64,000 bases of DNA from Amaricoccus solimangrovi. Lineage in GTDB: Bacteria > Pseudomonadota > Alphaproteobacteria > Rhodobacterales > Rhodobacteraceae. Positions within the stretch are counted from its first letter, which is position 1; each line of letters starts with the position of its first letter. Position numbers and translations under genes: made by a program. The notes below the pieces were generated by a model. It made no database searches. It saw only the letters and a list, made by a program, of their open reading frames with translations, and was not told the origin of the DNA. Location: the NCBI RefSeq assembly GCF_006385685.1, contig NZ_VFRP01000022.1:1-64000 (forward strand), in the 5' to 3' direction. Below, one piece after another: positions 1-64,000 of this stretch.

Positions 1-15
1 AGACGCAACCCTTGA

Positions 16-92
<77 letters not shown>

Positions 93-122
93 AGATTTAC
101 GCACAAGATCAAACACTTAAGC

Positions 123-149
123 AAGCCCCGGAGTGACCCTCCGGGGCTT
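123..149 (+). terminator. Hairpin terminator after the initiator tRNA
   Basis: A perfect 11-bp inverted repeat (AAGCCCCGGAG, five-base loop, CTCCGGGGCTT) sits 30 bases after the tRNA. It is followed only by a short T-containing stretch, so it is a plausible but not textbook intrinsic terminator. Confidence 0.7.
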
Positions 150-287
150 CGTTGCGCTTGCGGTCAAGAAGGGGCGCGGGGCCTTGGCAGCCGGTCGCGG
201 CCTTGTGTAGACTTCGCGCACCGCGATGCAACTTTCCGTGTTCGCCCGTTTATCCGGTTCTGGTCCAATCCGCGTGAGGAGGTCGCC

Positions 288-1343
288 TTGCGAATTCTTG
301 TAACCGGCGGTGCCGGCTATATCGGCACCCATGCGCTGGTCGAGGTCCTGGCGGCCGGGCATGAGGCCTGGGTCGTCGACAATCTCGGCAATTCCCGTCC
401 CGCCGCGCTCGATCGCGTGCGCCAGCTCTCCAACCGCGACTTCGGCTTCACCAGGGCCGATCTGCGCGACACCGAGGCGGTGCGCGCGGTCGTGGCCCGG
501 TTCCGGCCCGAGGCGGTCATCCACTTCGCCGGGCTGAAGGCGGTCGGGGAATCCGTCGCCGATCCGCTCGGCTATTTCGACAACAACGTCGCCGGCTCGC
601 TCTCGCTCCTGCGCGCGCTCGCGGAAAGCGACTGCCGGCGCTTCGTCTTCTCCTCCTCGGCGACGGTCTATGGCGATCCCGACTACCTGCCGCTCGACGA
701 GGCTCATCCGACGCGCGTCTCGAGCCCCTACGGCCGGACCAAGCTGCAGGCCGAGGAGATCCTGCGCGATCTCGCCGGATCCGATCCCGCCTGGTCGATC
801 GCGGTCCTGCGCTATTTCAACCCGGTCGGCGCGCATCCCTCGGGGCGGATCGGCGAGGATCCGGCGGGCTTCCCGAACAACCTCATGCCCTTCATCACCC
901 AGGTCGCGGTCGGCCGCCGCCCGGCGCTCAACGTCTTCGGCACCGATTACGACACGCCCGACGGGACGGGCGTGCGCGACTACATCCATGTGACCGACCT
1001 CGCACGGGCGCATCTCGCCGCCGTCGACTGGACGGCGGGGGAGGAAGCGGGCCGGGGCTGGGAGGCGTTCAACCTCGGCACCGGCCGGGGCACCTCGGTA
1101 CTCGAACTCGCCCGGGCCTTCGGAGAGGCCGCGGGGCGCGAGATCCCGCTCGTCCTCGCGCCGCGCCGGCCGGGCGATGTCGCCACCTGCTACGCCGATC
1201 CCGGCAAGGCGCTCCGCGAACTCGGCTGGCGCGCCGAACTCGGCATCGCCGAGATGTGCGCCTCGAGCTGGCACTGGCAGTCGAGCAACCCCGAGGGCTA
1301 TCCGGGGGAGGAGGGGGGAGAAAGGACCGCCGCCTCCGGCTGA
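288..1343 (+). CDS. galE: UDP-glucose 4-epimerase
   Basis: A 351-aa cytoplasmic short-chain epimerase that interconverts UDP-glucose and UDP-galactose to feed polysaccharide synthesis. The N-terminal NAD-binding motif GGAGYIG is at residues 7-13. The catalytic set is visible as SSSATVYG (122-129) followed by Y148-x3-K152 in SSPYGRTK. Length matches the family (about 330-350). The start is TTG, chosen because GAGGAGG lies about five bases upstream and the NAD-binding strand begins at once. It is the first gene of the polysaccharide locus and points towards the minus-strand exporter genes, so it is probably a separate transcript. Confidence 0.93.
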   Translation: MRILVTGGAGYIGTHALVEVLAAGHEAWVVDNLGNSRPAALDRVRQLSNRDFGFTRADLRDTEAVRAVVARFRPEAVIHFAGLKAVGESVADPLGYFDNNVAGSLSLLRALAESDCRRFVFSSSATVYGDPDYLPLDEAHPTRVSSPYGRTKLQAEEILRDLAGSDPAWSIAVLRYFNPVGAHPSGRIGEDPAGFPNNLMPFITQVAVGRRPALNVFGTDYDTPDGTGVRDYIHVTDLARAHLAAVDWTAGEEAGRGWEAFNLGTGRGTSVLELARAFGEAAGREIPLVLAPRRPGDVATCYADPGKALRELGWRAELGIAEMCASSWHWQSSNPEGYPGEEGGERTAASG

Positions 1344-1380
1344 CGATCCCCCGGGGCGCGCGTGCGCGCCGCCGACCGGG

Positions 1381-2043
1381 TCAGCGGCGGCGTCTCATGT
1401 TGCCTTCGTGATGGGCGATCGCCTCTTCCACGTCCTCGAAATAGCGCGCCGTGCCGCCTTCGAGCACCAGGCCCGAGTCGCAGTAGTTCCGGATCGTGCC
1501 GGTCGAATGCGAGACCATGAGCAGCCCCGCGGCGCTCAGCCGGTTCCGGAACACCGCGAGCGACTTCTTGCGGAAGGACGTGTCGCCGACCGCCGTGATC
1601 TCGTCGACGAGATACCAGTCGAAGGCGATCCCCATCGACATGCCGAAGGCGAGCCGCGCCTTCATCCCCGAGGAATAGGAGCGGATCGGCATGTCCATGA
1701 ACTCGCCGAGCTCGGCGAAATCCTGCACGTAATCGACCAGCGTGTCGGTATCCATCCCGTAGATCCGGGCGACGAAGCGCACGTTCTGCGCGCCGGTCAG
1801 GTCGGAGTGGAAGCTGCCCGAGAAGCCGAGCGGCCAGGAGATCGAGGCGTGGCGCAGGATCCGGCCCCGGTTCGGATGCGCGGTGCCCGCGACCATGGCG
1901 AGGAAGGTCGACTTGCCGGCGCCGTTCCTGCCCAGCACGCCGATCTTCGTCCCCGAGGGCAGGGTCAGGTTCAGGTGGTCGAGCACCACCTTCCGCCCGC
2001 CCGGCGTCGCATAGTATTTCGAGACGTCGCGAAACTCGATCAC
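1381..2043 (-). CDS. kpsT: Capsular polysaccharide ABC exporter, ATP-binding subunit (KpsT-like)
   Basis: A 220-aa ABC ATPase that powers export of a finished polysaccharide chain across the inner membrane with the KpsM-like permease. Walker A GRNGAGKST is at residues 38-46, a SSGM signature at 124-127, Walker B WYLVDE at 143-148 and the switch His in VSHS near 179. The short length without an extra C-terminal carbohydrate-binding domain fits KpsT/CtrD rather than Wzt-type O-antigen ATPases. It lies 30 bases downstream of the KpsE-like gene in the same direction, so they are probably co-transcribed. Confidence 0.9.
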   Translation of the reverse strand: MIEFRDVSKYYATPGGRKVVLDHLNLTLPSGTKIGVLGRNGAGKSTFLAMVAGTAHPNRGRILRHASISWPLGFSGSFHSDLTGAQNVRFVARIYGMDTDTLVDYVQDFAELGEFMDMPIRSYSSGMKARLAFGMSMGIAFDWYLVDEITAVGDTSFRKKSLAVFRNRLSAAGLLMVSHSTGTIRNYCDSGLVLEGGTARYFEDVEEAIAHHEGNMRRRR

Positions 2044-2073
2044 CGGCCGCCGGGGCCTCCCGCGATCCCGCGC

Positions 2074-3711
2074 TCAGTGGTTGTCGCGCACATTGTAGTA
2101 GATCAGCATCGCCACGCCCCAGCCCAGCATCAGGAAGAGCCCGGTCAGCCCGGCGAGCATCGCGCGGCGGGGATAGAGCGAGGTCTCGGCGAAGGTCGGC
2201 TGGATATGGGGCGCGAGATAGCGGCTCTGCCGTCCGGCCTCGGCCTTGGCGGCGGCGAGGCCGGCGAGCGCCTGGGTATAGGCGGTATTGGCGAATTCGA
2301 GATCGACGCGCAGTTCCTCGTAGTCGGAGAGCACGTCCGGCAGCGAGCCCTCGACACCCTCGACCCCGAGCGTCGAGCGTTCCTGGTCGATGCGTTCGGT
2401 GATCGCGTCGATGCGCCGGTTCGCCTGGATCATCCGCTGGTCGGTGTCGGAGGCGTAGGTCCTGAGCATGTCGCGGTCGACCAGCACCTGGGCGAGCTGG
2501 GCCTGCAGCGCGTTCAGGAGACCCGCCTGGCCGGCCGCGTCGGCCGAGGGATCGACCAGCCGGTGCTCGCGGCGGAAATCGTTCATCTTCTGGCGCATCG
2601 CGCGCAGATGGGTCTCGGCCTGGGCGAGCTCGCCGCTCGCGAACCGGATCGCATCGCCGCGCGCCTGCTGCGAGAGCCGGTTCACCAGCGCGCTCGAATG
2701 GGAGAGGATCGCCTGGGCGATCTTGCGCGCGTCCTCCGGATCGAAGGCCTTGGCCGTCACCTCGATGATCCCGGCCGAGCCGAGGTTCACCGTGACCATC
2801 CGGTTCCACTCGTCATGCAGCGCCTCGATCGTGGGATTCTCGCCGAGCGTGAACCAGAAGTCCCTGGGCGCCGCCCGGTTGTAGATCGCGCGGAGATCGA
2901 GATCGCGGTTGATCTCCTCGACGATCTTCTGGCTGCGGATGAAATCGAACAGGATGTCGGTATCGGAGGCCGAGCCCGAGCCCATCGAGGTCAGCGCGCC
3001 GAGAATGCCCGAGGCGCCGCCGCCGGCTTCCTCGGAGCGGATCGAGAAGGCGACGGAGGAATGATACTGGTCCGCGGCCCGGGTGTAGAGATAGGTCGCG
3101 ACGACGAGGAAGGGCAGGAGCACCAGCGCGGCGAAGCTGAGCGCCATCAGGAGATGGCGCCGCTCGGCCCTGGCGGGCCGCACCTCGGGCTGGGCCGCGA
3201 GCGTCGCCTCGATCTCGCCCGGGGCGAGTTCGGGCTCGGCGCGGCCGCGCCGGCGGCGGCGGCGCGGCGCGGGCTCGAGTCCCTCGGCTTCCGGATCGAG
3301 CTCGGGATCGGGCGCGGCCCGGGCGGCGAGTCTGGCCTCCCGCGCCTCCCGCCGCGCGGCGGCGCGGCGCGCGGCGGGCAGCGCGGCCCAATCGGGTTTT
3401 CCGTCACCGGATCCCGGCGCCGGGAGGGTCCCTTCCGCGGAGGCTTCCCCGGGAGAGGGGGCGGAAACGCTCTCCGCCGGGGTTTGCTCCCGGGCCTCCT
3501 CCCCGGCGCGGACGGCACGCCGGGCGCGGCGGGCGGCGCGCCGCGCCGCCAGCGTCTCGTCGGGCACCAGCCGCTCCGCCCCGGGAGCGGTCCCGGGATC
3601 CTCGGGACCGCCCCCGGCTTCCGGGAAACCGTCGGGCGCGTCGGGCTCCGCCGGTCCGATGGCCGGGAGCGCCGGGCGTGACCTGGCGCGGCGACCTTGC
3701 GAATTTGTCAT
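2074..3711 (-). CDS. kpsE: Capsule export inner-membrane/periplasmic protein (KpsE-like)
   Basis: About 545 aa. An unusually long, Ala/Arg/Glu-rich, probably disordered cytoplasmic N-terminus of roughly 185 residues precedes the first membrane segment (MALSFAALVLLPFLVVATYL). A long, helix-rich periplasmic region follows, then a second membrane segment near the C-terminus (LFLMLGWGVAMLIYY). This two-TM, coiled-coil layout is that of KpsE/BexC/Wzz-like co-polymerases that link the ABC exporter to the outer-membrane channel. The ATG at 3711 is preferred to an upstream start at 3762 because a G-rich ribosome site precedes it. The N-terminal extension is longer than in classical KpsE (about 380 aa). 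Confidence 0.87.
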   Translation of the reverse strand: MTNSQGRRARSRPALPAIGPAEPDAPDGFPEAGGGPEDPGTAPGAERLVPDETLAARRAARRARRAVRAGEEAREQTPAESVSAPSPGEASAEGTLPAPGSGDGKPDWAALPAARRAAARREAREARLAARAAPDPELDPEAEGLEPAPRRRRRRGRAEPELAPGEIEATLAAQPEVRPARAERRHLLMALSFAALVLLPFLVVATYLYTRAADQYHSSVAFSIRSEEAGGGASGILGALTSMGSGSASDTDILFDFIRSQKIVEEINRDLDLRAIYNRAAPRDFWFTLGENPTIEALHDEWNRMVTVNLGSAGIIEVTAKAFDPEDARKIAQAILSHSSALVNRLSQQARGDAIRFASGELAQAETHLRAMRQKMNDFRREHRLVDPSADAAGQAGLLNALQAQLAQVLVDRDMLRTYASDTDQRMIQANRRIDAITERIDQERSTLGVEGVEGSLPDVLSDYEELRVDLEFANTAYTQALAGLAAAKAEAGRQSRYLAPHIQPTFAETSLYPRRAMLAGLTGLFLMLGWGVAMLIYYNVRDNH

Positions 3712-3865
3712 CGGACCCCCGGAAGCTGACACGAAACCGTGCTTGTCATCGCAACCGGCCAAGGTTTACTCCTTGCCCCGGATGAAAGCAAACCGGCGCG
3801 GGGTGCTCCTCACGCGGTCGTTGGCGAGCGGTGCCGGAACGCAACGCCTTATTTCGGAAGACTTC

Positions 3866-4735
3866 ATGGACGACGGCGCGATGGCCATGGCCCCCTCCAT
3901 GGCCGCTCCCCGACCCCCCCTCGCTTCCCCCGACGCGCCGGAAATGGCTCCGGCGGCCCGGGCGGGCCATGTGCGCTTCCAGCGGCTGCGGGTGCTCTTC
4001 GCGCTGATGGTGCGCGAGATGCAGACCGACTTCGGCCGGTCCTGGGGCGGCTATTTCTGGGCGATCGCGGAACCGCTCGGCGGCATCCTGCTGCTCTCGC
4101 TCGCCTTCAGCCTCGCGCTCCGCTCGCCGCCGCTCGGCTCGAGCTTCATACTCTTCTACGCCAGCGGCTACATTCCCTTTAACGCCTATCGTGTCGTCTC
4201 CTCCTCGGTGACCTCCGCGGTCCGTTCGAACCGCGGGCTCCTCAGCCATCCGGTCGTCGGCGTGGTCGACGCGGTGCTCTCGAAATTCCTGCTCTCGACG
4301 CTGACCATGGGCGTCGTCGCCGTGGTCCTCTACGCCGCGATCCTCGCGACCCTCGACCAGCCGGTCGAGATCGACCTCGGCACGGTCACGCTCGCCTATT
4401 TCCTCGCCGCACTCTTCGGCCTCGGGATCGGCGCGGTGAACTGCGTGCTCTTCGGCTTCTTTCCGACCTGGCGCTCGATCTGGAAGATCCTGAGCCGGCC
4501 GAAGATGATCGCCTCGGGCGTGCTCTTCCTCTACGAGTCGGTGCCGACCGGGTTGCAGGACGTGCTCTGGTACAATCCCCTCGCCCATGTGATCGGCCTG
4601 TCGCGCGCGGGAGTCTATGGCGGCTATCATCCCGGCTATGTCTCGATCCCCTATGTGGCGGGCATTTCGCTCGGCCTCTTCGTGATCGGCCTCTACCTGC
4701 TGCGCCGGCACACCGCGGCGCTGCTCGACCGGTGA
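3866..4735 (+). CDS. kpsM: Capsular polysaccharide ABC exporter permease (KpsM-like)
   Basis: About 289 aa with six hydrophobic segments (for example GILLLSLAFSLAL, LTMGVVAVVLYAAI, ISLGLFVIGLYLL). It is an ABC-2 type permease forming the membrane channel for the KpsT-like ATPase. The motif REMQTDFGRSWGGYFWAIAE near the N-terminus is typical of the polysaccharide branch. The ATG at 3866 (CGGAAG upstream) is used rather than an earlier in-frame start that would run into the divergent kpsE gene. The roughly 150 bases between the two divergent starts must hold both promoters. Its stop overlaps the next gene's GTG by four bases, implying translational coupling. Confidence 0.9.
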   Translation: MDDGAMAMAPSMAAPRPPLASPDAPEMAPAARAGHVRFQRLRVLFALMVREMQTDFGRSWGGYFWAIAEPLGGILLLSLAFSLALRSPPLGSSFILFYASGYIPFNAYRVVSSSVTSAVRSNRGLLSHPVVGVVDAVLSKFLLSTLTMGVVAVVLYAAILATLDQPVEIDLGTVTLAYFLAALFGLGIGAVNCVLFGFFPTWRSIWKILSRPKMIASGVLFLYESVPTGLQDVLWYNPLAHVIGLSRAGVYGGYHPGYVSIPYVAGISLGLFVIGLYLLRRHTAALLDR

Positions 4736-5523
4736 GCGCCTCCCCGCGCCCGCTGGTCTCCATCGTCACCCCGGTCTGGAACGCGGCCGCGACCCTGCCG
4801 CGCACCCTGGCCTCGGTCCGGGCGCAGGGCCTCGCGGACTGGGAGCACCTGCTGATCGACGACGGCTCGACCGACGGCTCGGCCGCGCTGATCGCGGCCG
4901 CGGCCGCGGCCGATCCCCGGGTCCGGCCGCTCGCGACCGGATGGAACGGCGGCGCGGGCGTCGCGCGCAACACCGGGCTCCGCGCGGCCCGGGGGCGCTA
5001 CATCGCCTTCCTCGACGCCGACGACCGCTGGCGCCCGGAGAAGCTCGCGCGCCAGATCGGCTTCATGGAGCGGGGCGGCCACGCCTTCGCCTTCACCGCC
5101 TATGCGCGCGAGGACGCCTCCGGCCGGCCGCTCGGGATCGTCGCCGCCCCGTCCCGGGTCACCCGGGCCGCGCTCCTGCGGCGCAACGTGATCGGCTGCC
5201 TGACGGCGGTCTACGACGCGGAGGCGCTCGGCCGGGTCGAGATGCCCGCGATCCGCCGCCGCCAGGACTACGCGCTCTGGCTCCGCTTGCTCGAACGGGT
5301 GGAGGCCGCGCATGGCTTGCCCGAGGTGCTGGCCGACTACCGCGTGGCCGCCGCCTCGCTCTCCGGCAACAAGCTTGTCGCCGCGCGGGACACCTGGGCG
5401 CTCTACCGGGGCGAGCTCGGCCTCTCCGCGCCGCGCGCCGCCTGGTATTTCGGGCAATACGCCGTTCACGGCGTGCTCGGGCGGACCGGCGCGCGCGGGG
5501 GAACCCGCCCGCGCCGGTCCTGA
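4732..5523 (+). CDS. Family 2 glycosyltransferase
   Basis: A 263-aa cytoplasmic GT-A enzyme adding a sugar from an NDP-donor during repeat-unit assembly. The N-terminus LVSIVTPVWNAAATLPRTL leads to the donor-binding DDGSTDGS at about residue 43 and a DxD-type metal site in FLDADDRW near residue 100. There are no membrane segments. It begins at a GTG that overlaps the kpsM stop (GTGA), so it is in the same operon. Donor and linkage specificity cannot be read from sequence. Confidence 0.9.
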   Translation: MSASPRPLVSIVTPVWNAAATLPRTLASVRAQGLADWEHLLIDDGSTDGSAALIAAAAAADPRVRPLATGWNGGAGVARNTGLRAARGRYIAFLDADDRWRPEKLARQIGFMERGGHAFAFTAYAREDASGRPLGIVAAPSRVTRAALLRRNVIGCLTAVYDAEALGRVEMPAIRRRQDYALWLRLLERVEAAHGLPEVLADYRVAAASLSGNKLVAARDTWALYRGELGLSAPRAAWYFGQYAVHGVLGRTGARGGTRPRRS

Positions 5524-5534
5524 GGCGAGCGGGT

Positions 5535-7490
5535 TCAGGCGCGCCGCGCCGCGCCCACGGCGGCGAGGGCGCGGCGCGTCAGCGTTCCCATCCGGGCCCG
5601 GAGCGCCGCCTTCGCCCGCCTCCGCTCCTCGAGCGCGGCGAGAACCTCCGGGACGACCTCGAAGGGCGCGGCCGCGATGAGCGCCGCGAGGTCGATCTCC
5701 CGCTCGGGATTGTCGTCGCAGCGCGCGGCGAAATCCCCGGTCAGCCGCCCGACGCCGGTCAGGTCGAACGGCCTCGCCTCGCGCAGGCCGATGCTGAGGA
5801 AATAGTCGTCGAACTTCATCCCGTCGCCATGGATCTGGCGGTCGGCGTCCACGAAGGTCGCGAGCCGGGCCGGGATGCCGTAGGCATTGGCGATGATGAG
5901 CCCGTGCAGCGAGGTCGAGACGATCGCCTCGCAGCCGAGCATCTCGTCGAGGAAGGCCTCGATGCCTTCGCGGCCGGCGCGCAGGATCTCGATCTCGCGC
6001 ACGCCCTCGCCAAGCTCGATCGGCCGGTCGCGATGGGTGAAATGCCGGATCAGGCCGAGCCGGTGGGTCTTCGGCCGGCCCGGGTCGGGATGGACGAGCG
6101 GCAGGAGCCAGGCCGGATCGCCGTAGACCGGCGCGCAGGCCCCGCCCGCCTCGAGCACCATGCGCCGGGTGAGCGGGCCGCGCACGGCGCGGTATTCGGC
6201 CCCGGGCTCGATCGGATGCCCGGCCGAGGGGCAGCCGGCGCCCCAGACCGTATCGCCGGGCCGGGCGAACTTGATGATCGAGCCGATGGCGAGGACACGC
6301 TCGCCCTTCGGTGCGAAGCGCGGCGGCACGCCGGTCAGCTTCCCGATCAGATAGGGATTGATCATGTCGCCGAGATTGCCGGGATAGGGGCGCTCCCACC
6401 ACCAGAGCGGCACCCGCGCCTCGGCGGCGATCCCGCGCGCCTCGGCCTCCTCGTCGAAGCTCAGCCGGTACTGCCGGCTCCGGGCGAAGGCGCGATCGGC
6501 CTCGCTCCCTCGTGTCTCGATCTTCAGGGCGAGCTTCGCCGCCCGGGCGAGATCGCCGTCGGAAACGGCGGCTTCGTAGCGGTGGCGCAGGATCCGGGGC
6601 GCGAGATCGGGCTCGGCCTCCGCCTTGCGCGCCAGGGCGGCGTGCTTGCTCTTCCAGCCGAGGGAGCGATAGAGCTTGAGGAGCCGCAGCGTGGCGTCGG
6701 GATCGCGGGGATCGACCCGCAGCATCTCCCGCAGCAGGGGCTCGGCCTCGCGGGGCCGCTTCGCCCGGACATGCGCCTCCGCGGAGTCGCGCAGCACGCG
6801 CTTGCGCCGCTCCGGGGTCAGGATCAGCGCCTCGTGCTGGGTCGCGACCGTCACGTTGGGTTTCACATTGCCGCTGTCGCCATGCTGGAACACCGCCCCC
6901 GCCCGGCCGCGCGCCTCGTTGGAGAAGACGATGTCCGCCGGCGAGAAGATCTCGAAGCCGAGCCGGCCCTCGTGGCGCTCGAGCGCCTCCTGCAGGATGT
7001 AATCGTCGGTTCCCTCGGGATCGCCGGTCCGGTCGAGTTCGCGCAGCGTCTCGAGAAAGGCGCGGGTCCGGTCGGACTGGCCGATGAGCAGATAGCCCGG
7101 ATGCAGGAGCCGCGCGAACATCACCGGATCGAAGCCGACGAGATATCTGAAGTTGCGCAGGAAGGCGCCGAGATCCGCGCCGGAGCGCAGGATCCGGCGC
7201 GGATCGGCGATGATCTGGCCGTCGATGTCGAGCCAGAGAATCGGCGCCCCGTATTCCTCCGCCTTCTCCGTGTAGAAGGCGATCTTCCTGCGGCAGATGT
7301 TGATCCATCCCTCGCCATCGGAAGGGGTGTATTCGCAGATGTCGTAGGAAAGGCCGAAGTCCTCGCATTGCCGCGCGAGGCGATCGGCGCATTTCGCATA
7401 ATATTCATCCCCGCCAAAGAAGCTGACGACGATGGCTTCCCGGGGGTGGGCCTCATCGAGGCGGATGTTCTTCTTTCTGCTCGTAAACAT
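5535..7490 (-). CDS. Two-domain protein: GT-A-like N-terminus and polysaccharide pyruvyl transferase C-terminus
   Basis: 651 aa. Residues about 15-220 look like a nucleotide-sugar transferase fold (IVVSFFGGDEYYAKCADRL, then the acidic ILWLDIDG motif). Residues about 230-340 are helical and TPR-like. The C-terminal 300 residues match the polysaccharide pyruvyl transferase family (PF04230): YPGNLGDMINPYL, WGAGCPSAG, GDPAWLLP and VSTSLHGLIIANAYGIPARL with the conserved His. Such enzymes move a pyruvyl ketal from phosphoenolpyruvate to a sugar, adding negative charge. Fusion to a transferase suggests it adds a sugar and then pyruvylates it, which is inference. It is convergent with the preceding glycosyltransferase, 11 bases apart. 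Confidence 0.8.
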   Translation of the reverse strand: MFTSRKKNIRLDEAHPREAIVVSFFGGDEYYAKCADRLARQCEDFGLSYDICEYTPSDGEGWINICRRKIAFYTEKAEEYGAPILWLDIDGQIIADPRRILRSGADLGAFLRNFRYLVGFDPVMFARLLHPGYLLIGQSDRTRAFLETLRELDRTGDPEGTDDYILQEALERHEGRLGFEIFSPADIVFSNEARGRAGAVFQHGDSGNVKPNVTVATQHEALILTPERRKRVLRDSAEAHVRAKRPREAEPLLREMLRVDPRDPDATLRLLKLYRSLGWKSKHAALARKAEAEPDLAPRILRHRYEAAVSDGDLARAAKLALKIETRGSEADRAFARSRQYRLSFDEEAEARGIAAEARVPLWWWERPYPGNLGDMINPYLIGKLTGVPPRFAPKGERVLAIGSIIKFARPGDTVWGAGCPSAGHPIEPGAEYRAVRGPLTRRMVLEAGGACAPVYGDPAWLLPLVHPDPGRPKTHRLGLIRHFTHRDRPIELGEGVREIEILRAGREGIEAFLDEMLGCEAIVSTSLHGLIIANAYGIPARLATFVDADRQIHGDGMKFDDYFLSIGLREARPFDLTGVGRLTGDFAARCDDNPEREIDLAALIAAAPFEVVPEVLAALEERRRAKAALRARMGTLTRRALAAVGAARRA

Positions 7491-7621
7491 GTTGTCTTTC
7501 GATGACTACGCCCGGATGCGCCTTCCGCGGCTCGCGCCCCCCGCGCCGGCCCCGGAACGGCCATCCTCTTTCACTGCCTCGCGCCCCCGGCTAGATATAC
7601 CGGCCAAGGCCAAGGGACGAA

Positions 7622-8344
7622 ATGCGAAACACCCCCGACTCCACGCCATTGGCGATCGATTGCCTTCGCGCCGGATCCGACATCTGGTCCGGCGAGCGGC
7701 TCCGGCATCTGGCGGACCGGCCGCTGCGCAACAGGGCGCTCGCCGGGATCGAGGAACGCCGCCGGCATCTGGCGAGCCTGCCGCCGCTCACGCTGCATCC
7801 GAGCTACGCGGGGGTGAACGACCATGCCGGGCAGGCCTTCGTCACGCCCGGCACGATCTCGCTGCCGCGCCGCTACGGGCGGCTCCTCTATTCGATCGCC
7901 GCCGAGGTGCGTCCGCGGCTCACGCTCGAGGCGGGGGCCGGGCTCGGCATCTCGGGGATGTATCTCGCCGCGGCCGCGGCGCTCACCCGAACCGGGCGGT
8001 TCCTGAGCTTCGAGATCGGCGACTATTTTCGGCTCGCCGAGGAATCGATCCGGATGATCCTGCCCGGGGCCCGGGTGATCCCCGGCGATTTCGGCGATTT
8101 TCCCCGTCATCTCGAACCCGAGGCGCGGGTCGATCTGTGCTTTCTCGATTCCAGGCACGACTTCGACACGGTGGTCCGCGACTACAAGTCGCTGCTCGGC
8201 TGGCTCGCGCCGCGCGCCGTGGTGCTGGTCGACGACGTGATGTCGACGCCCGGCAGCCGCCGCGCCTGGGAGCATGTGCTGGCGCGGGACGACTTTCCCT
8301 TCGCCGCCCTGATCCAGGGCCGGATCGGCTTTCTCGCCCGATGA
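7622..8344 (+). CDS. Class I SAM-dependent methyltransferase
   Basis: A 240-aa cytoplasmic protein. A SAM-binding glycine motif LEAGAGLGISGMYLA (about residues 102-116) is followed by the acidic FEIGD at strand beta-2, LCFLDSRHDFDTVVRDYKSL and VVLVDDV, the layout of Methyltransf_24-type O-methyltransferases. It probably methylates a polysaccharide sugar or an intermediate, but the substrate is unknown. The ATG is preceded by AAGGGACGAA. Its last codons overlap the next gene (ATGA), so the two are translated together. Confidence 0.8.
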   Translation: MRNTPDSTPLAIDCLRAGSDIWSGERLRHLADRPLRNRALAGIEERRRHLASLPPLTLHPSYAGVNDHAGQAFVTPGTISLPRRYGRLLYSIAAEVRPRLTLEAGAGLGISGMYLAAAAALTRTGRFLSFEIGDYFRLAEESIRMILPGARVIPGDFGDFPRHLEPEARVDLCFLDSRHDFDTVVRDYKSLLGWLAPRAVVLVDDVMSTPGSRRAWEHVLARDDFPFAALIQGRIGFLAR

Positions 8345-9570
8345 CCCCCGCGATGCCCCGCGTCAGCGTGCTCCTGCCCGTCTACCAGGCGGCCGAGGTG
8401 GTCGGGCAGGCGATCGACACGATCCTCGGCCAGACCGCGCCACCCTTCGAGATCGTCGTCGCCGACGACGGCTCGACCGACGGGACCGGGGAGCGCGTGG
8501 CGGAACTCGGCCCGCGCTGCGAGGGCCAGGGCGTCCGGCTCGCCCTCGCGCGCTTTCCCGAGAACCGCGGCCGGGGCGCTTCGCGCAACCTCGCGGTGGC
8601 CCGTGCCGGAGGAGAACTCGTCGCCTGGTACGACGCCGACGACCTCTGGACCCCGGAAAAGCTCGCCCGGCAGGTCGAGGCCTTCGCGCGGGCGCGCGCG
8701 GAGAACCCCGCCGGCCGGCTGCTTCTCACCTGCAACTATCTGCGTCACGAGAGCGCGCGCGACCCGGGCCAGATCCTGCGCCCGGGGCCCACGATCGCGC
8801 TCGACGACATCGCCGCGATCCACACGCGGCGGCACATCCAGCTGCAGACGATCCTCGGTCCCCGCGAGGTCTTCCTGCGCACCCCGTTCGACGAGACGCT
8901 GAACCGCGCCGAGGATTTCGACTTCGCGCTGCGCTTCGCTGCGCTCGGCGGCAAGGTGGTGAACCCCGATCCCGAGGGGCCGCCGCTCGTGCACTACTTC
9001 CGGGGCGCGGCCAATTTCGGCAAGGAGGGGCGCGCCAGCAACCGGCGCCTCGTCCGGAAGAACGCGGCGATCTTCCGCGCGGCCCATGTCGACGCGCGCG
9101 CCTTTCTCGCCCACAAGCTCGGGATCGGCCTCGCCCGGCAGGATGCGCCTACCGATGACTCCCGTCCGATGCCGCCGGGGCCGGTCTTCGCCCAGGGCGC
9201 CGGGGACGGGTTCGACGCGGCCCGGCCCGGGCTCGAACGCCTCGCCGACGGGGCGCTCCGGATCGCGCTCGGGCCCGGCGCGGCGGTCGAGTATCTTGTC
9301 TCCGGCCCCGAGGGCGAGATCGCGCGCGCCCGGATCGAGGGGCTTCATCCCGTCCCGCAGCCGATGCTCCGGGACTGGTTCATGGCGGGCGGACGGCGGC
9401 TCGTGATCCGCTCCGTCGCGGGCGCGTGGTTCCCGGCCGAGCGGCTCCTGATCGCCCGCGCCGCCTCGGGGCTGATCTCGGTCTCCTCGGGCGCGCGGCC
9501 GCCCGGGACCCCCGACGCGGCCGTCACCGCCGGGGCCGACCGCCCGCGAGCAGACGAAGCATCTCCGTGA
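8341..9570 (+). CDS. Family 2 glycosyltransferase with extra C-terminal domain
   Basis: 409 aa. The GT2 domain spans about residues 5-250: RVSVLLPVYQAAEVVGQAID, DDGSTDGTG and a metal site in WYDADDLWTPEKL. A further 150 residues from about 275 (starting near PGPVFAQGAGDGFDAARPGL) resemble no family I recognise and may bind carbohydrate. The start ATG overlaps the methyltransferase stop. The 3' end overlaps the convergent glycosyltransferase gene by 47 bases. Confidence 0.85.
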   Translation: MTPAMPRVSVLLPVYQAAEVVGQAIDTILGQTAPPFEIVVADDGSTDGTGERVAELGPRCEGQGVRLALARFPENRGRGASRNLAVARAGGELVAWYDADDLWTPEKLARQVEAFARARAENPAGRLLLTCNYLRHESARDPGQILRPGPTIALDDIAAIHTRRHIQLQTILGPREVFLRTPFDETLNRAEDFDFALRFAALGGKVVNPDPEGPPLVHYFRGAANFGKEGRASNRRLVRKNAAIFRAAHVDARAFLAHKLGIGLARQDAPTDDSRPMPPGPVFAQGAGDGFDAARPGLERLADGALRIALGPGAAVEYLVSGPEGEIARARIEGLHPVPQPMLRDWFMAGGRRLVIRSVAGAWFPAERLLIARAASGLISVSSGARPPGTPDAAVTAGADRPRADEASP

Positions 9571-10384
9571 GATCCACTCCCCAGAGCCGGAACCTGATCC
9601 CGACCGCGACGGCGCGCCAGCGCCAGGGCGCGGGCGCGGCGAGATAGGCGCGGGTGTCGCCCAGGGGCGGCAGCAGCGTGCGGAAGGTCCAGGCGATCCG
9701 GCGGGGCAGGGGGCCGGCGCCGATCTGCCCGCCCTTGATCCGCCGCTCCTTCGCCGCGAGCTCGGCCCAGTCGGCGCGCGCCGGATGCCGGGTGAGCGCC
9801 CCGGCGACGAGACGGAGCGGATGCCCCGCCGCGCCGGCGCGGCGGCAGAATTCCGCGTCCCCGCCCGAGAGGCGGCGCGGATCGAACCCGCCGAGCGCCT
9901 CGAAGACCGCGCGCGGCACGGCGAGATTGGCGGTGGCCGCGTAGCCGCGCGCGACATAGCGCGCCTGCGGGATGCCCCGGATCATGTCGTAGATCTCGCA
10001 GGGATTCGGCGGCTCGCCCCCGACCACCTCGACCGGCCCGGCGAGCAGGCTCCCGGGATCCACTCCGGCGGCGAGCGCGGCGAGCCAGCGGGGCGCGGGC
10101 CGGCAGTCGGCGTCGGTGAAGACGAGCCAGCGCCCCCTCGCCGCCGCCGCGCCGAGATTGCGCGCCGCGTAGGAGCCGGGCCGGGCGCAGGCGAGGATCC
10201 GGAGCGCGAGGCCGGGCGGGGCCTCCGGCCGGGGCGCCGCCGCCTCCGGCTCGTTGTCGACGAGGATGAGCTCGAACCCGGGCGCGTCCGCCTGCGCCGC
10301 GAGCGCCGCGAGAAGCCGGGGGAGATGCTCCCATTGCCGGTAGACCGGGACGACGACCGAGAAGGCCGGCGCGTCCGGCGGCAT
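9524..10384 (-). CDS. Family 2 glycosyltransferase
   Basis: 286 aa, GT-A fold. FSVVVPVYRQWEHLPRLLAA is followed by LILVDNEP and a clear metal-binding VFTDADCRPAP. GGFDPRRLSGGDAEFCRR is the usual acceptor-side acidic motif of GT2 enzymes, similar to those annotated as mycofactocin- or chitin-synthase-like. The ATG at 10384 is 11 bases beyond the stop of the upstream GT2-GT4 gene, so it is the last gene of that minus-strand run. It overlaps the convergent gene at its 3' end. Confidence 0.85.
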   Translation of the reverse strand: MPPDAPAFSVVVPVYRQWEHLPRLLAALAAQADAPGFELILVDNEPEAAAPRPEAPPGLALRILACARPGSYAARNLGAAAARGRWLVFTDADCRPAPRWLAALAAGVDPGSLLAGPVEVVGGEPPNPCEIYDMIRGIPQARYVARGYAATANLAVPRAVFEALGGFDPRRLSGGDAEFCRRAGAAGHPLRLVAGALTRHPARADWAELAAKERRIKGGQIGAGPLPRRIAWTFRTLLPPLGDTRAYLAAPAPWRWRAVAVGIRFRLWGVDLTEMLRLLAGGRPRR

Positions 10385-10394
10385 GATCTCCCCC

Positions 10395-12980
10395 TCAGCC
10401 GCCAAGCCCGGCCCCGAGTTCAGCCCCGGTCCCCAACTCGGCCTCGGCGAGTTCGGCGGCGCGGGCGGGCGCCTCGGCGGCGAGCGCGGCGAGCCGGTCC
10501 GGGAAGAGCCGCGCGTCGCAGGTCTCGCGCGCGAAGGCGCGCCCGGCCTCGGCCCGCGCCAGCCAGGCCGCCTCGTCGGCCCAGAGCCGTTCGACGAGGG
10601 GCCAGACCTCCTCGGGCGCGGCGTAGAGCGCGGCCGGCCCGAAGGTCGGCTCGAATTCCGGCGGCAGGATCGCCGGCACGCCCGCGGCCATCGCCTCGAG
10701 CGCCGCGCGGCCGAATTCCTCAATGTAGCGCGGATCGGGATAGTGGAGGAAGAAATCGAGATCGGCGAGGAAGCCCGGCACGTCGCCGCCGAAGGCCTGG
10801 ACGCGCCAGTTCCCGGGCCAGGATCCGAGCCGCGCCCGCGCCGCCCGCGCGCCGCCGAGAAAGCGCGTCTCGCAGGCGCGCCCGGCGCAATAGGCGGCGC
10901 GGATCTCCGCCGCCGTCCGCGGCCATTTCAGCGCGTGGTCGCGCCCCTGCCGGCCGAGCACCGGCCGCGCCCGCTCCCGGCCGCGCCAGGCCGGGGGACG
11001 CGCGCCCCAGGCCTCGAGGTCGATCAGCGGCGTCCAGGTCGCGGGAGCGGGCCGGGGGTAACGCGGATCCCCGGCCATCAGCGCCCGGACCCGGCCCGAG
11101 ATCGGCAGCCAGTGCCCTTCCGATCCGAGCAGCCGGCCGAGATTGGTCCGGACCCGGCCCGGATCATAGGCGATCTCGCTCCGGTCGAGGTCGCGCTCGG
11201 CCATCTGGTTCACCACGACGGCGAGCGCGTCGTGGTCGATCTCGGGGAAGCGGTCCATCGCATGTTCGAGGAGCGGCGGATGGGTGAGGATCACCGTCGC
11301 CGCGCGAAGCCGCTCGCCCGGGGCGACGATCCGGACGCCGGAGGCGCGCGCGAGGTCGCGGATCGCGCCCGAGAGCGGCCGGGTCACGTCGAGATCGTAG
11401 CGGCGGTAGTGCAGGATCCCCATCGCGAGCCCCGCCGCCCGGCCCGCCGCGAGCATGGCGAGCGCCGAGCCCGTCGTGCCGCCCTTGAGGTTGAAATCGC
11501 CGATCAGCAGCGCGTCGAGCGGCGCGCCCGCGCCCCGGTCGGGACGCAGCGCGGGCGGGGCGGGAAAGCGGGCCACGCCGAGTTCCGCGAGCGCCTCGCG
11601 CCCCTCGCCCCGGCGCAGGCCCGCGTGCCAGTGCTCGGCCGCCTCGCGGTATTCCCGCCGTCCGCCGTGGTGGATCGAGAGCACATGCGTCGCCTCCGAC
11701 CCGGTCAGCGAGGCGGGGCCGAGCCGGCCGAGGGAGAGCGGGCAGGCGGGTTTCAGGATCTCCGCCCGCCAGGCCTCGCGCGGGCGCCCGGCGAGCGCCT
11801 CGATCCGCCAGATGAGTTCGGTATCGCCCGAGACGCGGATGTGGTCCCAGCCGCCGGCGGCGATCAGCGCCTCGCGCCGGATCATGTGCGACGAGAGGTT
11901 GGGCGAGACGAGGCTCCGGCTCGCCTGGGCGGTGCCGGTGAACATCAGGTCGGGCAGGGCGCGGGTCCAGGCGGTGAGATTGTGCGGCGGCCCCTCGCGC
12001 AGCAGATGCTCGGCCTGGAGCCGGATCTTCTCGGGATGCGACCAGTCGTCGGCGTCGTGCACGGTGACGATCTCGCCCCGCGCCTCGGAAAGCGCGCGGT
12101 TGCGCGCGGCGTAGGATCCGCCGTTCGTCCCGAGCCGGATCAGCCGGAAACGCGGGTCGCGCGCGGCGAAGGCGCGGGCCACCTCCGCCGTCGCATCCGG
12201 GCTCGCGTCGTCGACGACGAGCACCTCGATCTCGCGCCAGCTCTGCGCGGCGAGCGCGGCGAGCGCGGTCGGCAGCGTCTCCGCCGCCCGGTACGCGGGC
12301 AGGATCACGCTGACGAGCGGCCCGCCGGTGACGGGCGCGGGCGGTTTCGCCGCGACGAGATTGTCGATCGAGAGCGGCGCGTCGGGATCGCGGAGCGCGA
12401 GTTCCGCGAGGCCCATCCGCGCGAAGATCGCGTTGAGATGCGCGAGCGCCGCCGCCTCGTCGCGGCTCCGCGTCCAGGCGGTGCCCATTGCGGTGGCGCT
12501 GTGGCTCGCCGCGCGCATGAGCTCGATCGAGGGGTCGAAACCGCCGTGCCGGAGCGCGAGCAGCGCGCGCGCCTCCGCGCCGCGCCCGAGCAGGCAGAGG
12601 ATCTTCGCCTCCTGCAGGAACTGCCGCTTGTGCCGCCGCGCGCCCCGGTCGGCCGAGCGCATGAAGACGATGTTGCCGAGGGCGGAGCCGAACTCGCCCC
12701 GCGTCGCCTGGAAGCGCGCGAGGATCCAGGCCGCCTGCGCCGCCTCGCGCGGATGGGCGGCGAAGGAGAGGCGCAGCGCGTCGAGCTCGGCCGCGGCCGA
12801 GGCGGAGAACCCGCCCCAGAGCTTGTCCTCGAGCGCGCGCGCATCGCCGCCGCCGCCCCGGGCGCGGCGCCATTCCGGCAGCAGCCGGTCGCGGAAGGCC
12901 GTCCGCCAGTGCTCCGGGATCAGCCGGCGGAGGGCGGGCGGCAGGGCGAGATAGGCGCTCTCAAGCCGGTCGCTGATCAT
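10395..12980 (-). CDS. GT2-GT4 fusion glycosyltransferase
   Basis: 861 aa. Residues about 1-215 are an Ala/Arg-rich helical region, possibly solenoid. A GT2 domain occupies about 220-470 (LVSVILPAYRAAETLPTALA, VVDDASPDATAEVA, VHDADDWSHPEK). A GT4-like domain fills the rest, with DFFLHYPDPRYIEEFGRAAL leading into the family E-x7-E nucleotide-binding region and a GVPAILPPEFEPTFG loop. A single chain could thus add two sugars in sequence. It is a clear paralogue of the 890-aa gene two positions upstream. The start overlaps the sulfotransferase gene by 20 bases. Confidence 0.86.
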   Translation of the reverse strand: MISDRLESAYLALPPALRRLIPEHWRTAFRDRLLPEWRRARGGGGDARALEDKLWGGFSASAAAELDALRLSFAAHPREAAQAAWILARFQATRGEFGSALGNIVFMRSADRGARRHKRQFLQEAKILCLLGRGAEARALLALRHGGFDPSIELMRAASHSATAMGTAWTRSRDEAAALAHLNAIFARMGLAELALRDPDAPLSIDNLVAAKPPAPVTGGPLVSVILPAYRAAETLPTALAALAAQSWREIEVLVVDDASPDATAEVARAFAARDPRFRLIRLGTNGGSYAARNRALSEARGEIVTVHDADDWSHPEKIRLQAEHLLREGPPHNLTAWTRALPDLMFTGTAQASRSLVSPNLSSHMIRREALIAAGGWDHIRVSGDTELIWRIEALAGRPREAWRAEILKPACPLSLGRLGPASLTGSEATHVLSIHHGGRREYREAAEHWHAGLRRGEGREALAELGVARFPAPPALRPDRGAGAPLDALLIGDFNLKGGTTGSALAMLAAGRAAGLAMGILHYRRYDLDVTRPLSGAIRDLARASGVRIVAPGERLRAATVILTHPPLLEHAMDRFPEIDHDALAVVVNQMAERDLDRSEIAYDPGRVRTNLGRLLGSEGHWLPISGRVRALMAGDPRYPRPAPATWTPLIDLEAWGARPPAWRGRERARPVLGRQGRDHALKWPRTAAEIRAAYCAGRACETRFLGGARAARARLGSWPGNWRVQAFGGDVPGFLADLDFFLHYPDPRYIEEFGRAALEAMAAGVPAILPPEFEPTFGPAALYAAPEEVWPLVERLWADEAAWLARAEAGRAFARETCDARLFPDRLAALAAEAPARAAELAEAELGTGAELGAGLGG

Positions 12981-14529
12981 CGGCGCCGGCGGGCTCGGGG
13001 ATCCCCTCGTCGCGCGGCGCGGCGGCGACGGCCGGAGCGGCGGCGCTTCGCGCGCGCGGCGGCCGGAGCGAGAAGGTCTCGCCGGGAACGTTGTGGTAAT
13101 AGGCGATCATCCGGCGGCTCTCCGGCCCGCCCCGCAGCGGTTCCTGCGCGATCACCCGGTGATCGGGCGCGCGGCCGAACCAGCCGTCGAGCTTCGCCTC
13201 GTCGACCGGATCGTGCCCATGCGCGTCATTCGGGTCTCCGGGCCAGAGATAGCGCACCGAGACCAGCACCCGGTCGGAGACCGCGAGCAGGCGTTTCGCG
13301 AAGGCCTCCGCGTCGGGCACATGGTCGAGCACCTGGAGGCAGGTGACGAAATCGTAGCGCCGGCCGGGATCGAAGGTCAGGAAATCCGCCTCGATGCCCC
13401 GGACCGCCTCCGAGGAATAGGGCTCGCGGAGGTCGAGCGAGACGCGTTCCGGGATCCACTTGAATTCCTCGACGAGGCCCGTGCCGTGGGAACCGACGTC
13501 GAGCAGGCTCCGCGAGCCGGCGGCGAAGCGGCCGACCATCGCCCGGACGCAGTCGTAGCAGACCATCTTCCGCCGGCCGCTCCAGTAGCTTCGCGACTTC
13601 CCGGTCTTTCCCGTCTTGTCCCGGTTCTTCGGGGGGCTGGCCTTCTCCGCCCCGGGCGAGGGGGGCGCCGCCCGGACCGCCGGGGGGACGGGCGGCGGAA
13701 GGACGGGCGCAGGGGAGGGCGCGGCGGCGGGATCGAAACCCCAGCGCGCGACGTCGAATCCGTAGGTCCGTGCGAGCCGCGCCATGTCGGGGGCGAGTTC
13801 GGCGCGATAGCGCGCGCGTTCCTCCGCGCTCAGCCGGAAGGTCTCGCTGTCATTGACCGCCTTGCGCGTGTTCGAGGCCGGACGCTCGGCGAAGGTGAAG
13901 GTGGGGTCGATCCCGAGGAAATCCACCACGCGCGCGAGCAGGGTCATCGGGTCGCGCCGGAGCTCGTCGAAATCGAGCAGCAGCACCTCCGGATCGCCGA
14001 GCGGCTCCCGGAAGGCGTCGAGCTGATAGGCGTAGCGCGAGGTCGAGATCGTGGCCTCGAGATTGTCGGCGTAGTTCTCCCGGGTGATCCGCCCCTTGGC
14101 GATGTTGTGCGCGATCTGCGACTCGATCCGGTCGACCGGATCGCGCATGATGTAGATGTACTTGAAGTTCGCGGGAAATTCCCCGATCCACTTCGTGACG
14201 TTCCGGTAGCGCGGCTGCTTGGTGTAATCGACCGAGGCCTCGATCGCGTAGCGGTGCCGGCGGGGATCGAAATCCGGCCAGAGCCGGTAGTAGCGCCGGG
14301 GCAGCTTCCGCCGCCGGTCCGAGGCGAAGAAGCTCGGCTCCTTGCGGACGCAGGCGGCGATCTCGGGATGGGTGACGAGATAGTCGTAGAGGGTCGTCGT
14401 GCCCGATTTCATCGCGCCGAGGATCAGCGCGAAATTCCCGATCGCGGGCGCGCCGGCCGCGGCCTTTCCCGTCCCGCGCCGCGCCTTCTTCCTTCCCGCC
14501 GCCGGTCCGGCCCCCATCTCGTCCTTCAT
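12961..14529 (-). CDS. Sulfotransferase-methyltransferase fusion protein
   Basis: About 522 aa. The N-terminal half is a PAPS-dependent sulfotransferase: 5'-phosphosulfate loop LGAMKSGTTTLYDYL and 3'-phosphate motif YIMRDPVDRIESQ. A Pro/Ala-rich linker with lysines (about 280-315) joins it to a class I methyltransferase: RSLLDVGSHGTGLVEEF, VSLDLREP, YDFVTCLQVLDHVPDAEAF. It probably sulfates and perhaps O-methylates polysaccharide sugars. The ATG at 14529, with GAGGTGA just upstream, is preferred to a GTG two codons earlier. It starts two bases after the stop of the upstream glycosyltransferase, so it is in one operon. Confidence 0.85.
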   Translation of the reverse strand: MKDEMGAGPAAGRKKARRGTGKAAAGAPAIGNFALILGAMKSGTTTLYDYLVTHPEIAACVRKEPSFFASDRRRKLPRRYYRLWPDFDPRRHRYAIEASVDYTKQPRYRNVTKWIGEFPANFKYIYIMRDPVDRIESQIAHNIAKGRITRENYADNLEATISTSRYAYQLDAFREPLGDPEVLLLDFDELRRDPMTLLARVVDFLGIDPTFTFAERPASNTRKAVNDSETFRLSAEERARYRAELAPDMARLARTYGFDVARWGFDPAAAPSPAPVLPPPVPPAVRAAPPSPGAEKASPPKNRDKTGKTGKSRSYWSGRRKMVCYDCVRAMVGRFAAGSRSLLDVGSHGTGLVEEFKWIPERVSLDLREPYSSEAVRGIEADFLTFDPGRRYDFVTCLQVLDHVPDAEAFAKRLLAVSDRVLVSVRYLWPGDPNDAHGHDPVDEAKLDGWFGRAPDHRVIAQEPLRGGPESRRMIAYYHNVPGETFSLRPPRARSAAAPAVAAAPRDEGIPEPAGADDQRPA

Positions 14530-14531
14530 GC

Positions 14532-17204
14532 TCACCTCAACGCCGCCGCCGTTTCCCGCGGGGTCTCCGTTTCTCGCCCGAGCGTGGCCGCGAGCCGCGC
14601 CGGGAACCTTTCCCAGTCACTATGCGCGTGCACGAAGGCCTGGCCCCGCGCCGCCTGCGCGAGATAGGCCGCCTCGTCGGCCCAGAGCGCGGCGACCCTG
14701 GCCCAGACCTCGCCGGGCTCGGCATAGACCGCGGCCTCGCCGAAGGTCTCGCGGAAGACCGGCGGCAGCACCGCCGGCAGGCCGCGGGCGAGCGCCTCGA
14801 GCACGGCGCGGCCGAATTCCTCGATATAGGTCTCGTGCGGGTAATGCAGGAAGAAGTCGAGCCGGTCGAGGAAGGCGTGGCTGTCCATCGTGTCGAAGGG
14901 ATGCACCACCCAGTTCGACGGGAAGGCGCCGATCACGTCCCGCGCCCGGTTCGCGCCGCCCATCAGCTCGATCACGCAGGGTTTCCCGGCGCAATAGGCG
15001 GCGCGCAGCGCCTCCGGATCGCTCGGCCATTTCGTGTAGGCGTCGCGCGCGTGGCGCCCGAGCACCGGAAGCGCGCCGCCGGCGCCACGCCAGCGCGGGG
15101 GCTTGTCGCACCAGGCCCCGGTCTCGATCAGCGGGATCCAGATCTCGTCCGAGGGCGCGGGATAGCGCGGATCGGCCCGCATCAGCCGCGCGACCAGGCC
15201 CGAGATCGGCGCCCAGATCCCCTCGGTGCCGAAGAGCCCGGCGAGCGTCGCGCGGAGTTCCGCGGGATCGTATTGCGGGTCGCCGCCGTCGAGCAGCCGC
15301 GCGGCCATCTGGTTCACCACGACGATCACCTCGTCGCAGCTGATCGCGGGCAGGGGATCGGGCACGTCCGCGAGGATCACCGGATAGCCGAAGACGAGCG
15401 TTCGCGCCCGCGCCGTCTCGCCCGCCGAGACGACCGTGACCCCGCCCGCCTGGACGAGGTCGCGCAGCCGCGGGTCGAGCGGCTTTGCCATGTCGAGGTC
15501 GTAGCGGCGCCAGTGGAAGACGCCGACGCGCATCCCGGCCGCGACGGCGGCCCGGATCGTGTTGAAGGTCGAGACGAAGGAGCCGCCCTTCATCGCGAAG
15601 TCGGTGACGACGAGCAGGTCGAATTCCCGCGTCTCGCCGGGCCGGCCGAGCACGGCGGGCGGCGCGGGGAAGGGGCGGGGGGTCTCCGGCCCGGCGGCGG
15701 GATCCATCCGGAGCGCCGCGGGATCGGCGCCCGCGCCCCAGCGCGCGCGGCGCCAGTGGTCGGAGGCCTCGGCGTATTCGCGCCGCGCGCCATAGAGCAT
15801 GGTCCGGACGTGGGTCGCGGACTGGCGCGTCAGCGAGGTCCCGGCATGGAGCGCGAAGGCGAGCGGCACCCCCTTCATCGCCTGGGGCGAGAGGCCGGGA
15901 TCGCCCGCGATCGTCTGGATCCGGCGCAGGATCTCGGTATCGCCGCCGACCCGGACCACGTCCCAGCCGCCGAGTTGCTCCATCAGCGGCCGCGGGATCA
16001 GGATCGAGGACATGCTCTTGCCGGCGAAGCGCGACCAGGCGCGGAAGAGCCAGCCGAAGCCGAGCTCGGGGGTGGCGCGTACCCAGTCCGAGAAGCAGAC
16101 CGGCGCCTCCGGGTGATCGCGCAGGTAACGCATCTGGAGCGCGATCTTCTCGGGGTGCGACCAGTCGTCGGCGTCGTGGGTGGTGATGAAATCCCCGGTC
16201 GCGGCGCGCCAGCCCCGGTTGCGCGCGGCGTAGCCGCCCCGGTTCGTCTCCTGGCGGATCACCGTGATCCGGGGGTCGCGCCGAGCGATCGCCTCGGCCA
16301 CCGCCGCCGTGCCGTCCGGGCTTGCGTCGTCGACGACGATGATCTCGAGATCGGGCCAGCTCTGCGCGAGGAGGCTCTCGAGCGCGAAGCCGATCGTGGT
16401 CTCGGCGCGGTGGGCCGGCATGATCACGCTGACCCGCGGCATCGGCGCCCCGCCCCACTCCTCGGGCGCGGCGGTCGCCGTGATGTTGCCGATCGCGAGG
16501 CCCCGGCCCGGGTCGCGGAGCGCGACCTCGGCGAGGCCCCGGGCGCGGTAGATCCGGTTCAGCCAGTCGAGCCTGATCGCATCGGTCCCGGGATCGGCGG
16601 GGGCGTCCGGAACGAGGAAGCTGTTCGCCATCGCGAGGCAGAGATCGGGATCGTCGGGCGCGCGCGCCAGCGCGGGCGCCAGCAGCGCGCGCGCCTCCGT
16701 CCCCGCGCCGGTCCGCCGCAGGCAGTCGCTCTCGAGCAGCAGCGCGCGCATGCCCCGCGCCTTGCCGGGATCGAGCTCGCGCAGCCGGGCGAGCCAGGAG
16801 CGCGCGCGGAGCACGTCGCCGCCGGCGGCGTGCCAGCGGGCGAGCGCCCAGGCGGCCTCGGCCCGCTTGCTCCTCGCGACGCCGGCGGCCGGCCGCGCGC
16901 CGCGCGGACCCGCGAGCGCCTCGAGCTCGGGGATCGCCCGGGCGGCGTAGCCCGACCAGAGCCTCTCCTCGAGCGCCAGCGGGCCGGAACCCCCCGAGCC
17001 GCGGGCGGAGGGGGCCACGTCTTCCTGGCCCGCCTCCTCTCCGATCTCCGCGAGGGGGGCGCGCGCCCGCCCGGAAGACCCGAGGCCGAGCCAGTCGCGC
17101 ACCTGGCCGCGCATGTCCCGCGGCAGCGCCGCGCGCCAGGGCTCGGGCAGGCTGAGATAGAAGCGCTGGATCGTCCGCGCCGGGACGCCTTGTCTTTTTG
17201 TCAT
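14532..17204 (-). CDS. GT2-GT4 fusion glycosyltransferase (paralogue)
   Basis: 890 aa with the same order as the 861-aa protein: N-terminal YLSLPEPWRAALPRDMRG (compare YLALPPALRRLIPEHW), helical region, GT2 domain (RVSVIMPAHRAETTIGFALE, VVDDASPDGTAAVAEA, THDADDWSHPEK) and GT4-like C-terminus (DFFLHYPHETYIEEFGRAVL, GLPAVLPPVFRETFGEAA). The two proteins share most motifs but differ throughout, so the duplication is old. Each probably adds a different disaccharide. It is the first gene of the minus-strand operon running to 9524. The 124 bases upstream to the epimerase stop could hold its promoter. Confidence 0.86.
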   Translation of the reverse strand: MTKRQGVPARTIQRFYLSLPEPWRAALPRDMRGQVRDWLGLGSSGRARAPLAEIGEEAGQEDVAPSARGSGGSGPLALEERLWSGYAARAIPELEALAGPRGARPAAGVARSKRAEAAWALARWHAAGGDVLRARSWLARLRELDPGKARGMRALLLESDCLRRTGAGTEARALLAPALARAPDDPDLCLAMANSFLVPDAPADPGTDAIRLDWLNRIYRARGLAEVALRDPGRGLAIGNITATAAPEEWGGAPMPRVSVIMPAHRAETTIGFALESLLAQSWPDLEIIVVDDASPDGTAAVAEAIARRDPRITVIRQETNRGGYAARNRGWRAATGDFITTHDADDWSHPEKIALQMRYLRDHPEAPVCFSDWVRATPELGFGWLFRAWSRFAGKSMSSILIPRPLMEQLGGWDVVRVGGDTEILRRIQTIAGDPGLSPQAMKGVPLAFALHAGTSLTRQSATHVRTMLYGARREYAEASDHWRRARWGAGADPAALRMDPAAGPETPRPFPAPPAVLGRPGETREFDLLVVTDFAMKGGSFVSTFNTIRAAVAAGMRVGVFHWRRYDLDMAKPLDPRLRDLVQAGGVTVVSAGETARARTLVFGYPVILADVPDPLPAISCDEVIVVVNQMAARLLDGGDPQYDPAELRATLAGLFGTEGIWAPISGLVARLMRADPRYPAPSDEIWIPLIETGAWCDKPPRWRGAGGALPVLGRHARDAYTKWPSDPEALRAAYCAGKPCVIELMGGANRARDVIGAFPSNWVVHPFDTMDSHAFLDRLDFFLHYPHETYIEEFGRAVLEALARGLPAVLPPVFRETFGEAAVYAEPGEVWARVAALWADEAAYLAQAARGQAFVHAHSDWERFPARLAATLGRETETPRETAAALR

Positions 17205-17328
17205 GCTCGACCTCGGGGCTCGGCCTCGGGCGTTTTCATCGGGCTCGCCTCGGAGAGGATCTACCAGTCCGGAGGCGGGTCGCGCCAGTGCGATGACACC
17301 GGGCCCCCGTTCCCTCGCGCGCGCGCCC

Positions 17329-18390
17329 CTAGCCGTAGAAGCTCCGGTACCAGTCGATGAACCGCGCCACCCCTTCCTCGACCGGCGTGCCGGGAGACCA
17401 GTCCACCGCCCGTTCGAGGCGCGAGGAATCGGCGAAGGTGTCGGGCACGTCGCCGGGCTGCAGCGGCAGGAACTCCTGGATCGCCGTCTTTCCCAGCGCC
17501 GCCTCGATCGCCGCGATGAAATCGGCGAGCTGGGTCGGGGCGTTGTTGCCGATGTTGTAGATCCGGAAGGGCGCGTTCGAGGTCGCGGGATCGGGATCCA
17601 TCGCGTTCCAGGCCGGATCCGGCGTCGCCGGCCGGTCGGAGGCGCGGATCACCCCCTCGACGATGTCGCCGACATAGGTGAAGTCGCGGCTGTGGTTGCC
17701 GTGGTTGAAGACCTTGATCGGCCTGCCTTCCGAGATCGCCTTCGCGAACAGCATCGGCGCCATGTCGGGCCGCCCCCACGGGCCGTAGACGGTGAAGAAC
17801 CTCAGCCCCGTCACCGGCAGGGCGTAGAGATGGGCGTAGGAATGCGCCATCAGCTCGTTCGCCCGCTTGGTCGCGGCGTAGAACTGCAGCGGATGGTCGA
17901 CGCCCTGATCCTCGGCGAAGGGCATCCTGCGGTTGCCGCCATAGACCGAGGAGGTCGAGGCGAAGGTCAGGTGCCTCACGCCGTGGTGGCGGCAGCCCTC
18001 GAGGATATGGGTGAAGCCGACGAGGTTGCTCTCGACATAGGCGAGCGGGTTCTCGAGGCTGTAGCGCACGCCCGCCTGGGCGGCGAGGTTGATCACCCGG
18101 TCGAAGGGCGCGCCCTCCGCGCCCTCGGCGAAGGCCGCCTCGACCGCGGCGCGGTCGGCGAGATCGGCGCGCAGGAAGCGCCAGGAAGATCCGCTCTCGC
18201 CCGCGATCCGGTCGAGCTCGGCGAGCCGGGCCTCCTTCAGCGCCGGGTCGTAATAGTCGTTGACCACGTCGAATCCCACGACCGCGTCGCCCCGGCGCAG
18301 CAGCTGGGCGGCGGTGTGGAAGCCGATGAACCCGGCCGCGCCGGTGACGAGGACCCGCTCCGGCCCTTCCCGCGTCGATTTCTCCGCCAT
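17329..18390 (-). CDS. UDP-glucuronate 4-epimerase
   Basis: A 353-aa extended short-chain epimerase. GAAGFIG is at about residues 17-23, STSSVYGGN and the catalytic [15 protein letters not shown] follow, then [19 protein letters not shown], the hallmark of the CapI/LpsL branch that turns UDP-glucuronate into UDP-galacturonate. The start ATG at 18390 is 14 bases after the stop of the UDP-glucose dehydrogenase gene, which makes its substrate. The pair therefore supplies uronic acids for an acidic polysaccharide. Confidence 0.9.
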
Positions 18391-18404
18391 CGCAGCGGCG
18401 CCCG

Positions 18405-19733
18405 TCACGCGCGCCCGCGCCCGATCGCGTAATAGGAGAAGCCGCGCTTCTCCATCCGCGCCGGGTCGTAGAGGTTGCGGCCGTCGAAGATCACCGGCGC
18501 CTTGAGCCGCTCGGCGATCAGGTCGAAATCGGGCGCGCGGAACACCTGCCATTCGGTCAGGATCACCAGCGCGTCCGCGCCCTTGAGCGCCGCCTCCTTG
18601 GTGCCGACGAGGGTGAGCCCGTCGCGGTCGCCGTAGATGCGCTGCGTCTCCTCCATCGCCTCGGGGTCATAGGCCTGGACCGAGGCCCCGGCCTCCCAGA
18701 GCGCCTCCATCAGCACGCGCGCGGCCGCCTCGCGCATGTCGTCGGTATTGGGCTTGAAGGAGAGGCCCCAGAGCGCGAAGACCCTGCCCTTCAGATCGCC
18801 CCCGTAATGCCTGGCGATCTTGGCGAAGATCACCTCCTTCTGCGCGTCGTTGCGGTCCTCGACCGCCTGGAGCACCTTCGGATCGAAGCCGATGCCCCGC
18901 GCGGTCTGGATCAGCGCCTTCACGTCCTTCGGAAAGCAGGAGCCGCCGTAGCCCGCGCCCGGATAGATGAAGTGGTAGCCGATCCGGGGATCCGAGCCGA
19001 TGCCGAGCCGCACCGCCTCGACATCGGCGCCGAGCCGTTCCGCGAGGCCCGCGATCTCGTTCATGAAGGAGATCTTGGTCGCGAGCATGCAGTTGGCCGC
19101 GTATTTGGTGAGCTCGGCCGAGCGCACGTCCATGACGATCATCTTGTCATGGTTGCGGTTGAAGGGCGCGTAGACCTCGCGCAGCAGTTCCTCGGCCTCG
19201 GGGGAGTCGGTCCCGATCACGATCCGGTCGGGCCGCATGCAGTCGGCGACCGCGGCGCCCTCCTTCAGGAATTCCGGGTTCGAGACCACGTCGAACCTCA
19301 GGTCCGACCCCCGGCCCTCCAGCACCTCGGCCACGCGGTCGCGGACCTTGTCGGCGGTGCCGACCGGCACGGTCGACTTGTCGATGATCACCTTCGCCTC
19401 GGCCATGTGCTCGGCGATGGTCGTGGCGACGGCTAGCACGTATTTGAGATCGGCCGAGCCGTCCTCGTCGGGCGGCGTGCCGACGGCGATGAACTGGACC
19501 GGGCCATGGGCCACGCCCTCGGCGGCGTCGGTGGTGAAGCTGAGCCGGCCGGCGGCGTGGTTCCGCTTCACGATGTCCTCGAGCCCGGGCTCGTAGATCG
19601 GGATCCGGCCCGCCTTCAGCCCGTCGACCTTGGCCTGGTCGACATCGACGCAGAGCACGTCATGACCGACCTCGGCGAGGATCGCCCCCTGCACCAGCCC
19701 GACATACCCGGTACCGAAAACTGTGATCCGCAT
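18405..19733 (-). CDS. ugd: UDP-glucose 6-dehydrogenase
   Basis: 442 aa, the usual length. It oxidises UDP-glucose to UDP-glucuronate with two NAD+. The N-terminal GTGYVG is at 7-12, the substrate-handling STVPVGT at 120-126, and the catalytic cysteine is C266 in [12 protein letters not shown]. The C-terminal domain carries [16 protein letters not shown]. The ATG at 19733 has GAGGAG nine bases upstream, which rules out an earlier in-frame start. Transcribed first in the ugd-epimerase pair. Confidence 0.95.
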
Positions 19734-19823
19734 CTGAACTCCTCGGGCGTCGCGACCCGCGGGGGGCCGCCTGTTACATGTCGAAATCGGCGCGGTCCCG
19801 CGATAGCACGGGCGGCGCACGGG

Positions 19824-20384
19824 TCAAAAGACGAAGGGACTCTCGATTTCCGCGAGCCCCGGCTGCGCGCGGTCCTTGTCGGAAAGCCGCGCCGCCTCCG
19901 GCGCCACCGGCCAGTCGATGCCGAGCGCGGGATCGTTCCAGAGGATCCCGTGATCGGCCTCGGGCGCGTAATAGTCGGTCACCTTGTAGATCATCTCGGT
20001 TTCGGGCTCGAGCGTGACGAAACCATGGGCGAAGCCCTTCGGGATCAGGAACTGGCGCCAGTTCTCCGCCGAGAGCTCGACCGCGGCGTGGTCGCCGAAG
20101 GTGGGCGAGCCCCGGCGCAGGTCGACCGCGACGTCGAGCACCGCGCCCCGGACCACGCGCACCAGCTTGTCCTGGGCATGGGGCGGGCTCTGGAAATGCA
20201 GGCCCCGCACCACGCCCCGCTCGACGGAGAGCGAATGGTTGTCCTGGACGAATTCCAGATCGAACCCGGCCTCCGCGAGCCGCCGCCGGTTGTAGGTCTC
20301 GGAAAAGAAGCCCCGGTGATCGCCGAACTTTCCGGGTTCCACCAGGAGAAGGCCGGGTATTTCCGCCAGGTCGCGCCGCGCCAT
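19824..20384 (-). CDS. rfbC: dTDP-4-dehydrorhamnose 3,5-epimerase
   Basis: A 186-aa cupin-fold epimerase acting on the dTDP-4-keto-6-deoxyglucose intermediate of L-rhamnose synthesis. The catalytic base His63 is in VVRGLHFQSPPHAQDKLVRV, and the second key region is IPKGFAHGFVTLEPETEMIYK. YYAPEADHGILWNDP is the family C-terminal signature. The rfbA, rfbB and rfbD partners are not in this window. It lies 90 bases upstream of ugd on the same strand. Confidence 0.9.
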   Translation of the reverse strand: MARRDLAEIPGLLLVEPGKFGDHRGFFSETYNRRRLAEAGFDLEFVQDNHSLSVERGVVRGLHFQSPPHAQDKLVRVVRGAVLDVAVDLRRGSPTFGDHAAVELSAENWRQFLIPKGFAHGFVTLEPETEMIYKVTDYYAPEADHGILWNDPALGIDWPVAPEAARLSDKDRAQPGLAEIESPFVF

Positions 20385-20505
20385 GTTCTCGTTTCTCTGC
20401 TCCGCCTCGGCGCCCGCCTGGGCGGGCGCCGCTTCCTTGTCGGATATCCCGCGCCGCCCCGCAAGGGCGCGCGCGCCCGCGCCGGACGCGGCGTCGGGCG
20501 CGGGG

Positions 20506-22452
20506 TCAGGGGGCCGGGCGCGTGTCCGGAACCGGGTCGAGGGCGGCGCGCCGCCGGGGGAGCGCGTCGCCGAGCGGCAGGTCGTCCCGGATGCGCGCGA
20601 TCAGCAGCTTCGCGCCCGCGAAGGTCAGATGGCCGTAGTCGGACTGCATCGGCACGTCCTCGCCCGCGGTCTCGACGCAGTCGCCGCCGGGGCAGAGCAC
20701 GTCGTAGACCGGGACATAGGCGACGCCCTCGGCGCGGACGATCTCGCCGAGCGCGTCGCTCAGCCCCTTCTTGGTCGGGTCGATCGCCGCCTCGGTCACG
20801 CCGTCGACGCCGTTCATCCGCTCCCGCGCGAGCAGGAGCGGGAATTCGCCCTCGTATTCGACGGTCGGGCCGAAGACCACGACCCGCCCCGCGAGCGGCC
20901 CGAGATGGGCGAGCGTCGGCGCGACCTTCGGGAAATCGGTCGCGCGCCAGCGCCCGACCATGATCACCGCGTCGAGATGGGCGCCCGGCACGAAGTCGCG
21001 GTAGACATGGTTGATGATGGCGCGGCAGGGCGCCTCGCCATCGGCGTCGAGCAGCGGGCGGCAGCCGCTGACCGAGGCCTTGAGGACATTCGCCTCCGGA
21101 TAGGCGAGCGCGATCGCGCGCCAGACCGCGGCCGAGTGGCTGTCGCCGATCACCAGGTAGTTCGGCCGTCCCGGCTCGGTCCGGAGGCATTTCTCGCGGT
21201 CGAAGCCCGAACCGTCGGTGCTGTGGCCCGAGATCCCGCAGCCGTCGCCCTCGCCGAACTGGTAGGCGTGCTCGGCCGTGTCGTTGTAATCTGTATAGGC
21301 GGCGATGCGCAGCACGTCGGGGGGATAGCTCCGCCATTTCGCCCCCGTCGCATTGACGAGCCCGCCGAGCGCGAGGAATCCCGCGAGGCAGGCGAGGCCG
21401 AGACCCACCACCCTCGGCGCCGGGACGAGCCGGATGGCGCGGGTCCGGAACGGCCGCTCGACGAAGCGGAAGGAGAGATCGGCGAGCAGCCAGGAGAGGG
21501 CGAGCACCAGGAGGATGTCGAGGGGCGCGAGCGCCTGTCCCCGCGCCAGCCGGTAGAAGACGATCACCGGCCAGTGCCAGAGATAGAGCGAATAGGAGAT
21601 CCGCCCGACATAGACGAGCGGCGCGGTCGAGAGCAGCGCCCCGGCCGAGGTGCCGGCGCCATAGGCGATCACGAGACCCGCGCCCAGCACCGGATAGAGC
21701 GCGTTCCATCCCGGGAAGGGATCCTCCTCGCCGAGCCCGAGGACGCCGAAGGCGATGAGCGCGATCCCCGCCCAGGCGAGCAGGCCGCGGCCCGGGCCGG
21801 CGCCGACCGCGGGCGCGGCGCCGGCGGCGATCAGCGCGCCGAGGCCGAGCTCCCAGATCCGGCTCGGCAGCAGGAAGAAGGCGGTCATCGGGTCGCGCGG
21901 CGTCAGCGCCACGCCGAGCCCGAAGGAGACGAGGACCATGAGGCCGATCCAGAGCCGGAACCGCCGCCCGAGGAAGCGCGCGACGAAGACGAGCATCAGC
22001 GGGAAGAAGACGTAGAACTGCTCCTCGACCGCGAGGCTCCAGGTATGCAGCAGCGGCTTCAGCTCGGCCGTCGCCGCGAAATAGCCCGAGGTGCGCCAGA
22101 AATAGACGTTGGAGAGGAAGAGCGCGGTCGCGACCACGCTGCGCCCCGCGGCGCGGAACTCGTTCGGCAGCATGATCGCCCAGGCGGCGAGCACGGTGGC
22201 CGCGAGCACGACGGCGAGCGCGGGCAGGATGCGCAGCACGCGCCGCTTGTAGAATTCGAGGATCGAGAAGCGGTCGCCGGAGGGGTCCTCGATCTCGCCG
22301 AGGATGATCGTCGTGATCAGGAAGCCCGAGATGACGAAGAAGACGTCGACGCCGGTGAAGCCGCCGGAAAGCCGCTCAAGCCCGGCGTGGAAGGCCACGA
22401 CCGGCAGGATGGCGAGCGCGCGCAGGCCATCGATCTCAGCGCGATATTTCAA
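20506..22452 (-). CDS. Membrane O-acyltransferase (acyltransferase 3 family with SGNH domain)
   Basis: 648 aa. The first half has about ten membrane segments and starts with the family motif YRAEIDGLRALAILPVVAFH, followed by FTGVDVFFVISGFLIT. The C-terminal 230 residues form an extracytoplasmic SGNH/GDSL domain with the nucleophile motif VIGDSHSAAVW. This OatA/OafA-like arrangement passes acetyl groups across the membrane and attaches them to surface glycan. It probably O-acetylates the polysaccharide of this locus. Confidence 0.9.
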   Translation of the reverse strand: MKYRAEIDGLRALAILPVVAFHAGLERLSGGFTGVDVFFVISGFLITTIILGEIEDPSGDRFSILEFYKRRVLRILPALAVVLAATVLAAWAIMLPNEFRAAGRSVVATALFLSNVYFWRTSGYFAATAELKPLLHTWSLAVEEQFYVFFPLMLVFVARFLGRRFRLWIGLMVLVSFGLGVALTPRDPMTAFFLLPSRIWELGLGALIAAGAAPAVGAGPGRGLLAWAGIALIAFGVLGLGEEDPFPGWNALYPVLGAGLVIAYGAGTSAGALLSTAPLVYVGRISYSLYLWHWPVIVFYRLARGQALAPLDILLVLALSWLLADLSFRFVERPFRTRAIRLVPAPRVVGLGLACLAGFLALGGLVNATGAKWRSYPPDVLRIAAYTDYNDTAEHAYQFGEGDGCGISGHSTDGSGFDREKCLRTEPGRPNYLVIGDSHSAAVWRAIALAYPEANVLKASVSGCRPLLDADGEAPCRAIINHVYRDFVPGAHLDAVIMVGRWRATDFPKVAPTLAHLGPLAGRVVVFGPTVEYEGEFPLLLARERMNGVDGVTEAAIDPTKKGLSDALGEIVRAEGVAYVPVYDVLCPGGDCVETAGEDVPMQSDYGHLTFAGAKLLIARIRDDLPLGDALPRRRAALDPVPDTRPAP

Positions 22453-22555
22453 CGGGGTACTCCTCGATGTCCGCGTCGGACCTGGATACTCGGCCTGCCC
22501 CCGCCTCGCGCGGAGACAACATAACGGATATTATCGCGCGCGGCCTCGCGCCCCC

Positions 22556-24088
22556 TCACGCGCTCAGTTCCTCCGAGAGGTGGTCGGCGAGGCGGAGCGA
22601 CAGCTGCGTGATCGTGTAGGTCGGATTGGCGAAGCCCCCGGTCGGGAAGACGCTCGAGCCGCCGACATAGAGATTGGCGATCCCGTGCACCCGGCAGTCC
22701 GGATCGACCACGCCCTTCGCCGGATCGGCCGCCATGCGGGTCGTGCCCATGTGATGGCGCGCCGCGATGTCGCCGACCTTCTCGGAACGCCTCGGCAGGA
22801 CCGGATTTTTCCCGAGCAGCCAGTTGCGGATCTTGATCCGCCCGACCCCCTCGTCGGCGAGCGTGGCGCCGAGCGCGATCGTCGCCTCGCGCAGCGTCTC
22901 GTAGTAATGCTCGTCGAGCAGCCAGTCGAGCGTGGCCCGGCGCTGGCCGAAGGCGTCCCGCTCGTCGTTCAGCATGACCCGGCAATCCGCCATCAGCGGC
23001 TGCTCGGTCTGGGCCCAGACATAGCCCGAGGGGTAATGCTCGGGATCGCGCTGCGTCCAGAGTTCGGTCAGCCCGTTCACGCTGCATTTCAGCGTCTGGT
23101 GGCGCAGATGCTCGAACAGCCGCTCGGTGAGGGGCGTGATGCATTCCGCCGCGCGGACCAGCTGATGCGGGAGCGAGCGGTCGGGATCGATGTAGCGGGG
23201 CGCGACGACGAAGGCCATCGCCAGCCCCTCGATCCGGTTCTGGTAGTCGAAGCCCGGCGTATAGGTCCGCTCGCTTCCGGTCGGGAACGGATGCTCGAAC
23301 AGCACATCGGCGACCTCGACCGCGACATGGTCCTGGAAGTAGCGCCCGACCAGGTCGTTCCGGTTGCCGATGCCCCCCGGCACCTGGCTGTCGAAATTCA
23401 GCAGCGCCCGGGCGTTCTCGATCCCGCCGAGGCAGAGGCAGTAGCGCCGCGCCGTCACGGTGAAGCCCGGATCGCCGACCGCGTAGGAGCGGAAGACCGC
23501 GCCGGTCACGCTGGCGAGCGCGTCGTCGAGCCTGAGGTCGAGCAGATTGGCGTCGAGGCAGAGCGCGAGATTGGGCAGGGCCGCGATCTCGTCGCGGTAT
23601 TTCGTCCCGAAGCGCGTCGGCGCGCTGCGCTGCCAGAAGACCTCGCGGAAATTTCCGCCGCCGCCCGCGACCGGCCGCTCCGGCGCCAGCGCCGGGGTGA
23701 GGTCGAGGACCTCCTCGGTCGCCGCCGCGTAGGGATCGAGCTCCGTCTTGCCGATCGGCCAGCCGCTCATCGGGTTGTAGGGCCGTTCGAAGAAGTCGAA
23801 GGCCTCGAGCGGACGGCAGCGGCCGTTCCAGTGGTTCGAGGACCCGCCGAGCATCCGGAGCCGCGAGACGTCGAGCTCGAAATTGTCGAGCCCCTCGACC
23901 TCGCCCTCGTAGAGCGCCTGGCTCTCCTCGGTCAGATCCTCGGCGCCACCCTCCATCAGCGCGACGTCGAACCCCTGCCGCGCGAGCATCAGCGCCACCG
24001 TCATGCCGGCGGGACCCGAGCCGATCACGCAGACGTCGAAGATCCGGTCGAAGAGCGACCGGTCCATGTCCTGGGCGTCAAAGATCAT
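22556..24088 (-). CDS. GMC-family FAD-dependent oxidoreductase
   Basis: 510 aa. The FAD Rossmann motif CVIGSGPAGMTVALMLARQG lies near the N-terminus, GGSSNHWNGRC is the second FAD contact, and the C-terminal domain has HHMGTTRMA and GGSSVFPTGGFANPTYTITQ, the usual catalytic-His region of GMC/cholesterol-oxidase-like enzymes. No signal peptide of its own. The start overlaps by 11 bases the end of a small Tat-signal gene, suggesting a two-subunit enzyme exported together. The substrate is probably a sugar or alcohol, unknown. Confidence 0.85.
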   Translation of the reverse strand: MIFDAQDMDRSLFDRIFDVCVIGSGPAGMTVALMLARQGFDVALMEGGAEDLTEESQALYEGEVEGLDNFELDVSRLRMLGGSSNHWNGRCRPLEAFDFFERPYNPMSGWPIGKTELDPYAAATEEVLDLTPALAPERPVAGGGGNFREVFWQRSAPTRFGTKYRDEIAALPNLALCLDANLLDLRLDDALASVTGAVFRSYAVGDPGFTVTARRYCLCLGGIENARALLNFDSQVPGGIGNRNDLVGRYFQDHVAVEVADVLFEHPFPTGSERTYTPGFDYQNRIEGLAMAFVVAPRYIDPDRSLPHQLVRAAECITPLTERLFEHLRHQTLKCSVNGLTELWTQRDPEHYPSGYVWAQTEQPLMADCRVMLNDERDAFGQRRATLDWLLDEHYYETLREATIALGATLADEGVGRIKIRNWLLGKNPVLPRRSEKVGDIAARHHMGTTRMAADPAKGVVDPDCRVHGIANLYVGGSSVFPTGGFANPTYTITQLSLRLADHLSEELSA

Positions 24089-24377
24089 GGATGCGCGCGG
24101 CTCCCCCGAGGGAGGCGGCGGCGGGAAGCGCGATCCCGAGGGCGCGCAGATCCTCCCCGGTCAGCACCCAGCCGTCGACGAGATAATGGCCGCCCCGGCG
24201 GCGGATGCCGGCCAGGGCGCCGGTTTCCCCTTCGCTTCCCGCGCCGAACCCGGCCCCGAAGGCCGCGCCGGCCGGCATCGCGGCCAGGGCGCCGAGCGCC
24301 GTCCCGAGGAACCTCCGGCGGCCCGCGCCGCGCGGATCGGCGAAGCGCCCTCCGGGCGCGGAACTCTTCCTGGTCAA
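24078..24377 (-). CDS. Small Tat-signal protein, probable partner of the GMC oxidoreductase
   Basis: About 99 aa from a TTG start with GGGGAG nine bases upstream. A twin-arginine type signal (GRRRFLGTALGALAAM) and Ala/Gly-rich cleavage region are followed by a short mature part with GGHYLVDGWVLTGEDLRALG. Small Tat-bearing subunits often accompany GMC dehydrogenases and carry the signal-less catalytic subunit to the periplasm. The 11-base overlap with the oxidoreductase gene supports coupling. A longer upstream reading frame exists, but it lacks a convincing ribosome site. Confidence 0.65.
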   Translation of the reverse strand: MTRKSSAPGGRFADPRGAGRRRFLGTALGALAAMPAGAAFGAGFGAGSEGETGALAGIRRRGGHYLVDGWVLTGEDLRALGIALPAAASLGGAARIHDL

Positions 24378-24800
24378 TGCATACTCCCCGGTACCGGACC
24401 ACTCGGCAACATCGTCCGGGCCTCCCCCGGCCCGCTCCGCCCCCCGCTCCCGAAAATGCTCGCGAGGCGCGTAGACGAAGTATGAACTCTCTCCGCGTGA
24501 TTCGGCAAAGCCAAGAGTTTTCGGCGCGCTTCCGGCCGGCCGGGACGGGCGGCGCGACCCCGCCGGCTTAACGGTCACGCCGGCGGAGGGCTGTTCCTTC
24601 GCCCGCGGCCTGTGCTAGGCTTCGCGCGCCCTTCGACGGCGCGCGCGACCATTTCCGGCGATGCCACCCGCGTGTCTGGGCCTTGTGTGACTTCGTGTGT
24701 GAGGGATGCGCCGCGCCGGTTCCCGCGGAAGGGAAGATCGCATTCCGGTCCCCCCTGGCGGACCGGGCGGGCCGGCGCGGACAGGTAAAGAGGATACTTG
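24378..24800 (+). other. Intergenic region between divergent genes
   Basis: 423 bases separating the Tat gene (minus) from rfbF (plus). It must hold both promoters, but I cannot point to convincing -35/-10 boxes. No RNA gene or repeat seen. Confidence 0.5.
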
Positions 24801-25607
24801 ATGAAGGTCGTGATTTTCGCCGGCGGCTACGGCACCCGGATCAGCGAGGAGACGACGGTCCTGCCGAAGCCGCTGGTCGAGATCGGGTCGATGCCGATCC
24901 TGTGGCACATCATGAAGATCTATTCCGCCCACGGGCTCAACGACTTCGTGATCTGCTGCGGCTACAAGGGCCATCTCATCAAGCGCTACTTCCTCGACCT
25001 CTTCCACCGCGAGAACGACATGACGATCGATCTGCGCGACAATTCGGTCGAGGTCCACCGGACCGTCACCGAGCCCTGGAAGGTGACGCTCGCCGATACC
25101 GGTCTCGAGACGATGACCGGCGGTCGCCTCCGGCGGGTGCGCGACTATATCGGCGACGAGCCCTTCTGCCTCACCTATGGCGACGGGGTGAGCGACATCG
25201 ACATCACCGCGCTCATCGAGTTCCACAAGGCCGAGGGCACGCTCGCAACCGTGACGGCGGTGCAGCAGCCGGGCCGCTTCGGCGCGCTCGATTTCGCGGC
25301 CGATGCGAACCGCGTGAAGGGATTCCGCGAGAAGAGCGCGATGGACGGACATCTGATCAACGGCGGCTTCTTCGTCTGCGAGCCCGGGGTAATCGACTAC
25401 GTCGACGGCGACGACGACATGTGGGAGCACGCGCCGCTGCGCCGGATCGTCGCCGCGGGCGAGCTCTCGGTCTACCGCCACGCGGGGTTCTGGCAGAACA
25501 TGGACACGCTGCGCGACAAGCACGTGCTGCAGGAACTCTGGGACAGCGGCGACGCGCCCTGGAAGATCTGGGACCGTCCCGCCGCCAGGGCGAACGCGGC
25601 CGAGTGA
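24801..25607 (+). CDS. rfbF: Glucose-1-phosphate cytidylyltransferase
   Basis: 268 aa. Makes CDP-glucose from CTP and glucose-1-phosphate, the entry to CDP-deoxyhexoses. The nucleotidyltransferase signature [20 protein letters not shown] is at the N-terminus with the metal-binding GDGVSDID further on and [15 protein letters not shown] typical of RfbF. The ATG is preceded by AAAGAGGAT. No CDP-glucose 4,6-dehydratase of the standard RfbG type is in the window; the following epimerase/dehydratase may take that step or the gene lies elsewhere. Confidence 0.92.
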
Positions 25608-25653
25608 CGGCGCCCCCATTCCCCACGAGATCGCAATCAGACCGGGATCAAAG

Positions 25654-26691
25654 ATGAAAGTCCTCCTCACCGGCGCCGACGGCTATATCGGCGCGATCAT
25701 GGGCCCGAAGCTGATCGAGGCCGGCCACGACGTGACCGGGATCGACACCGGCTACTACCGCCGCGGCTGGCTCTTCGACGATGCGAAGATCCATCCCCGC
25801 GTGGTCTCGAAGGACCTGCGCCGGATCGAATCCGCCGATCTCGAGGGATTCGACGCGGTCGTGCATCTCTCCGAGCTTTCGAACGACCCGATCGGCGAGA
25901 ACGACCCGGGCCTCACGATGGCGATCAACCACGAGGGATCGGTCGCGCTCGCGAAAAAGGCGCGCGAGGCCGGCGTGAAGCGCTTCGTCTACGCCTCCTC
26001 CTGCTCGACCTATGGCGCGGGCGGCGACGGGATGCGCACCGAGGAGAGCGAACTCGCGCCCCAGACCGCCTATGCGAAATGCAAGATCCTGGTCGAGCGG
26101 GACGTGCGCGACCTCGCCGACGAGACCTTCACCCCGGTCTTCATGCGCAATGCCACCGCCTACGGCGCCTCGCCCCGGCAGCGTTTCGACATCGTCCTGA
26201 ACAACCTCGCGGGCTTCGCCCATACGATCGGGGAGATCCGGATGACCTCCGACGGCTCGCCCTGGCGGCCGATCGTCCATATCGAGGACATCTGCCAGGC
26301 GATGCTCTGCGCGCTGACCGCCGATCGCGAGGCGGTCTCGGGCGAGAGCTTCAACGTCGGCGCCGATTCCGAGAACTACCGGATCCGCGAGATCGCCGAG
26401 ATCGTGGCGAAGACCTTCCCGGGCTGCGAACTCACGATCGGCGAATCGGGCGGCGACACGCGCAGCTACCGCGTGAGCTTCGCCAAGATCCGGGCCCACA
26501 TGCCCGAATTCGAGACATCCTGGACCGCCGAGCGCGGCGCGCGCCAGCTCCGCGCCATGTTCGAGCGCATCGGCCTCACCCGCGAGATGTTCGAGGCCGA
26601 GCCCTTCACCCGGCTGAGGGAAATCAAGCACCTGCGCGCGACGAACCAGATCGACCCGACGCTCTACTGGACGAAGCCCGAGCCGGTCTGA
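25654..26691 (+). CDS. NAD-dependent NDP-sugar epimerase/dehydratase
   Basis: A 345-aa extended SDR. GADGYIG is at residues 7-13, YASSCSTYGAGG and the catalytic YAKCK follow, then the substrate region RNATAYGASPRQRFDIVLNN and WRPIVHIEDICQAM. This pattern fits the sugar-nucleotide SDRs that often follow rfbF in deoxyhexose clusters; reaction and substrate are not settled by sequence. It begins 46 bases after rfbF on the same strand. Confidence 0.83.
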   Translation: MKVLLTGADGYIGAIMGPKLIEAGHDVTGIDTGYYRRGWLFDDAKIHPRVVSKDLRRIESADLEGFDAVVHLSELSNDPIGENDPGLTMAINHEGSVALAKKAREAGVKRFVYASSCSTYGAGGDGMRTEESELAPQTAYAKCKILVERDVRDLADETFTPVFMRNATAYGASPRQRFDIVLNNLAGFAHTIGEIRMTSDGSPWRPIVHIEDICQAMLCALTADREAVSGESFNVGADSENYRIREIAEIVAKTFPGCELTIGESGGDTRSYRVSFAKIRAHMPEFETSWTAERGARQLRAMFERIGLTREMFEAEPFTRLREIKHLRATNQIDPTLYWTKPEPV

Positions 26692-26703
26692 CCCTTTCGG
26701 GGG

Positions 26704-26769
26704 GGAATATGCGAATGCGTATTCCCGTGCGATTCCGGCCCCGGGGAGGAACATGCATTCGCATATTCC
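26704..26769. terminator. Long inverted repeat between convergent genes
   Basis: GGAATATGCGAATGC at 26704-26718 is perfectly repeated in inverse at 26755-26769, between two gene ends that face each other. The left arm can also fold locally with GCGTATTCC at 26717-26725. It is likely a bidirectional terminator with two mutually exclusive folds; a protein-binding or mobile repeat is possible. Confidence 0.6.
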
Positions 26770-26772
26770 TCC

Positions 26773-27303
26773 CTACCCGCCGAACAGCGGCCAGATCCTG
26801 TCCTTCTCCGCGATGACCGAGACCGGCAGCGGCCAGTCGATGGCGAAGGCCGGGTCGTCGAAGCGGACCCCGTCGCCATGGCCGGGCACGAAGGCGGGCG
26901 TGATGAGGTAGAGCACGTCCGTCTCGTCCTCGAGCGTCTGGAAGCCGTGCGCGAAGCCCTTCGGGATGTAGAGCATCCGCCCGTTCCCGGCCGAGAGTTC
27001 GAACCCCTGCCAGCGGCGGAAGGTCGGGCTCCCGGGCCTGAGGTCGATGATCACGTCGAAGACCGCGCCGCGCGTCGCGCGCACCACCTTGGCCTCGGCA
27101 TGGGGGGGGCGCTGGAAATGCATGCCGCGCAGCGTGCCCGCGCGGGTGTTGTGCGAGACGGAGGCCTGCGGATAGTCGGCCTCGATGCCCGCGCGGGCGA
27201 ATTCCCCGGCGCAGGCGACGCGGGCGAAATGCCCCCGGTCGTCCACGTGCCGCTCCTGCTCGATCAGCCGCGCGTCGGCGAGACCGGTCTCGTGGAATAT
27301 CAT
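26773..27303 (-). CDS. dTDP-4-dehydrorhamnose 3,5-epimerase family protein (second copy)
   Basis: A 176-aa cupin epimerase. His62 is in TLRGMHFQRPPHAEAKVVRA and the core region is IPKGFAHGFQTLEDETDVLY. It is clearly diverged from the first RmlC-type protein at 19.8 kb. Its position beside rfbF and the SDR suggests it acts on a CDP- or dTDP-4-keto sugar in the branch that ends with the C-methyltransferase at 41.5 kb, but this is inference. The stop of the LhgO-like gene lies 17 bases upstream of its ATG, so the two are co-transcribed. Confidence 0.85.
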   Translation of the reverse strand: MIFHETGLADARLIEQERHVDDRGHFARVACAGEFARAGIEADYPQASVSHNTRAGTLRGMHFQRPPHAEAKVVRATRGAVFDVIIDLRPGSPTFRRWQGFELSAGNGRMLYIPKGFAHGFQTLEDETDVLYLITPAFVPGHGDGVRFDDPAFAIDWPLPVSVIAEKDRIWPLFGG

Positions 27304-27320
27304 CTCCCGTTCCTCCGCGC

Positions 27321-28430
27321 TCAGGCCGCGAGCCGGTCCCGGACCGCCTCGCCGAGCGCGAGCGAGGAGGTGAGCCCGGGGCTCTCGATGCCGAAGAGAT
27401 TGACCAGCCCCTCCAGCCCGTGCGTCTCCGGCCCCTCGACGCGGAAATCGGTCGCCGCCCCGCCGGGTCCGGCGAGCTTCGGCCGGATCCCGGCGTAGGT
27501 CGGGGCGAGCGCGCCCTCGGGCAGGCCGGGCCAGTAGCTCCGGATCGCCGCGGCGAAGCCCGCGCCCCGGCGCGGGTCGAGGGAATAGTCGATCGTCTCG
27601 ACCCATTCGGTATCCGGGCCGAAACGCCCCTGCCCCGCCAGGTCGAGCGTCAGATGCACGCCGAGCCCGTCGCGCTCGGGCACCGGATAGATCAGATGGC
27701 GGAACGGCACCCGGGCCGAGGCGGCGAAATAGCTGCCCTTGCAGTAATGGATCCGCCGGCGGTGCGCGGGGGCGAGCCCCTCGATCGCCGCCGCCACCTC
27801 GCCCGCGAAGAGCCCCGCGGCGTTGACGAGCCGGTCCGCGGCCAGCGTCACGGTCTCGCCCCCGCTCTCGACCGTGACCGCGAAACCGCCGCCGCCGAGC
27901 GGCCGGGCGGCGCGGAAGCGGCTGCGGAGCGCGATCGCCCCGCCCGCGTCCTCGATCTCGCCCTGGAGGCTCAGCATCAGCCCGTGGCCGTCGATGATCC
28001 CGGTCGAGGGCGAGAGGAGCCCCGTGACGCCCCGGAGCGCCGGTTCGAGCCGGGCGAGACCCGCGCGGTCGAGGGCGAGGAGATCGGCGACGCCGTTGGC
28101 CGCCGCCGCCGCCGCGATCGCGTCGAGCCGCGCGACCTGGTCCTCGCCGGTCGCGACGATGATCTTGCCGGTCCGGGCATGGGCGATCCCGCGGGCGGCG
28201 GCGTAGGCGTAGAGCATCTCGCGGCCGCGAACGCAGAATTCCGCCTTGGCCGAGCCGGCGGGATAGTAGATCCCGGCGTGGATCACCTCGGAATTGCGCG
28301 CGCTCGTATGGCAGCCGAGCCTCTCCTCGGCCTCGAGCAGGATCACCTCCCGCCCCGCGCGGGCGATCGCCCGCGCCGCCGCGAGCCCGACCACGCCGGC
28401 GCCGACGACGATGCAATCCGTCCGCTCCAT
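27321..28430 (-). CDS. FAD-dependent oxidoreductase, L-2-hydroxyglutarate oxidase (LhgO)-like
   Basis: 369 aa. The DAO-fold FAD motif CIVVGAGVVGLAAARAIARAG is followed by ERLGCHTSARNSEVIHAGIY, a strong mark of the LhgO/L2HGDH family. HYCKGSYF and YAGIRPKL near the C-terminus also fit. Family members oxidise L-2-hydroxyglutarate, but related proteins in polysaccharide loci may act on other 2-hydroxy acids. The ATG at 28430 directly precedes the FAD strand. Confidence 0.78.
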   Translation of the reverse strand: MERTDCIVVGAGVVGLAAARAIARAGREVILLEAEERLGCHTSARNSEVIHAGIYYPAGSAKAEFCVRGREMLYAYAAARGIAHARTGKIIVATGEDQVARLDAIAAAAAANGVADLLALDRAGLARLEPALRGVTGLLSPSTGIIDGHGLMLSLQGEIEDAGGAIALRSRFRAARPLGGGGFAVTVESGGETVTLAADRLVNAAGLFAGEVAAAIEGLAPAHRRRIHYCKGSYFAASARVPFRHLIYPVPERDGLGVHLTLDLAGQGRFGPDTEWVETIDYSLDPRRGAGFAAAIRSYWPGLPEGALAPTYAGIRPKLAGPGGAATDFRVEGPETHGLEGLVNLFGIESPGLTSSLALGEAVRDRLAA

Positions 28431-28640
28431 CCCTGGTTCTCCGCCCCGCCCTCCGGTCGCGCCCATCACTCCCGTGTCGCGGCGGGAAAGTCAAATCGCG
28501 CCCCGAAGCGTGTCCCGGCGCGCGGGCCGGGCGCGAAGCCTTTGTCACCCCGGAAATAATCCGTTAACCATGGCCATTGCTTCAACTTGCCTTTCCGCGC
28601 CGGGGGGCTGACAGGACGTGCGAGACAGGTTCCGAGGTCG

Positions 28641-30758
28641 ATGAGTTCTCCGCCCCCAGATCTTCCCCGCGCTCCCCGGCTCATGCCCCCGGAGACGCCT
28701 CCGGCGCGGGTCCCGCTCGGCCGCAAGATCCGCCACCGGATCTGGGTGACCTTCGCCGAGGCGATGGCCGACGCGGCCGAGGGGATGCGCCGCGCACCTG
28801 GCCGGTTCGCGACCCAGGGGCTGAGGGGGATGAACCGGGTCTGCGCCGCCGACCCCGGCCGGCTGCTCGGTCCGGTCGCCGGCACCCGGCGCCTGGCGCC
28901 GCGAAGCGCCTTCCTCGCCCAGGCCGAGGCGATCCTGACGGCGCGCGGCCGGGGCTGGGAGGCGGCGGCGGCGCTCTTCGCGCGCGAGGCCGCGCGCGCG
29001 CGGCCGGGGGCCGCGGCCGAGCTCCTGCGCCTGCGCCCCTTCCCGCCGATCTGGCCCGCCCTGCCCGCGGCGACGCGGCCGAGCTTCCTTGATCCGGAGG
29101 AGGCGCGGAGGATCGTCGTCTATACCACCGCCTTCGACGGGGAGGAGGCGCCCGCGCCGCTGTTCCACGAGCCCCCGGGCATCCGCTTCCTGCTCCTGAC
29201 CGGGCGCGCCGGGCTCTCGGTCCCGGGCTGGGAGACGCATCTCCTCTCCCCGCCCGCGCCGCCGGACCAGGCCGGCGCCTGGGCCCGCGTCCATGCCGAG
29301 GCGGCGCTCGCGGAGATCGCGCCGGAGGCGGAGGCCTCGCTCTGCCTGCGCCCGGACCGCGCGCTCATCGGCAATCTCCACACGATGATCGCGCGCTGGT
29401 TCCTGCCGGCGGATTTCGTGCTGTGGCGGCACAGCGGCGGGGTGGACTGGCACGATCTCGCCGAGCGCGTCCTCGTCCGGCGCGCCTTCGGTCGCCCCGG
29501 CGTGAACGAGGCGCGGGTGCTCGCCCAGGCGCGCGACTGCGCCGCCCGCGGCCTGCCGCGCGACCGGGGCCTGTTCGACACCGGGGTGATCTGGCGGCGC
29601 CACCGCGCGCCCGAGGTCCGGGCGGTGGCCGAGGCCTGGTGGCAGGCCTTCGCCCGCGCGCCGGGCCTCGACGAGATCAGCCTCTACGCGGCGCTGAACG
29701 ATCCGGCCCTGCCCTGGGCGGCGGGGGAGGAGGCGCGGGTCCCGGCGGCGGAGCGCGTCCCGGCCCCCGCGCGGATCCTGCCCGCGGCCCTCGGCCCCGC
29801 CTCCTACAACGCCCTCGCCGCGCGGCGCTTTCCGCGCCCCCCGCTCCGGCCGCGCCCCTGCGCCCCGGCCGCCCCGGTTTCGGGCCGGCCGCTCGGCGTC
29901 GCCTTCCTCTATGCCGAGCGCTATGCGAATTCCGCCTCGACCATCCTGCGCGGCAAGCAGCTCTCCGAAATGGTCGCCGCGCGCTATCCTGATGCGATCG
30001 ACATGGCCTATACGAGCGACATCGACGCGCTCCGCGACCGGGTGGTGATCGTGACCAAGGGCGCGCTCGACACCCATTCCGCCGAGGCGCTCGAGGCCCT
30101 GCGCCGGCGCAACCGCGCGGTGATCGGCAGCTGGGACGACCGGCTGCCGAGCGCGGACAAGATCGCGGCCACCGACGCGGCCATGGGGGTGTCGAACCGC
30201 CAGACCCACGATTTCGCGCGGCTCTTCCCGGCGATCCGCGCCTATCACGTCACCCACCACGTGAATTCCGAGATCCCGTTCTCGACGCCCCCCGGGGACC
30301 GGCCGCGCACCGCCTATTTCGGCTTCCGCGCCAACACGGTCCTGTCGGAGAGCCTGCGCAACATGATCGACATGATCCCGCTCGAGACCGCCCGGGTCGA
30401 CATGAGCTGGATCGCGCTCCTGCCCCATTACAACTGCCACTGGATCGTCCGGCGCTCCAAGGCGCATGACGGCTGGAAGCCCTTCCTCAAGGGCTTCACC
30501 GCGGCGCGCGCCGGCGCGGTCGTCGTGGTCGGCCGCGACGACGAGGACGCGCTGCAGTATCTCGGCGACGACTATCCCTTCTACGTCGGGGGAACCAGGA
30601 TCCCGCAGCTCGAATACGACATGGCCCGCGTCGCCTCGGCCTTCGGAGGCCCCGACTGGGCGCTCGCGCGCGACATCATGGCCCAGGTCGCCGACCGCTC
30701 CTCCGACGCGCAGGTCTGCGCCGAATTCCGCGCCATGGTCGAGGACGTGATCTCGTAG
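28641..30758 (+). CDS. Putative two-domain glycosyltransferase (DUF616-like N-terminus)
   Basis: 705 aa. After about 130 basic and helical residues, RRIVVYTTAFDGEEAPAPLF and a conserved run ending NLHTMIARWFLPADFVLWRH resemble the DUF616/TOD1-like glycosyltransferase domain. The C-terminal 270 residues (from RPLGVAFLYAERYANSASTI) look like a separate GT-B-like domain with no family I can name; it contains HVTHHVNSEIPF and ARAGAVVVVGRDDEDALQYL. The ATG at 28641 has GAGG upstream and is preferred to a start 18 codons earlier. It stands alone, facing the decayed region downstream. Confidence 0.6.
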   Translation: MSSPPPDLPRAPRLMPPETPPARVPLGRKIRHRIWVTFAEAMADAAEGMRRAPGRFATQGLRGMNRVCAADPGRLLGPVAGTRRLAPRSAFLAQAEAILTARGRGWEAAAALFAREAARARPGAAAELLRLRPFPPIWPALPAATRPSFLDPEEARRIVVYTTAFDGEEAPAPLFHEPPGIRFLLLTGRAGLSVPGWETHLLSPPAPPDQAGAWARVHAEAALAEIAPEAEASLCLRPDRALIGNLHTMIARWFLPADFVLWRHSGGVDWHDLAERVLVRRAFGRPGVNEARVLAQARDCAARGLPRDRGLFDTGVIWRRHRAPEVRAVAEAWWQAFARAPGLDEISLYAALNDPALPWAAGEEARVPAAERVPAPARILPAALGPASYNALAARRFPRPPLRPRPCAPAAPVSGRPLGVAFLYAERYANSASTILRGKQLSEMVAARYPDAIDMAYTSDIDALRDRVVIVTKGALDTHSAEALEALRRRNRAVIGSWDDRLPSADKIAATDAAMGVSNRQTHDFARLFPAIRAYHVTHHVNSEIPFSTPPGDRPRTAYFGFRANTVLSESLRNMIDMIPLETARVDMSWIALLPHYNCHWIVRRSKAHDGWKPFLKGFTAARAGAVVVVGRDDEDALQYLGDDYPFYVGGTRIPQLEYDMARVASAFGGPDWALARDIMAQVADRSSDAQVCAEFRAMVEDVIS

Positions 30759-30942
30759 CTGGACCCTTGGAATAGCCTTGCCCTCTTCTTCGACTCAGCG
30801 TGCGGCTGAACACCGAAAAGGCCGGGGTGCGGCCATGACGATCAACATGGATTTCGGTGGAGTTGCCCCGTTTAACCGGACACCTCGGCGGGTTGATGGG
30901 CGCGTCTGAGAGTTTTTTGCCTGAGACATCAAATGTCCTTCT

Positions 30943-31803
30943 CTACCCCGGCGCGGGCATACTCCTCACCTCGAAGGCGTGGTGGAAGAACTTCGGCCCG
31001 GTGATCCAGTTCTCGACGATGAAGAGCGTCTCGAGCCAGATCCAGGGCGCGCGCTCGGAGACCTCCCCGGCGATCGCGACAAGCTCGCGGGCGTGGGCGC
31101 CGTCGGCACCGCGATCCATCACATCCTTCCTGACCGAGGCCAGGGCCTTCCTGGGGTCCGCCCGGAGCCGGCGCAGCTGCCGGGCGATCTCGGCGAGGAG
31201 CCTGGCGTTGTCGAGGCGCCGCGTGCCCTTGCCCCAGCCCGAGGTCGCAAGCGCGACCAGGAAGGCGTCGCGCGCGCGTTCCGAGCCCGGCGCCATCACG
31301 AAGGCGGCCGAGGCCAGCTGAGCCGCGCCCGAGGAGGCCCAGCGGTCCGCGAGCCCGTCGAGCCTGAGCGCGCCCGGCCCGGCCGCGTCGCCGCCCTGGT
31401 GCGCGTCGATGCCTGAGACGACGGGCAGGAAGAGATAGGTCGAGCGCGCCTCGGCCAGCTCCTCGAAGAAGGCGACCATACGCGCCCCGGTCTCGGCCCG
31501 GGGCAGGTCGCGCCGGATCAGCGCCACGAGCGTGGCCATGTCGGTGTATCCGAGCCAGGCGCGCTCGCGGATCTCGCGCAGCACCGCGTGCGGGCTGAAG
31601 ATCTCTCCCGACTTGGCCCGCGCCGCCCAGGCATAGGCGAGCAGACCGAAGAGATCGCGCGGGATCTCTTAACCCGCGCCCGGGATCAGGTCGGCACCGA
31701 GCTCGAGGATCCCGAGCAGATCCTCCGCCCCGGCGGCGACGACATCCCCGCGTTGCTCGCGCCGGCGCACGCCCGCCTGATTGATCCAGCTTCCGCCACT
31801 CAT
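30943..31803 (-). pseudogene. Hypothetical gene broken by an in-frame stop
   Basis: An ATG at 31803 with GGAGAT seven bases upstream opens a frame that meets TAA at 31669-31671 after 44 codons. The same frame then continues for about 240 more codons to 30943 (ERAWLGYTDMATLVALIRRD, then WIWLETLFIVENWITGPKFF). The good ribosome site and continuous coding character on both sides suggest one gene with a nonsense mutation, or a sequencing error. No family recognised. It lies next to a transposase remnant. Confidence 0.5.
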
Positions 31804-31905
31804 CCGATATCTCCGCTCATCCCGAGCGCGAGCTCTTAGCGGTGGACCTGACGGCTGTCGAGGCGGCGCGGCGCATGACGGCGATCCCTCGCCGCGATCC
31901 GCGCC

Positions 31906-32325
31906 TCACATCTTCGCCCGGGGCCCCTGCCCGGCGCGCCGGGTCGCGGCGAGCCGCCGTGCCTCCCCCGCCGCCGCGCGCTCGGCGACGCGCAGCGCCC
32001 GGACCGCGCGCCCCACCTGGGCGAGCCCCGCGCGCGCAGCGGGCGCAAGCTTCGCCTCTTCGGGAACCCCGCCGCGCGCGAAGGCGCGCATTCCCTTGGC
32101 GCCGAACCGCGCCTCGGTCGCCGCGAGGAACCGGTCGAACTCGCCCGCGAGCTTCGCGTCCGCGCGCAACGCCGCCCACGCGTCGCATCTCACGCCTCCC
32201 AGCCAGTTCCGACGACGGGAGCGGCGGGGCGACACGACAACTACGGATCCGCGCGCGGCGGCCGCCACCGGATGCGCCACCGGTCCAAGCTCCGGTGGCG
32301 GCGGGCAAGTCGCAGAGGTGGCCAC
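31906..32325 (-). CDS. Doubtful small hypothetical protein
   Basis: A possible 139-aa product. Only the second half looks protein-like (EFDRFLAATEARFGAKGMRA). The first 45 residues are low-complexity and the start has no clear ribosome site. It is in the same direction as the broken gene 100 bases downstream and may be a fragment of the same decayed island. Confidence 0.25.
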   Translation of the reverse strand: MATSATCPPPPELGPVAHPVAAAARGSVVVVSPRRSRRRNWLGGVRCDAWAALRADAKLAGEFDRFLAATEARFGAKGMRAFARGGVPEEAKLAPAARAGLAQVGRAVRALRVAERAAAGEARRLAATRRAGQGPRAKM

Positions 32326-32462
32326 CTACTAACGCGAGCTCGAAGCTCATCGAATAGACCGGCCTGCCCGCACCTTCGTGCTCCCGGAGCCTCTGTCCCG
32401 GATGCTCGCAGCATACGCCGCCGGACAAGGAGACCAACGGCTGGAAGTGAGGCTCCGATCAT

Positions 32463-32654
32463 CTCATACCGGTTACCAAAGCGATTGAAAGTCTCAATCG
32501 GATCATCCGGAAGGCGATCAAGACCCGGGGCTCGTTTCCCGTCCGGGGATGCCGCCGAGAAGCTGATCTACCTCGCGATCCGGGGCCACGAAAAACCAGC
32601 CGGACCGTTCGAGGGTGGCTGACAGCGGTGAACCAATTCGCCCTCATGTTCTGA
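32463..32654 (+). pseudogene. C-terminal remnant of an IS256-family transposase
   Basis: Three reading frames together spell the conserved end of IS256/Mutator transposases: VTKAIESLNRIIRKAIKTRG in one frame, DAAEKLIYLAIRG after one frameshift, and RTVRGWLTAVNQFALMF then stop after a second. The upstream nine-tenths of the transposase is missing. This is an old insertion reduced to about 190 bases. Confidence 0.8.
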
Positions 32655-32926
32655 CACTCCCCTCCCCAGCCGCCGGAACCGATTTCGCCCATCCCCCGGA
32701 ACATCTCTTCGTCAAGGGAGCCGAGACGACAGTCAGGACGCGGGTCAAGGGGCCGTCGCCCCTGATCGCGCCGACGGAGGCCTCCCCTTTCCCGAATTCG
32801 AGGTGGCGCGGGGGGACGCGTTGAACTAGGGTCGCGGCCGGGTCCGGCCCGTCCCAGCCGGTTCCCTTTTTTGTACGCGTGACGAGAGCCGGCGCGGGCG
32901 CCGGTTGCGAGGGAGATGCCGCTCAG
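32655..32926 (+). other. Intergenic region upstream of a sulfotransferase gene
   Basis: About 270 bases between the transposase scar and the next gene. No coding sequence or RNA gene seen. It may include the lost insertion element's right end and the sulfotransferase promoter. Confidence 0.4.
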
Positions 32927-33760
32927 ATGACCCTGCCGAACTTTCTCATCATCGGCGCGCCGAAGGCCGGCACCACATCCCTCTACGACTACATGCGCGA
33001 GCATCCCCAGATCTTCATGTCGGATCCGAAGGAGACGCGCTTTTTCGCCTACCGCGGCCAGGGCGGCGACCGGACCCGCTGGCCGGTCCAGAGCCTCGAG
33101 GAATACGAGGCGCTCTTCGCCCCGGTCCGGGACGAGATCGCGATCGGCGAGGCGACGCCGCATTACCTCATCTATCCGCATGTCGCCGAGCGGATCCACG
33201 ACCTCCTGCCGGAGGCGCGGCTCATCGCCTCGCTGCGCAATCCGGTCGACCGCTCCTATTCGGTCTACCAGATGAACCTGCGCAACCAGGGCACCAACAC
33301 CGGCCTTCCCTATGCCGAGGCGATCCGCTCCGACCACAATCTGCGTGAGACCTACGCCGACAAGCTCGAACGCTATTTCGCGCTCTTCCCCAGGGAGCGG
33401 ATCCGGATCATCCTGCTCGAGGATCTCGAGGGCAGGCCCGAGGCGGTGATGCGCGGCCTCTTCGAGTTCCTCGGCGTCGATCCCGCCTTCCGGCCGGATC
33501 TCTCGCGGATCTCCAACCCGGGCGGCGAACCCAGGATCAAGCTCCTGCACGACCTGCTCGCCCATCCGGGCCTCAGGGATTTCGGGCGGAAGTTCCTGCC
33601 CCGGGACGCGGTCGAGAAGCTGAAGGACCTGCGCGGCCGCAACCTGAGGAAGCAGCCGATGTCGGCCGCCGACCGGAAGGCCGCGCTCGCGATCTTCCGC
33701 GAGGACATCCTCGCGACCGGGACGCTGATCGGCCGCGACCTCACGCACTGGCTGCGCTGA
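32927..33760 (+). CDS. PAPS-dependent sulfotransferase
   Basis: 277 aa, the usual size of a single-domain carbohydrate sulfotransferase. The 5'-phosphosulfate loop LIIGAPKAGTTSLYDYMREH begins at about residue 6, and the 3'-phosphate motif is ASLRNPVDRSYSVYQ. The ATG at 32927 is chosen over an upstream GTG because GAGGGAGA lies about ten bases before it and the P-loop strand follows at once. It probably adds sulfate to a sugar of the surface polysaccharide. It is followed by a strong terminator. Confidence 0.9.
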   Translation: MTLPNFLIIGAPKAGTTSLYDYMREHPQIFMSDPKETRFFAYRGQGGDRTRWPVQSLEEYEALFAPVRDEIAIGEATPHYLIYPHVAERIHDLLPEARLIASLRNPVDRSYSVYQMNLRNQGTNTGLPYAEAIRSDHNLRETYADKLERYFALFPRERIRIILLEDLEGRPEAVMRGLFEFLGVDPAFRPDLSRISNPGGEPRIKLLHDLLAHPGLRDFGRKFLPRDAVEKLKDLRGRNLRKQPMSAADRKAALAIFREDILATGTLIGRDLTHWLR

Positions 33761-33784
33761 GCGCCGGGACGATCCCGCGCCATG

Positions 33785-33824
33785 GCGAAGGCCCGCCGAC
33801 CCCTTCGGGTCCGCGGGCCTTCGC
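33785..33824 (+). terminator. Terminator between convergent genes
   Basis: GCGAAGGCCCGC at 33785-33796 is perfectly inverted at 33813-33824, with a further GACCC/GGGTC stem inside the loop. It lies 25 bases after the sulfotransferase stop and just before the end of the convergent 3.8-kb gene, so it may serve both. Confidence 0.75.
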
Positions 33825-33872
33825 ATGTCCGGGGCGGCGTGTCCGGGGATCCCCCGGAACACGCCGGTTCCG

Positions 33873-36800
33873 TCAGTAGGGCGTGTCGAGATGCCGGTTG
33901 TGATCCCAGTCCGGGTAGTTGGCGAGGATCAGGTCGTAGGTGTTGTCCGGCGTCGGCGCCGGATAGGGAGGCTTGCGCGCGAACATCCCGTTCGCCGTGC
34001 CGAGATAGAGCACGCCGGTCAGCGGATGCACCTCGAGCCCGGTCGCGAGCACGGTGATGTTGGGGAAGCCCGCCGAGATGTTGCTCCAGGTCGCGCCGGA
34101 ATCCGTGCTCATGTAGAGGCAGTTTCCGGTGCTTCCCTGGTTCGACAGGAAATACATCACGCGCGGATCGTAGCCGTCGACGACGAAGTTCTGCGCGTAG
34201 AAGGTGCCCGTCGGCCGGTCGACCGAGAGGATGTCGAAATCCGTCGTGACGAGGCCCGAGGCCTTCCCGGTGTCCCAGCGCCGGATCGTCGACTGGTCGT
34301 TCGTGGTCGCGCCCTTGGTGAAGACCACATGCGGATCCTTCGGATGGATCCGGAACACGACCCGCACGTCGACATTGGCGCGGAAACTGTAGGCGACCGT
34401 GGCGACGAGGCTCCAGCTCTCGCCCCGGTCGAGCGACTTGTAGAGCTTCTTCTTGGTCCCGGCCGAGTTCGAACTCACGCCGAGATCCATCGCATAGAGG
34501 ACCGAGGCGCCGTTCGCCGCCGTCTCAGAAACCCCGACGACGTAGCATTCCGACGGCATGTTCGCCATGACGCTCCAGGTCCTGCCCAGGTCGGAGGAGC
34601 GCTTGTTGAACTGATAGGCGTAGCTCGGATCGCCCGCGTCGTAGCCGAGGTACATCCGGGGCTTGTCCGGCGTGTCGACGGTGGTCCAGCTCCCGCCCCG
34701 GTCCCCGGAATGGCACAGGATCCCCTTGGTTCCGCTGTTCACGCAGGCGATGATGTGCTGTCCGTCGGGATGGACCGCCACGCCGTTGACCGTGCCGTGG
34801 TCATAGCCTTCCACGTCCTGGAAACCGGAGACCCGGTTCGTGACGCCACCGTCCTCGGTCAGCATCAGGTGCCGGTCGATCATCGGCAGGACGTATCGGA
34901 GCGGATCCTTCCGGTCGAAGCAATGCGGGGTCGCGTAGCTGTTGTGATGCGAGCCGCAGAAATAGGCGCTGTCCGCCGCCGACCAGGTCCGGCCGCCATC
35001 CTCGGTACCCATGAAATCGGCATGGGCGTGGCAGAGGGCGCGGAGCGGATTGGACGGGTCCGGCATGATCCAGGGCTCGTTGCCGCCGACGAGCGCCTTG
35101 CCGCTCAACCCCGGGAAATTCGCCTGGGTGACCGGCTGGAACCAGCTCTTGCCGCCGTCGTTCGAGATCCGGGGCGCCGGGCCGCTGTTCGCCCCCTGGG
35201 CATAGGCGTAGAGATAGTCCGGATAGCCCTCGTTCACCGCGCAATGGGTGATGTCGGACCAGGCATAGAGCGACGACCAGGCGCCGCCGCCGTTCACCGA
35301 CTTGTAGACGCCCTTGCCCACCACCGCGACGATCATCACCGCGCCGTCGGCCGAAAGGTAGAGATCGCCCCGGACCGCGCCCGCCGGCAGGCCGCCCGTC
35401 CCGCTCATCACCGCGCAGGCCGTGTCGCCTTGGTGCGCGTTCTCGATCCGGATCAGCCCCGCCGTGCCCCAGGTATAGAGCCGCGTCGGCACGGTGGGGT
35501 GCACGCGGCAGCCGTAGATGTCCTTGCCGAAGGTCGCCGGGGCGAGGTTGCCCACCTGTTGCCAGGTCGCGCCGCCATCCGCCGAGGTGATGAGCCCCGG
35601 CACGGCGGTATTGTTGCCGCTCGAGAACTGGTCGGCGCTGTCATAGACCACGTACCAGCGGATCCTGTCGGTGCCGTCCTTCGCGGTCGAGGGCGCGTAG
35701 GCGACGCGGCGCATGATCTTGCGCGGCTCGCCGGTGCCGGTCCAGACGAAGACGCGCTCCCAGGTCAGCCCGCCGTCGAGCGAGCGGTGGATGCCGCCCC
35801 CGTCCGAGATGGTCGTGTAGCGCGCGCCGCAGACCGCGATCACCTTGTTCGCATCGGTCGGATCGACCTCGAGCGAATAGACGCTCGGCGTGCCGAGGCC
35901 GCGGTTCCTGAGCGTGTACCAGGAGCGCCCCGAATCGCGCGAGACCCAGACGCCGTGCATGTCGCCCGCGGCGTAGATCCGGGCGGGCTGGGTCTTCGCC
36001 CGGGCGAAGGAGAGGCAGACCTGCTCGGTGTCGCAGGGCGCGCTTCCCGCCGCCTTCTGCGCGGCGGTGTGATAGGGCGCGAGCACGCAGGGCCCGACCT
36101 TGGGCGGGACCGTCACGGTCTTGGTGACGACGTTCGAGGGTTCGGAATAGAGCGCCCCGGCCGCCGGGATCAGCAGATCGTCGAGCGTGTAGATGATCCT
36201 CTGCGACTTCATCTGGCCGATGATGTTGTATTTCGCGGTCGCCGAATTGACCCAGAGCCAGGCCGCGACCCGGGCGTCGATCCCGTCGCGGGTGACCCAG
36301 ACATTCGCCTTGGTCGGATGTTTCACGCAGGCATGGAAGCCGTTGCCCGCGGTCATGCCCTCGGCGACGTCGGCGAGGCCGCGGAAGAAGACGCGGGTCG
36401 CGCCGAGCGCGGGGCCCGAGATCAGCCGGATGTGCCAGGTCGCGCGGTCGGGATAGTCCGGATCGTAGTCCCAGGTGACGTCCCACTCGCCCTCGGCGGG
36501 CGCGCGGGGCCGCTCCGCCTCCCCGGCCTCCACCGTGACCGCGAAGCGCGCGCTGGCCGCGCCGCCGGAATTGGTCGCGGTGACGGTCACGAAGCCCGAG
36601 AAGGCGGTCTCGGTCGGGATCGAGACGACGCCGGTCGCCGCGTCGATCAAAGCCCCGGCGCCGGAAACCGAGAAGCGGAGCCCCTGGCCCTCGAAGACGC
36701 CCGCGGCCGCGACGCTCTGAACGCCCGTTCCCCGGTCGAAGATCTCCTCGGGCAGCTCTCCCCGGAGGACCGGCGCGGCGTAGATGGCCGTGACCGGTCC

Positions 36801-37673
36801 CGCCATCGCGACCCGCGTCCCCGCGAGGCTCGCCGCCGTCACCCGGACCGAGAGCGCGCGGCCGTCATCCGCGGCCACCGGCGTGTAGTCCCCGCCCGTC
36901 GCGCCCGGGATCGCCACGCCGTCGCGCAGCCATTCCTGCGTCACCGCCGGCGCCGGCGTTCCGCTCCAGAGCCCGGCCGAGAGGCCGAGCGCCGCGCCGA
37001 TCACCCCGCTGCCCGAGAGGCTCGGCGCGGTGAGCGCGAAGGGCGCGATCAGCGTCAGCGGCGCCCGGAGCGTCTTGCGCTCGGGCGAGACCGGCGACCA
37101 CTCCCCCCCGGCCGCGAGACGGCGCGAGAGGCCGATGCCGCCCCGGCTCTCGCCGTTGCCGAGTTCGAGACCGTCGAGCCGCCAGCTTCCGTCCGCGAGC
37201 GGGACGCAATCGCACCAGGACGCCTCCTCCGCCGGATCGGCGGCCGTGGTCCAGCGCAGCGCGGCGGCCGAGACGCCCTGGAGCGTGACCACCCCCGCGT
37301 AGCGCAGATCGCCGAGCGCGCTCGGCTCGGGCGTCGACCACTGCGCCGCGGTCAGGGCCGGGGGCGTCCCGGCTGGATCCTCGTTCACTTCGACCAGAAT
37401 GATGTCCTTGCGGCTCGCCGAGACCGGCGACCAGGGTCCCGTCGCGCTCAAGCGATAGCGCAGGCCGATATTCGCGAAAAGCCCCGCGCCGCGCCAGTGC
37501 GACTGTTTGTCCGCCACGATTTCGTGGGAGGAGAGGCGCCAGCCGCCGTCGGGCAGCCTCACGCAGGCCTCCCAGCCCTCGCCGCTCCCGAGCGGCGCGG
37601 CGCTCTGCGTCCATTCGACCGCGACCGCCGCCGCGGGCGCGCCGCCCAGTCTGATGACCGCCGTGTAACGCAT
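33873..37673 (-). CDS. Large Asp-box (BNR/VPS10-type) repeat protein with Ig-like N-terminal region
   Basis: 1266 aa. The first 530 residues are Thr/Ala-rich Ig- or cadherin-like repeats (GFVTVTATNSGGAASARFAV). From about 590 onward at least nine Asp-box motifs recur (SRDSGRSWYTL, DGGLTWERV, DGGATWQQV, DGGKSWFQP, DGGRTWSA, DRGGSWTTV, DLGRTWSV, DRGESWSLV, DSGATWSNI), implying one or two seven-bladed beta-propellers as in sialidases and GH74 xyloglucanases. There is no signal peptide. The start has GGAG upstream and follows the Ig-like gene by five bases. In context it may be the receptor-binding or glycan-cleaving part of a spike. Confidence 0.75.
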   Translation of the reverse strand: MRYTAVIRLGGAPAAAVAVEWTQSAAPLGSGEGWEACVRLPDGGWRLSSHEIVADKQSHWRGAGLFANIGLRYRLSATGPWSPVSASRKDIILVEVNEDPAGTPPALTAAQWSTPEPSALGDLRYAGVVTLQGVSAAALRWTTAADPAEEASWCDCVPLADGSWRLDGLELGNGESRGGIGLSRRLAAGGEWSPVSPERKTLRAPLTLIAPFALTAPSLSGSGVIGAALGLSAGLWSGTPAPAVTQEWLRDGVAIPGATGGDYTPVAADDGRALSVRVTAASLAGTRVAMAGPVTAIYAAPVLRGELPEEIFDRGTGVQSVAAAGVFEGQGLRFSVSGAGALIDAATGVVSIPTETAFSGFVTVTATNSGGAASARFAVTVEAGEAERPRAPAEGEWDVTWDYDPDYPDRATWHIRLISGPALGATRVFFRGLADVAEGMTAGNGFHACVKHPTKANVWVTRDGIDARVAAWLWVNSATAKYNIIGQMKSQRIIYTLDDLLIPAAGALYSEPSNVVTKTVTVPPKVGPCVLAPYHTAAQKAAGSAPCDTEQVCLSFARAKTQPARIYAAGDMHGVWVSRDSGRSWYTLRNRGLGTPSVYSLEVDPTDANKVIAVCGARYTTISDGGGIHRSLDGGLTWERVFVWTGTGEPRKIMRRVAYAPSTAKDGTDRIRWYVVYDSADQFSSGNNTAVPGLITSADGGATWQQVGNLAPATFGKDIYGCRVHPTVPTRLYTWGTAGLIRIENAHQGDTACAVMSGTGGLPAGAVRGDLYLSADGAVMIVAVVGKGVYKSVNGGGAWSSLYAWSDITHCAVNEGYPDYLYAYAQGANSGPAPRISNDGGKSWFQPVTQANFPGLSGKALVGGNEPWIMPDPSNPLRALCHAHADFMGTEDGGRTWSAADSAYFCGSHHNSYATPHCFDRKDPLRYVLPMIDRHLMLTEDGGVTNRVSGFQDVEGYDHGTVNGVAVHPDGQHIIACVNSGTKGILCHSGDRGGSWTTVDTPDKPRMYLGYDAGDPSYAYQFNKRSSDLGRTWSVMANMPSECYVVGVSETAANGASVLYAMDLGVSSNSAGTKKKLYKSLDRGESWSLVATVAYSFRANVDVRVVFRIHPKDPHVVFTKGATTNDQSTIRRWDTGKASGLVTTDFDILSVDRPTGTFYAQNFVVDGYDPRVMYFLSNQGSTGNCLYMSTDSGATWSNISAGFPNITVLATGLEVHPLTGVLYLGTANGMFARKPPYPAPTPDNTYDLILANYPDWDHNRHLDTPY

Positions 37674-37678
37674 GGGAT

Positions 37679-38482
37679 TCACTCCGTGACCTGTTCGAGG
37701 TTCCACTCGCCGTCCTGCGCGGCGGCGGGTGTCCCGGCTTCGGGGGCGGGGGCGGTCGCGGCGACCGTCACCCGGAAGGACTGGCGCGCGGCGCCGCCGG
37801 CGTTCCCGGCGCGGACCGTGACGATCCCGTCGAGCGGCGCGCCGGTCGGGATTGTCACGAGGCCGGAGCCGGGCAGGATCGTCACCCCCTCGGGCGCCGC
37901 CTCGAGCGCGTAGGAGAGATCCGCGCCCTCGAACCAGGCCTGGGTCGAGACCGAGCGCGTTCCGGCGGCGAGCGGCCAGAGCAGATCCCCGGCGCCGCCG
38001 GTCGCGACGGGCGGCGCCATCGCGAGGATGGTGAGGGCGAAGCTCGCCCGCGCCGCGCCGGCGGCGTTCGCCGCGGTGACCGTCACGGTCTCCGCCGTCC
38101 GGAGCAGGCCGAGCGGCAGGTCGAGCGCGCCGGTCGCGGGATCGATCGCCCCGTCCCCGCCCGCGACCGAGAAGCCGAGCCCCGCGCCCGCGAAGACCCC
38201 GGCGGTCTCGACCCGGAAGCTCTCCGCCGCCGTCACCAGCACGAGATCGGGAAGCGCGCCGGTGACCGAGGGGGCGGCCACCGCCGGCTCCTCCGCCTCC
38301 TCGCCGAGCCTCACCGTGACGCGGAAGGCGCTCGTGGGCGCGCCGGAGGCGTCGCGCCCGGTCAGCACCACGCCGACGCCCGCCATCAGCGCCTCGGTCG
38401 CGATCGTGAGCAGCCCGGTGGCGGGATCGATCGCGATCCCCTCCCCGGCGATGGAAAAGGTGAAGTCCGGCGATGCGTTCAA
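37679..38482 (-). CDS. Ig-like/cadherin-like repeat protein
   Basis: 267 aa from a TTG start with GGAG nine bases upstream. Three or four repeats of about 80-90 residues, each with an IDPATG motif (for example IAIDPATGLLTIAT, GAIDPATGALDLPL) and ending in TVTAANAAGAARASFALT- or TVRAGNAGGAARQSFRVT-type strands, matching putative-Ig domains. The N-terminal part of the 1266-aa neighbour carries the same repeats. No signal peptide. The stop is five bases before the neighbour's ATG, so the two are coupled. It is probably a stalk or adaptor, not an enzyme. Confidence 0.7.
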   Translation of the reverse strand: MNASPDFTFSIAGEGIAIDPATGLLTIATEALMAGVGVVLTGRDASGAPTSAFRVTVRLGEEAEEPAVAAPSVTGALPDLVLVTAAESFRVETAGVFAGAGLGFSVAGGDGAIDPATGALDLPLGLLRTAETVTVTAANAAGAARASFALTILAMAPPVATGGAGDLLWPLAAGTRSVSTQAWFEGADLSYALEAAPEGVTILPGSGLVTIPTGAPLDGIVTVRAGNAGGAARQSFRVTVAATAPAPEAGTPAAAQDGEWNLEQVTE

Positions 38483-38525
38483 GGTCGGTATCTCCTGACG
38501 GGAAACGGGGAGGCGGCGCGCGTGC

Positions 38526-38789
38526 TCACCAGAGGCCGAGGATCCGCGCCGCGGTGGTGCCGCTCGCGCGCACGCGGATCGCGCGGACCGGCAGCAGGCT
38601 GCCCGCCGGCACGTTGCCGAAGGTGACGGTGTCGCCGCCCAGCAGCGTGAGCGCGAGATCACCGCCCTGGCCCACGAAGAGCGCGCGCGGCGCGGTCGCG
38701 AGATCGGCCGCGTCGTCGGGCACGATCGCCACCGCGTTCTCGGCCGGCGAGGAAAGGCCGCGGGCATGATGCTTGAAGAGATCGGTCAT
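38526..38789 (-). CDS. Spike base protein, Rcc01079 (GhsA) family
   Basis: 87 aa, full family length. HHARGLSSPAENAVAIVPDD followed by LFVGQGGDLALTLLGGDTV and VRVRASGTTAARILGLW closely matches the small beta-rich protein that forms the base of head spikes in the Rhodobacter capsulatus gene transfer agent. It has no signal peptide, as expected of a virion part. AAGGGG precedes the ATG. It is the first gene of a three-gene operon with the Ig-like and Asp-box proteins; GTA spike genes are also known to lie away from the main GTA cluster. The assignment is from motif memory, not a search. Confidence 0.8.
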   Translation of the reverse strand: MTDLFKHHARGLSSPAENAVAIVPDDAADLATAPRALFVGQGGDLALTLLGGDTVTFGNVPAGSLLPVRAIRVRASGTTAARILGLW

Positions 38790-39190
38790 CCGGGGTCCCC
38801 TTGCTGCTGGAAACGGTCCCGGAGGGTGGCGCCATCCCGGAGGCGCGCCCCCGGACGGATCGGCTGGCCTCCCGAGGCCGCTCGCGATCTGGCGCCGACG
38901 ATGTCGCGCGATGGTACTGGTGCCTGCGTTCCGGACCGTCCCCCCGCGAGGGGGCGGACCCGGCCGGAGCGGTTCTAGGCGCGGAGGGTTTACGGGGTTT
39001 GAACCCGCCGCGCGCCCCGCCGCGCCCCGGCGCAACGCCCTCCCGGCTTCGTGTTCCCGCCGCCCCGCGCGCCGCCGCTTCGCAATTGCGCGGCGCCCCG
39101 GCCAGCCGGTAAACCCCGGGAACCGATGTGATCCGGTAAAGAGAGCCGGCGGGCGCCGGGCCCGAGGAACCCGCGACGGGAGACGAGCGC
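38790..39190 (+). other. Intergenic region between divergent genes
   Basis: 401 bases of very GC-rich sequence between the spike base gene and a divergently transcribed secreted-protein gene. It must contain both promoters. No RNA gene, ParB-type palindrome or convincing promoter box seen. Confidence 0.5.
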
Positions 39191-41320
39191 TTGAGCATTC
39201 CAAGGCCCCGGCGGCCCCGCCCCTCCCCGCTCCTTCCGGCGCTCCTCCTGCTTCTTCTCGCGGGAACGGGCGCCCGCGCCGCCGATCCCGCTCCCCTGGC
39301 CCGGCCCGCTTCCGAAGCGGCGGCCCTGACCGCGCCCCCGCCTCCGGATCCGGAAGCGGCGGCCGCGGGCAGGACGGCGGCCGTCGCGGAGGCCGAACGG
39401 GAGGCCGATCTCTTCGCGATGCCCGCGATCGCCGAGCAGACCCGCGCCGCCTCCGCCCGGATCCAGGCCGGCGATCTCGACGGCGCGGCGGCGATCCTCG
39501 ACCGGCTCGCCCGCGACCATCCCCGGATCGGCCTGCTCGAGGCCAACCGCGCGACGCTCCTCGCGCTGCGGGGCGATACCGGGGGCGCGGTCCGCGCCCT
39601 CGAGGCGGCGGCCGCCGCCGGCTATGACGGGATCGCCGCCCTCGCCGCCGACCCGATCTTCGCCGCCGTCGTCCGTGACCCCCGGATCGCCGCCCTCGCC
39701 GCGGCGGGGGTGGCCGCCCCTCCCCCCGGGGCGGAGGCGGAAACGCTGCTTCCGCGGGCGGAGCGCCCGCGGCCCCGCCCGCCGCTCCGCCTCGCGCCGG
39801 TCACGGATGGCATGGCCCCGGTCTCCGGCGCCAATACCGTCTGGGATCCGGATGCCGAGCGGCTGCGCGCGGGCTTCGCCTTTCCCGCCCGCGCCGAGGA
39901 CCCGGTGGTCCCCGACCGGAAGACCGCCGAGACCGACATCCTGCGCGAACACTACCGCCGGGGCCGCGCCGCGGGAAATCTCGGCGATCTCTACGACAAC
40001 CGCGACCGCGGCCATTCGGAACCGCCGGCCGCGAACCACCCCCAGCTCGCCCGCGTCACCTATCCGCCCGCCGCCCGCGCCGCCGATCTCGACTACGGGC
40101 TCGCCGAGCAGATCCTGTTCAACGCGCCGGCGCTCGGCAATTCCTCGACCGCGATCACCGGCGGCGCGCTCTGGCGCAGCCTGCCGCGGGCGGCGACGAC
40201 GCGGACGGACGGCACCGGTCCGCTCCGGCTCTGGCAGAACGCGAGCGCAAACGCGCTCTACGTCTATCCGTCGCACAAGGATTACGGCCCGGAGCAGGGC
40301 GACCTCTTTCCCGCCAATACCCCCTATCTCCTCGTCAGCCATGGCGCGGCCGGTTCGGATCAGCCCTTCCTCGAGGCGGTGGCGATGATCTACGCCGCCT
40401 ACCGGCCCGAGACCAAGGCGCGGCTCGTCCAGGAGGGGCTGATCGTGCCGATGACCCAGATGGTCTTCCGCCGCTCGCTCCGGAGCGTGCTCTCCCGCGA
40501 CGACTACATGAGCGCCGCCGCCCATCCCGCGGCCTACGAGCCCTATGACATCAACCTCGCCCGGATGGTGAGCCTCGCCAATTCGATCCGTCCCTCCGAC
40601 ATCCCGCCCCAGGTCCGGATCGCCGTCACCGCCGAGGATCTCGGGACCGAGGGGCTCGACTTCTTCGGGACCGGCCTCTCGGAACAGCTCTTCGACACGC
40701 CGGCGGCGGTGGCGCGGATCTGGCGCTCCCGCGCGCATACGAGGACCATCACGCTCTCGGCGGCGGAGACCGCCGATCCGAACGGCCGCGCTCTCTCCTT
40801 CGCATGGCGCCTGCTCGCGGGAGATCCGGAGAAGGTCCGGATCTCGCCCTCGGAGGACGGGCGGAGCGCGACGATCGAGCTCGACTGGCAGGAGCCCTTT
40901 CCGATCTCGAAGGACAATCCGGTCACGAGCCACCGGGTCGACATCGGCGTCTTCGCCAACAACGGCGTCCACGACAGCGCGCCCGCGATCCTCTCGGTCT
41001 ATTTCCCGCCCGACGAGGCGCGGGTCTACGAGACCGGCCCCGACGGGACGGCGCGCATCGCGAGCATCGACCACCACGGCCATCCCGAGGCCCCGGCCGA
41101 CCCGCTGCTCCTGCCCCGCGCCGACTGGCGCGACGACTATCTCTACGCCGAGGACGGCGCGCCCCTCGGCTGGATCCGCAGCTGGAGGACCGGCGCGCGG
41201 GAAGCCTTCGACGCGGCGGGCCGCCGCCAGGCCGCCGCCGGACCGGAAACCGTCGCCTATCCGCTCCGCCAGGAGGAGGACGGGACACTCACCGTGACGG
41301 AGACCCCCGGCGCCCCCTGA
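39191..41320 (+). CDS. Secreted protein of unknown function with TPR-like N-terminus
   Basis: 709 aa from a TTG with GGGAGA seven bases upstream. A Sec signal peptide (LLPALLLLLLAGTGARAADP) is followed by an Ala-rich TPR-like stretch (about 85-165: RIQAGDLDGAAAILDRLARD). The large C-terminal part has features of a lineage-specific exported family, such as ANALYVYPSHKDYGPEQGDL and a beta-rich region with LSAAETADPNGRALSFAWRL like a polycystic-kidney-disease-type repeat. No enzyme family recognised. A ParB-type palindrome starts three bases after its stop. Confidence 0.7.
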   Translation: MSIPRPRRPRPSPLLPALLLLLLAGTGARAADPAPLARPASEAAALTAPPPPDPEAAAAGRTAAVAEAEREADLFAMPAIAEQTRAASARIQAGDLDGAAAILDRLARDHPRIGLLEANRATLLALRGDTGGAVRALEAAAAAGYDGIAALAADPIFAAVVRDPRIAALAAAGVAAPPPGAEAETLLPRAERPRPRPPLRLAPVTDGMAPVSGANTVWDPDAERLRAGFAFPARAEDPVVPDRKTAETDILREHYRRGRAAGNLGDLYDNRDRGHSEPPAANHPQLARVTYPPAARAADLDYGLAEQILFNAPALGNSSTAITGGALWRSLPRAATTRTDGTGPLRLWQNASANALYVYPSHKDYGPEQGDLFPANTPYLLVSHGAAGSDQPFLEAVAMIYAAYRPETKARLVQEGLIVPMTQMVFRRSLRSVLSRDDYMSAAAHPAAYEPYDINLARMVSLANSIRPSDIPPQVRIAVTAEDLGTEGLDFFGTGLSEQLFDTPAAVARIWRSRAHTRTITLSAAETADPNGRALSFAWRLLAGDPEKVRISPSEDGRSATIELDWQEPFPISKDNPVTSHRVDIGVFANNGVHDSAPAILSVYFPPDEARVYETGPDGTARIASIDHHGHPEAPADPLLLPRADWRDDYLYAEDGAPLGWIRSWRTGAREAFDAAGRRQAAAGPETVAYPLRQEEDGTLTVTETPGAP

Positions 41321-41322
41321 GG

Positions 41323-41342
41323 ATGTTCCGCGCGCGGAACAT
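41323..41342. promoter_or_regulatory. parS: Putative ParB-binding site (parS), site 1
   Basis: Perfect 20-bp palindrome ATGTTCCGCGCGCGGAACAT, three bases after a stop codon. The core GTT-N10-AAC matches the general shape of repABC/plasmid parS palindromes. It is the site farthest from parB. Confidence 0.75.
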
Positions 41343-41473
41343 TTCCGCCATCCACCATCCCCGGCCGATTTTCTTGAAAAGCCGGGGTCGAGCGGCTACG
41401 GGAAAAGACGCCGCCGCGTCTCGGCGCTCCCTCGGGAGCCAGGGGTGTACTGGCTTGTTCGGTTCCCATTTCG

Positions 41474-42724
41474 ATGGATTTACGCATGTACAACCTGAAG
41501 TGCCGCTTCTGCGACGCGCCAATTTCTGAGACCTTCATCGACCTCGGCACCTCCCCCATCGCCAATTCCTACGTGAAGCCGGAGAATTTCATGAAGATGG
41601 AGCCGTTCTTCGCGCTCCACGCCTTCGTCTGCGGCGAATGCTTCCTGGTGCAGCTTCCGAACATGGAATCGCGGGAGCATATCTTCAACGAGGAATACGC
41701 CTATTTCTCCTCCTACTCGGCCTCGGTCCTCGCCCATTCCAAGGCCTATGTGGAGATGATGATCGAGCGCTTCGGCTTCGACGCCGGCTCCCAGGTGATC
41801 GAGGTCGCGAGCAACGACGGCTATCTGCTGAAATACTTCCAGGAGCGCGGCGTGAAGGTGCTCGGCATCGAGCCCTCGGGCAGCGTCGCGGAGGCGGCCG
41901 AGAAGGCCGGCATCCCGAGCCGGGTGCGCTTCTTCGGCGTCGAGACCGCGAAGGCGCTGCGGGAGGAAGGCTTCGCCGCCGACCTGATGCTCGGCAACAA
42001 CGTGATGGCCCATGTGCCGGACCTGAACGACTTCATCGGCGGCTTCCCGATCCTGGTGAGACCGGGCGGGATCGTCACGATCGAATTCCCGCATCTGCTC
42101 CGCACGATCGAGGACCTCTATTACGACCAGGTCTATCACGAGCACTATTCCTATCTCTCGCTCGTCACGGTCGAGAAGATCTTCGCCGCCCACGGCATGA
42201 CGCTCTTCGACGTCGAGGAGATCGCCCCCCAGGGCGGGAGCCTCCGGATCTTCGCCTGCCACGCCGGCGACGCCGCCCATCCGGTGACCGAACGGGTCGC
42301 GGCGCTGCGCGCGCGAGAGATCGCCGCGGGACTCACCACGCCCGAAGGCTACCGGACCTTCGCGGAGCGGGTCCGGGAGACCAAGCGCGACCTGCTGCGC
42401 TTCCTGATGGAGGCGAAGGAGGCGGGCAAGACCGTGGTCGGCTACGGCGCCCCGGCCAAGGCCACGACGCTGCTGAACTACTGCGGCGTCAAGACCGACA
42501 TGATCGACTACACGGTCGACATCAGCCCCTACAAGCACGGGCGCCTGCTGCCCGGCACCCGGATCCCGATCCATCCGCCCGAGAGGATCCTGGAGACGAA
42601 GCCCGACTACGTGCTGATCCTCGCCTGGAACATCAAGGACGAGATCACGCGGAACATGGCGGCGGTGCGCGACTGGGGCGGCCGGTTCGTCGTCCCCCTG
42701 CCCCGGGTCGAGGTGCTCGACTGA
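41474..42724 (+). CDS. NDP-hexose C-methyltransferase
   Basis: 416 aa (412 if the ATG at 41486 is used). An N-terminal zinc-binding CRFCDAP with a later CGECF is the Methyltransf_13 domain. A SAM-binding domain follows (VIEVASNDGYLLKYFQERGV), then the C-terminal Methyltransf_14 region with VVGYGAPAKATTLLNYCGV. This three-part layout is that of 3-C-methyltransferases acting on NDP-4-keto-deoxyhexoses. Together with rfbF it suggests a C-branched sugar in the glycan. The stop overlaps the next ATG by one base (TGATG). Confidence 0.87.
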   Translation: MDLRMYNLKCRFCDAPISETFIDLGTSPIANSYVKPENFMKMEPFFALHAFVCGECFLVQLPNMESREHIFNEEYAYFSSYSASVLAHSKAYVEMMIERFGFDAGSQVIEVASNDGYLLKYFQERGVKVLGIEPSGSVAEAAEKAGIPSRVRFFGVETAKALREEGFAADLMLGNNVMAHVPDLNDFIGGFPILVRPGGIVTIEFPHLLRTIEDLYYDQVYHEHYSYLSLVTVEKIFAAHGMTLFDVEEIAPQGGSLRIFACHAGDAAHPVTERVAALRAREIAAGLTTPEGYRTFAERVRETKRDLLRFLMEAKEAGKTVVGYGAPAKATTLLNYCGVKTDMIDYTVDISPYKHGRLLPGTRIPIHPPERILETKPDYVLILAWNIKDEITRNMAAVRDWGGRFVVPLPRVEVLD

Positions 42725-44187
42725 TGAGCCGGACGACCACCCCCGGAGCCGAGGGGGCGGTCGCCCCCTCCCCCGCCACGCCCTCCGCGGCCCCGGATGT
42801 TCCGCGCGCGGAACATTCTTCCACCCCCTCCGATGTTCCGCGCGCGGAACATTCTCCCGACTCCATGGACGTTCCGCGCGCGGAACATCCGGGCGCGGCC
42901 AACGCGCCCGGCGCCGCGATGAAGGCGCTGATCGCCCGGCTCTATCCGATCTGCCGCTCGATCACCGGGCCGGGCGTGCGCGAGACGCTGGGCATCCTGA
43001 GGGAGCAGATCCCGCTCGAGATCCGCGAGGTGCCCTCCGGCACCCCGGTCTTCGACTGGGTGGTGCCGGAGGAATGGGTGATCCGCGACGCCTTCGTGAA
43101 GGACCCCTCGGGCGCGCGCGTGATCGACTTCCGGGCGCACAACCTCTCGGTCGTGAACTACTCCCGCCCCTTCAGGGGCAGGCTCACGCTCGAGGAACTC
43201 CGGCCCCATCTCCACGCCGAGGAGGCCCATCCCGACTGGATCCCCTACCGCACCAGCTACTATCAGGAGGCCTGGGGCTTCTGCCTGCCCTGGAACCGGC
43301 TCCGGGCGATGGGGCCCGGCCCCTACGAGGTCGAGATCGACGCCGAGGTGAAGCCCGGCTCCCTCACCTATGGCGAATGCCTCGTTCCGGGCGAGAGCGA
43401 CGAGGAGGTGCTCGTCTCCGCCCATACCTGCCACCCGTCGCTCGCGAACGACAACCTCTCCGGGATCGCGGTCGCGGTCGAGCTCATCAGGGGGCTGATG
43501 GCGAGGAAGCCCCGGCTCTCCTACCGCTTCCTCTTCATCCCGGGCACGATCGGCTCGATCACCTGGCTCGCGCTGAACGAGGCGCGGCTTTCCCGGATCA
43601 GGGCCGGACTCGTCGCGGTCAATCTCGGCGATCCCGGGATCATGCACTACAAGAAGAGCCGGCGCGGCGACGCGGCGGTGGACCGGGCGGCGGCGCATGT
43701 GCTCGGGGCGCGCGGCGATCACAGGATCGAGGATTTCTCGCCCTATGGCTATGACGAGCGGCAGTTCTGCTCGCCGGGGATCGACCTCCCCGTCGGCTGC
43801 CTGTCGCGCACGCCCTACGGCCGCTTCCCGGAATATCACACCTCCGCCGACAATCTCGACCTGGTGCGGGAGGAGGCGCTGGCGGCCTCGCTCGAGACGT
43901 TCCGCGCGATCTTCGCGGTGCTGGAGCGGGACGGGGTCTATCTCAACCTCTCGCCGAAGGGCGAGCCGATGCTGGGCAAGCGCGGCCTCTACGCGGCGCT
44001 CGGCGGGCGGTCGGACACGAAGGACCGACAGATGGCGATGCTCTGGGTGCTGAACCTTTCCGACGGGCGCCATTCGCTGCTCGACATCGCGGAACGGGCG
44101 GGGCTGCCCTTCGAGCTCGTCGCCGACGTGGCGGAGACGCTTCAGGCCCACGACCTGCTCGCCCCCGCCGCGGGGCGGGTCCTATGA
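42724..44187 (+). CDS. DUF2172/DUF4910-type aminopeptidase-like protein with ParB sites in its N-terminus
   Basis: 487 aa. The body (from IARLYPICRSITGPGVRETL) matches DUF2172/DUF4910 zinc-peptidase-like proteins of surface-glycan loci. VSAHTCHPSLANDNLSGIAV carries the metal-binding His and Asp, YHTSADNLDLV is the later metal site, and a winged-helix-like tail ends the chain. The role in glycan synthesis is unknown. The first 65 residues are an extra Ala/Pro/Ser segment with three DVPRAEH repeats encoded by palindromes. The ATG at 42724 is favoured by TGATG coupling; a start at 42919 would match the family's usual N-terminus but has no ribosome site. Confidence 0.8.
   Translation: MSRTTTPGAEGAVAPSPATPSAAPDVPRAEHSSTPSDVPRAEHSPDSMDVPRAEHPGAANAPGAAMKALIARLYPICRSITGPGVRETLGILREQIPLEIREVPSGTPVFDWVVPEEWVIRDAFVKDPSGARVIDFRAHNLSVVNYSRPFRGRLTLEELRPHLHAEEAHPDWIPYRTSYYQEAWGFCLPWNRLRAMGPGPYEVEIDAEVKPGSLTYGECLVPGESDEEVLVSAHTCHPSLANDNLSGIAVAVELIRGLMARKPRLSYRFLFIPGTIGSITWLALNEARLSRIRAGLVAVNLGDPGIMHYKKSRRGDAAVDRAAAHVLGARGDHRIEDFSPYGYDERQFCSPGIDLPVGCLSRTPYGRFPEYHTSADNLDLVREEALAASLETFRAIFAVLERDGVYLNLSPKGEPMLGKRGLYAALGGRSDTKDRQMAMLWVLNLSDGRHSLLDIAERAGLPFELVADVAETLQAHDLLAPAAGRVL
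42797..42816. promoter_or_regulatory. parS: Putative parS, site 2 (inside a coding region)
   Basis: Perfect copy of the 20-bp palindrome, read in frame as D-V-P-R-A-E-H within the peptidase gene. It is the first of three copies exactly 36 bp apart. Confidence 0.75.
42833..42852. promoter_or_regulatory. parS: Putative parS, site 3 (inside a coding region)
   Basis: Perfect palindrome 36 bp after site 2, again translated as DVPRAEH. The 16-base spacers on each side differ in sequence, so only the palindrome is conserved. Confidence 0.75.
42869..42888. promoter_or_regulatory. parS: Putative parS, site 4 (inside a coding region)
   Basis: Third copy at 36-bp spacing. One base differs at the outer edge (GAC for GAT), a synonymous change, while the 16-bp core GTTCCGCGCGCGGAAC is intact. 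Confidence 0.72.
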
Positions 44188-44897
44188 GCGCCGCGGCGCC
44201 CGATCTCGCCGGCAAGGTCGCGCTCGTCACCGGCGCCTCGGCCGGGATCGGCGCGGGCATCGCCGCCGCGCTCGCCGCCGCCGGGGCCGAGGTCCATGGC
44301 ATCGCGCGCGCGGGCGGGGCGGGGGCGTATCGCTGGCATCCGGTGGATCTCGGCGATCCGGCGGCGATCGCGGGCTTCCTCGCGGGTTTCGCCCCGCCCC
44401 GGCTCGACATCCTCGTCCATGGCGCGGGACTGCTGACGCCGGACGGTTTCACCGCGGAACAGGGCGATCCGGAGGCGGGGCTCGCCGCGCTCGACCGCCA
44501 GCTCCAGGTGAACCTGCGCGCGCCCTGGCAGCTGACGGCCGGCCTGCTGCCCCGGCTGATCGCGGCGAAGGGCTGGGTCGTCATGCTCAATTCCTCGATC
44601 TGGATGAACGCGCGGGCCGGGCTCGCCGGCTACGCGGCGTCGAAATACGCGCTCCGGGCGATGACCGACGCGCTGCGCGCCGAGGTGAACGGGCGGGGCG
44701 TCCGGGTGCTCTCGGTCTATCCGGGCCGGACCGCGAGCCGGATGCAGGCGGAGGCGTCGCAGGCGGCCGGCGCCCCCTACCACCCCGAGCGCCTGCTCCA
44801 GCCCGAGGCGATCGCCGGGAGCGTGCTCTCGGCCCTGGCCCTGCCCGAGACGGCCGAGGTGACCGACCTCCACATCCGCCCCGCGCTGAAAGGGTAG
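44184..44897 (+). CDS. Short-chain dehydrogenase/reductase
   Basis: A 237-aa classical SDR. VALVTGASAGIGAGIAAALA is the cofactor site; the catalytic set is the Ser of LNSSI and Y-x3-K in YAASKYALRAM. It ends with VTDLHIRPALKG, a common tail in this group. It overlaps the peptidase stop by four bases (ATGA), so the methyltransferase, peptidase and SDR form one operon. It probably reduces a 4-keto sugar or similar intermediate, but this is not proven by sequence. Confidence 0.85.
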   Translation: MSAAAPDLAGKVALVTGASAGIGAGIAAALAAAGAEVHGIARAGGAGAYRWHPVDLGDPAAIAGFLAGFAPPRLDILVHGAGLLTPDGFTAEQGDPEAGLAALDRQLQVNLRAPWQLTAGLLPRLIAAKGWVVMLNSSIWMNARAGLAGYAASKYALRAMTDALRAEVNGRGVRVLSVYPGRTASRMQAEASQAAGAPYHPERLLQPEAIAGSVLSALALPETAEVTDLHIRPALKG

Positions 44898-44904
44898 GGG
44901 ACGG

Positions 44905-44924
44905 ATGTTCCGCGCGCGGAACAT
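44905..44924. promoter_or_regulatory. parS: Putative parS, site 5
   Basis: Perfect palindrome in the short gap between the convergent SDR and replication initiator genes. Confidence 0.78.
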
Positions 44925-44983
44925 TCCGCGGCGCATCCCTTCCGCGCGGCGGTCAGCTGTCCGCCGCCTCTCTCGTCCCCGGG

Positions 44984-45003
44984 ATGTTCCGCGCGCGGAA
45001 CTT
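44984..45003. promoter_or_regulatory. parS: Putative parS, site 6
   Basis: 79 bp after site 5 in the same gap. The 16-bp core is intact, with one outer mismatch (ATG against CTT). Confidence 0.74.
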
Positions 45004-45008
45004 CCGTC

Positions 45009-46142
45009 TCACCGCGGGAGCCCGCGTTCGGCGCGGGAGCGGCAGAAGGCGAGGAAGGCCGCGTCGGGGTCGTGGAGCGGCGGGCGGCCGGTCGAGACCC
45101 AGAAGCGCAGCCATTCCGCCTCGAGCCAGTGGGTGTCGAAACCCGGCGCCGCCGCCCGGGCGCGCTCATGCGCGAAGGCCGAGAGCCGCGGCCCCTCGCC
45201 CGGCGCGGGGGCCATCCGGCCCCGGGCGCGCACGAGCAGGACGTCATCCGCCCCGAGCGACAGCGCGTAATCCGGCAGCCCGTCCTCCTCGGCCATGTCG
45301 CGGATCATCCTGCGAAACACCCGGCGGGGCGAGGTGGAGCCGGACTTCAGCAGCAGCGTCCCGAGCCCGACCCGCCATTCCGCCTGGCGCCCGCAATGCT
45401 TGCGCGCGATCTCGTAGACGCGGCGCTCGAGCGGCTTTCTGAGGCGGAAATAGTCGCGGGAGAGCGTCAGCACCGATTTCGAGACGACCGAGCGGTACAT
45501 CCAGTCCGAGAGCGTGACCGAGACCATGATCATCCGCCCCCCGCGCGCCTTGCGCTGGATCTCCCAGGAGTCGATCAGACCGAAGCCCCGGGTGCTCTCG
45601 ACGCCGCCGGTGGCGATATTGGTGACGATGCGCGTGCCCGAGAGCCGCTCGAAGGCCTCGCGCAGCCGCCGGTAGCCGTCGCCCGAGGTCTCGCGGTTGG
45701 TCGCGCTCAGGAGGTCATGCGCCTTGAGATGGAGCACCGGGCTCACCGGCCGGCCCTCGTTCAGCGCGGCGACGAGCTGGCTCACGCAATAGATCAGGAT
45801 GTCCTTGTCATGGATCGTCGCGAGCCCCTTGACCGAGGGGGTGATCTCGATCGTGGCCTCGCCATGCTCGTAGCTCAGGATCCGCCGGTCGGGCCGGGTC
45901 GCGAGCGTGAAGAGCGGATGCTCCATCGAGGCCATGTCCTCCTTGGGGCTCGCCCAGGGCAGGTCGCAGATGAAGAACCCCTCGGCCGGGGCGGCGGGCA
46001 GCGTCTCGCCCGACAGGACCGCCGGCGGCGGCGGCTCCGCCCCGGAAGCGCCGCCCGTCTTGCGCGCCCCGGATCGCCCGCGCGGAGTCCTTTCCGGAAC
46101 GGAGCCGGAAGTCTCCGCCGCGTCGCGCCTGCTCTGCCTCAT
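45009..46142 (-). CDS. Plasmid replication initiator, RPA family (PF10134)
   Basis: 377 aa from the ATG at 46142 after a basic, Pro/Ala-rich N-terminus of about 65 residues. The family core is clear: MEHPLFTLATRPDR, YEHGEATIEITPSVKGLATI, HDKDILIYCVSQLVAALNEG and AFERLSGTRIVTNI, followed by a winged-helix C-terminal part (LRKPLERRVYEIARKH). It binds iterons and starts replication of large alphaproteobacterial plasmids and chromids. The iterons lie about 80-150 bases upstream of the start, with parAB divergent beyond them. An earlier in-frame start at 46220 would abut the iterons and is less likely. Confidence 0.9.
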   Translation of the reverse strand: MRQSRRDAAETSGSVPERTPRGRSGARKTGGASGAEPPPPAVLSGETLPAAPAEGFFICDLPWASPKEDMASMEHPLFTLATRPDRRILSYEHGEATIEITPSVKGLATIHDKDILIYCVSQLVAALNEGRPVSPVLHLKAHDLLSATNRETSGDGYRRLREAFERLSGTRIVTNIATGGVESTRGFGLIDSWEIQRKARGGRMIMVSVTLSDWMYRSVVSKSVLTLSRDYFRLRKPLERRVYEIARKHCGRQAEWRVGLGTLLLKSGSTSPRRVFRRMIRDMAEEDGLPDYALSLGADDVLLVRARGRMAPAPGEGPRLSAFAHERARAAAPGFDTHWLEAEWLRFWVSTGRPPLHDPDAAFLAFCRSRAERGLPR

Positions 46143-46518
46143 GAAACGGCGGCCCCATCTTATCGTGGTTTCAATGCCACCCACGCTTAGGGGGCGCGCC
46201 GCCGCCCCGCAACAGGACATTTCGGGGTTTCGGATTCATCTTCCCGTGGTTTCGGATTCATCCCAACGTGGTTCCGGATTCACCAAAGCCCCCCGAACCG
46301 CGCTTTCTCTCCGTGGAAGCAGGGGTTTACCGGAAAGCTCCGAAGCCGTAACACATTCTCTAACACCGGATAACACTGCGAAAAATCCTCGCCGACCCCG
46401 CGAGCCCGGTTCCGATCCCTGAAAAACCGGGAAAAAACGCTTCGCCTGCCGGTTCCGCTTTGATATGCCGCGAATCATGGTACATTGCTGAAAACGCGGC
46501 ACATGAGGTTTTCGAGCG
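46143..46518 (+). other. Replication origin and control region between rep and parA
   Basis: 376 non-coding bases, clearly less GC-rich than their surroundings in the second half. They hold three tandem 22-bp repeats, a diverged single copy near 46165 (GTGGTTTCAATGCC), three TAACAC motifs (46349, 46361, 46371) and an inverted repeat (TGCCGCG at 46466-46472, CGCGGCA at 46495-46501) just before parA. The order iterons, AT-richer stretch, parA operator is what an iteron-controlled origin would show. Confidence 0.7.
46224..46289 (+). repeat. Three tandem 22-bp iterons
   Basis: Consensus GTGGTTTCGGATTCATC followed by a variable five bases, at 46224-46245, 46246-46267 and 46268-46289 with no gaps. 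A 22-bp period, two helical turns, puts each copy on the same DNA face, as in Rep-binding iterons. Confidence 0.85.
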
Positions 46519-47946
46519 ATGTCCCAGACCCCCGGCGGCTCCCCGGAGGAAGCCCCGCCGCCCTATTTCAACATCTCCCCCGACGAGGCGCTCGCCGAGC
46601 TCGAGGCGCCGGTCGGCACGGCGGATTTCGGGCGGATCGCCGAGACCTGCGCGCGCGGCCGCGCCGATCTCGTCGCCCGCGGCCATGAGGGAACGGGCGC
46701 GCGCCGGCTCCGGCTCTTCTCGACATGGGAGATCACCAAATACCTGATCCCGGTCGCCCCCGCGCATTTCCGCCGGGTGCTGCGCGCCAATCCCGACCTG
46801 CCCCAGGGCGCGAGCGAGACGGTGGGCGGCGCGAAATGGTTCACCCTCGACGAGGTGCTTCGCCTGCGCGCGCATTTCGCCGCCGAGGGATCGCGGGCGA
46901 AGGAGTACAGGCCCTACCGCCCGGAAGGGCTGCCCGCGAAGGTCTGCGCGGTCGCGAACTTCAAGGGCGGCGTCGGCAAGACCTCGATGGCCGCCCATCT
47001 CGCGATGTCCGCCGCGCTCGACGGCTACCGGGTGCTGGTGATCGACCTCGACAGCCAGGGCTCGATGACCTCGATCTTCGGCGGCGGGGTCGCCTCCGAA
47101 TGGGACACGGTCTTCCCGCTCGTGGCGCGCGACTACGCGCTCGGTCTCCGCGCCGAGAACCAGCGCCGCGTCGACCGGGGCGATCCGCCGCTGCCGCTCG
47201 ACGAGACGCTGACCGAGGCGCTGACCCGCTCGAGCGCCGACGTGATCCGGAAGACGCACTGGCCCAACATCGACCTCATCGGCGCGCAGCTCAATCTCTA
47301 CTGGGCCGAGTTCCAGATCCCGGTCTGGCGCATGTCGCTCCGGGGCTGGAAGCTCTGGGAGGCGCTCTCGAACGCGCTTCAGCGCGACGGCGTGCTCGAC
47401 GCCTACGACATCGTCATCCTCGATACCCCGCCCGCGCTCGGCTATCTCACGATCAACGGGCTGACGGCGGCGGACATCCTGCTGGTGCCGATGGGCGCCT
47501 CCTTCCTCGAATTCGATTCCACCGGCCGCTTCTTCGACATGCTGCATTCGACCTTCCTCTCGATCGAGGAGGGGGAGAACGTCGCCGCCCGCGCGCTCGG
47601 CCGGCCGGAGATCCATTTCGAATGGGACGCGGTGCGCGCCGTCATCACCCGCTACGACGCGGGCCAGCAGGCCGAGCTCGCCGGGCTCATGCAGGCCTAT
47701 CTCGGCCGCGCCCTCTCGCCCTGGCGGCAGGATTTCACCGCGCTGGTCGGCCAGGCGAGCGAGCAGGTGAACGGGATCTACGAGGCCGACTACCGCGACT
47801 TCAACCGCGACACCTATGCCCGCGGCCGGCTGACCTTCGACCAGACCTACGCGCTCTTCAAGCGGCTGCTGCTCGCGAGCTGGCGGCGCGACGAGATCGA
47901 GGCGCGGGCGGAGGCCGAGGCCCGGAGCCGGAAGGAGAGCGCCTGA
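46519..47946 (+). CDS. parA: ParA-family partition ATPase
   Basis: 475 aa, the long type with an N-terminal DNA-binding region (about 1-140, FSTWEITKYLI then WFTLDEVLRLRAHF), which usually represses its own operon. The deviant Walker A is KGGVGKT in AVANFKGGVGKTSMA near 150, and Walker A' is DLDSQGSMTS. Walker B is DIVILDTPPALGYLTINGL. It drives segregation of ParB-bound parS DNA. The ATG overlaps nothing, and its stop overlaps the parB start (TGATG). Confidence 0.94.
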   Translation: MSQTPGGSPEEAPPPYFNISPDEALAELEAPVGTADFGRIAETCARGRADLVARGHEGTGARRLRLFSTWEITKYLIPVAPAHFRRVLRANPDLPQGASETVGGAKWFTLDEVLRLRAHFAAEGSRAKEYRPYRPEGLPAKVCAVANFKGGVGKTSMAAHLAMSAALDGYRVLVIDLDSQGSMTSIFGGGVASEWDTVFPLVARDYALGLRAENQRRVDRGDPPLPLDETLTEALTRSSADVIRKTHWPNIDLIGAQLNLYWAEFQIPVWRMSLRGWKLWEALSNALQRDGVLDAYDIVILDTPPALGYLTINGLTAADILLVPMGASFLEFDSTGRFFDMLHSTFLSIEEGENVAARALGRPEIHFEWDAVRAVITRYDAGQQAELAGLMQAYLGRALSPWRQDFTALVGQASEQVNGIYEADYRDFNRDTYARGRLTFDQTYALFKRLLLASWRRDEIEARAEAEARSRKESA

Positions 47947-49130
47947 TGGCCCGCCGCCGCCTGAACCCCGCCATCCCCGCCGCCGCGGAGGAGGCCGCGG
48001 CCGATGTTCCGCGCGCGGAACATTTCGCGGAACATTTCGGGCGGGTTCCGCCCCCCTTCGCGCCCGCCGATCCCGGGGGGACTCGCGAGACGGTCGCCGC
48101 GGCGGCCTTCGCCGCCGGGCCGGCGCCGATCGCGCGCGTCGCGGCGGAGGCGGCGGGGCGCGCCGCGCTCGACGAGGTGGTCGAGACGCTGCGCCGCGCC
48201 GAGGCCGAGGGGCGGATGCTGCGCGCGATCCCGCTCGACGACATCGCCGCCGACCATATCGCCCGCGACCGGATGGGCGCCGATCCCCTCGGCGCGGCGG
48301 ACGAGGAGATGATCGCGCTCCGCGAGTCGATCCGGGCCCATGGCCAGCGGATGCCGATCGAGGTGACGCCGCTGCGTGGCCCCGCCTCGGACGAGGGAGG
48401 CGACGGCGGGTTCGCGCGCGGGACGCTGCCCTTCGGCCTCATCTCCGGCTGGCGCCGGCTCGCCGCGCTGCGCGCGCTCTTCGAGGAGACCGGGGAGGAG
48501 CGCTTCGCCACGGCGACGGCGCTGATCCGCCGGCCCGCGAGCGCGGGCGAGGCCTATGTCGCGATGGTCGAGGAGAACGAGATCCGGCTCGGCCTCAGCC
48601 AGTACGAGCGCGCGCGCATCGCCGCGGTCGCGACCGAGCGCGGCGTCTTCCCGAGCGAGAAGGCGGCGCTGCTCACGCTCTTCGCGAATGCGAGCCGGGC
48701 GAAACGCTCGCGCATCCGCGCCTTCACCGAGATCTATCACGCGCTCGACGGGGCGCTCGGCTTTCCGGCCCATCTGCCGGAACGGCTCGGCCTCAGGCTG
48801 GTCGAACTCATCCGCGCGGGCCGGGGGGACGCGCTCGTCGCCGCGCTGGTGGCGGGCGCGCCCCGGAGCGCGGAGGCGGAGCTCGACCTGCTCGAGCGGA
48901 CCGCCGCGCGGCTGGAGGCGGAACCGGGCGCGCCTTCCGAAGCGGCGCCGGAGGCGCGGGAGGCCTCGCCCGGGCGGGGCGGGACGGAGGGGGACTGGTC
49001 CTGGGAGCGGCTCGGCCCCGGGCTCGAACTCGGCTTCCGGGACGGGGGGAAGCCCGAACTCCGGCTCCGGGGCGCGGGCGTAACGGCGGCGCTTCGGGAG
49101 AAGATCCTCGCCGCGCTGCGGCGGGGCTGA
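47946..49130 (+). CDS. parB: ParB-family partition protein
   Basis: 394 aa. An unusual low-complexity N-terminus of about 90 residues precedes the ParB/Srx-like domain (IPLDDIAADHIARDRMG, LRESIRAHGQRMPIEVTPL, LISGWRRLAALRAL) and the helix-turn-helix region (AMVEENEIRLGLSQYERARI). The C-terminal domain is basic with an acidic/Pro linker. It should bind the 16-bp palindromes around it. A copy of the palindrome lies in its own codons 20-26 and is translated as DVPRAEH, followed by a half-site. Confidence 0.92.
   Translation: MARRRLNPAIPAAAEEAAADVPRAEHFAEHFGRVPPPFAPADPGGTRETVAAAAFAAGPAPIARVAAEAAGRAALDEVVETLRRAEAEGRMLRAIPLDDIAADHIARDRMGADPLGAADEEMIALRESIRAHGQRMPIEVTPLRGPASDEGGDGGFARGTLPFGLISGWRRLAALRALFEETGEERFATATALIRRPASAGEAYVAMVEENEIRLGLSQYERARIAAVATERGVFPSEKAALLTLFANASRAKRSRIRAFTEIYHALDGALGFPAHLPERLGLRLVELIRAGRGDALVAALVAGAPRSAEAELDLLERTAARLEAEPGAPSEAAPEAREASPGRGGTEGDWSWERLGPGLELGFRDGGKPELRLRGAGVTAALREKILAALRRG
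48004..48023. promoter_or_regulatory. parS: Putative parS, site 7 (inside parB)
   Basis: Perfect 20-bp palindrome near the 5' end of parB, followed at 48027-48036 by an extra half-site CGCGGAACAT. A site here could let ParB spread over, and reduce, its own transcription. Confidence 0.78.
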
Positions 49131-49309
49131 GCGCGGCTCCCGCGGAACCTCCGGGGGAGGGGGTAAGGCTCCCTCTCCCGAGGGCTTGGCAAACTCCCGG
49201 TCGTGACGGACGGGGAGCGATGGCTCGGGGGAATCTGGGGCGAATCGGATCGATTCGGGGAGCGGAAATCCCGCCCCGCCCCCGGAAGATTCGGAGTAGC
49301 GGGGTAGTC

Positions 49310-49399
49310 TGGCGGAGAGAGAGGGATTCGAACCCTCGAGACGGTTCCCCGCCTACACACTTTCCAGGCGTGCGCCTTCGACCACTCGGCCACCTCTCC
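49310..49399 (-). tRNA. tRNA-Ser (GGA anticodon)
   Basis: The reverse strand gives GGAGAGGTGGCCGAGTGGTC at the 5' end, anticodon loop with GGA, a long variable arm, TTCGAAT in the T loop, and a 3' end with CCA encoded. It is convergent with parB, 180 bases away. Confidence 0.96.
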
Positions 49400-50114
49400 G
49401 GGCGCGCGGACAAAACCATCTCTCGCGGGAAGACGCAAGGGCGGAGCGCGCGAAGGAGGCGGGCCCCGCGGATGAAGCCCGCGAGCTAGCGGAATGAAAA
49501 CGGGGAGAAAACGTTTCTACCCGCGGTCCGGGAAAAAGCCCGGTCTCCCCTTCGCAACCGCGGGGAGAAGGTTCCGCGAAACCGGGATCTTCCCTGAAAA
49601 CAGGCATGTTTTCGCCCATTGGCGCGCGCGGCCAAGCCCGGGCTTGAGCGTCGGAAGCGTCGCGCTTACACCGTTTGTAAGCAAACAATACGGCCTCATG
49701 CGGAAGCGTGAAGGCTTCTGGTAAACAATAGCAAGGGACAGACCTTTGACCGAAACGCCGAGATCCCGGCACGCCGGAGCGTCCGGTTCGCCCGAAGGGG
49801 CGATCCTGGCCCGCTCGCATGACCGGATCCCGGCGTCGTCCTCCGCCCGTTCCGGCCGCGCCGGGACGAGACCCGCGCTGCCCGCGGGCCCGGCGGAGGG
49901 GCGGTCGCGCCGGGACATCCGGATCGTCTGAGTCGCGAGGGCCTTCGGGTCCTCTTCAAGGAACGGAGCGCCGGCGCGAGCCGGCGCGGCCGATGGTCGC
50001 CGCTTGCTTGGCGGAGGCCCAAGCGGATGCGCGCCCGAAGAAGGCGTGTGGGACGGGAAGGCGGAAATACAGGCCAGGGACCTCATGTGAAGTCCACAGA
50101 GGTAGAAGAACGAT
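49400..50114 (+). other. Long intergenic region upstream of the beta-helix genes
   Basis: 715 bases. Around 49672-49730 are an inverted repeat (GTTTG, four-base loop, CAAAC), a direct repeat AAACAATA at 49683 and 49723, and a GAAGC/GCTTC hairpin between them, looking like a regulatory block. GGACAGACC at about 49737 recurs just upstream of the second beta-helix gene. A small frame at 49746-49931 (TTG start, AAGGGAC upstream) could encode about 61 residues, but its composition is not convincing. Confidence 0.45.
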
Positions 50115-51572
50115 ATGACGACGACAACGGTATCGGACAAATCCCAGCTGCTTTCCGCGCTCAAGACCGCGACGGGAGGCGATACGATCGTCCTGGAGCC
50201 AGGGAATTACGGCAGCATCTCCCTCAGGGGGACGACGTCGTCTACCCAGTACCTGAAATATTCCGGTGAAGTGACGATCGTTTCCGCTGTTTCCACGAAC
50301 AGGGCAATCATCGACAAGCTTTACTTGGAGGGAGTCGAGAACCTGACCTTCAAGCAGGTCAAGTTCGACTATACCTCCGCGACCACGACCAACGGGCAGC
50401 CCGTCGTGGTGAAGTCGTCCAGCGGGATCACCTTCCGGGGTGATAAATTCGACGGCGAGCTCGTGGACAGCTACGGCACCGGCACCGGCATCAAGATCAG
50501 CCAGGGAAGCGACATCCAGATCGTGAACTCGAACGTCTGGGGCTATCGCAAGGGGATCGAGACCTGGGCGGTCGACGGGCTGACGATCCAGAACACCAAG
50601 GTCCATAACATCTCCTACGACGGCATCGTGAGCGGCCATGTCCAGGGGTTGAGGATCATCGGCAACACGGTCGAGATGAATGCCAATCCGGCCGAGGACC
50701 AGCATCGCGACGTGATCCAGATCTACAACGAGGGCGGAAAGGCGCCGAGCTCGGACGTTCTGATCGCGAAGAACACGCTCACCGCCACCGACACGACCAC
50801 TCATGGGATCTACGCCGGCAACGCCGATGCGAAATCGACGGGCAGCGCCTCGGAATTCTATTCGGATTTCGTGATCCGCGACAACAAGATCATGACCGGT
50901 CAGAAGCTCGGCCTCGCCATCGGCCAGATCGACGGGGTCACGATCACCGGCAATACCGTGATCCAGAACGACGCGCTCGACGACAACAGCCGGACGGTCG
51001 CGATCCCGATCGTCCATGTCGCGCAGGAATCGGGCAATGTCGCCGTCACGGAGAACATCCTGAACGGAAAGCCGATCGCCGCCGACGATACCTGGCAGGA
51101 AGTCAAGGATGCCGGGAGCGGCTGGACCATCAGCGACAACGCGGTCGTGGCGCTCAGCTGGAGGGTCGGCGAGTCGACCGAGGATCCCTACGCCGACGTG
51201 CGGGGCAACGGCGTGGCGGATGAGTTCCGCTACAAGGGCAGCTGGGTGGCCAATGGTGGCGACCGTGTGGATGAGAATTCCAACGTCAACTTCGACGAAG
51301 GGGATACGATCGTTCTGATCAACTACGAAGAGAACAGCTTCAAAGGAGTGTACAAAGGTAACCAACTCGATGTGAATTCCACTGGTACTTACGTGAAGAT
51401 CGACTCGATCACCGATCTTCAGGAATTGGCGGCCAGCTCGCCAAAGCTCAGCGCCGAAGTCTCGGGCGATACGCTGACTCTTCACATCACTCAGACCGGC
51501 GGTGTCCACGACATCGTGCTGGGGGGATTGGGCCAGGAATACCAGAGCAGCTACGACGCGTCGCTGTTCTGA
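50115..51572 (+). CDS. Right-handed parallel beta-helix protein, probably exported by a type I system
   Basis: 485 aa, no signal peptide. The N-terminus GGDTIVLEPGNYGSISL and the repeating strand/turn pattern (GVTITGNTVI, GLRIIGNTVEM) are those of pectate-lyase/epimerase-like beta-helices. HRDVIQIYNEGGKAPSS is strictly shared with its neighbour and may mark the active cleft. From about 370 an Asp/Gly-rich region leads to a hydrophobic C-terminal tail ending SLF, as in type I-secreted proteins. It could cut or epimerise the local polysaccharide, but substrate and reaction are unknown. GC is lower than in the flanking genes. Confidence 0.75.
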   Translation: MTTTTVSDKSQLLSALKTATGGDTIVLEPGNYGSISLRGTTSSTQYLKYSGEVTIVSAVSTNRAIIDKLYLEGVENLTFKQVKFDYTSATTTNGQPVVVKSSSGITFRGDKFDGELVDSYGTGTGIKISQGSDIQIVNSNVWGYRKGIETWAVDGLTIQNTKVHNISYDGIVSGHVQGLRIIGNTVEMNANPAEDQHRDVIQIYNEGGKAPSSDVLIAKNTLTATDTTTHGIYAGNADAKSTGSASEFYSDFVIRDNKIMTGQKLGLAIGQIDGVTITGNTVIQNDALDDNSRTVAIPIVHVAQESGNVAVTENILNGKPIAADDTWQEVKDAGSGWTISDNAVVALSWRVGESTEDPYADVRGNGVADEFRYKGSWVANGGDRVDENSNVNFDEGDTIVLINYEENSFKGVYKGNQLDVNSTGTYVKIDSITDLQELAASSPKLSAEVSGDTLTLHITQTGGVHDIVLGGLGQEYQSSYDASLF

Positions 51573-51616
51573 CATCCGAAGGTGACGGGGGCGGCCAGGC
51601 CGCTTCCCGTCTCCCG

Positions 51617-51633
51617 GGGCGGCTCGGCCGCCC
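51617..51633 (+). terminator. Possible terminator hairpin
   Basis: GGGCGGC, three-base loop, GCCGCCC shortly after the first beta-helix gene; no T-run, so confidence is modest. Confidence 0.4.
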
Positions 51634-51774
51634 GTTCCGGCCCCCTTTCCTCATCCCGTTTCGGGACGCGGTCCCGATCGCATCCGAATGCGCCCTCGAT
51701 GTCTCGGCATCGAGCAGGGAAGTATTTCCTGCGTCTTGGTAAATTCGGCAGAGTAATGGAAACAAAATCTTAGA

Positions 51775-51798
51775 GAAGCCAAAATAAGAATCGGCTTC
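51775..51798 (+). promoter_or_regulatory. 5' leader hairpin of the second beta-helix gene
   Basis: GAAGCC and GGCTTC flank a 12-base A-rich loop, ending 29 bases before the ATG, in an AT-rich leader. It could be an mRNA stabiliser or an operator. Confidence 0.4.
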
Positions 51799-51827
51799 AT
51801 CTAGAAAAGAAAGGACAGACCAGGGCC

Positions 51828-53186
51828 ATGACGAAATACACGGTCTCGACTCAATCGCAGCTCAAGTCCGCGCTCAACAAGGCCAAGGGGGGAGACACGA
51901 TCTCTCTCAAGTCCGGGAACTACGGAAGCCTCTCGCTCTCCAACGAGAAATACACGAGCAAGGTCACGATCACGTCCGAGAGCACGAGCAAGCCCGCGAA
52001 CTTCTCGGCCATTTCGCTGTCGAGCGTCTCGAACCTCACCTTCGATCACGTGAACCTCACCGGGAAGGTCGTCTCCGGCTACGGTACCGGAACCGGGTTC
52101 AAGGTGAGCAGCTCCAGCAATGTCACGCTGCAGAACTCGGATCTGTCGGATTTCTACAAGGGTGTTCAGGTGTGGAATGCCAGCAGCTTCAAGGTGCTGG
52201 GCAATGACATCGACAATATCGGCTATGACGGAATCGTTATCGGCCACAGCCAGGGCGTGACGATCCAGGGCAACGAAGTCCATATGCACTCGCATGGCGA
52301 CTCGCACCGCGACGTGATCCAGTTCTACAATCAGGGCGCCAAGGCGCCGTCGTCGAACGTCACCATCAAGGGCAATGTCCTCACAAGCGACGATGGCGTC
52401 ACCCACGGCATCTTTTTCGGCAATGCCGACACCAAGGGCAGCAATACCGCCGAGTTCTACAAGAACATCACGATCGAGGGGAACACGATCAAGACCGCCC
52501 AGAAGCTCGGCGTCGCGATCGGTGGCGCGCAGGGCGTCTCGATCAAGAGCAACGTGGTCGTGCAGACCAATGAATATTCCAGCAAGAAGGCCGTCAACAC
52601 CCCGATGATCCTCATCGACAAGGATGCGAAGAGCGTGTCGCTGTCGGGGAACACGGTGGTGAAGGCGCCCGCGATCGCCGACGATGCGAACAACTGGAAG
52701 ATCGTGAGCACGCTCTCCAATACCGGCAGCAAGATCGTCGCGCTCGGCGCCCCGGTGGCGGATGCCACGAGCACGTCCTCGAAGACGGTCTCCTCGTCCT
52801 CGTCCTCGTCCTCCTCCTCCTCTCTCGGCGACGGCGAGGCGGATCACTTCCGCTTCAGCGGCACGAAGGTCAACGGCAGCACCACCAACAAGCTCTCGGT
52901 CGATTTCTCGGAAGGCGACACGGTTACCCTGTCGAAGTACGACAAGGGGACCTTCGATGACATCGGCGGCGGCAATTACGTGCACAACAGCACGGGCGGC
53001 GGCTATGTGAAGATCGACTCGCTCACCGATCTGCAGGAGCTGACCAAGGCGTCCGGCGACATCAAGGCCAAGGTCTCCGGCGACACGCTGACGATCGACA
53101 TCCACCAGGATTCGGGCACGCATCACCTGGTCCTCGCCGGGCTCGGGCACGAGTACCAGAACTCCTACGACTCCTCCCTCTTCTGA
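51828..53186 (+). CDS. Right-handed parallel beta-helix protein (tandem paralogue)
   Basis: 452 aa and a clear tandem duplicate of the preceding gene: GGDTISLKSGNYGSLSL, GYGTGTGFKVS, SHRDVIQFYNQGAKAPSS, VTHGIFFGNADTKGS, YVKIDSLTDLQEL and a tail ending SYDSSLF. It differs in having a polyserine linker (about residues 313-330), encoded by TCG/TCC repeats, between the beta-helix and the C-terminal region. No signal peptide. AAAGGAC precedes the ATG. Lower GC and many Lys/Asn/Ser residues set both copies apart from the neighbouring genes and may indicate transfer or adaptation of a secreted protein. Confidence 0.75.
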   Translation: MTKYTVSTQSQLKSALNKAKGGDTISLKSGNYGSLSLSNEKYTSKVTITSESTSKPANFSAISLSSVSNLTFDHVNLTGKVVSGYGTGTGFKVSSSSNVTLQNSDLSDFYKGVQVWNASSFKVLGNDIDNIGYDGIVIGHSQGVTIQGNEVHMHSHGDSHRDVIQFYNQGAKAPSSNVTIKGNVLTSDDGVTHGIFFGNADTKGSNTAEFYKNITIEGNTIKTAQKLGVAIGGAQGVSIKSNVVVQTNEYSSKKAVNTPMILIDKDAKSVSLSGNTVVKAPAIADDANNWKIVSTLSNTGSKIVALGAPVADATSTSSKTVSSSSSSSSSSSLGDGEADHFRFSGTKVNGSTTNKLSVDFSEGDTVTLSKYDKGTFDDIGGGNYVHNSTGGGYVKIDSLTDLQELTKASGDIKAKVSGDTLTIDIHQDSGTHHLVLAGLGHEYQNSYDSSLF

Positions 53187-53189
53187 GGA

Positions 53190-53219
53190 CTGGGCAGGCC
53201 CCCTCGGGGGCCCGCCCAG
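53190..53219 (+). terminator. Terminator after the beta-helix genes
   Basis: CTGGGC-a-GGCCCCC, two-base loop, GGGGGCC-c-GCCCAG: a near-perfect GC stem a few bases after the stop codon. Confidence 0.7.
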
Positions 53220-53454
53220 CCGGTGGCGCGGGGTGGAACGGATCCCGCGCCCGACCTTTCCGGCGCGGCCGCGCCGCCCGGAAGGCCCTTCCCGGGGGCT
53301 TCTGGACAGCGGGCGGAATCCGGGGCTAGATCGCGGAGGTTCGCCGGCGCTCGCTCCGGTGTCTCTGGTCAAGCGATTGGGTAATGAGTGACATGATCGG
53401 GCCCGTTTCCGCCCCCATCCTTCCCCCGCCTTCCCGCCGATCGGTCGCCCGCGC

Positions 53455-55101
53455 ATGATCGAGTCCGCGCCCTCCTTCGACCGGCTGCGCGATTTCGCCG
53501 CCGACATCCATGTGATCGGCGCGGGGCCGGTCGGCCTCCTGACCGGGCTCGCGCTCGCGGAGAAGGGATTCCGCGTCCTGATCCTCGAGAGCGGCCGGGA
53601 GAAGGCCGATCCGGCGATCACCGCGCTCTCGGAGGCCGAGAGCTACGATCCCGACTACCACCACCGGCCCGACATCGCCTCGGCGCGCCGCCTCGGCGGC
53701 ACGGCCAATCTCTGGGGCGGGCGCTGCCTGCCCTTCGATCCGATCGATTTCACCGACCGTCCCTGGCTCGGGCTCGGCGCCTGGCCGATCTCGGAGGCCG
53801 ATCTCGCGCCGCATCTCGCGTCGGCGATCGAAGGGCTGGGCGCGGGCAGGCCGGTCTTCACCGAGGCGCTCGCGGGCGTCGCCGCCGATCCCGCCTTCGC
53901 CTTCGAGACGCTGGAGCGCTGGAGCAACACGCCGCGCACGCAGGCCATCCATCGCGCCGCGCTCGAGGGCCGCGCGGATCTCCTCGTGGCGCTCGGCGCG
54001 ACGGCGCTCGGCTTCGATTACGACGAGGCCGGCCGGATCGGTGCGATCGATCTTCACCTGGAAGGGGCGGGGCGGGAGCGGCTCGCCGCCTCGCGGGTGA
54101 TCCTCGCCGCCGGCGGCAACCAGGGCACGCGGCTCCTGCTCGCCGAGCAGCGGCGCCGGCCGGAGCTCTTCGGCGGGCCCGAGGGGCCGCTCGGGCGGTT
54201 CTACATGGGCCATGTGAACGGCTCGATCGCCGACATCGTCTTCGAGAACCGGACGCTGCACGACGGGCTCACCTACCATGTCGATGCCAACGGCTCCTAT
54301 GTCCGGCGCCGGATCACGCCAAGCCGGGGGACGCAGGAGGCGGCCGGCATCGGCAATGTCGCCTTCTGGCCGGTGGTGCCGCCGATCCTCAATCCCGAGC
54401 ATCGCTCGGGGCCCCTCTCGGCGGTCTTCCTCGCGCTGACGGTGGGACCGCTCGCGCGCAAGCTCATCGCCGAGCCGATGCGGCTCAAGCACGCGGGCCC
54501 GCCGCCCTATGCGCGGGGGCCGCATGTGATGAACGTGCTGCGCGACCTGCCCGCGACGATCGGCTTCGCGCCCGCCTTCCTGTGGAAGAACCGGGTCGCG
54601 AAGATGCGGCTGCCGGGCTTCTTCCTGACCAATCCCGGCCGGCGCTACGCGCTCGAATACCATTCCGAACACCTGCCCGCGGCCGAGAGCCGGCTCACGC
54701 TCGGGGAGAGCACCGACCGGCTCGGCCTGCCGAGGCTCGTGCACGAGTTGCGCTTCTCGCAGGCGGACGCGGCCTCGGTGATCGCGGCCCACGAGGCGCT
54801 CGAGGGCTGGCTCACGCGCAACGCCCTTGCCCGGCTCGACTATTACGAGCCCCCCGAACGGCGGGCGGAGAATGTCTTCGCCGAGGCCAAGCACGGCACG
54901 CATCAGGTCGGCACGACCCGGATGGGCTTCGACCGGACGAGCGCGGTGGTCGACGCCGATTGCCGCGCCTTCGACGTCCCGAACCTCTTCGTGGTCTCGA
55001 CCGCCGTGCTGCCGACCTCGAGCCAGGCCAATCCGACGCTGACCGCGGTCCAGCTCGGCCTGAGGCTCGCGGAGCATCTGGCGCCGCGCGGGGGCGCCTG
55101 A
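53455..55101 (+). CDS. GMC-family FAD-dependent oxidoreductase
   Basis: 548 aa. FAD motif IHVIGAGPVGLLTGLALAEK (GxGxxG at about 22-27), RRLGGTANLWGGRCLPFDP as second contact, and the C-terminal HQVGTTRMGF and STAVLPTSSQANPTLTAVQ. Distantly paralogous to the enzyme at 22.6 kb but without an accompanying Tat-signal gene. It begins about 270 bases after the beta-helix genes and is followed 51 bases later by an aldo/keto reductase, probably in one operon. Confidence 0.85.
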   Translation: MIESAPSFDRLRDFAADIHVIGAGPVGLLTGLALAEKGFRVLILESGREKADPAITALSEAESYDPDYHHRPDIASARRLGGTANLWGGRCLPFDPIDFTDRPWLGLGAWPISEADLAPHLASAIEGLGAGRPVFTEALAGVAADPAFAFETLERWSNTPRTQAIHRAALEGRADLLVALGATALGFDYDEAGRIGAIDLHLEGAGRERLAASRVILAAGGNQGTRLLLAEQRRRPELFGGPEGPLGRFYMGHVNGSIADIVFENRTLHDGLTYHVDANGSYVRRRITPSRGTQEAAGIGNVAFWPVVPPILNPEHRSGPLSAVFLALTVGPLARKLIAEPMRLKHAGPPPYARGPHVMNVLRDLPATIGFAPAFLWKNRVAKMRLPGFFLTNPGRRYALEYHSEHLPAAESRLTLGESTDRLGLPRLVHELRFSQADAASVIAAHEALEGWLTRNALARLDYYEPPERRAENVFAEAKHGTHQVGTTRMGFDRTSAVVDADCRAFDVPNLFVVSTAVLPTSSQANPTLTAVQLGLRLAEHLAPRGGA

Positions 55102-55152
55102 CCCCGGGAGCCGAGGCCCGGGGATTCTCGCGGGAAGAGAGAGGAGAGAGAC

Positions 55153-56124
55153 ATGCGGCGGATCATTCTGGGCGGGACCGGCATCGAAGCCTCCTGCCTC
55201 GGCTTCGGCTGCGCCTCGCTCGGCAGCCGGGTGCCCAGGGAGGAGGGGCTGCGCGCGCTCGCGGCGGTCTTCGAACAGGGGGTCGACTGGCTCGACCTCG
55301 CGCCCGCCTATGGCCGCGGCCAGGCCGAGACGATCGCGGCCGAGTTCATCCGGGGACGGCGCGACCGGCTCCGGCTCTGCACCAAGGTCGGGCTCGCGCC
55401 GCCGAGGAACGCGGGCGGGCTGAAGGGGCGGGTCATGGGCGCGGCGATGCCGCTCGCGCGGAAGGCGATCGGCGCGGTGCCGGCGCTCCGCGGCCTCGCC
55501 CGCGCCTCGGGGGCGACGGCCAATACCAAGCTGCCGCTGACGCCCGAACTGCTGCGCGGCTCGCTCGAGCAGAGCCTCGCGCGCCTCGGCACCGACCATG
55601 TCGATCTCTACGCGCTGCACAACGCCGAGGCCGCGGAGATCGCCCGCGACGACATCCTGCGCGCGCTCGAGGAGATCCTCGCCTCCGGCAAGGCCCGGGC
55701 GGTCGCGGTGGCGACGAGCCCGGAGGTGGCGGAGGCTGCGATCGGCCGCGGCGCGCCCTTCGGCGTGGTCCAGCTCGCGCTGCCCGACCCGGGCCGGCCC
55801 GACATGGTCTTCGCGGCGGCGCGTGGCTCGGGATTCGGCGCGATCGGCCATTCGGTCTTCGGCGTCGAGGGGGCGCTCGCGGGGCTCGAGGCGCGGCTCG
55901 GCGCCGATCCCGTCGCCCGCGCCGAGGTGCTCGCGGCCGCGGGCGTGGACCAGCCGCGCGCGGCGCTCGGGAGGCTGCTGCTCGCCCGCGCCTTCGCGAT
56001 CAATCCGGAAGGCATCGTGCTCGCCTCGATGTTCTCCGGGCGCAGCCGGTCGGAGAACATCGCCATGGCCGGGGCGGCGCCGGGAGACGCCGCCCGCGCG
56101 CTCATCGACCGGCTGGCGGCTTGA
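55153..56124 (+). CDS. Aldo/keto reductase
   Basis: 323 aa, a TIM-barrel NAD(P)H oxidoreductase. Catalytic Asp and Tyr are in WLDLAPAYGRGQAE, Lys in LCTKVGL, and His in VDLYALHNAE. C-terminal SMFSGRSRSENIAMA binds the cofactor phosphate. A strong GAGGAGAGAG ribosome site precedes the ATG. Following a GMC enzyme, it may act on the same sugar-like substrate, which is inference. The 3' end overlaps the convergent glycosyltransferase by 23 bases. Confidence 0.88.
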   Translation: MRRIILGGTGIEASCLGFGCASLGSRVPREEGLRALAAVFEQGVDWLDLAPAYGRGQAETIAAEFIRGRRDRLRLCTKVGLAPPRNAGGLKGRVMGAAMPLARKAIGAVPALRGLARASGATANTKLPLTPELLRGSLEQSLARLGTDHVDLYALHNAEAAEIARDDILRALEEILASGKARAVAVATSPEVAEAAIGRGAPFGVVQLALPDPGRPDMVFAAARGSGFGAIGHSVFGVEGALAGLEARLGADPVARAEVLAAAGVDQPRAALGRLLLARAFAINPEGIVLASMFSGRSRSENIAMAGAAPGDAARALIDRLAA

Positions 56125-57145
56125 CCAGGGTTCCGGCCCCCGGCGTGCCGCCGCTCGCCGGACCGTTTCCGATCTGGCTCGCGCGCCTGGCCTCGGCGAG
56201 CCAGCTTTCCTGACGCCGGAGCTTCAGCGCCTCGCTCTTCGCGCGCATCTCGGGCTGATGGGCGAGCGCCTCGCCGAGCGCGGCGGCGAGCGCCTCGGGC
56301 GTGTTCTCGCCGAAGAGCGCGGCGTCGCCGAACATCTTGCGCAGGATGCCGGTATCCGAGAGCACGAGCGGCGAATGCGCGCCGAGCGCCTCGTTCGCGA
56401 CGCTGAGCTGGCAGTTGGTCCGGCTCGTCACCCCGAGCACCACATTGGCCCCGGCGAGCAGCGCCTCGAACTGCCCGATCGTCAGATAGTCGGTGAAATG
56501 GACGTTCGGGGGCGCGTCCTTCGTCAGGCCCTGCGCCTCGGCCTTCCACTTGCGGCCGGTGATCTTGAAATCGACCTCGGGCAGCAGCCGGGCCGCGCCC
56601 ATCACCGCGGGGAGCGGCAGATGCTCGTCGGGATTGAACGAGCAGGGCACCAGCACATAGGGCCGGGCATCGGGAGCGCGGGGCGCCGCCGGCGGCAGAT
56701 CGAGCATCGCCGGCGGATCCTCGAGCACGCGGACGAGTTCGGGCCGCACGCCATGCGCCTCGACCACGCCGCGCATCTCCTCGTTATGGACGAGCACCCG
56801 GTCGGAATGGTTCAGCACCCAGGTCGCGGCGGGAAAATGCACCCAGGGCGGCAGCATCGAGGCGTTGTGGCAATCGACGATCAGCCCGTAGCGCCTGGTG
56901 AAGGCGCGAAGCCCGAGCAGGATATGCGGCACCAGGCTGGGGGGCGACTGCACCCAGACCACGTCCGGCTTCTCGGCGAGCACGATGCGGATCGTGCGCC
57001 AGGCCTGGAGCAGATAGCCGAACGGCTTCAGCCATTTCCGCGACACCGGCGGCGGCAGGTAGTAGAGGTCGAAATCGACGTACTGGTTCATCGATTCCGC
57101 GCGCCGCTGGAAATCGATCCAGGTGATGTAGATCTGCTTGCTCAC
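56102..57145 (-). CDS. Family 4-like (GT-B) glycosyltransferase
   Basis: 347 aa from a GTG with GAGGAG upstream. The N-terminal half has PDVVWVQSPPSLVPHILLGL and LIVDCHNASMLPPWVHFPA; the C-terminal half has LVPCSFNPDEHLPLPAVMGA and a short donor-binding region, NCQLSVANEALGAHSPLVLS. It resembles glycosyltransferases of the exopolysaccharide GumK/GT4 type. Last gene of a two-gene minus-strand unit with the GT2 gene 69 bases upstream. Confidence 0.83.
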   Translation of the reverse strand: MSKQIYITWIDFQRRAESMNQYVDFDLYYLPPPVSRKWLKPFGYLLQAWRTIRIVLAEKPDVVWVQSPPSLVPHILLGLRAFTRRYGLIVDCHNASMLPPWVHFPAATWVLNHSDRVLVHNEEMRGVVEAHGVRPELVRVLEDPPAMLDLPPAAPRAPDARPYVLVPCSFNPDEHLPLPAVMGAARLLPEVDFKITGRKWKAEAQGLTKDAPPNVHFTDYLTIGQFEALLAGANVVLGVTSRTNCQLSVANEALGAHSPLVLSDTGILRKMFGDAALFGENTPEALAAALGEALAHQPEMRAKSEALKLRRQESWLAEARRASQIGNGPASGGTPGAGTLVKPPAGR

Positions 57146-57214
57146 GGGTGCCGCCTGCTCCTCGACTCAAGGATACCTTTTAAACGCGTTAGCTCGTCTT
57201 CCGAAGCGGATAGC

Positions 57215-58300
57215 CTAGTTTCGCCGGACACCGCCACCCGTCGCGGGCGGGATGAGCGGGAAACCGTCGCGCCAGGCGGCGCGGTTGTCCCAGACCGCGG
57301 ACCAGCGGGCGGCGGCGGCGTGGAAGCGCGCGTCGCCGGTCAGCCGGGCGGCGAGCCCGCCGGTCAGCTTGCGCGTCAGCGGCCAGATCCGGATCATCCC
57401 GACGCCGAGCGGCCGCTGCCAGGGCCTGAGGTGGCGCCGCGCCAGCGTGATCCGCGCCTTGAGCTTCAGACTGTCGCTCGAGAGCTTGGGCGAGGAGGCG
57501 CCGCCGAAATGGATGATCTCGGCCTCGGGCGTCATCCGGGGCCGCGCGAGGCCCCGGTCGCGGGCGCGCCGGCAGAGATCGGTCTCCTCGCCATACATGA
57601 CGAAGGAGAGGTCGAAACCGCCAAGCGCCTCCCAGAGGTCGCGCCGGATCAGCAGGCAGCAGCCCATGATCACCCCGACCTCGCGCTCGCTGTCGCGCGC
57701 CCAGGAGCCGTAGTATTCGGGATTGAACAGCGCGCTGCCCTTGAAGACCACCGAGAGCCCGGTCAGCCGGCAGAAGATGCTCCAGAAGGTCTGGTCGTCG
57801 AAGGCGCAGGAGGGATCGAGCCGCCCGTCGCCGGTCAGCGTGCGCCCGCCCCAGATCCCGGCCTCGGGGGTCCGCTCGGCGAAGGCCATGAGCTTGTCGA
57901 TCGCGCCGTCGAGGATCAGCGTGTCGGGGTTGAGCAGGAGCAGGTAGTCCCCCCGCGCCTCGCGCGCGGCGATGTTGTTGCCCTTGGCGAAACCGTGGTT
58001 CTCCGCGCTCGCGATCAGCCGGACATGCGGATGGGTCCCGGGCGGGAAGGCCTCGGCGATCGCCTCCGCCGACCCGTCGGGCGAGACATTGTCGAGCACG
58101 ATCACCTCGTGGGGCGTCCGCGTCTCGGCCTCGATCGAGCGGAGGCAGTCGAGCGTCATCGCCTTCGTGTTGTAGCTGATGACGAGGATCGAGAGCCTCG
58201 GCGCCGCGGCCGCCCCGGGGGCGGGGGATCCGGGCGGGACGGGCGCGGTCGAAACCTCGGCGGGGACGGGGGAGGGGAGAACGGCGCTCGACTCGGTCAT
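57215..58300 (-). CDS. Family 2 glycosyltransferase (rhamnosyltransferase-like)
   Basis: 361 aa. After a Pro/Ala-rich leader, LSILVISYNTKAMTLDCLRS, VLDNVSPDGSAEAI and LLLLNPDTLILDGAI define a GT2 enzyme of the WbbL type; GGFDLSFVMYGEETDLCRRA is the second acidic motif. The ATG at 58300 is favoured by AAGGA six bases upstream. WbbL-like enzymes often add rhamnose, which would fit the RmlC genes, but donor choice is inference. Confidence 0.86.
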   Translation of the reverse strand: MTESSAVLPSPVPAEVSTAPVPPGSPAPGAAAAPRLSILVISYNTKAMTLDCLRSIEAETRTPHEVIVLDNVSPDGSAEAIAEAFPPGTHPHVRLIASAENHGFAKGNNIAAREARGDYLLLLNPDTLILDGAIDKLMAFAERTPEAGIWGGRTLTGDGRLDPSCAFDDQTFWSIFCRLTGLSVVFKGSALFNPEYYGSWARDSEREVGVIMGCCLLIRRDLWEALGGFDLSFVMYGEETDLCRRARDRGLARPRMTPEAEIIHFGGASSPKLSSDSLKLKARITLARRHLRPWQRPLGVGMIRIWPLTRKLTGGLAARLTGDARFHAAAARWSAVWDNRAAWRDGFPLIPPATGGGVRRN

Positions 58301-58727
58301 GGACATCCTTGATTCCGGCGCGACGCGGCGCGGCCGGCCGGTACTCGATAACAGGAAACACCCCGAACGGCCATCGACGGCCATCCGACGGGACGCGCCC
58401 GCCGGAACGGACGGGCTTTTCACGCCCCGGGCGCGAATCTAGAAGAAAACAGGATGGAAAGGAACGGGGGGCGGAGGATTCCGCCCTTCGGGCGGCGCGC
58501 GCGCCCCGGAGGGAACGGAGAGCCCGCTCCGGGGTTGTTGTGGCGGGAAAGCCTCACCCGCGGGGAACGAGGAAGGGGTGAACGGATTTTATCTTTATTT
58601 TTCAGTAATAATAGGCGGTTTTTCTCCTATGGGGTTTTCAGGGCTCCACAGGCAGGAAAAACGAGCGAAACATGAGCCAAGGCAAGAGTAGGGAGACGCT
58701 GGCCGAATTCGGGAAGGACTATCTGGT
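58301..58727 (+). other. Divergent promoter region
   Basis: 427 bases between a minus-strand glycosyltransferase gene and a plus-strand sulfotransferase-like gene. A markedly AT-rich stretch at about 58588-58640, with TTTATTTTTCAGTAATAATA in it, is the likeliest promoter area. No gene or RNA seen. Confidence 0.5.
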
Positions 58728-59687
58728 ATGACCTCCGCAGTGATGAGTGCTGAATTCACCGCGCCGTTCAGTCCGGCCCTTGTCGTGCCTCTTCCGGAGG
58801 TTCGCCAGTGGCGGATCCATCTGGGCGCGCACAAGACCGCGACGACCCATCTGCAGAATACACTGACCGAGATCCGGCCGCGCCTCGTCGCGCGCGGCGT
58901 GGACCCGATTCCGCTCCCGGCGCTCCGGCGCGCCGGGATCGCCCAGGCGCTGAACGAGCGACGCCTCGCGACGCGCCTGCCGATCCTGCGCGGCGTGATC
59001 GCCAAGCGGATCCTGTGCGAACTGCTCGATCCCCTGCGCGAGGGGCCCGAGACCGTGATCCTTTCGGAGGAGAAGCTGCTCGGTTCGCCCCGGCGGGTGT
59101 TCTCCGATCCGATCTATCCGATGGTCGAGCATATCGTGCCGACGCTCGCGACGCTGGGCGGCCGGGCCGATGTGACGCTGTTCCTCTCGATCCGGAACTT
59201 CGCCGGACAGCTCGCCTCGACCTACGCGCAGGAGCTTCGCGTGCTGCCGCCCCCCGAGGGCGGGTTCGAATCGATCCGCGCCCGCGTGGTCGCCAATCCG
59301 CCGAGCTGGTTCGATCTCGCGCGGCGCATCCGCGCGGTGGCGCCGAACGCGCCGCTGCGGATCTGGCGGCAGGAGGATTATCGCGCCCACAAGCGCGAGA
59401 TCCTGTCCGAGCTCGCCGGCTGCGATACCGGCCCGTTGCCGGAACTCGCCGATCCGACGCGCACCAAGTCGCCCTCGCTCGAGGCCATCCGCGAGGCCGA
59501 GGCGCTGCCGCGCAACCTCTCCTCCCCGGAACGGCGGCGGATCGTCGACGCGATCTTCGCCAACGCGGGCGAGGGCACGCGCTTCGCACCCTTCTCGAAG
59601 GAGGAGGAGGCGATGTTCGAGGCGCGCTACGTGGCCGATCTGGCGCGGATGCGCGATCTCGATCCGGAAATGCTGATGCGCTTCTGA
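58728..59687 (+). CDS. Sulfotransferase-family protein (P-loop type)
   Basis: 319 aa. RIHLGAHKTATTHLQNTLTE at about residue 29 is the phosphosulfate-type loop of a sulfotransferase group common in Rhodobacterales, and LFLSIRNFAGQLASTYAQEL sits where the 3'-phosphate motif is expected. It is more distant from the other two sulfotransferases than they are from each other. AAGGA precedes the ATG. Probably a glycan sulfotransferase; activity is uncertain. Confidence 0.75.
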   Translation: MTSAVMSAEFTAPFSPALVVPLPEVRQWRIHLGAHKTATTHLQNTLTEIRPRLVARGVDPIPLPALRRAGIAQALNERRLATRLPILRGVIAKRILCELLDPLREGPETVILSEEKLLGSPRRVFSDPIYPMVEHIVPTLATLGGRADVTLFLSIRNFAGQLASTYAQELRVLPPPEGGFESIRARVVANPPSWFDLARRIRAVAPNAPLRIWRQEDYRAHKREILSELAGCDTGPLPELADPTRTKSPSLEAIREAEALPRNLSSPERRRIVDAIFANAGEGTRFAPFSKEEEAMFEARYVADLARMRDLDPEMLMRF

Positions 59688-59698
59688 GGCCGTCGCCT

Positions 59699-59722
59699 CG
59701 CCCCCCGGATATCCGGGGGGCG
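59699..59722 (+). terminator. Terminator hairpin after the sulfotransferase-like gene
   Basis: Perfect 24-bp palindrome (C-rich arm, GGATATCC centre, G-rich arm) 11 bases after the stop. Confidence 0.6.
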
Positions 59723-59747
59723 GGCCTTCCGTCCCGCTTCCCCTCGG

Positions 59748-59802
59748 AAAACGGAAAGGGCCGGATCTCCCCGCGCGGGGAAGATCCGGCCCTTTCCGTT
59801 TT
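59748..59802. terminator. Strong bidirectional terminator
   Basis: A perfect 21-bp inverted repeat (59748-59768 and 59782-59802) starting AAAACGG and ending CCGTTTT, with a GC hairpin in the loop, between convergent genes. The A and T tails make it a classic intrinsic terminator on both strands. Confidence 0.9.
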
Positions 59803-59831
59803 AAGGCGCCTCCCTCGCGGGATGCGCAGGC

Positions 59832-61178
59832 TCAGCGCAGCACGTCGAAGGCGCGCCCGATCTGGAAATAGACCGCGTTGCTCGAGGCGTTGGTCGGATC
59901 CTCGTCGCGCGACTGGTAGGTATAGCCCATTTCCGCGCTGACATAGGCCGTCAGATCGTGGCTGTAGGAGGCGGTCAGCGCCATCCGCTTGATGTCCGGA
60001 CCGGCGGTATCGTTCACCCCGTCCTCGACATCGACCTGGATCGCATAGCTGAAATCGACGCCGAAGCTCGAGACCTCGTTGATGTCGCGCACCAGCTGCA
60101 GGCCGGCGCCGGTCACCCGGGCCTCGTTGCCGCCGCCGCTGCTGCCGGTGTAGTTCTGGAACACGCGGCCGGCGATCCGTCCGCGCGGCAGCGCGTAGAC
60201 GCCCCGGATGTTGCCGAAGAACCGGTCGGTCGGCGCCGCCGTGGTCCATTCGCCGTTCCCGGTCAGGACGAAGTCGGGCAGAATGTAGCGGAAGTTGCCG
60301 TTGACGCCGGGGCCCGAGCTGTTGTCGGTCGTCTCGCGCTCGCCGTCGACGAGGTCGGTGCGCTTGCGCTTGGCATAGTCGATCCCGGCGCCGAGCGTCA
60401 GCACCTCGGAGGGCGTGTAGATCACGCCCGCCCCGACCTGGCCGCGGTCAAGCTCGGTCTTGGCTTCGTTCTCGGCGTTGTAGTTCAGGTAGTCGAGCGT
60501 GATCGAGCTCGCGAGCACGGGCGTCAGCTGCAGGTTCCAGGCGCCCTGGCCCTGCAGGGTCGTGCGCGCGACCTGGTCGGGATCGTCCTCGGTATAGTCG
60601 ATCCGCGTGCCGAGGAAGCGCAGCTCGTAGCTCGAGCGGGTCGCGGTGCCCCAGACGACGCCGACATCGGCGTCGTAGCGCATCTCGCGCGAATTGCCGC
60701 GCAGCTGGTTGAGGTCGTCGGGCGTCCCGTCCGGGATCGCCGGATCGGGATCGATCGTGTAGTCGACCTGGCGCTGGCGATAGGTGAAGATCGCGTTGAA
60801 GACGCCGTTCGCCCATTCGTTCTGATAGCCGAGATTGGCCGAGGTCGGCGAGGCGAGGACGAAGTCGAAATCCTCCTCCGCCTCCCAGAGCGCGCGCAGG
60901 CCGGTGTTGAACCCGAGCGCGAAGCTCTGGTTGTCGGTCTGCCTCAGGTAGTCGACCGCGAGCCGGGTATCGGCGTAATAGGTCGTCCCCGGCGAGGGAT
61001 CGTCGAGCCGGTAGTTGTCATTGGCCTCGAACCGCTCGGAGATCGTCGCCGAGAGGCTCGATCCATCCGGGGGCGTCTCGAGAATGGCCTGGGCGAAGGC
61101 CCCCCCGGCCGAGCCGGCGAGCAGCAGGGCCGTCAGCGAGGGGGCTCCGATCGGGGGAGCCTTGAAGGCGCGGCGCAT
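59832..61178 (-). CDS. Outer-membrane beta-barrel protein of a polysaccharide export locus
   Basis: 448 aa. A signal peptide (LTALLLAGSAGGAFAQA) is followed by about 16-18 amphipathic strands with alternating aromatic residues (YADTRLAVDYLRQTDNQSFA) and a C-terminal aromatic strand YFQIGRAFDVLR. This resembles the BBP2/VpsM-like barrels found with Wza-type proteins in exopolysaccharide loci. The ATG at 61178 follows GAGG; a GTG five codons earlier would overlap the upstream stop. It is probably translated together with the export protein gene. Confidence 0.8.
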   Translation of the reverse strand: MRRAFKAPPIGAPSLTALLLAGSAGGAFAQAILETPPDGSSLSATISERFEANDNYRLDDPSPGTTYYADTRLAVDYLRQTDNQSFALGFNTGLRALWEAEEDFDFVLASPTSANLGYQNEWANGVFNAIFTYRQRQVDYTIDPDPAIPDGTPDDLNQLRGNSREMRYDADVGVVWGTATRSSYELRFLGTRIDYTEDDPDQVARTTLQGQGAWNLQLTPVLASSITLDYLNYNAENEAKTELDRGQVGAGVIYTPSEVLTLGAGIDYAKRKRTDLVDGERETTDNSSGPGVNGNFRYILPDFVLTGNGEWTTAAPTDRFFGNIRGVYALPRGRIAGRVFQNYTGSSGGGNEARVTGAGLQLVRDINEVSSFGVDFSYAIQVDVEDGVNDTAGPDIKRMALTASYSHDLTAYVSAEMGYTYQSRDEDPTNASSNAVYFQIGRAFDVLR

Positions 61179-61189
61179 CAGCCCATGCC

Positions 61190-61774
61190 TCACTCGAAGA
61201 GGTGGCGTTCGGGGACGACGATCACATCGCCTTCGCGCAGGGTGATCATCGACTGGACCGCCCCGCCGTTCTCGACGGCGTTATAGTTGAAGAGGAACAG
61301 CCGCTCCTGATGCGTCGCCGGATCGGTGCGGCGCAGCTGGATGCGCTTGGAGGCGGCGAAACGGTCGAGCCCGCCCGAGAGCGCGATCGCCTGCAGCAGC
61401 GTGGTTCCCGGCTTGACCTGGACCTCGCCCGGAGTGGCGACCTGGCCGAGCACGTAGACCGGGAATTCTCCGGCGGCCTCGTCGACGGCGACGACCGAGA
61501 CGAAGACGCTCGGGCGCACGGCGAAATTCGGCGCGAGGCGGTCGGCGATCACCTTCTCGACGCTGTCGACCGACTGGCCGGCGGCGGTGATCGTGCCGGC
61601 GAGCGGCACGGAGATACGGCCGTCGGGCAGGACCAGCACCTGCCGGTTCAGCGTGTCGTCCTCGAGAACGGTGACGGTCAGAGAGTCGCCGGGCTGGATC
61701 CGGTAATTGGAGCCTTGGGCGAAGGCGGGGCTCACGACGCTCGCGAGCATAAGGGCGAATGCAATCGGTCTCAT
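61190..61774 (-). CDS. Polysaccharide export protein (Wza/KpsD-like, short)
   Basis: About 194 aa. A Sec signal (FALMLASVVSPAFAQG) precedes the poly-export domain YRIQPGDSLTVTVLEDDTLN, LVLPDGRISVPLAGTITAAG and one SLBB-type domain, VYVLGQVATPGEVQVKPGTT. There is no lipobox cysteine. It would form or cap the outer-membrane channel for polysaccharide, matching the KpsMTE-like exporter at 1.4-4.7 kb. The ATG at 61774 is favoured by GAGGCGG six bases upstream. Confidence 0.9.
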   Translation of the reverse strand: MRPIAFALMLASVVSPAFAQGSNYRIQPGDSLTVTVLEDDTLNRQVLVLPDGRISVPLAGTITAAGQSVDSVEKVIADRLAPNFAVRPSVFVSVVAVDEAAGEFPVYVLGQVATPGEVQVKPGTTLLQAIALSGGLDRFAASKRIQLRRTDPATHQERLFLFNYNAVENGGAVQSMITLREGDVIVVPERHLFE

Positions 61775-61916
61775 ATAATACCGCCTCATCTTGCTGGTTG
61801 GCTACGTTTTAACCACGGTTCCGCGACCAGCCGAAAGGCAAAACGGTTCCGGCGCGGCCGGCCACCGCGATTTGACCGGCGGGGCGTAGTCATTCTGCAA
61901 CAGATCGCGCCCGCGC

Positions 61917-64000
61917 TCAGCCGCCGCTTCCGGGCCCGGCCGGCGGGGTGGCGCCGGGCGAGGTGGGGGGTGGCGCGAGCCGGGCGCGGACGGTTGCGAT
62001 CTCGGGCAGCGGGGCGCCGGCCTCGGCCGCGGCGAGCGCGCGGGCATAGCTCGCGCGCGCCGCCTCGGCGCGGCCGAGCGCGTGTTCCGCCTCGGCGCGG
62101 TGGAACCAGGTCCGCGCATCGCCGGGATCGGCCTCGGCCGCGGGGGCGAGCCGGGCGAGGGCGCCCGCCGCGTCGCCCCGGCGGAACAGGATCCAGCCAT
62201 AGGTGTCCTGGAAGGCGGGCACGGCGGTATCCGCGAGATCGCGGGCGATCGCCTCGGCGCGGGCGAGGCTTTCGTCATCCGCGCGCGCGGTCGAGAGCAG
62301 GCTCGCGAGATTGTTCGCGATCACCGCCGCCGCGGGATCGCGCGCGTGGAGCCGCTCGTAGAGCGCGATCGCGGCCTCGGTCTCGCCCCGCCGCTCCAGC
62401 GCCGCCGCCCGGGCGACGAGAAGCAGCGTGGCCCCCTCCGCCGTCCCGCCCGGGGCTTCCTCCGCGGCGGCGATCCCCTCCGCGAGCACCCGGTCGGCCT
62501 CCGCCTCGCGGCCTTCGGCGCGCAGGAGATCGGCGAGTTCCAGCCAGCCCCGGGCGAGTTCCGGCCGCTCCAGCGTCAGCGCGCGGGCGAGCCGTTCCGC
62601 CGTCGCCGCGTCGCCCGCGCCCCGCGCGAGCGCGGCCAGCATCAGCCGGGCCGCGGGATCGGCGGGGTCGCGCGCCACCGCCGCCTCGAGCGCGCGGCGC
62701 GCGCCCGCGGCGTCCCCGGCCGCGAGCCGGGACCGGACGCGGGGCAGCAGCGCCGCCGGATCGGGGTCCTCGGCGAGATCCTCGAGCAGGGCGGCCATCC
62801 GTCCTCCCGGATCCTGGCCGCGCAGGCTCGCGAGTTCGAGCGCCGCCGCCTGTTCCGGCGCCCCGGCCGCGGCGAGCCCGGCCGCGGCCTCGGCGGCGCC
62901 GCTCCAGTCGGAGCGCGCGACGCGGATCCGGCCGAGCATGGCGAGCAGGTCGGGATCGCCGGGCGTGGCGCGCAGCGCGGCCGTGATCACGCTCTCGGCC
63001 GGGCCGGGCTGGTTTCCGCGCATCAGGAAGCGCGCATAGGCGAGGCTCGCGCCGGGGGCCTGGCGCGAGAGGTCGACCGCGCGCGCGAACCGCTCGCCGG
63101 CGAGGCCGGTATTGCCGGCGCGCTCCTGGGCGAGGGCCATCAGCGACATCACTTCGGGATCCTCCGGCGCCCTCTCCTCGGCCGCGCGCAGGTCGCGGAT
63201 CGCCTGGCCGGGGTCGCCGGCCTCGATCGCGAGCCGGGCGCGGAGCGCGAGCGCGCCGGTCAGGCCCGGATCCTCGGCGAGCACGCCGTCGAGCAGGCGC
63301 CGCGCCTCGGCGGCGGCTCCGGTCCCGGCCAGCATCCCCGCCAGGGTGAGCTGGCCCGCGCGCCGCTCGCCGGAGGGTTCGCCCCCCCCGGTCAGCGCGC
63401 GGAGCGCGGCGATCGCTCCGGCCTGATCGCCCTGGTCGTAGACGAGCCCGGCGCGCAGGCGCAGGAAGGGGCGGGGATCGGGCGCCGGCGTCCCTCCGCC
63501 GGCGGTGATCCGGTCGATCTCGCCGATCGCCGCCTCTGGCCCGCGGTGCCGGATCAGGAAGCTCACGAGGGCGCCGGCGGTCCCGGGATCGGCCGGGGCG
63601 CGCGCGCGCGCGGCGCGCAGCGCCGATTCGGCGCCGTCGACATCGCCCGCCCGCTCGCGCAGCCCGGCCTGGATCAGGCGCAGTTCCCCGTCCGCCGGCG
63701 CGGCGGCTACCGCGGTCCCGGCGAGGGCGAGCGCCCCGGCGGCGTCGCCCGCTTCGATCCGCTCGGCGATCAGCACCCGATGCGCCCGTCCCGTGCCGGG
63801 GGCGTCGCGGATCACGCCCCGCGCCGCCTCGACTGCCCGGGCGCGGGTCTCGGGGCGGGCGAGATCGAGCGCCGCCGCGACGCTCCGCGCCTCGGGATCG
63901 GCGGGATCGATCCGGAGGGCCTGGGCCGCGGCCTCCCCGGCGGTGGCGGCGTCGCCGGCGTCGAGCGCGAGCCCGGCCGCGGCGCGCCAGGCGGGAAGGG
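61917..64000 (-). CDS. TPR-repeat protein (5' end outside the window)
   Basis: At least 694 aa, and the frame stays open to the window edge (LARPETRARAVEAARG continues upstream), so the start is missing. It is Ala-rich with many 34-residue TPR units (for example ALSLMALAQERAGNTGLAGE-like repeats and VIANNLASLLSTARADDESL near the C-terminus). It resembles PEP-CTERM/XrtA-type or PelB/AlgK-like TPR proteins that scaffold polysaccharide export. Transcribed ahead of the export protein and barrel genes. A TPR identity is clear, a specific partner is not. Confidence 0.75.
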   Translation of the reverse strand, partial: LPAWRAAAGLALDAGDAATAGEAAAQALRIDPADPEARSVAAALDLARPETRARAVEAARGVIRDAPGTGRAHRVLIAERIEAGDAAGALALAGTAVAAAPADGELRLIQAGLRERAGDVDGAESALRAARARAPADPGTAGALVSFLIRHRGPEAAIGEIDRITAGGGTPAPDPRPFLRLRAGLVYDQGDQAGAIAALRALTGGGEPSGERRAGQLTLAGMLAGTGAAAEARRLLDGVLAEDPGLTGALALRARLAIEAGDPGQAIRDLRAAEERAPEDPEVMSLMALAQERAGNTGLAGERFARAVDLSRQAPGASLAYARFLMRGNQPGPAESVITAALRATPGDPDLLAMLGRIRVARSDWSGAAEAAAGLAAAGAPEQAAALELASLRGQDPGGRMAALLEDLAEDPDPAALLPRVRSRLAAGDAAGARRALEAAVARDPADPAARLMLAALARGAGDAATAERLARALTLERPELARGWLELADLLRAEGREAEADRVLAEGIAAAEEAPGGTAEGATLLLVARAAALERRGETEAAIALYERLHARDPAAAVIANNLASLLSTARADDESLARAEAIARDLADTAVPAFQDTYGWILFRRGDAAGALARLAPAAEADPGDARTWFHRAEAEHALGRAEAARASYARALAAAEAGAPLPEIATVRARLAPPPTSPGATPPAGPGSGG

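Follow-up and report, generated by a model that had tools for sequence, protein, structure and literature searches.

We conclude that three palindromes at the 5′ end of a peptidase-like gene are very likely parS sites of a low-copy RPA-type plasmid, which, to judge from comparison of related sequences, would be bound by the plasmid's ParB together with four other sites and would have been gained as about 50 codons of a cargo gene. Three of the seven probable parS sites of the plasmid are located in the probably translated tail of a cargo enzyme.

The window, by which we mean the whole stretch of 64,000 nt that was analyzed, is part of contig C52 (72,517 bp), one of 135 contigs of a genome totalling 4.86 Mb. 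It contains the palindrome ATGTTCCGCGCGCGGAACAT seven times within 6.7 kb around rep, parA, and parB, no copy having more than a single mismatch in the 18-bp core. The original prediction covered three of these copies, and the further ones start at 41323, 44905, 44984, and 48004. The first copy (41323–41342) is found 3 bp past the stop of ORF 39191–41320; the next three form the array (42797–42816 and 42833–42852, both perfect over 20 bp, and 42869–42888, with a perfect 16-bp core at 42871–42886 and one synonymous change outside it); two are between the ends of the SDR and rep genes (44905–44924, and 44984–45003 with a perfect 16-bp core at 44986–45001 and one mismatch in the 18-bp core); and the last (48004–48023) is in the N-terminal tail of parB, where it is read in the same frame, as DVPRAEH, and is followed by a half site. 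This embedded site continues into a repeated half site at window positions 48019–48041 (GGAACATTTCGCGGAACATTTCG). At up to three mismatches the window holds seven matches (mean of 100 shuffles: 0.11), and the set is beyond chance. When all 135 contigs were scanned, five exact and two one-mismatch 18-bp cores were found on C52, and no exact core outside this rep-parAB contig; the rest of the genome had a single one-mismatch core (C93), a single two-mismatch core (C35), and ten cores at three mismatches (reversed control pattern: four). Single sites with one mismatch on C93 and in G060 and G130, and with two on C35, were taken as chance, and no repeated palindrome is present beside ParB on C93.

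The array gene is the middle one of three on the plus strand, with a C-methyltransferase gene immediately 5′ (41474–42724; Methyltransf_13/14), the peptidase-like gene itself (42724–44187; Pfam DUF4910, DUF2172, HTH_47, and Peptidase_M28), and a short-chain dehydrogenase (SDR) gene immediately 3′ (44184–44897). They are followed on the minus strand by rep (45009–46148; PF10134), encoding replication initiator protein A (RPA), and on the plus strand by a gene for a parA-type ATPase (46519–47946; AAA_31, PF13614, E = 2.9e-30; TIGR03453, E = 1.4e-55, under the cut-off) and a predicted gene for a parB-type centromere-binding protein (47946–49130; TIGR03454 far under the cut-off, ParB/Noc/KorB fold). 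Three imperfect 22-bp direct repeats between rep and parA (46223–46288; two from a repeat finder, the third spotted by eye) are possible iterons. A Walker-type parA gene adjoining parB, and several palindromic sites clustered at the partition genes, are as in ParABS systems, and an RPA initiator divergent from parAB is as in RPA-type plasmids of Rhodobacterales; the order rep-parA-parB is shared by 8 of 10 annotated relatives of the replicon chosen among the matches listed. In a repABC replicon the initiator would be RepC, encoded together with repA and repB in a single operon; here it is instead an RPA on the strand opposite to parA. The plasmid contig also carries genes for tRNA-Met (cat; window 16–92) and tRNA-Ser (gga; 49310–49399), and these plasmid-borne tRNA genes could indicate a chromid-like replicon or an integrated stretch.

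The partner protein is ParB-like in its predicted fold. An AlphaFold model built with 14 sequences (pLDDT 75.7, pTM 0.58) had 22 PDB matches with E ≤ 0.001, all of them ParB/Spo0J, Noc, KorB, or PadC chains, with TM-scores that are low over the whole model (0.18–0.35 by query length); residues 1–58, containing the embedded site, had pLDDT < 50. No Pfam ParB domain was found in the parB product, NCBIfam matches of the partition proteins were far under their cut-offs, and a profile from 14 ParB relatives matched ParB-type chains in the PDB weakly, with sulfiredoxin ranked first. The palindrome itself (GTTCCGCGCGCGGAAC) fits GTTNNNNGCNNNNAAC, the repABC parS consensus as quoted in PMC9040568.

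We then related the sites to ParB across 147 genomes (own included in all counts). ParB relatives are present in 47 of them and GTTYCGCGCGCGRAAC in 25, with 68 sites (reversed-pattern control: 14). Most of these GTTY..RAAC sites (55 of the 68) lie within about 7 kb (6.7 kb) of a ParB match, 39 of them within 1 kb, and all 21 sites of the GTTCC form are within 6.7 kb of one. The 13 sites away from ParB loci, about the same number as in the control, include four on one large G045 contig and four in G025. These sites far from ParB matches (GTTTCGCGCGCGAAAC; G045:C1 in four places, and G025:C1, C2, C4, and C9) may in part be chance. In a tree of 30 ParBs all seven rows with the GTTCC form fall into one clade (support 100/99; no value as low in 500 shuffles), and 15 others have the GTTTC form; at the remaining eight loci, including L014 among the near kin of site carriers, the fetched stretch has no GTTYCGCGCGCGRAAC. 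Site sequence thus tracks the ParB clade, as in ParABS systems, with rep and parA linked in most loci; because the three genes travel together, clade association alone cannot single out ParB. Two loci point to ParB, not Rep, as the partner, although the argument is thin. One (L078) has parAB and two sites but no rep match in 19 kb; the other (L138), on a plasmid of Qingshengfaniella alkalisoli (6146–10547), has parB and four GTTTC-type sites, no parA match, and only a fragment of rep, and is possibly a relict partition locus. The argument is thin because four further loci that lack a complete rep match either carry no site or are truncated (L071, L075, and L079; L141, which ends with its record, was not used as evidence). 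Because the GTTCC form tracks one ParB clade and the sites cluster near the family's ParB, it is highly probable that the palindromes serve an RPA-type plasmid as parS sites. Their original description as ParB-type palindromes is therefore upheld, as predicted parS of the local ParB, by co-location, by dependence on ParB clade, and by an exact core found only on its own contig.

The array had been described as three palindromes at 36-bp spacing in the peptidase gene, with only the palindrome conserved between copies and a single base change that is synonymous, and each of these points was borne out. The copies start at 42797, 42833, and 42869, in frame with ORF 42724–44187, where each is read as DVPRAEH; within the 20 bp the copies differ solely by GAC in place of GAT in copy 3, both being Asp codons; and 20, 19, and 19 of 20 bases are shared inside the palindromes in the pairwise comparisons vs. 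8, 6, and 6 of the other 15 bases (Fisher P = 0.00096, 0.00056, and 0.00056; the 15 are the remaining bases of the 36-bp unit with its first base omitted). Codon choice in the array is unusual for its surroundings. In six local genes GTT accounts for 3 of 135 valine codons, GAA for 28 of 172 glutamate codons, and GAT for 18 of 117 aspartate codons; the array copies have GTT three times, GAA three times, and GAT twice. A codon set equally rare or rarer was drawn from local usage in 12 of 200,000 draws, a figure that takes the three copies as independent, which they are not if the array arose by duplication; for one copy alone it was 1,353 of 200,000. We read this codon choice as a sign of selection on DNA. 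Together with the other reading frames used in relatives and the intergenic copies, it supports the earlier suggestion that the DNA rather than the peptide has been kept. The in-frame 36-bp spacing may be a mere consequence of sitting in a gene.

The orthologous loci of the peptidase gene were compared with the window, as the original prediction had proposed. All 16 have a candidate start at most 26 codons before the conserved body, vs. 65 codons for the best-supported start here, which bears out its statement that relatives start later; in some of the 16, further in-frame starts lie upstream. Annotated starts are 18, 22, and 20 codons ahead of the body (L125, L126, and L127, respectively). 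No site with up to two mismatches was found in the fetched stretches of these loci (17 stretches, G008 being represented twice), and the long N-terminus and the sites are both absent from the orthologs. The order methyltransferase-peptidase-SDR is present in the fetched flanks of two of the 16, plasmid pCC1099_1 of Rhizobium sp. CC1099 (L124; identities of 64, 67, and 45 percent) and a genome of the same family (L130; 60, 61, and 49 percent). L130 has its best candidate starts directly at the methyltransferase stop, 12 to 14 codons ahead of the body. Because these same-order operons are without sites, and because their tails, counted from the best candidate starts, do not exceed about 15 codons vs. 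65 in the window, we conclude that about 50 site-bearing codons were acquired between start and body.

Whether the array is translated depends on the start of the 65-codon extension that carries it (42724–42918, plus strand), the ATG of which overlaps the methyltransferase stop. With a true start at 42919 (or 42865), the array would be real parS DNA in a transcribed leader outside the protein, and a start at 42919, which would leave it simply intergenic, was one of the two things that the original prediction had named as its refutation. The ortholog on pCC1099_1 has an ATG aligned with 42919, preceded by AAGGAG and 41 bp past the methyltransferase stop, which speaks for such a start, but the same ortholog has a TTG overlapping that stop, 15 codons ahead of the body, and the best start of L130 is at the place equivalent to 42724 relative to the stop. 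Pairing of the upstream 20 bases with the anti-SD sequence is −7.2 kcal/mol at 42724 vs. −3.5 at 42865 and −1.7 at 42919 (for comparison, −6.3 at the parA start and −9.4 at the parB start), although −7.2 is not rare in itself, −8.3 being reached by 5 percent of random 20-mers. GC content by codon position is nearly flat over the whole extension including palindromes (0.754, 0.723, and 0.785), as a leader would have it, but outside the palindromes third positions are GC in 41 of 44 cases vs. 31 of 47 and 38 of 44 at the other positions (69 of 91 pooled; shuffle P = 0.010), and the peptidase frame has the best codon score of the six (−1.0; next −13.7), both of which favor a coding extension. We therefore consider an untranslated array unlikely. 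The start at 42724 is the best supported, which makes it likely that the array is translated from there.

Other readings concern what the sites are for. ParB bound to the array might also, or mainly, regulate the peptidase operon, acting as a roadblock or silencer, which would suit three sites at the 5′ end of a gene within a gene series; the best fold matches of the ParB model also include a repressor with a ParB fold, KorB. We regard this as decidedly improbable, however, since the four other sites are elsewhere (two of them between the SDR and rep ends), sites on related plasmids adjoin quite different genes, and a scan of 41200–49300 for sigma-70-type sites only found no promoter-like match. 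Selection on the peptide DVPRAEH itself, e.g., as a binding tag common to ParB and the peptidase, would account for the reading VPRAE at codons 13–25 of the parB tail, where 5 of 7 GTTCC-clade rows (window included) have a site. It has very little in its favor otherwise: relatives read the site as GFARETS (parB of G082) or VSRAK, or have it between genes, and codon choice is skewed toward the palindrome. Least credible is a role of the palindromes at the RNA level, as hairpins that act in attenuation or stability from the leader or the 5′ coding part of the mRNA. The stretch 42700–42930 does have a folding energy of −135.4 kcal/mol, as low a value being reached by none of 200 shuffles (z = −7.06), but so strong a fold is expected from any GC-rich palindrome repeated three times, and hairpins leave the intergenic copies and the ParB-clade dependence of the sequence unexplained.

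We thus favor parS sites gained within a cargo gene, and infer the following sequence of events. A stretch of about 50 codons with three sites would have been acquired at the 5′ end of the gene, directly after the start codon, in what is a variable tail of the protein, and this translated tail would have no role of its own. The DVPRAEH frame would have been kept, a reading free of the Met, Phe, and Cys that the two alternative frames (MFRARN and CSARGT) contain, and selection at the DNA level would retain rare codons such as GTT. ParB (47946–49130) would bind the three array palindromes and the four other sites within 6.7 kb, load there, spread, and be moved by ParA, and sister plasmids would be separated in this way. 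The number and positions of the sites and their in-frame repetition are observed, as are the unusual codons, the association with a ParB clade, and the absence from same-order orthologs.

If so, a single stretch of DNA is under two codes, as centromere site and as protein tail. The case is a clean one, with the same-order operons without the insert representing the before state. The switch between GTTTC and GTTCC with one ParB clade also provides a natural set for tests of ParB-parS specificity in RPA-type plasmids. It is a rather remote prospect that the coding array is the principal centromere, such that the host cargo gene could not be lost without harm to inheritance; if it is, the plasmid would have locked a cargo gene into its segregation machinery by means of three ParB sites that form a 12-residue protein repeat, and would show how a cargo gene can become tied to plasmid inheritance. 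The idea can be tested here because, according to the available text of PMC9040568, pAMI4 requires its three-site cluster, a single site being insufficient for full stability.

The original prediction held a centromere in a protein-coding gene to be very unusual, and this did not stand: intragenic parS sites have been published (PMC4368675; PMC9040568), and in ten annotated plasmid stretches, picked by us among 40 matches listed of 594 records with a ParB match, 5 of 20 sites are within listed CDSs (two in parB, and one each in vanZ, rfbD, and a hypothetical gene); no site is present in two of these stretches. Sites within parB recur in this plasmid family, in the tail in 5 of 7 GTTCC-clade rows (window included) and close to the C-terminus in G073 and G025. 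The rfbD site (L144, Gemmobacter fulvus p5, position 1976) is at codon 217 of 283, read CFARETF, outside any tail. Coding positions were taken from parB alignments and annotated records; gene-caller predictions were rejected, as antisense frames of the peptidase and of parB were called in this 70 percent GC DNA. In the same genome, contig C114 has a ParB relative with another palindrome (CTTCCCCGCGGGGAAG) in three copies, each in an open frame and read ETFPAGK. These copies (AAACCTTCCCCGCGGGGAAG; L083, G000:C114, at 9706, 10110, and 10953) are near the end of a parA-like frame, assigned by eye, and in both end regions of parB.

As for closely spaced sites, 4 of 394 genomes of the family (own included) have two with starts 24–54 bp apart. 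A looser scan of genome contigs returned 32 stretches, 16 of which have two full 16-bp sites within 60 bp; parA or parB is matched in the fetched stretch in 14 of these 16, where the sites are spaced 32 to 47 bp apart, and the two others are L096 (Solibacteraceae) and L105, the pair of the latter being that of L087, which has parB. In the 14 stretches the pairs lie in the parA-parB gap or at most about 150 bp behind parB, except for one L103 pair about 1.3 kb behind it. With annotation reaching as far as parA and parB at the other loci, the array studied here is the only one that could be assigned to a cargo gene. Viral contigs scanned for close GTTCC pairs had none, and the literature, at the level of titles and abstract openings and with subscription papers mostly beyond reach, yielded no gene with an array of three sites. 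Single intragenic sites are well known; three within the same cargo gene are uncommon, and their neat arrangement in a single protein tail is a rarer variant.

Of 10 annotated relatives of the replicon chosen among the matches listed, 9 carry genes for sugars or glycosyltransferases in the fetched stretch. Initiators of the RepA-I type belong to the RPA proteins. Phaeobacter RepA-I plasmids with surface-polysaccharide genes, as far as the accessible text of PMC4148982 describes them, are of similar size and likewise carry sugar and cell-envelope genes; palindromes are not mentioned in that text. Pseudomonas aeruginosa PAO1 has nine of its ten parS sites most probably within coding sequence, where they constrain codons as here, but they are chromosomal and scattered over separate genes, and the likeness is one of location (PMC4368675, in the part available). 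Among the closest parallels are the repABC replicons of Rhodobacterales, for which the available text of PMC9040568 reports parS within ORFs, including cas3, casA, and casB, proposes that such sites are selected even inside coding sequences, and does not describe three in-frame sites in one gene. Their parS are also 16-bp palindromes fitting GTTNNNNGCNNNNAAC, in several copies near replication and partition genes and some of them in ORFs, but the initiator is RepC, and here it is RPA. The 3parS of pAMI4 (PMC9040568, same text) is likewise a cluster of three sites, but a non-coding one.
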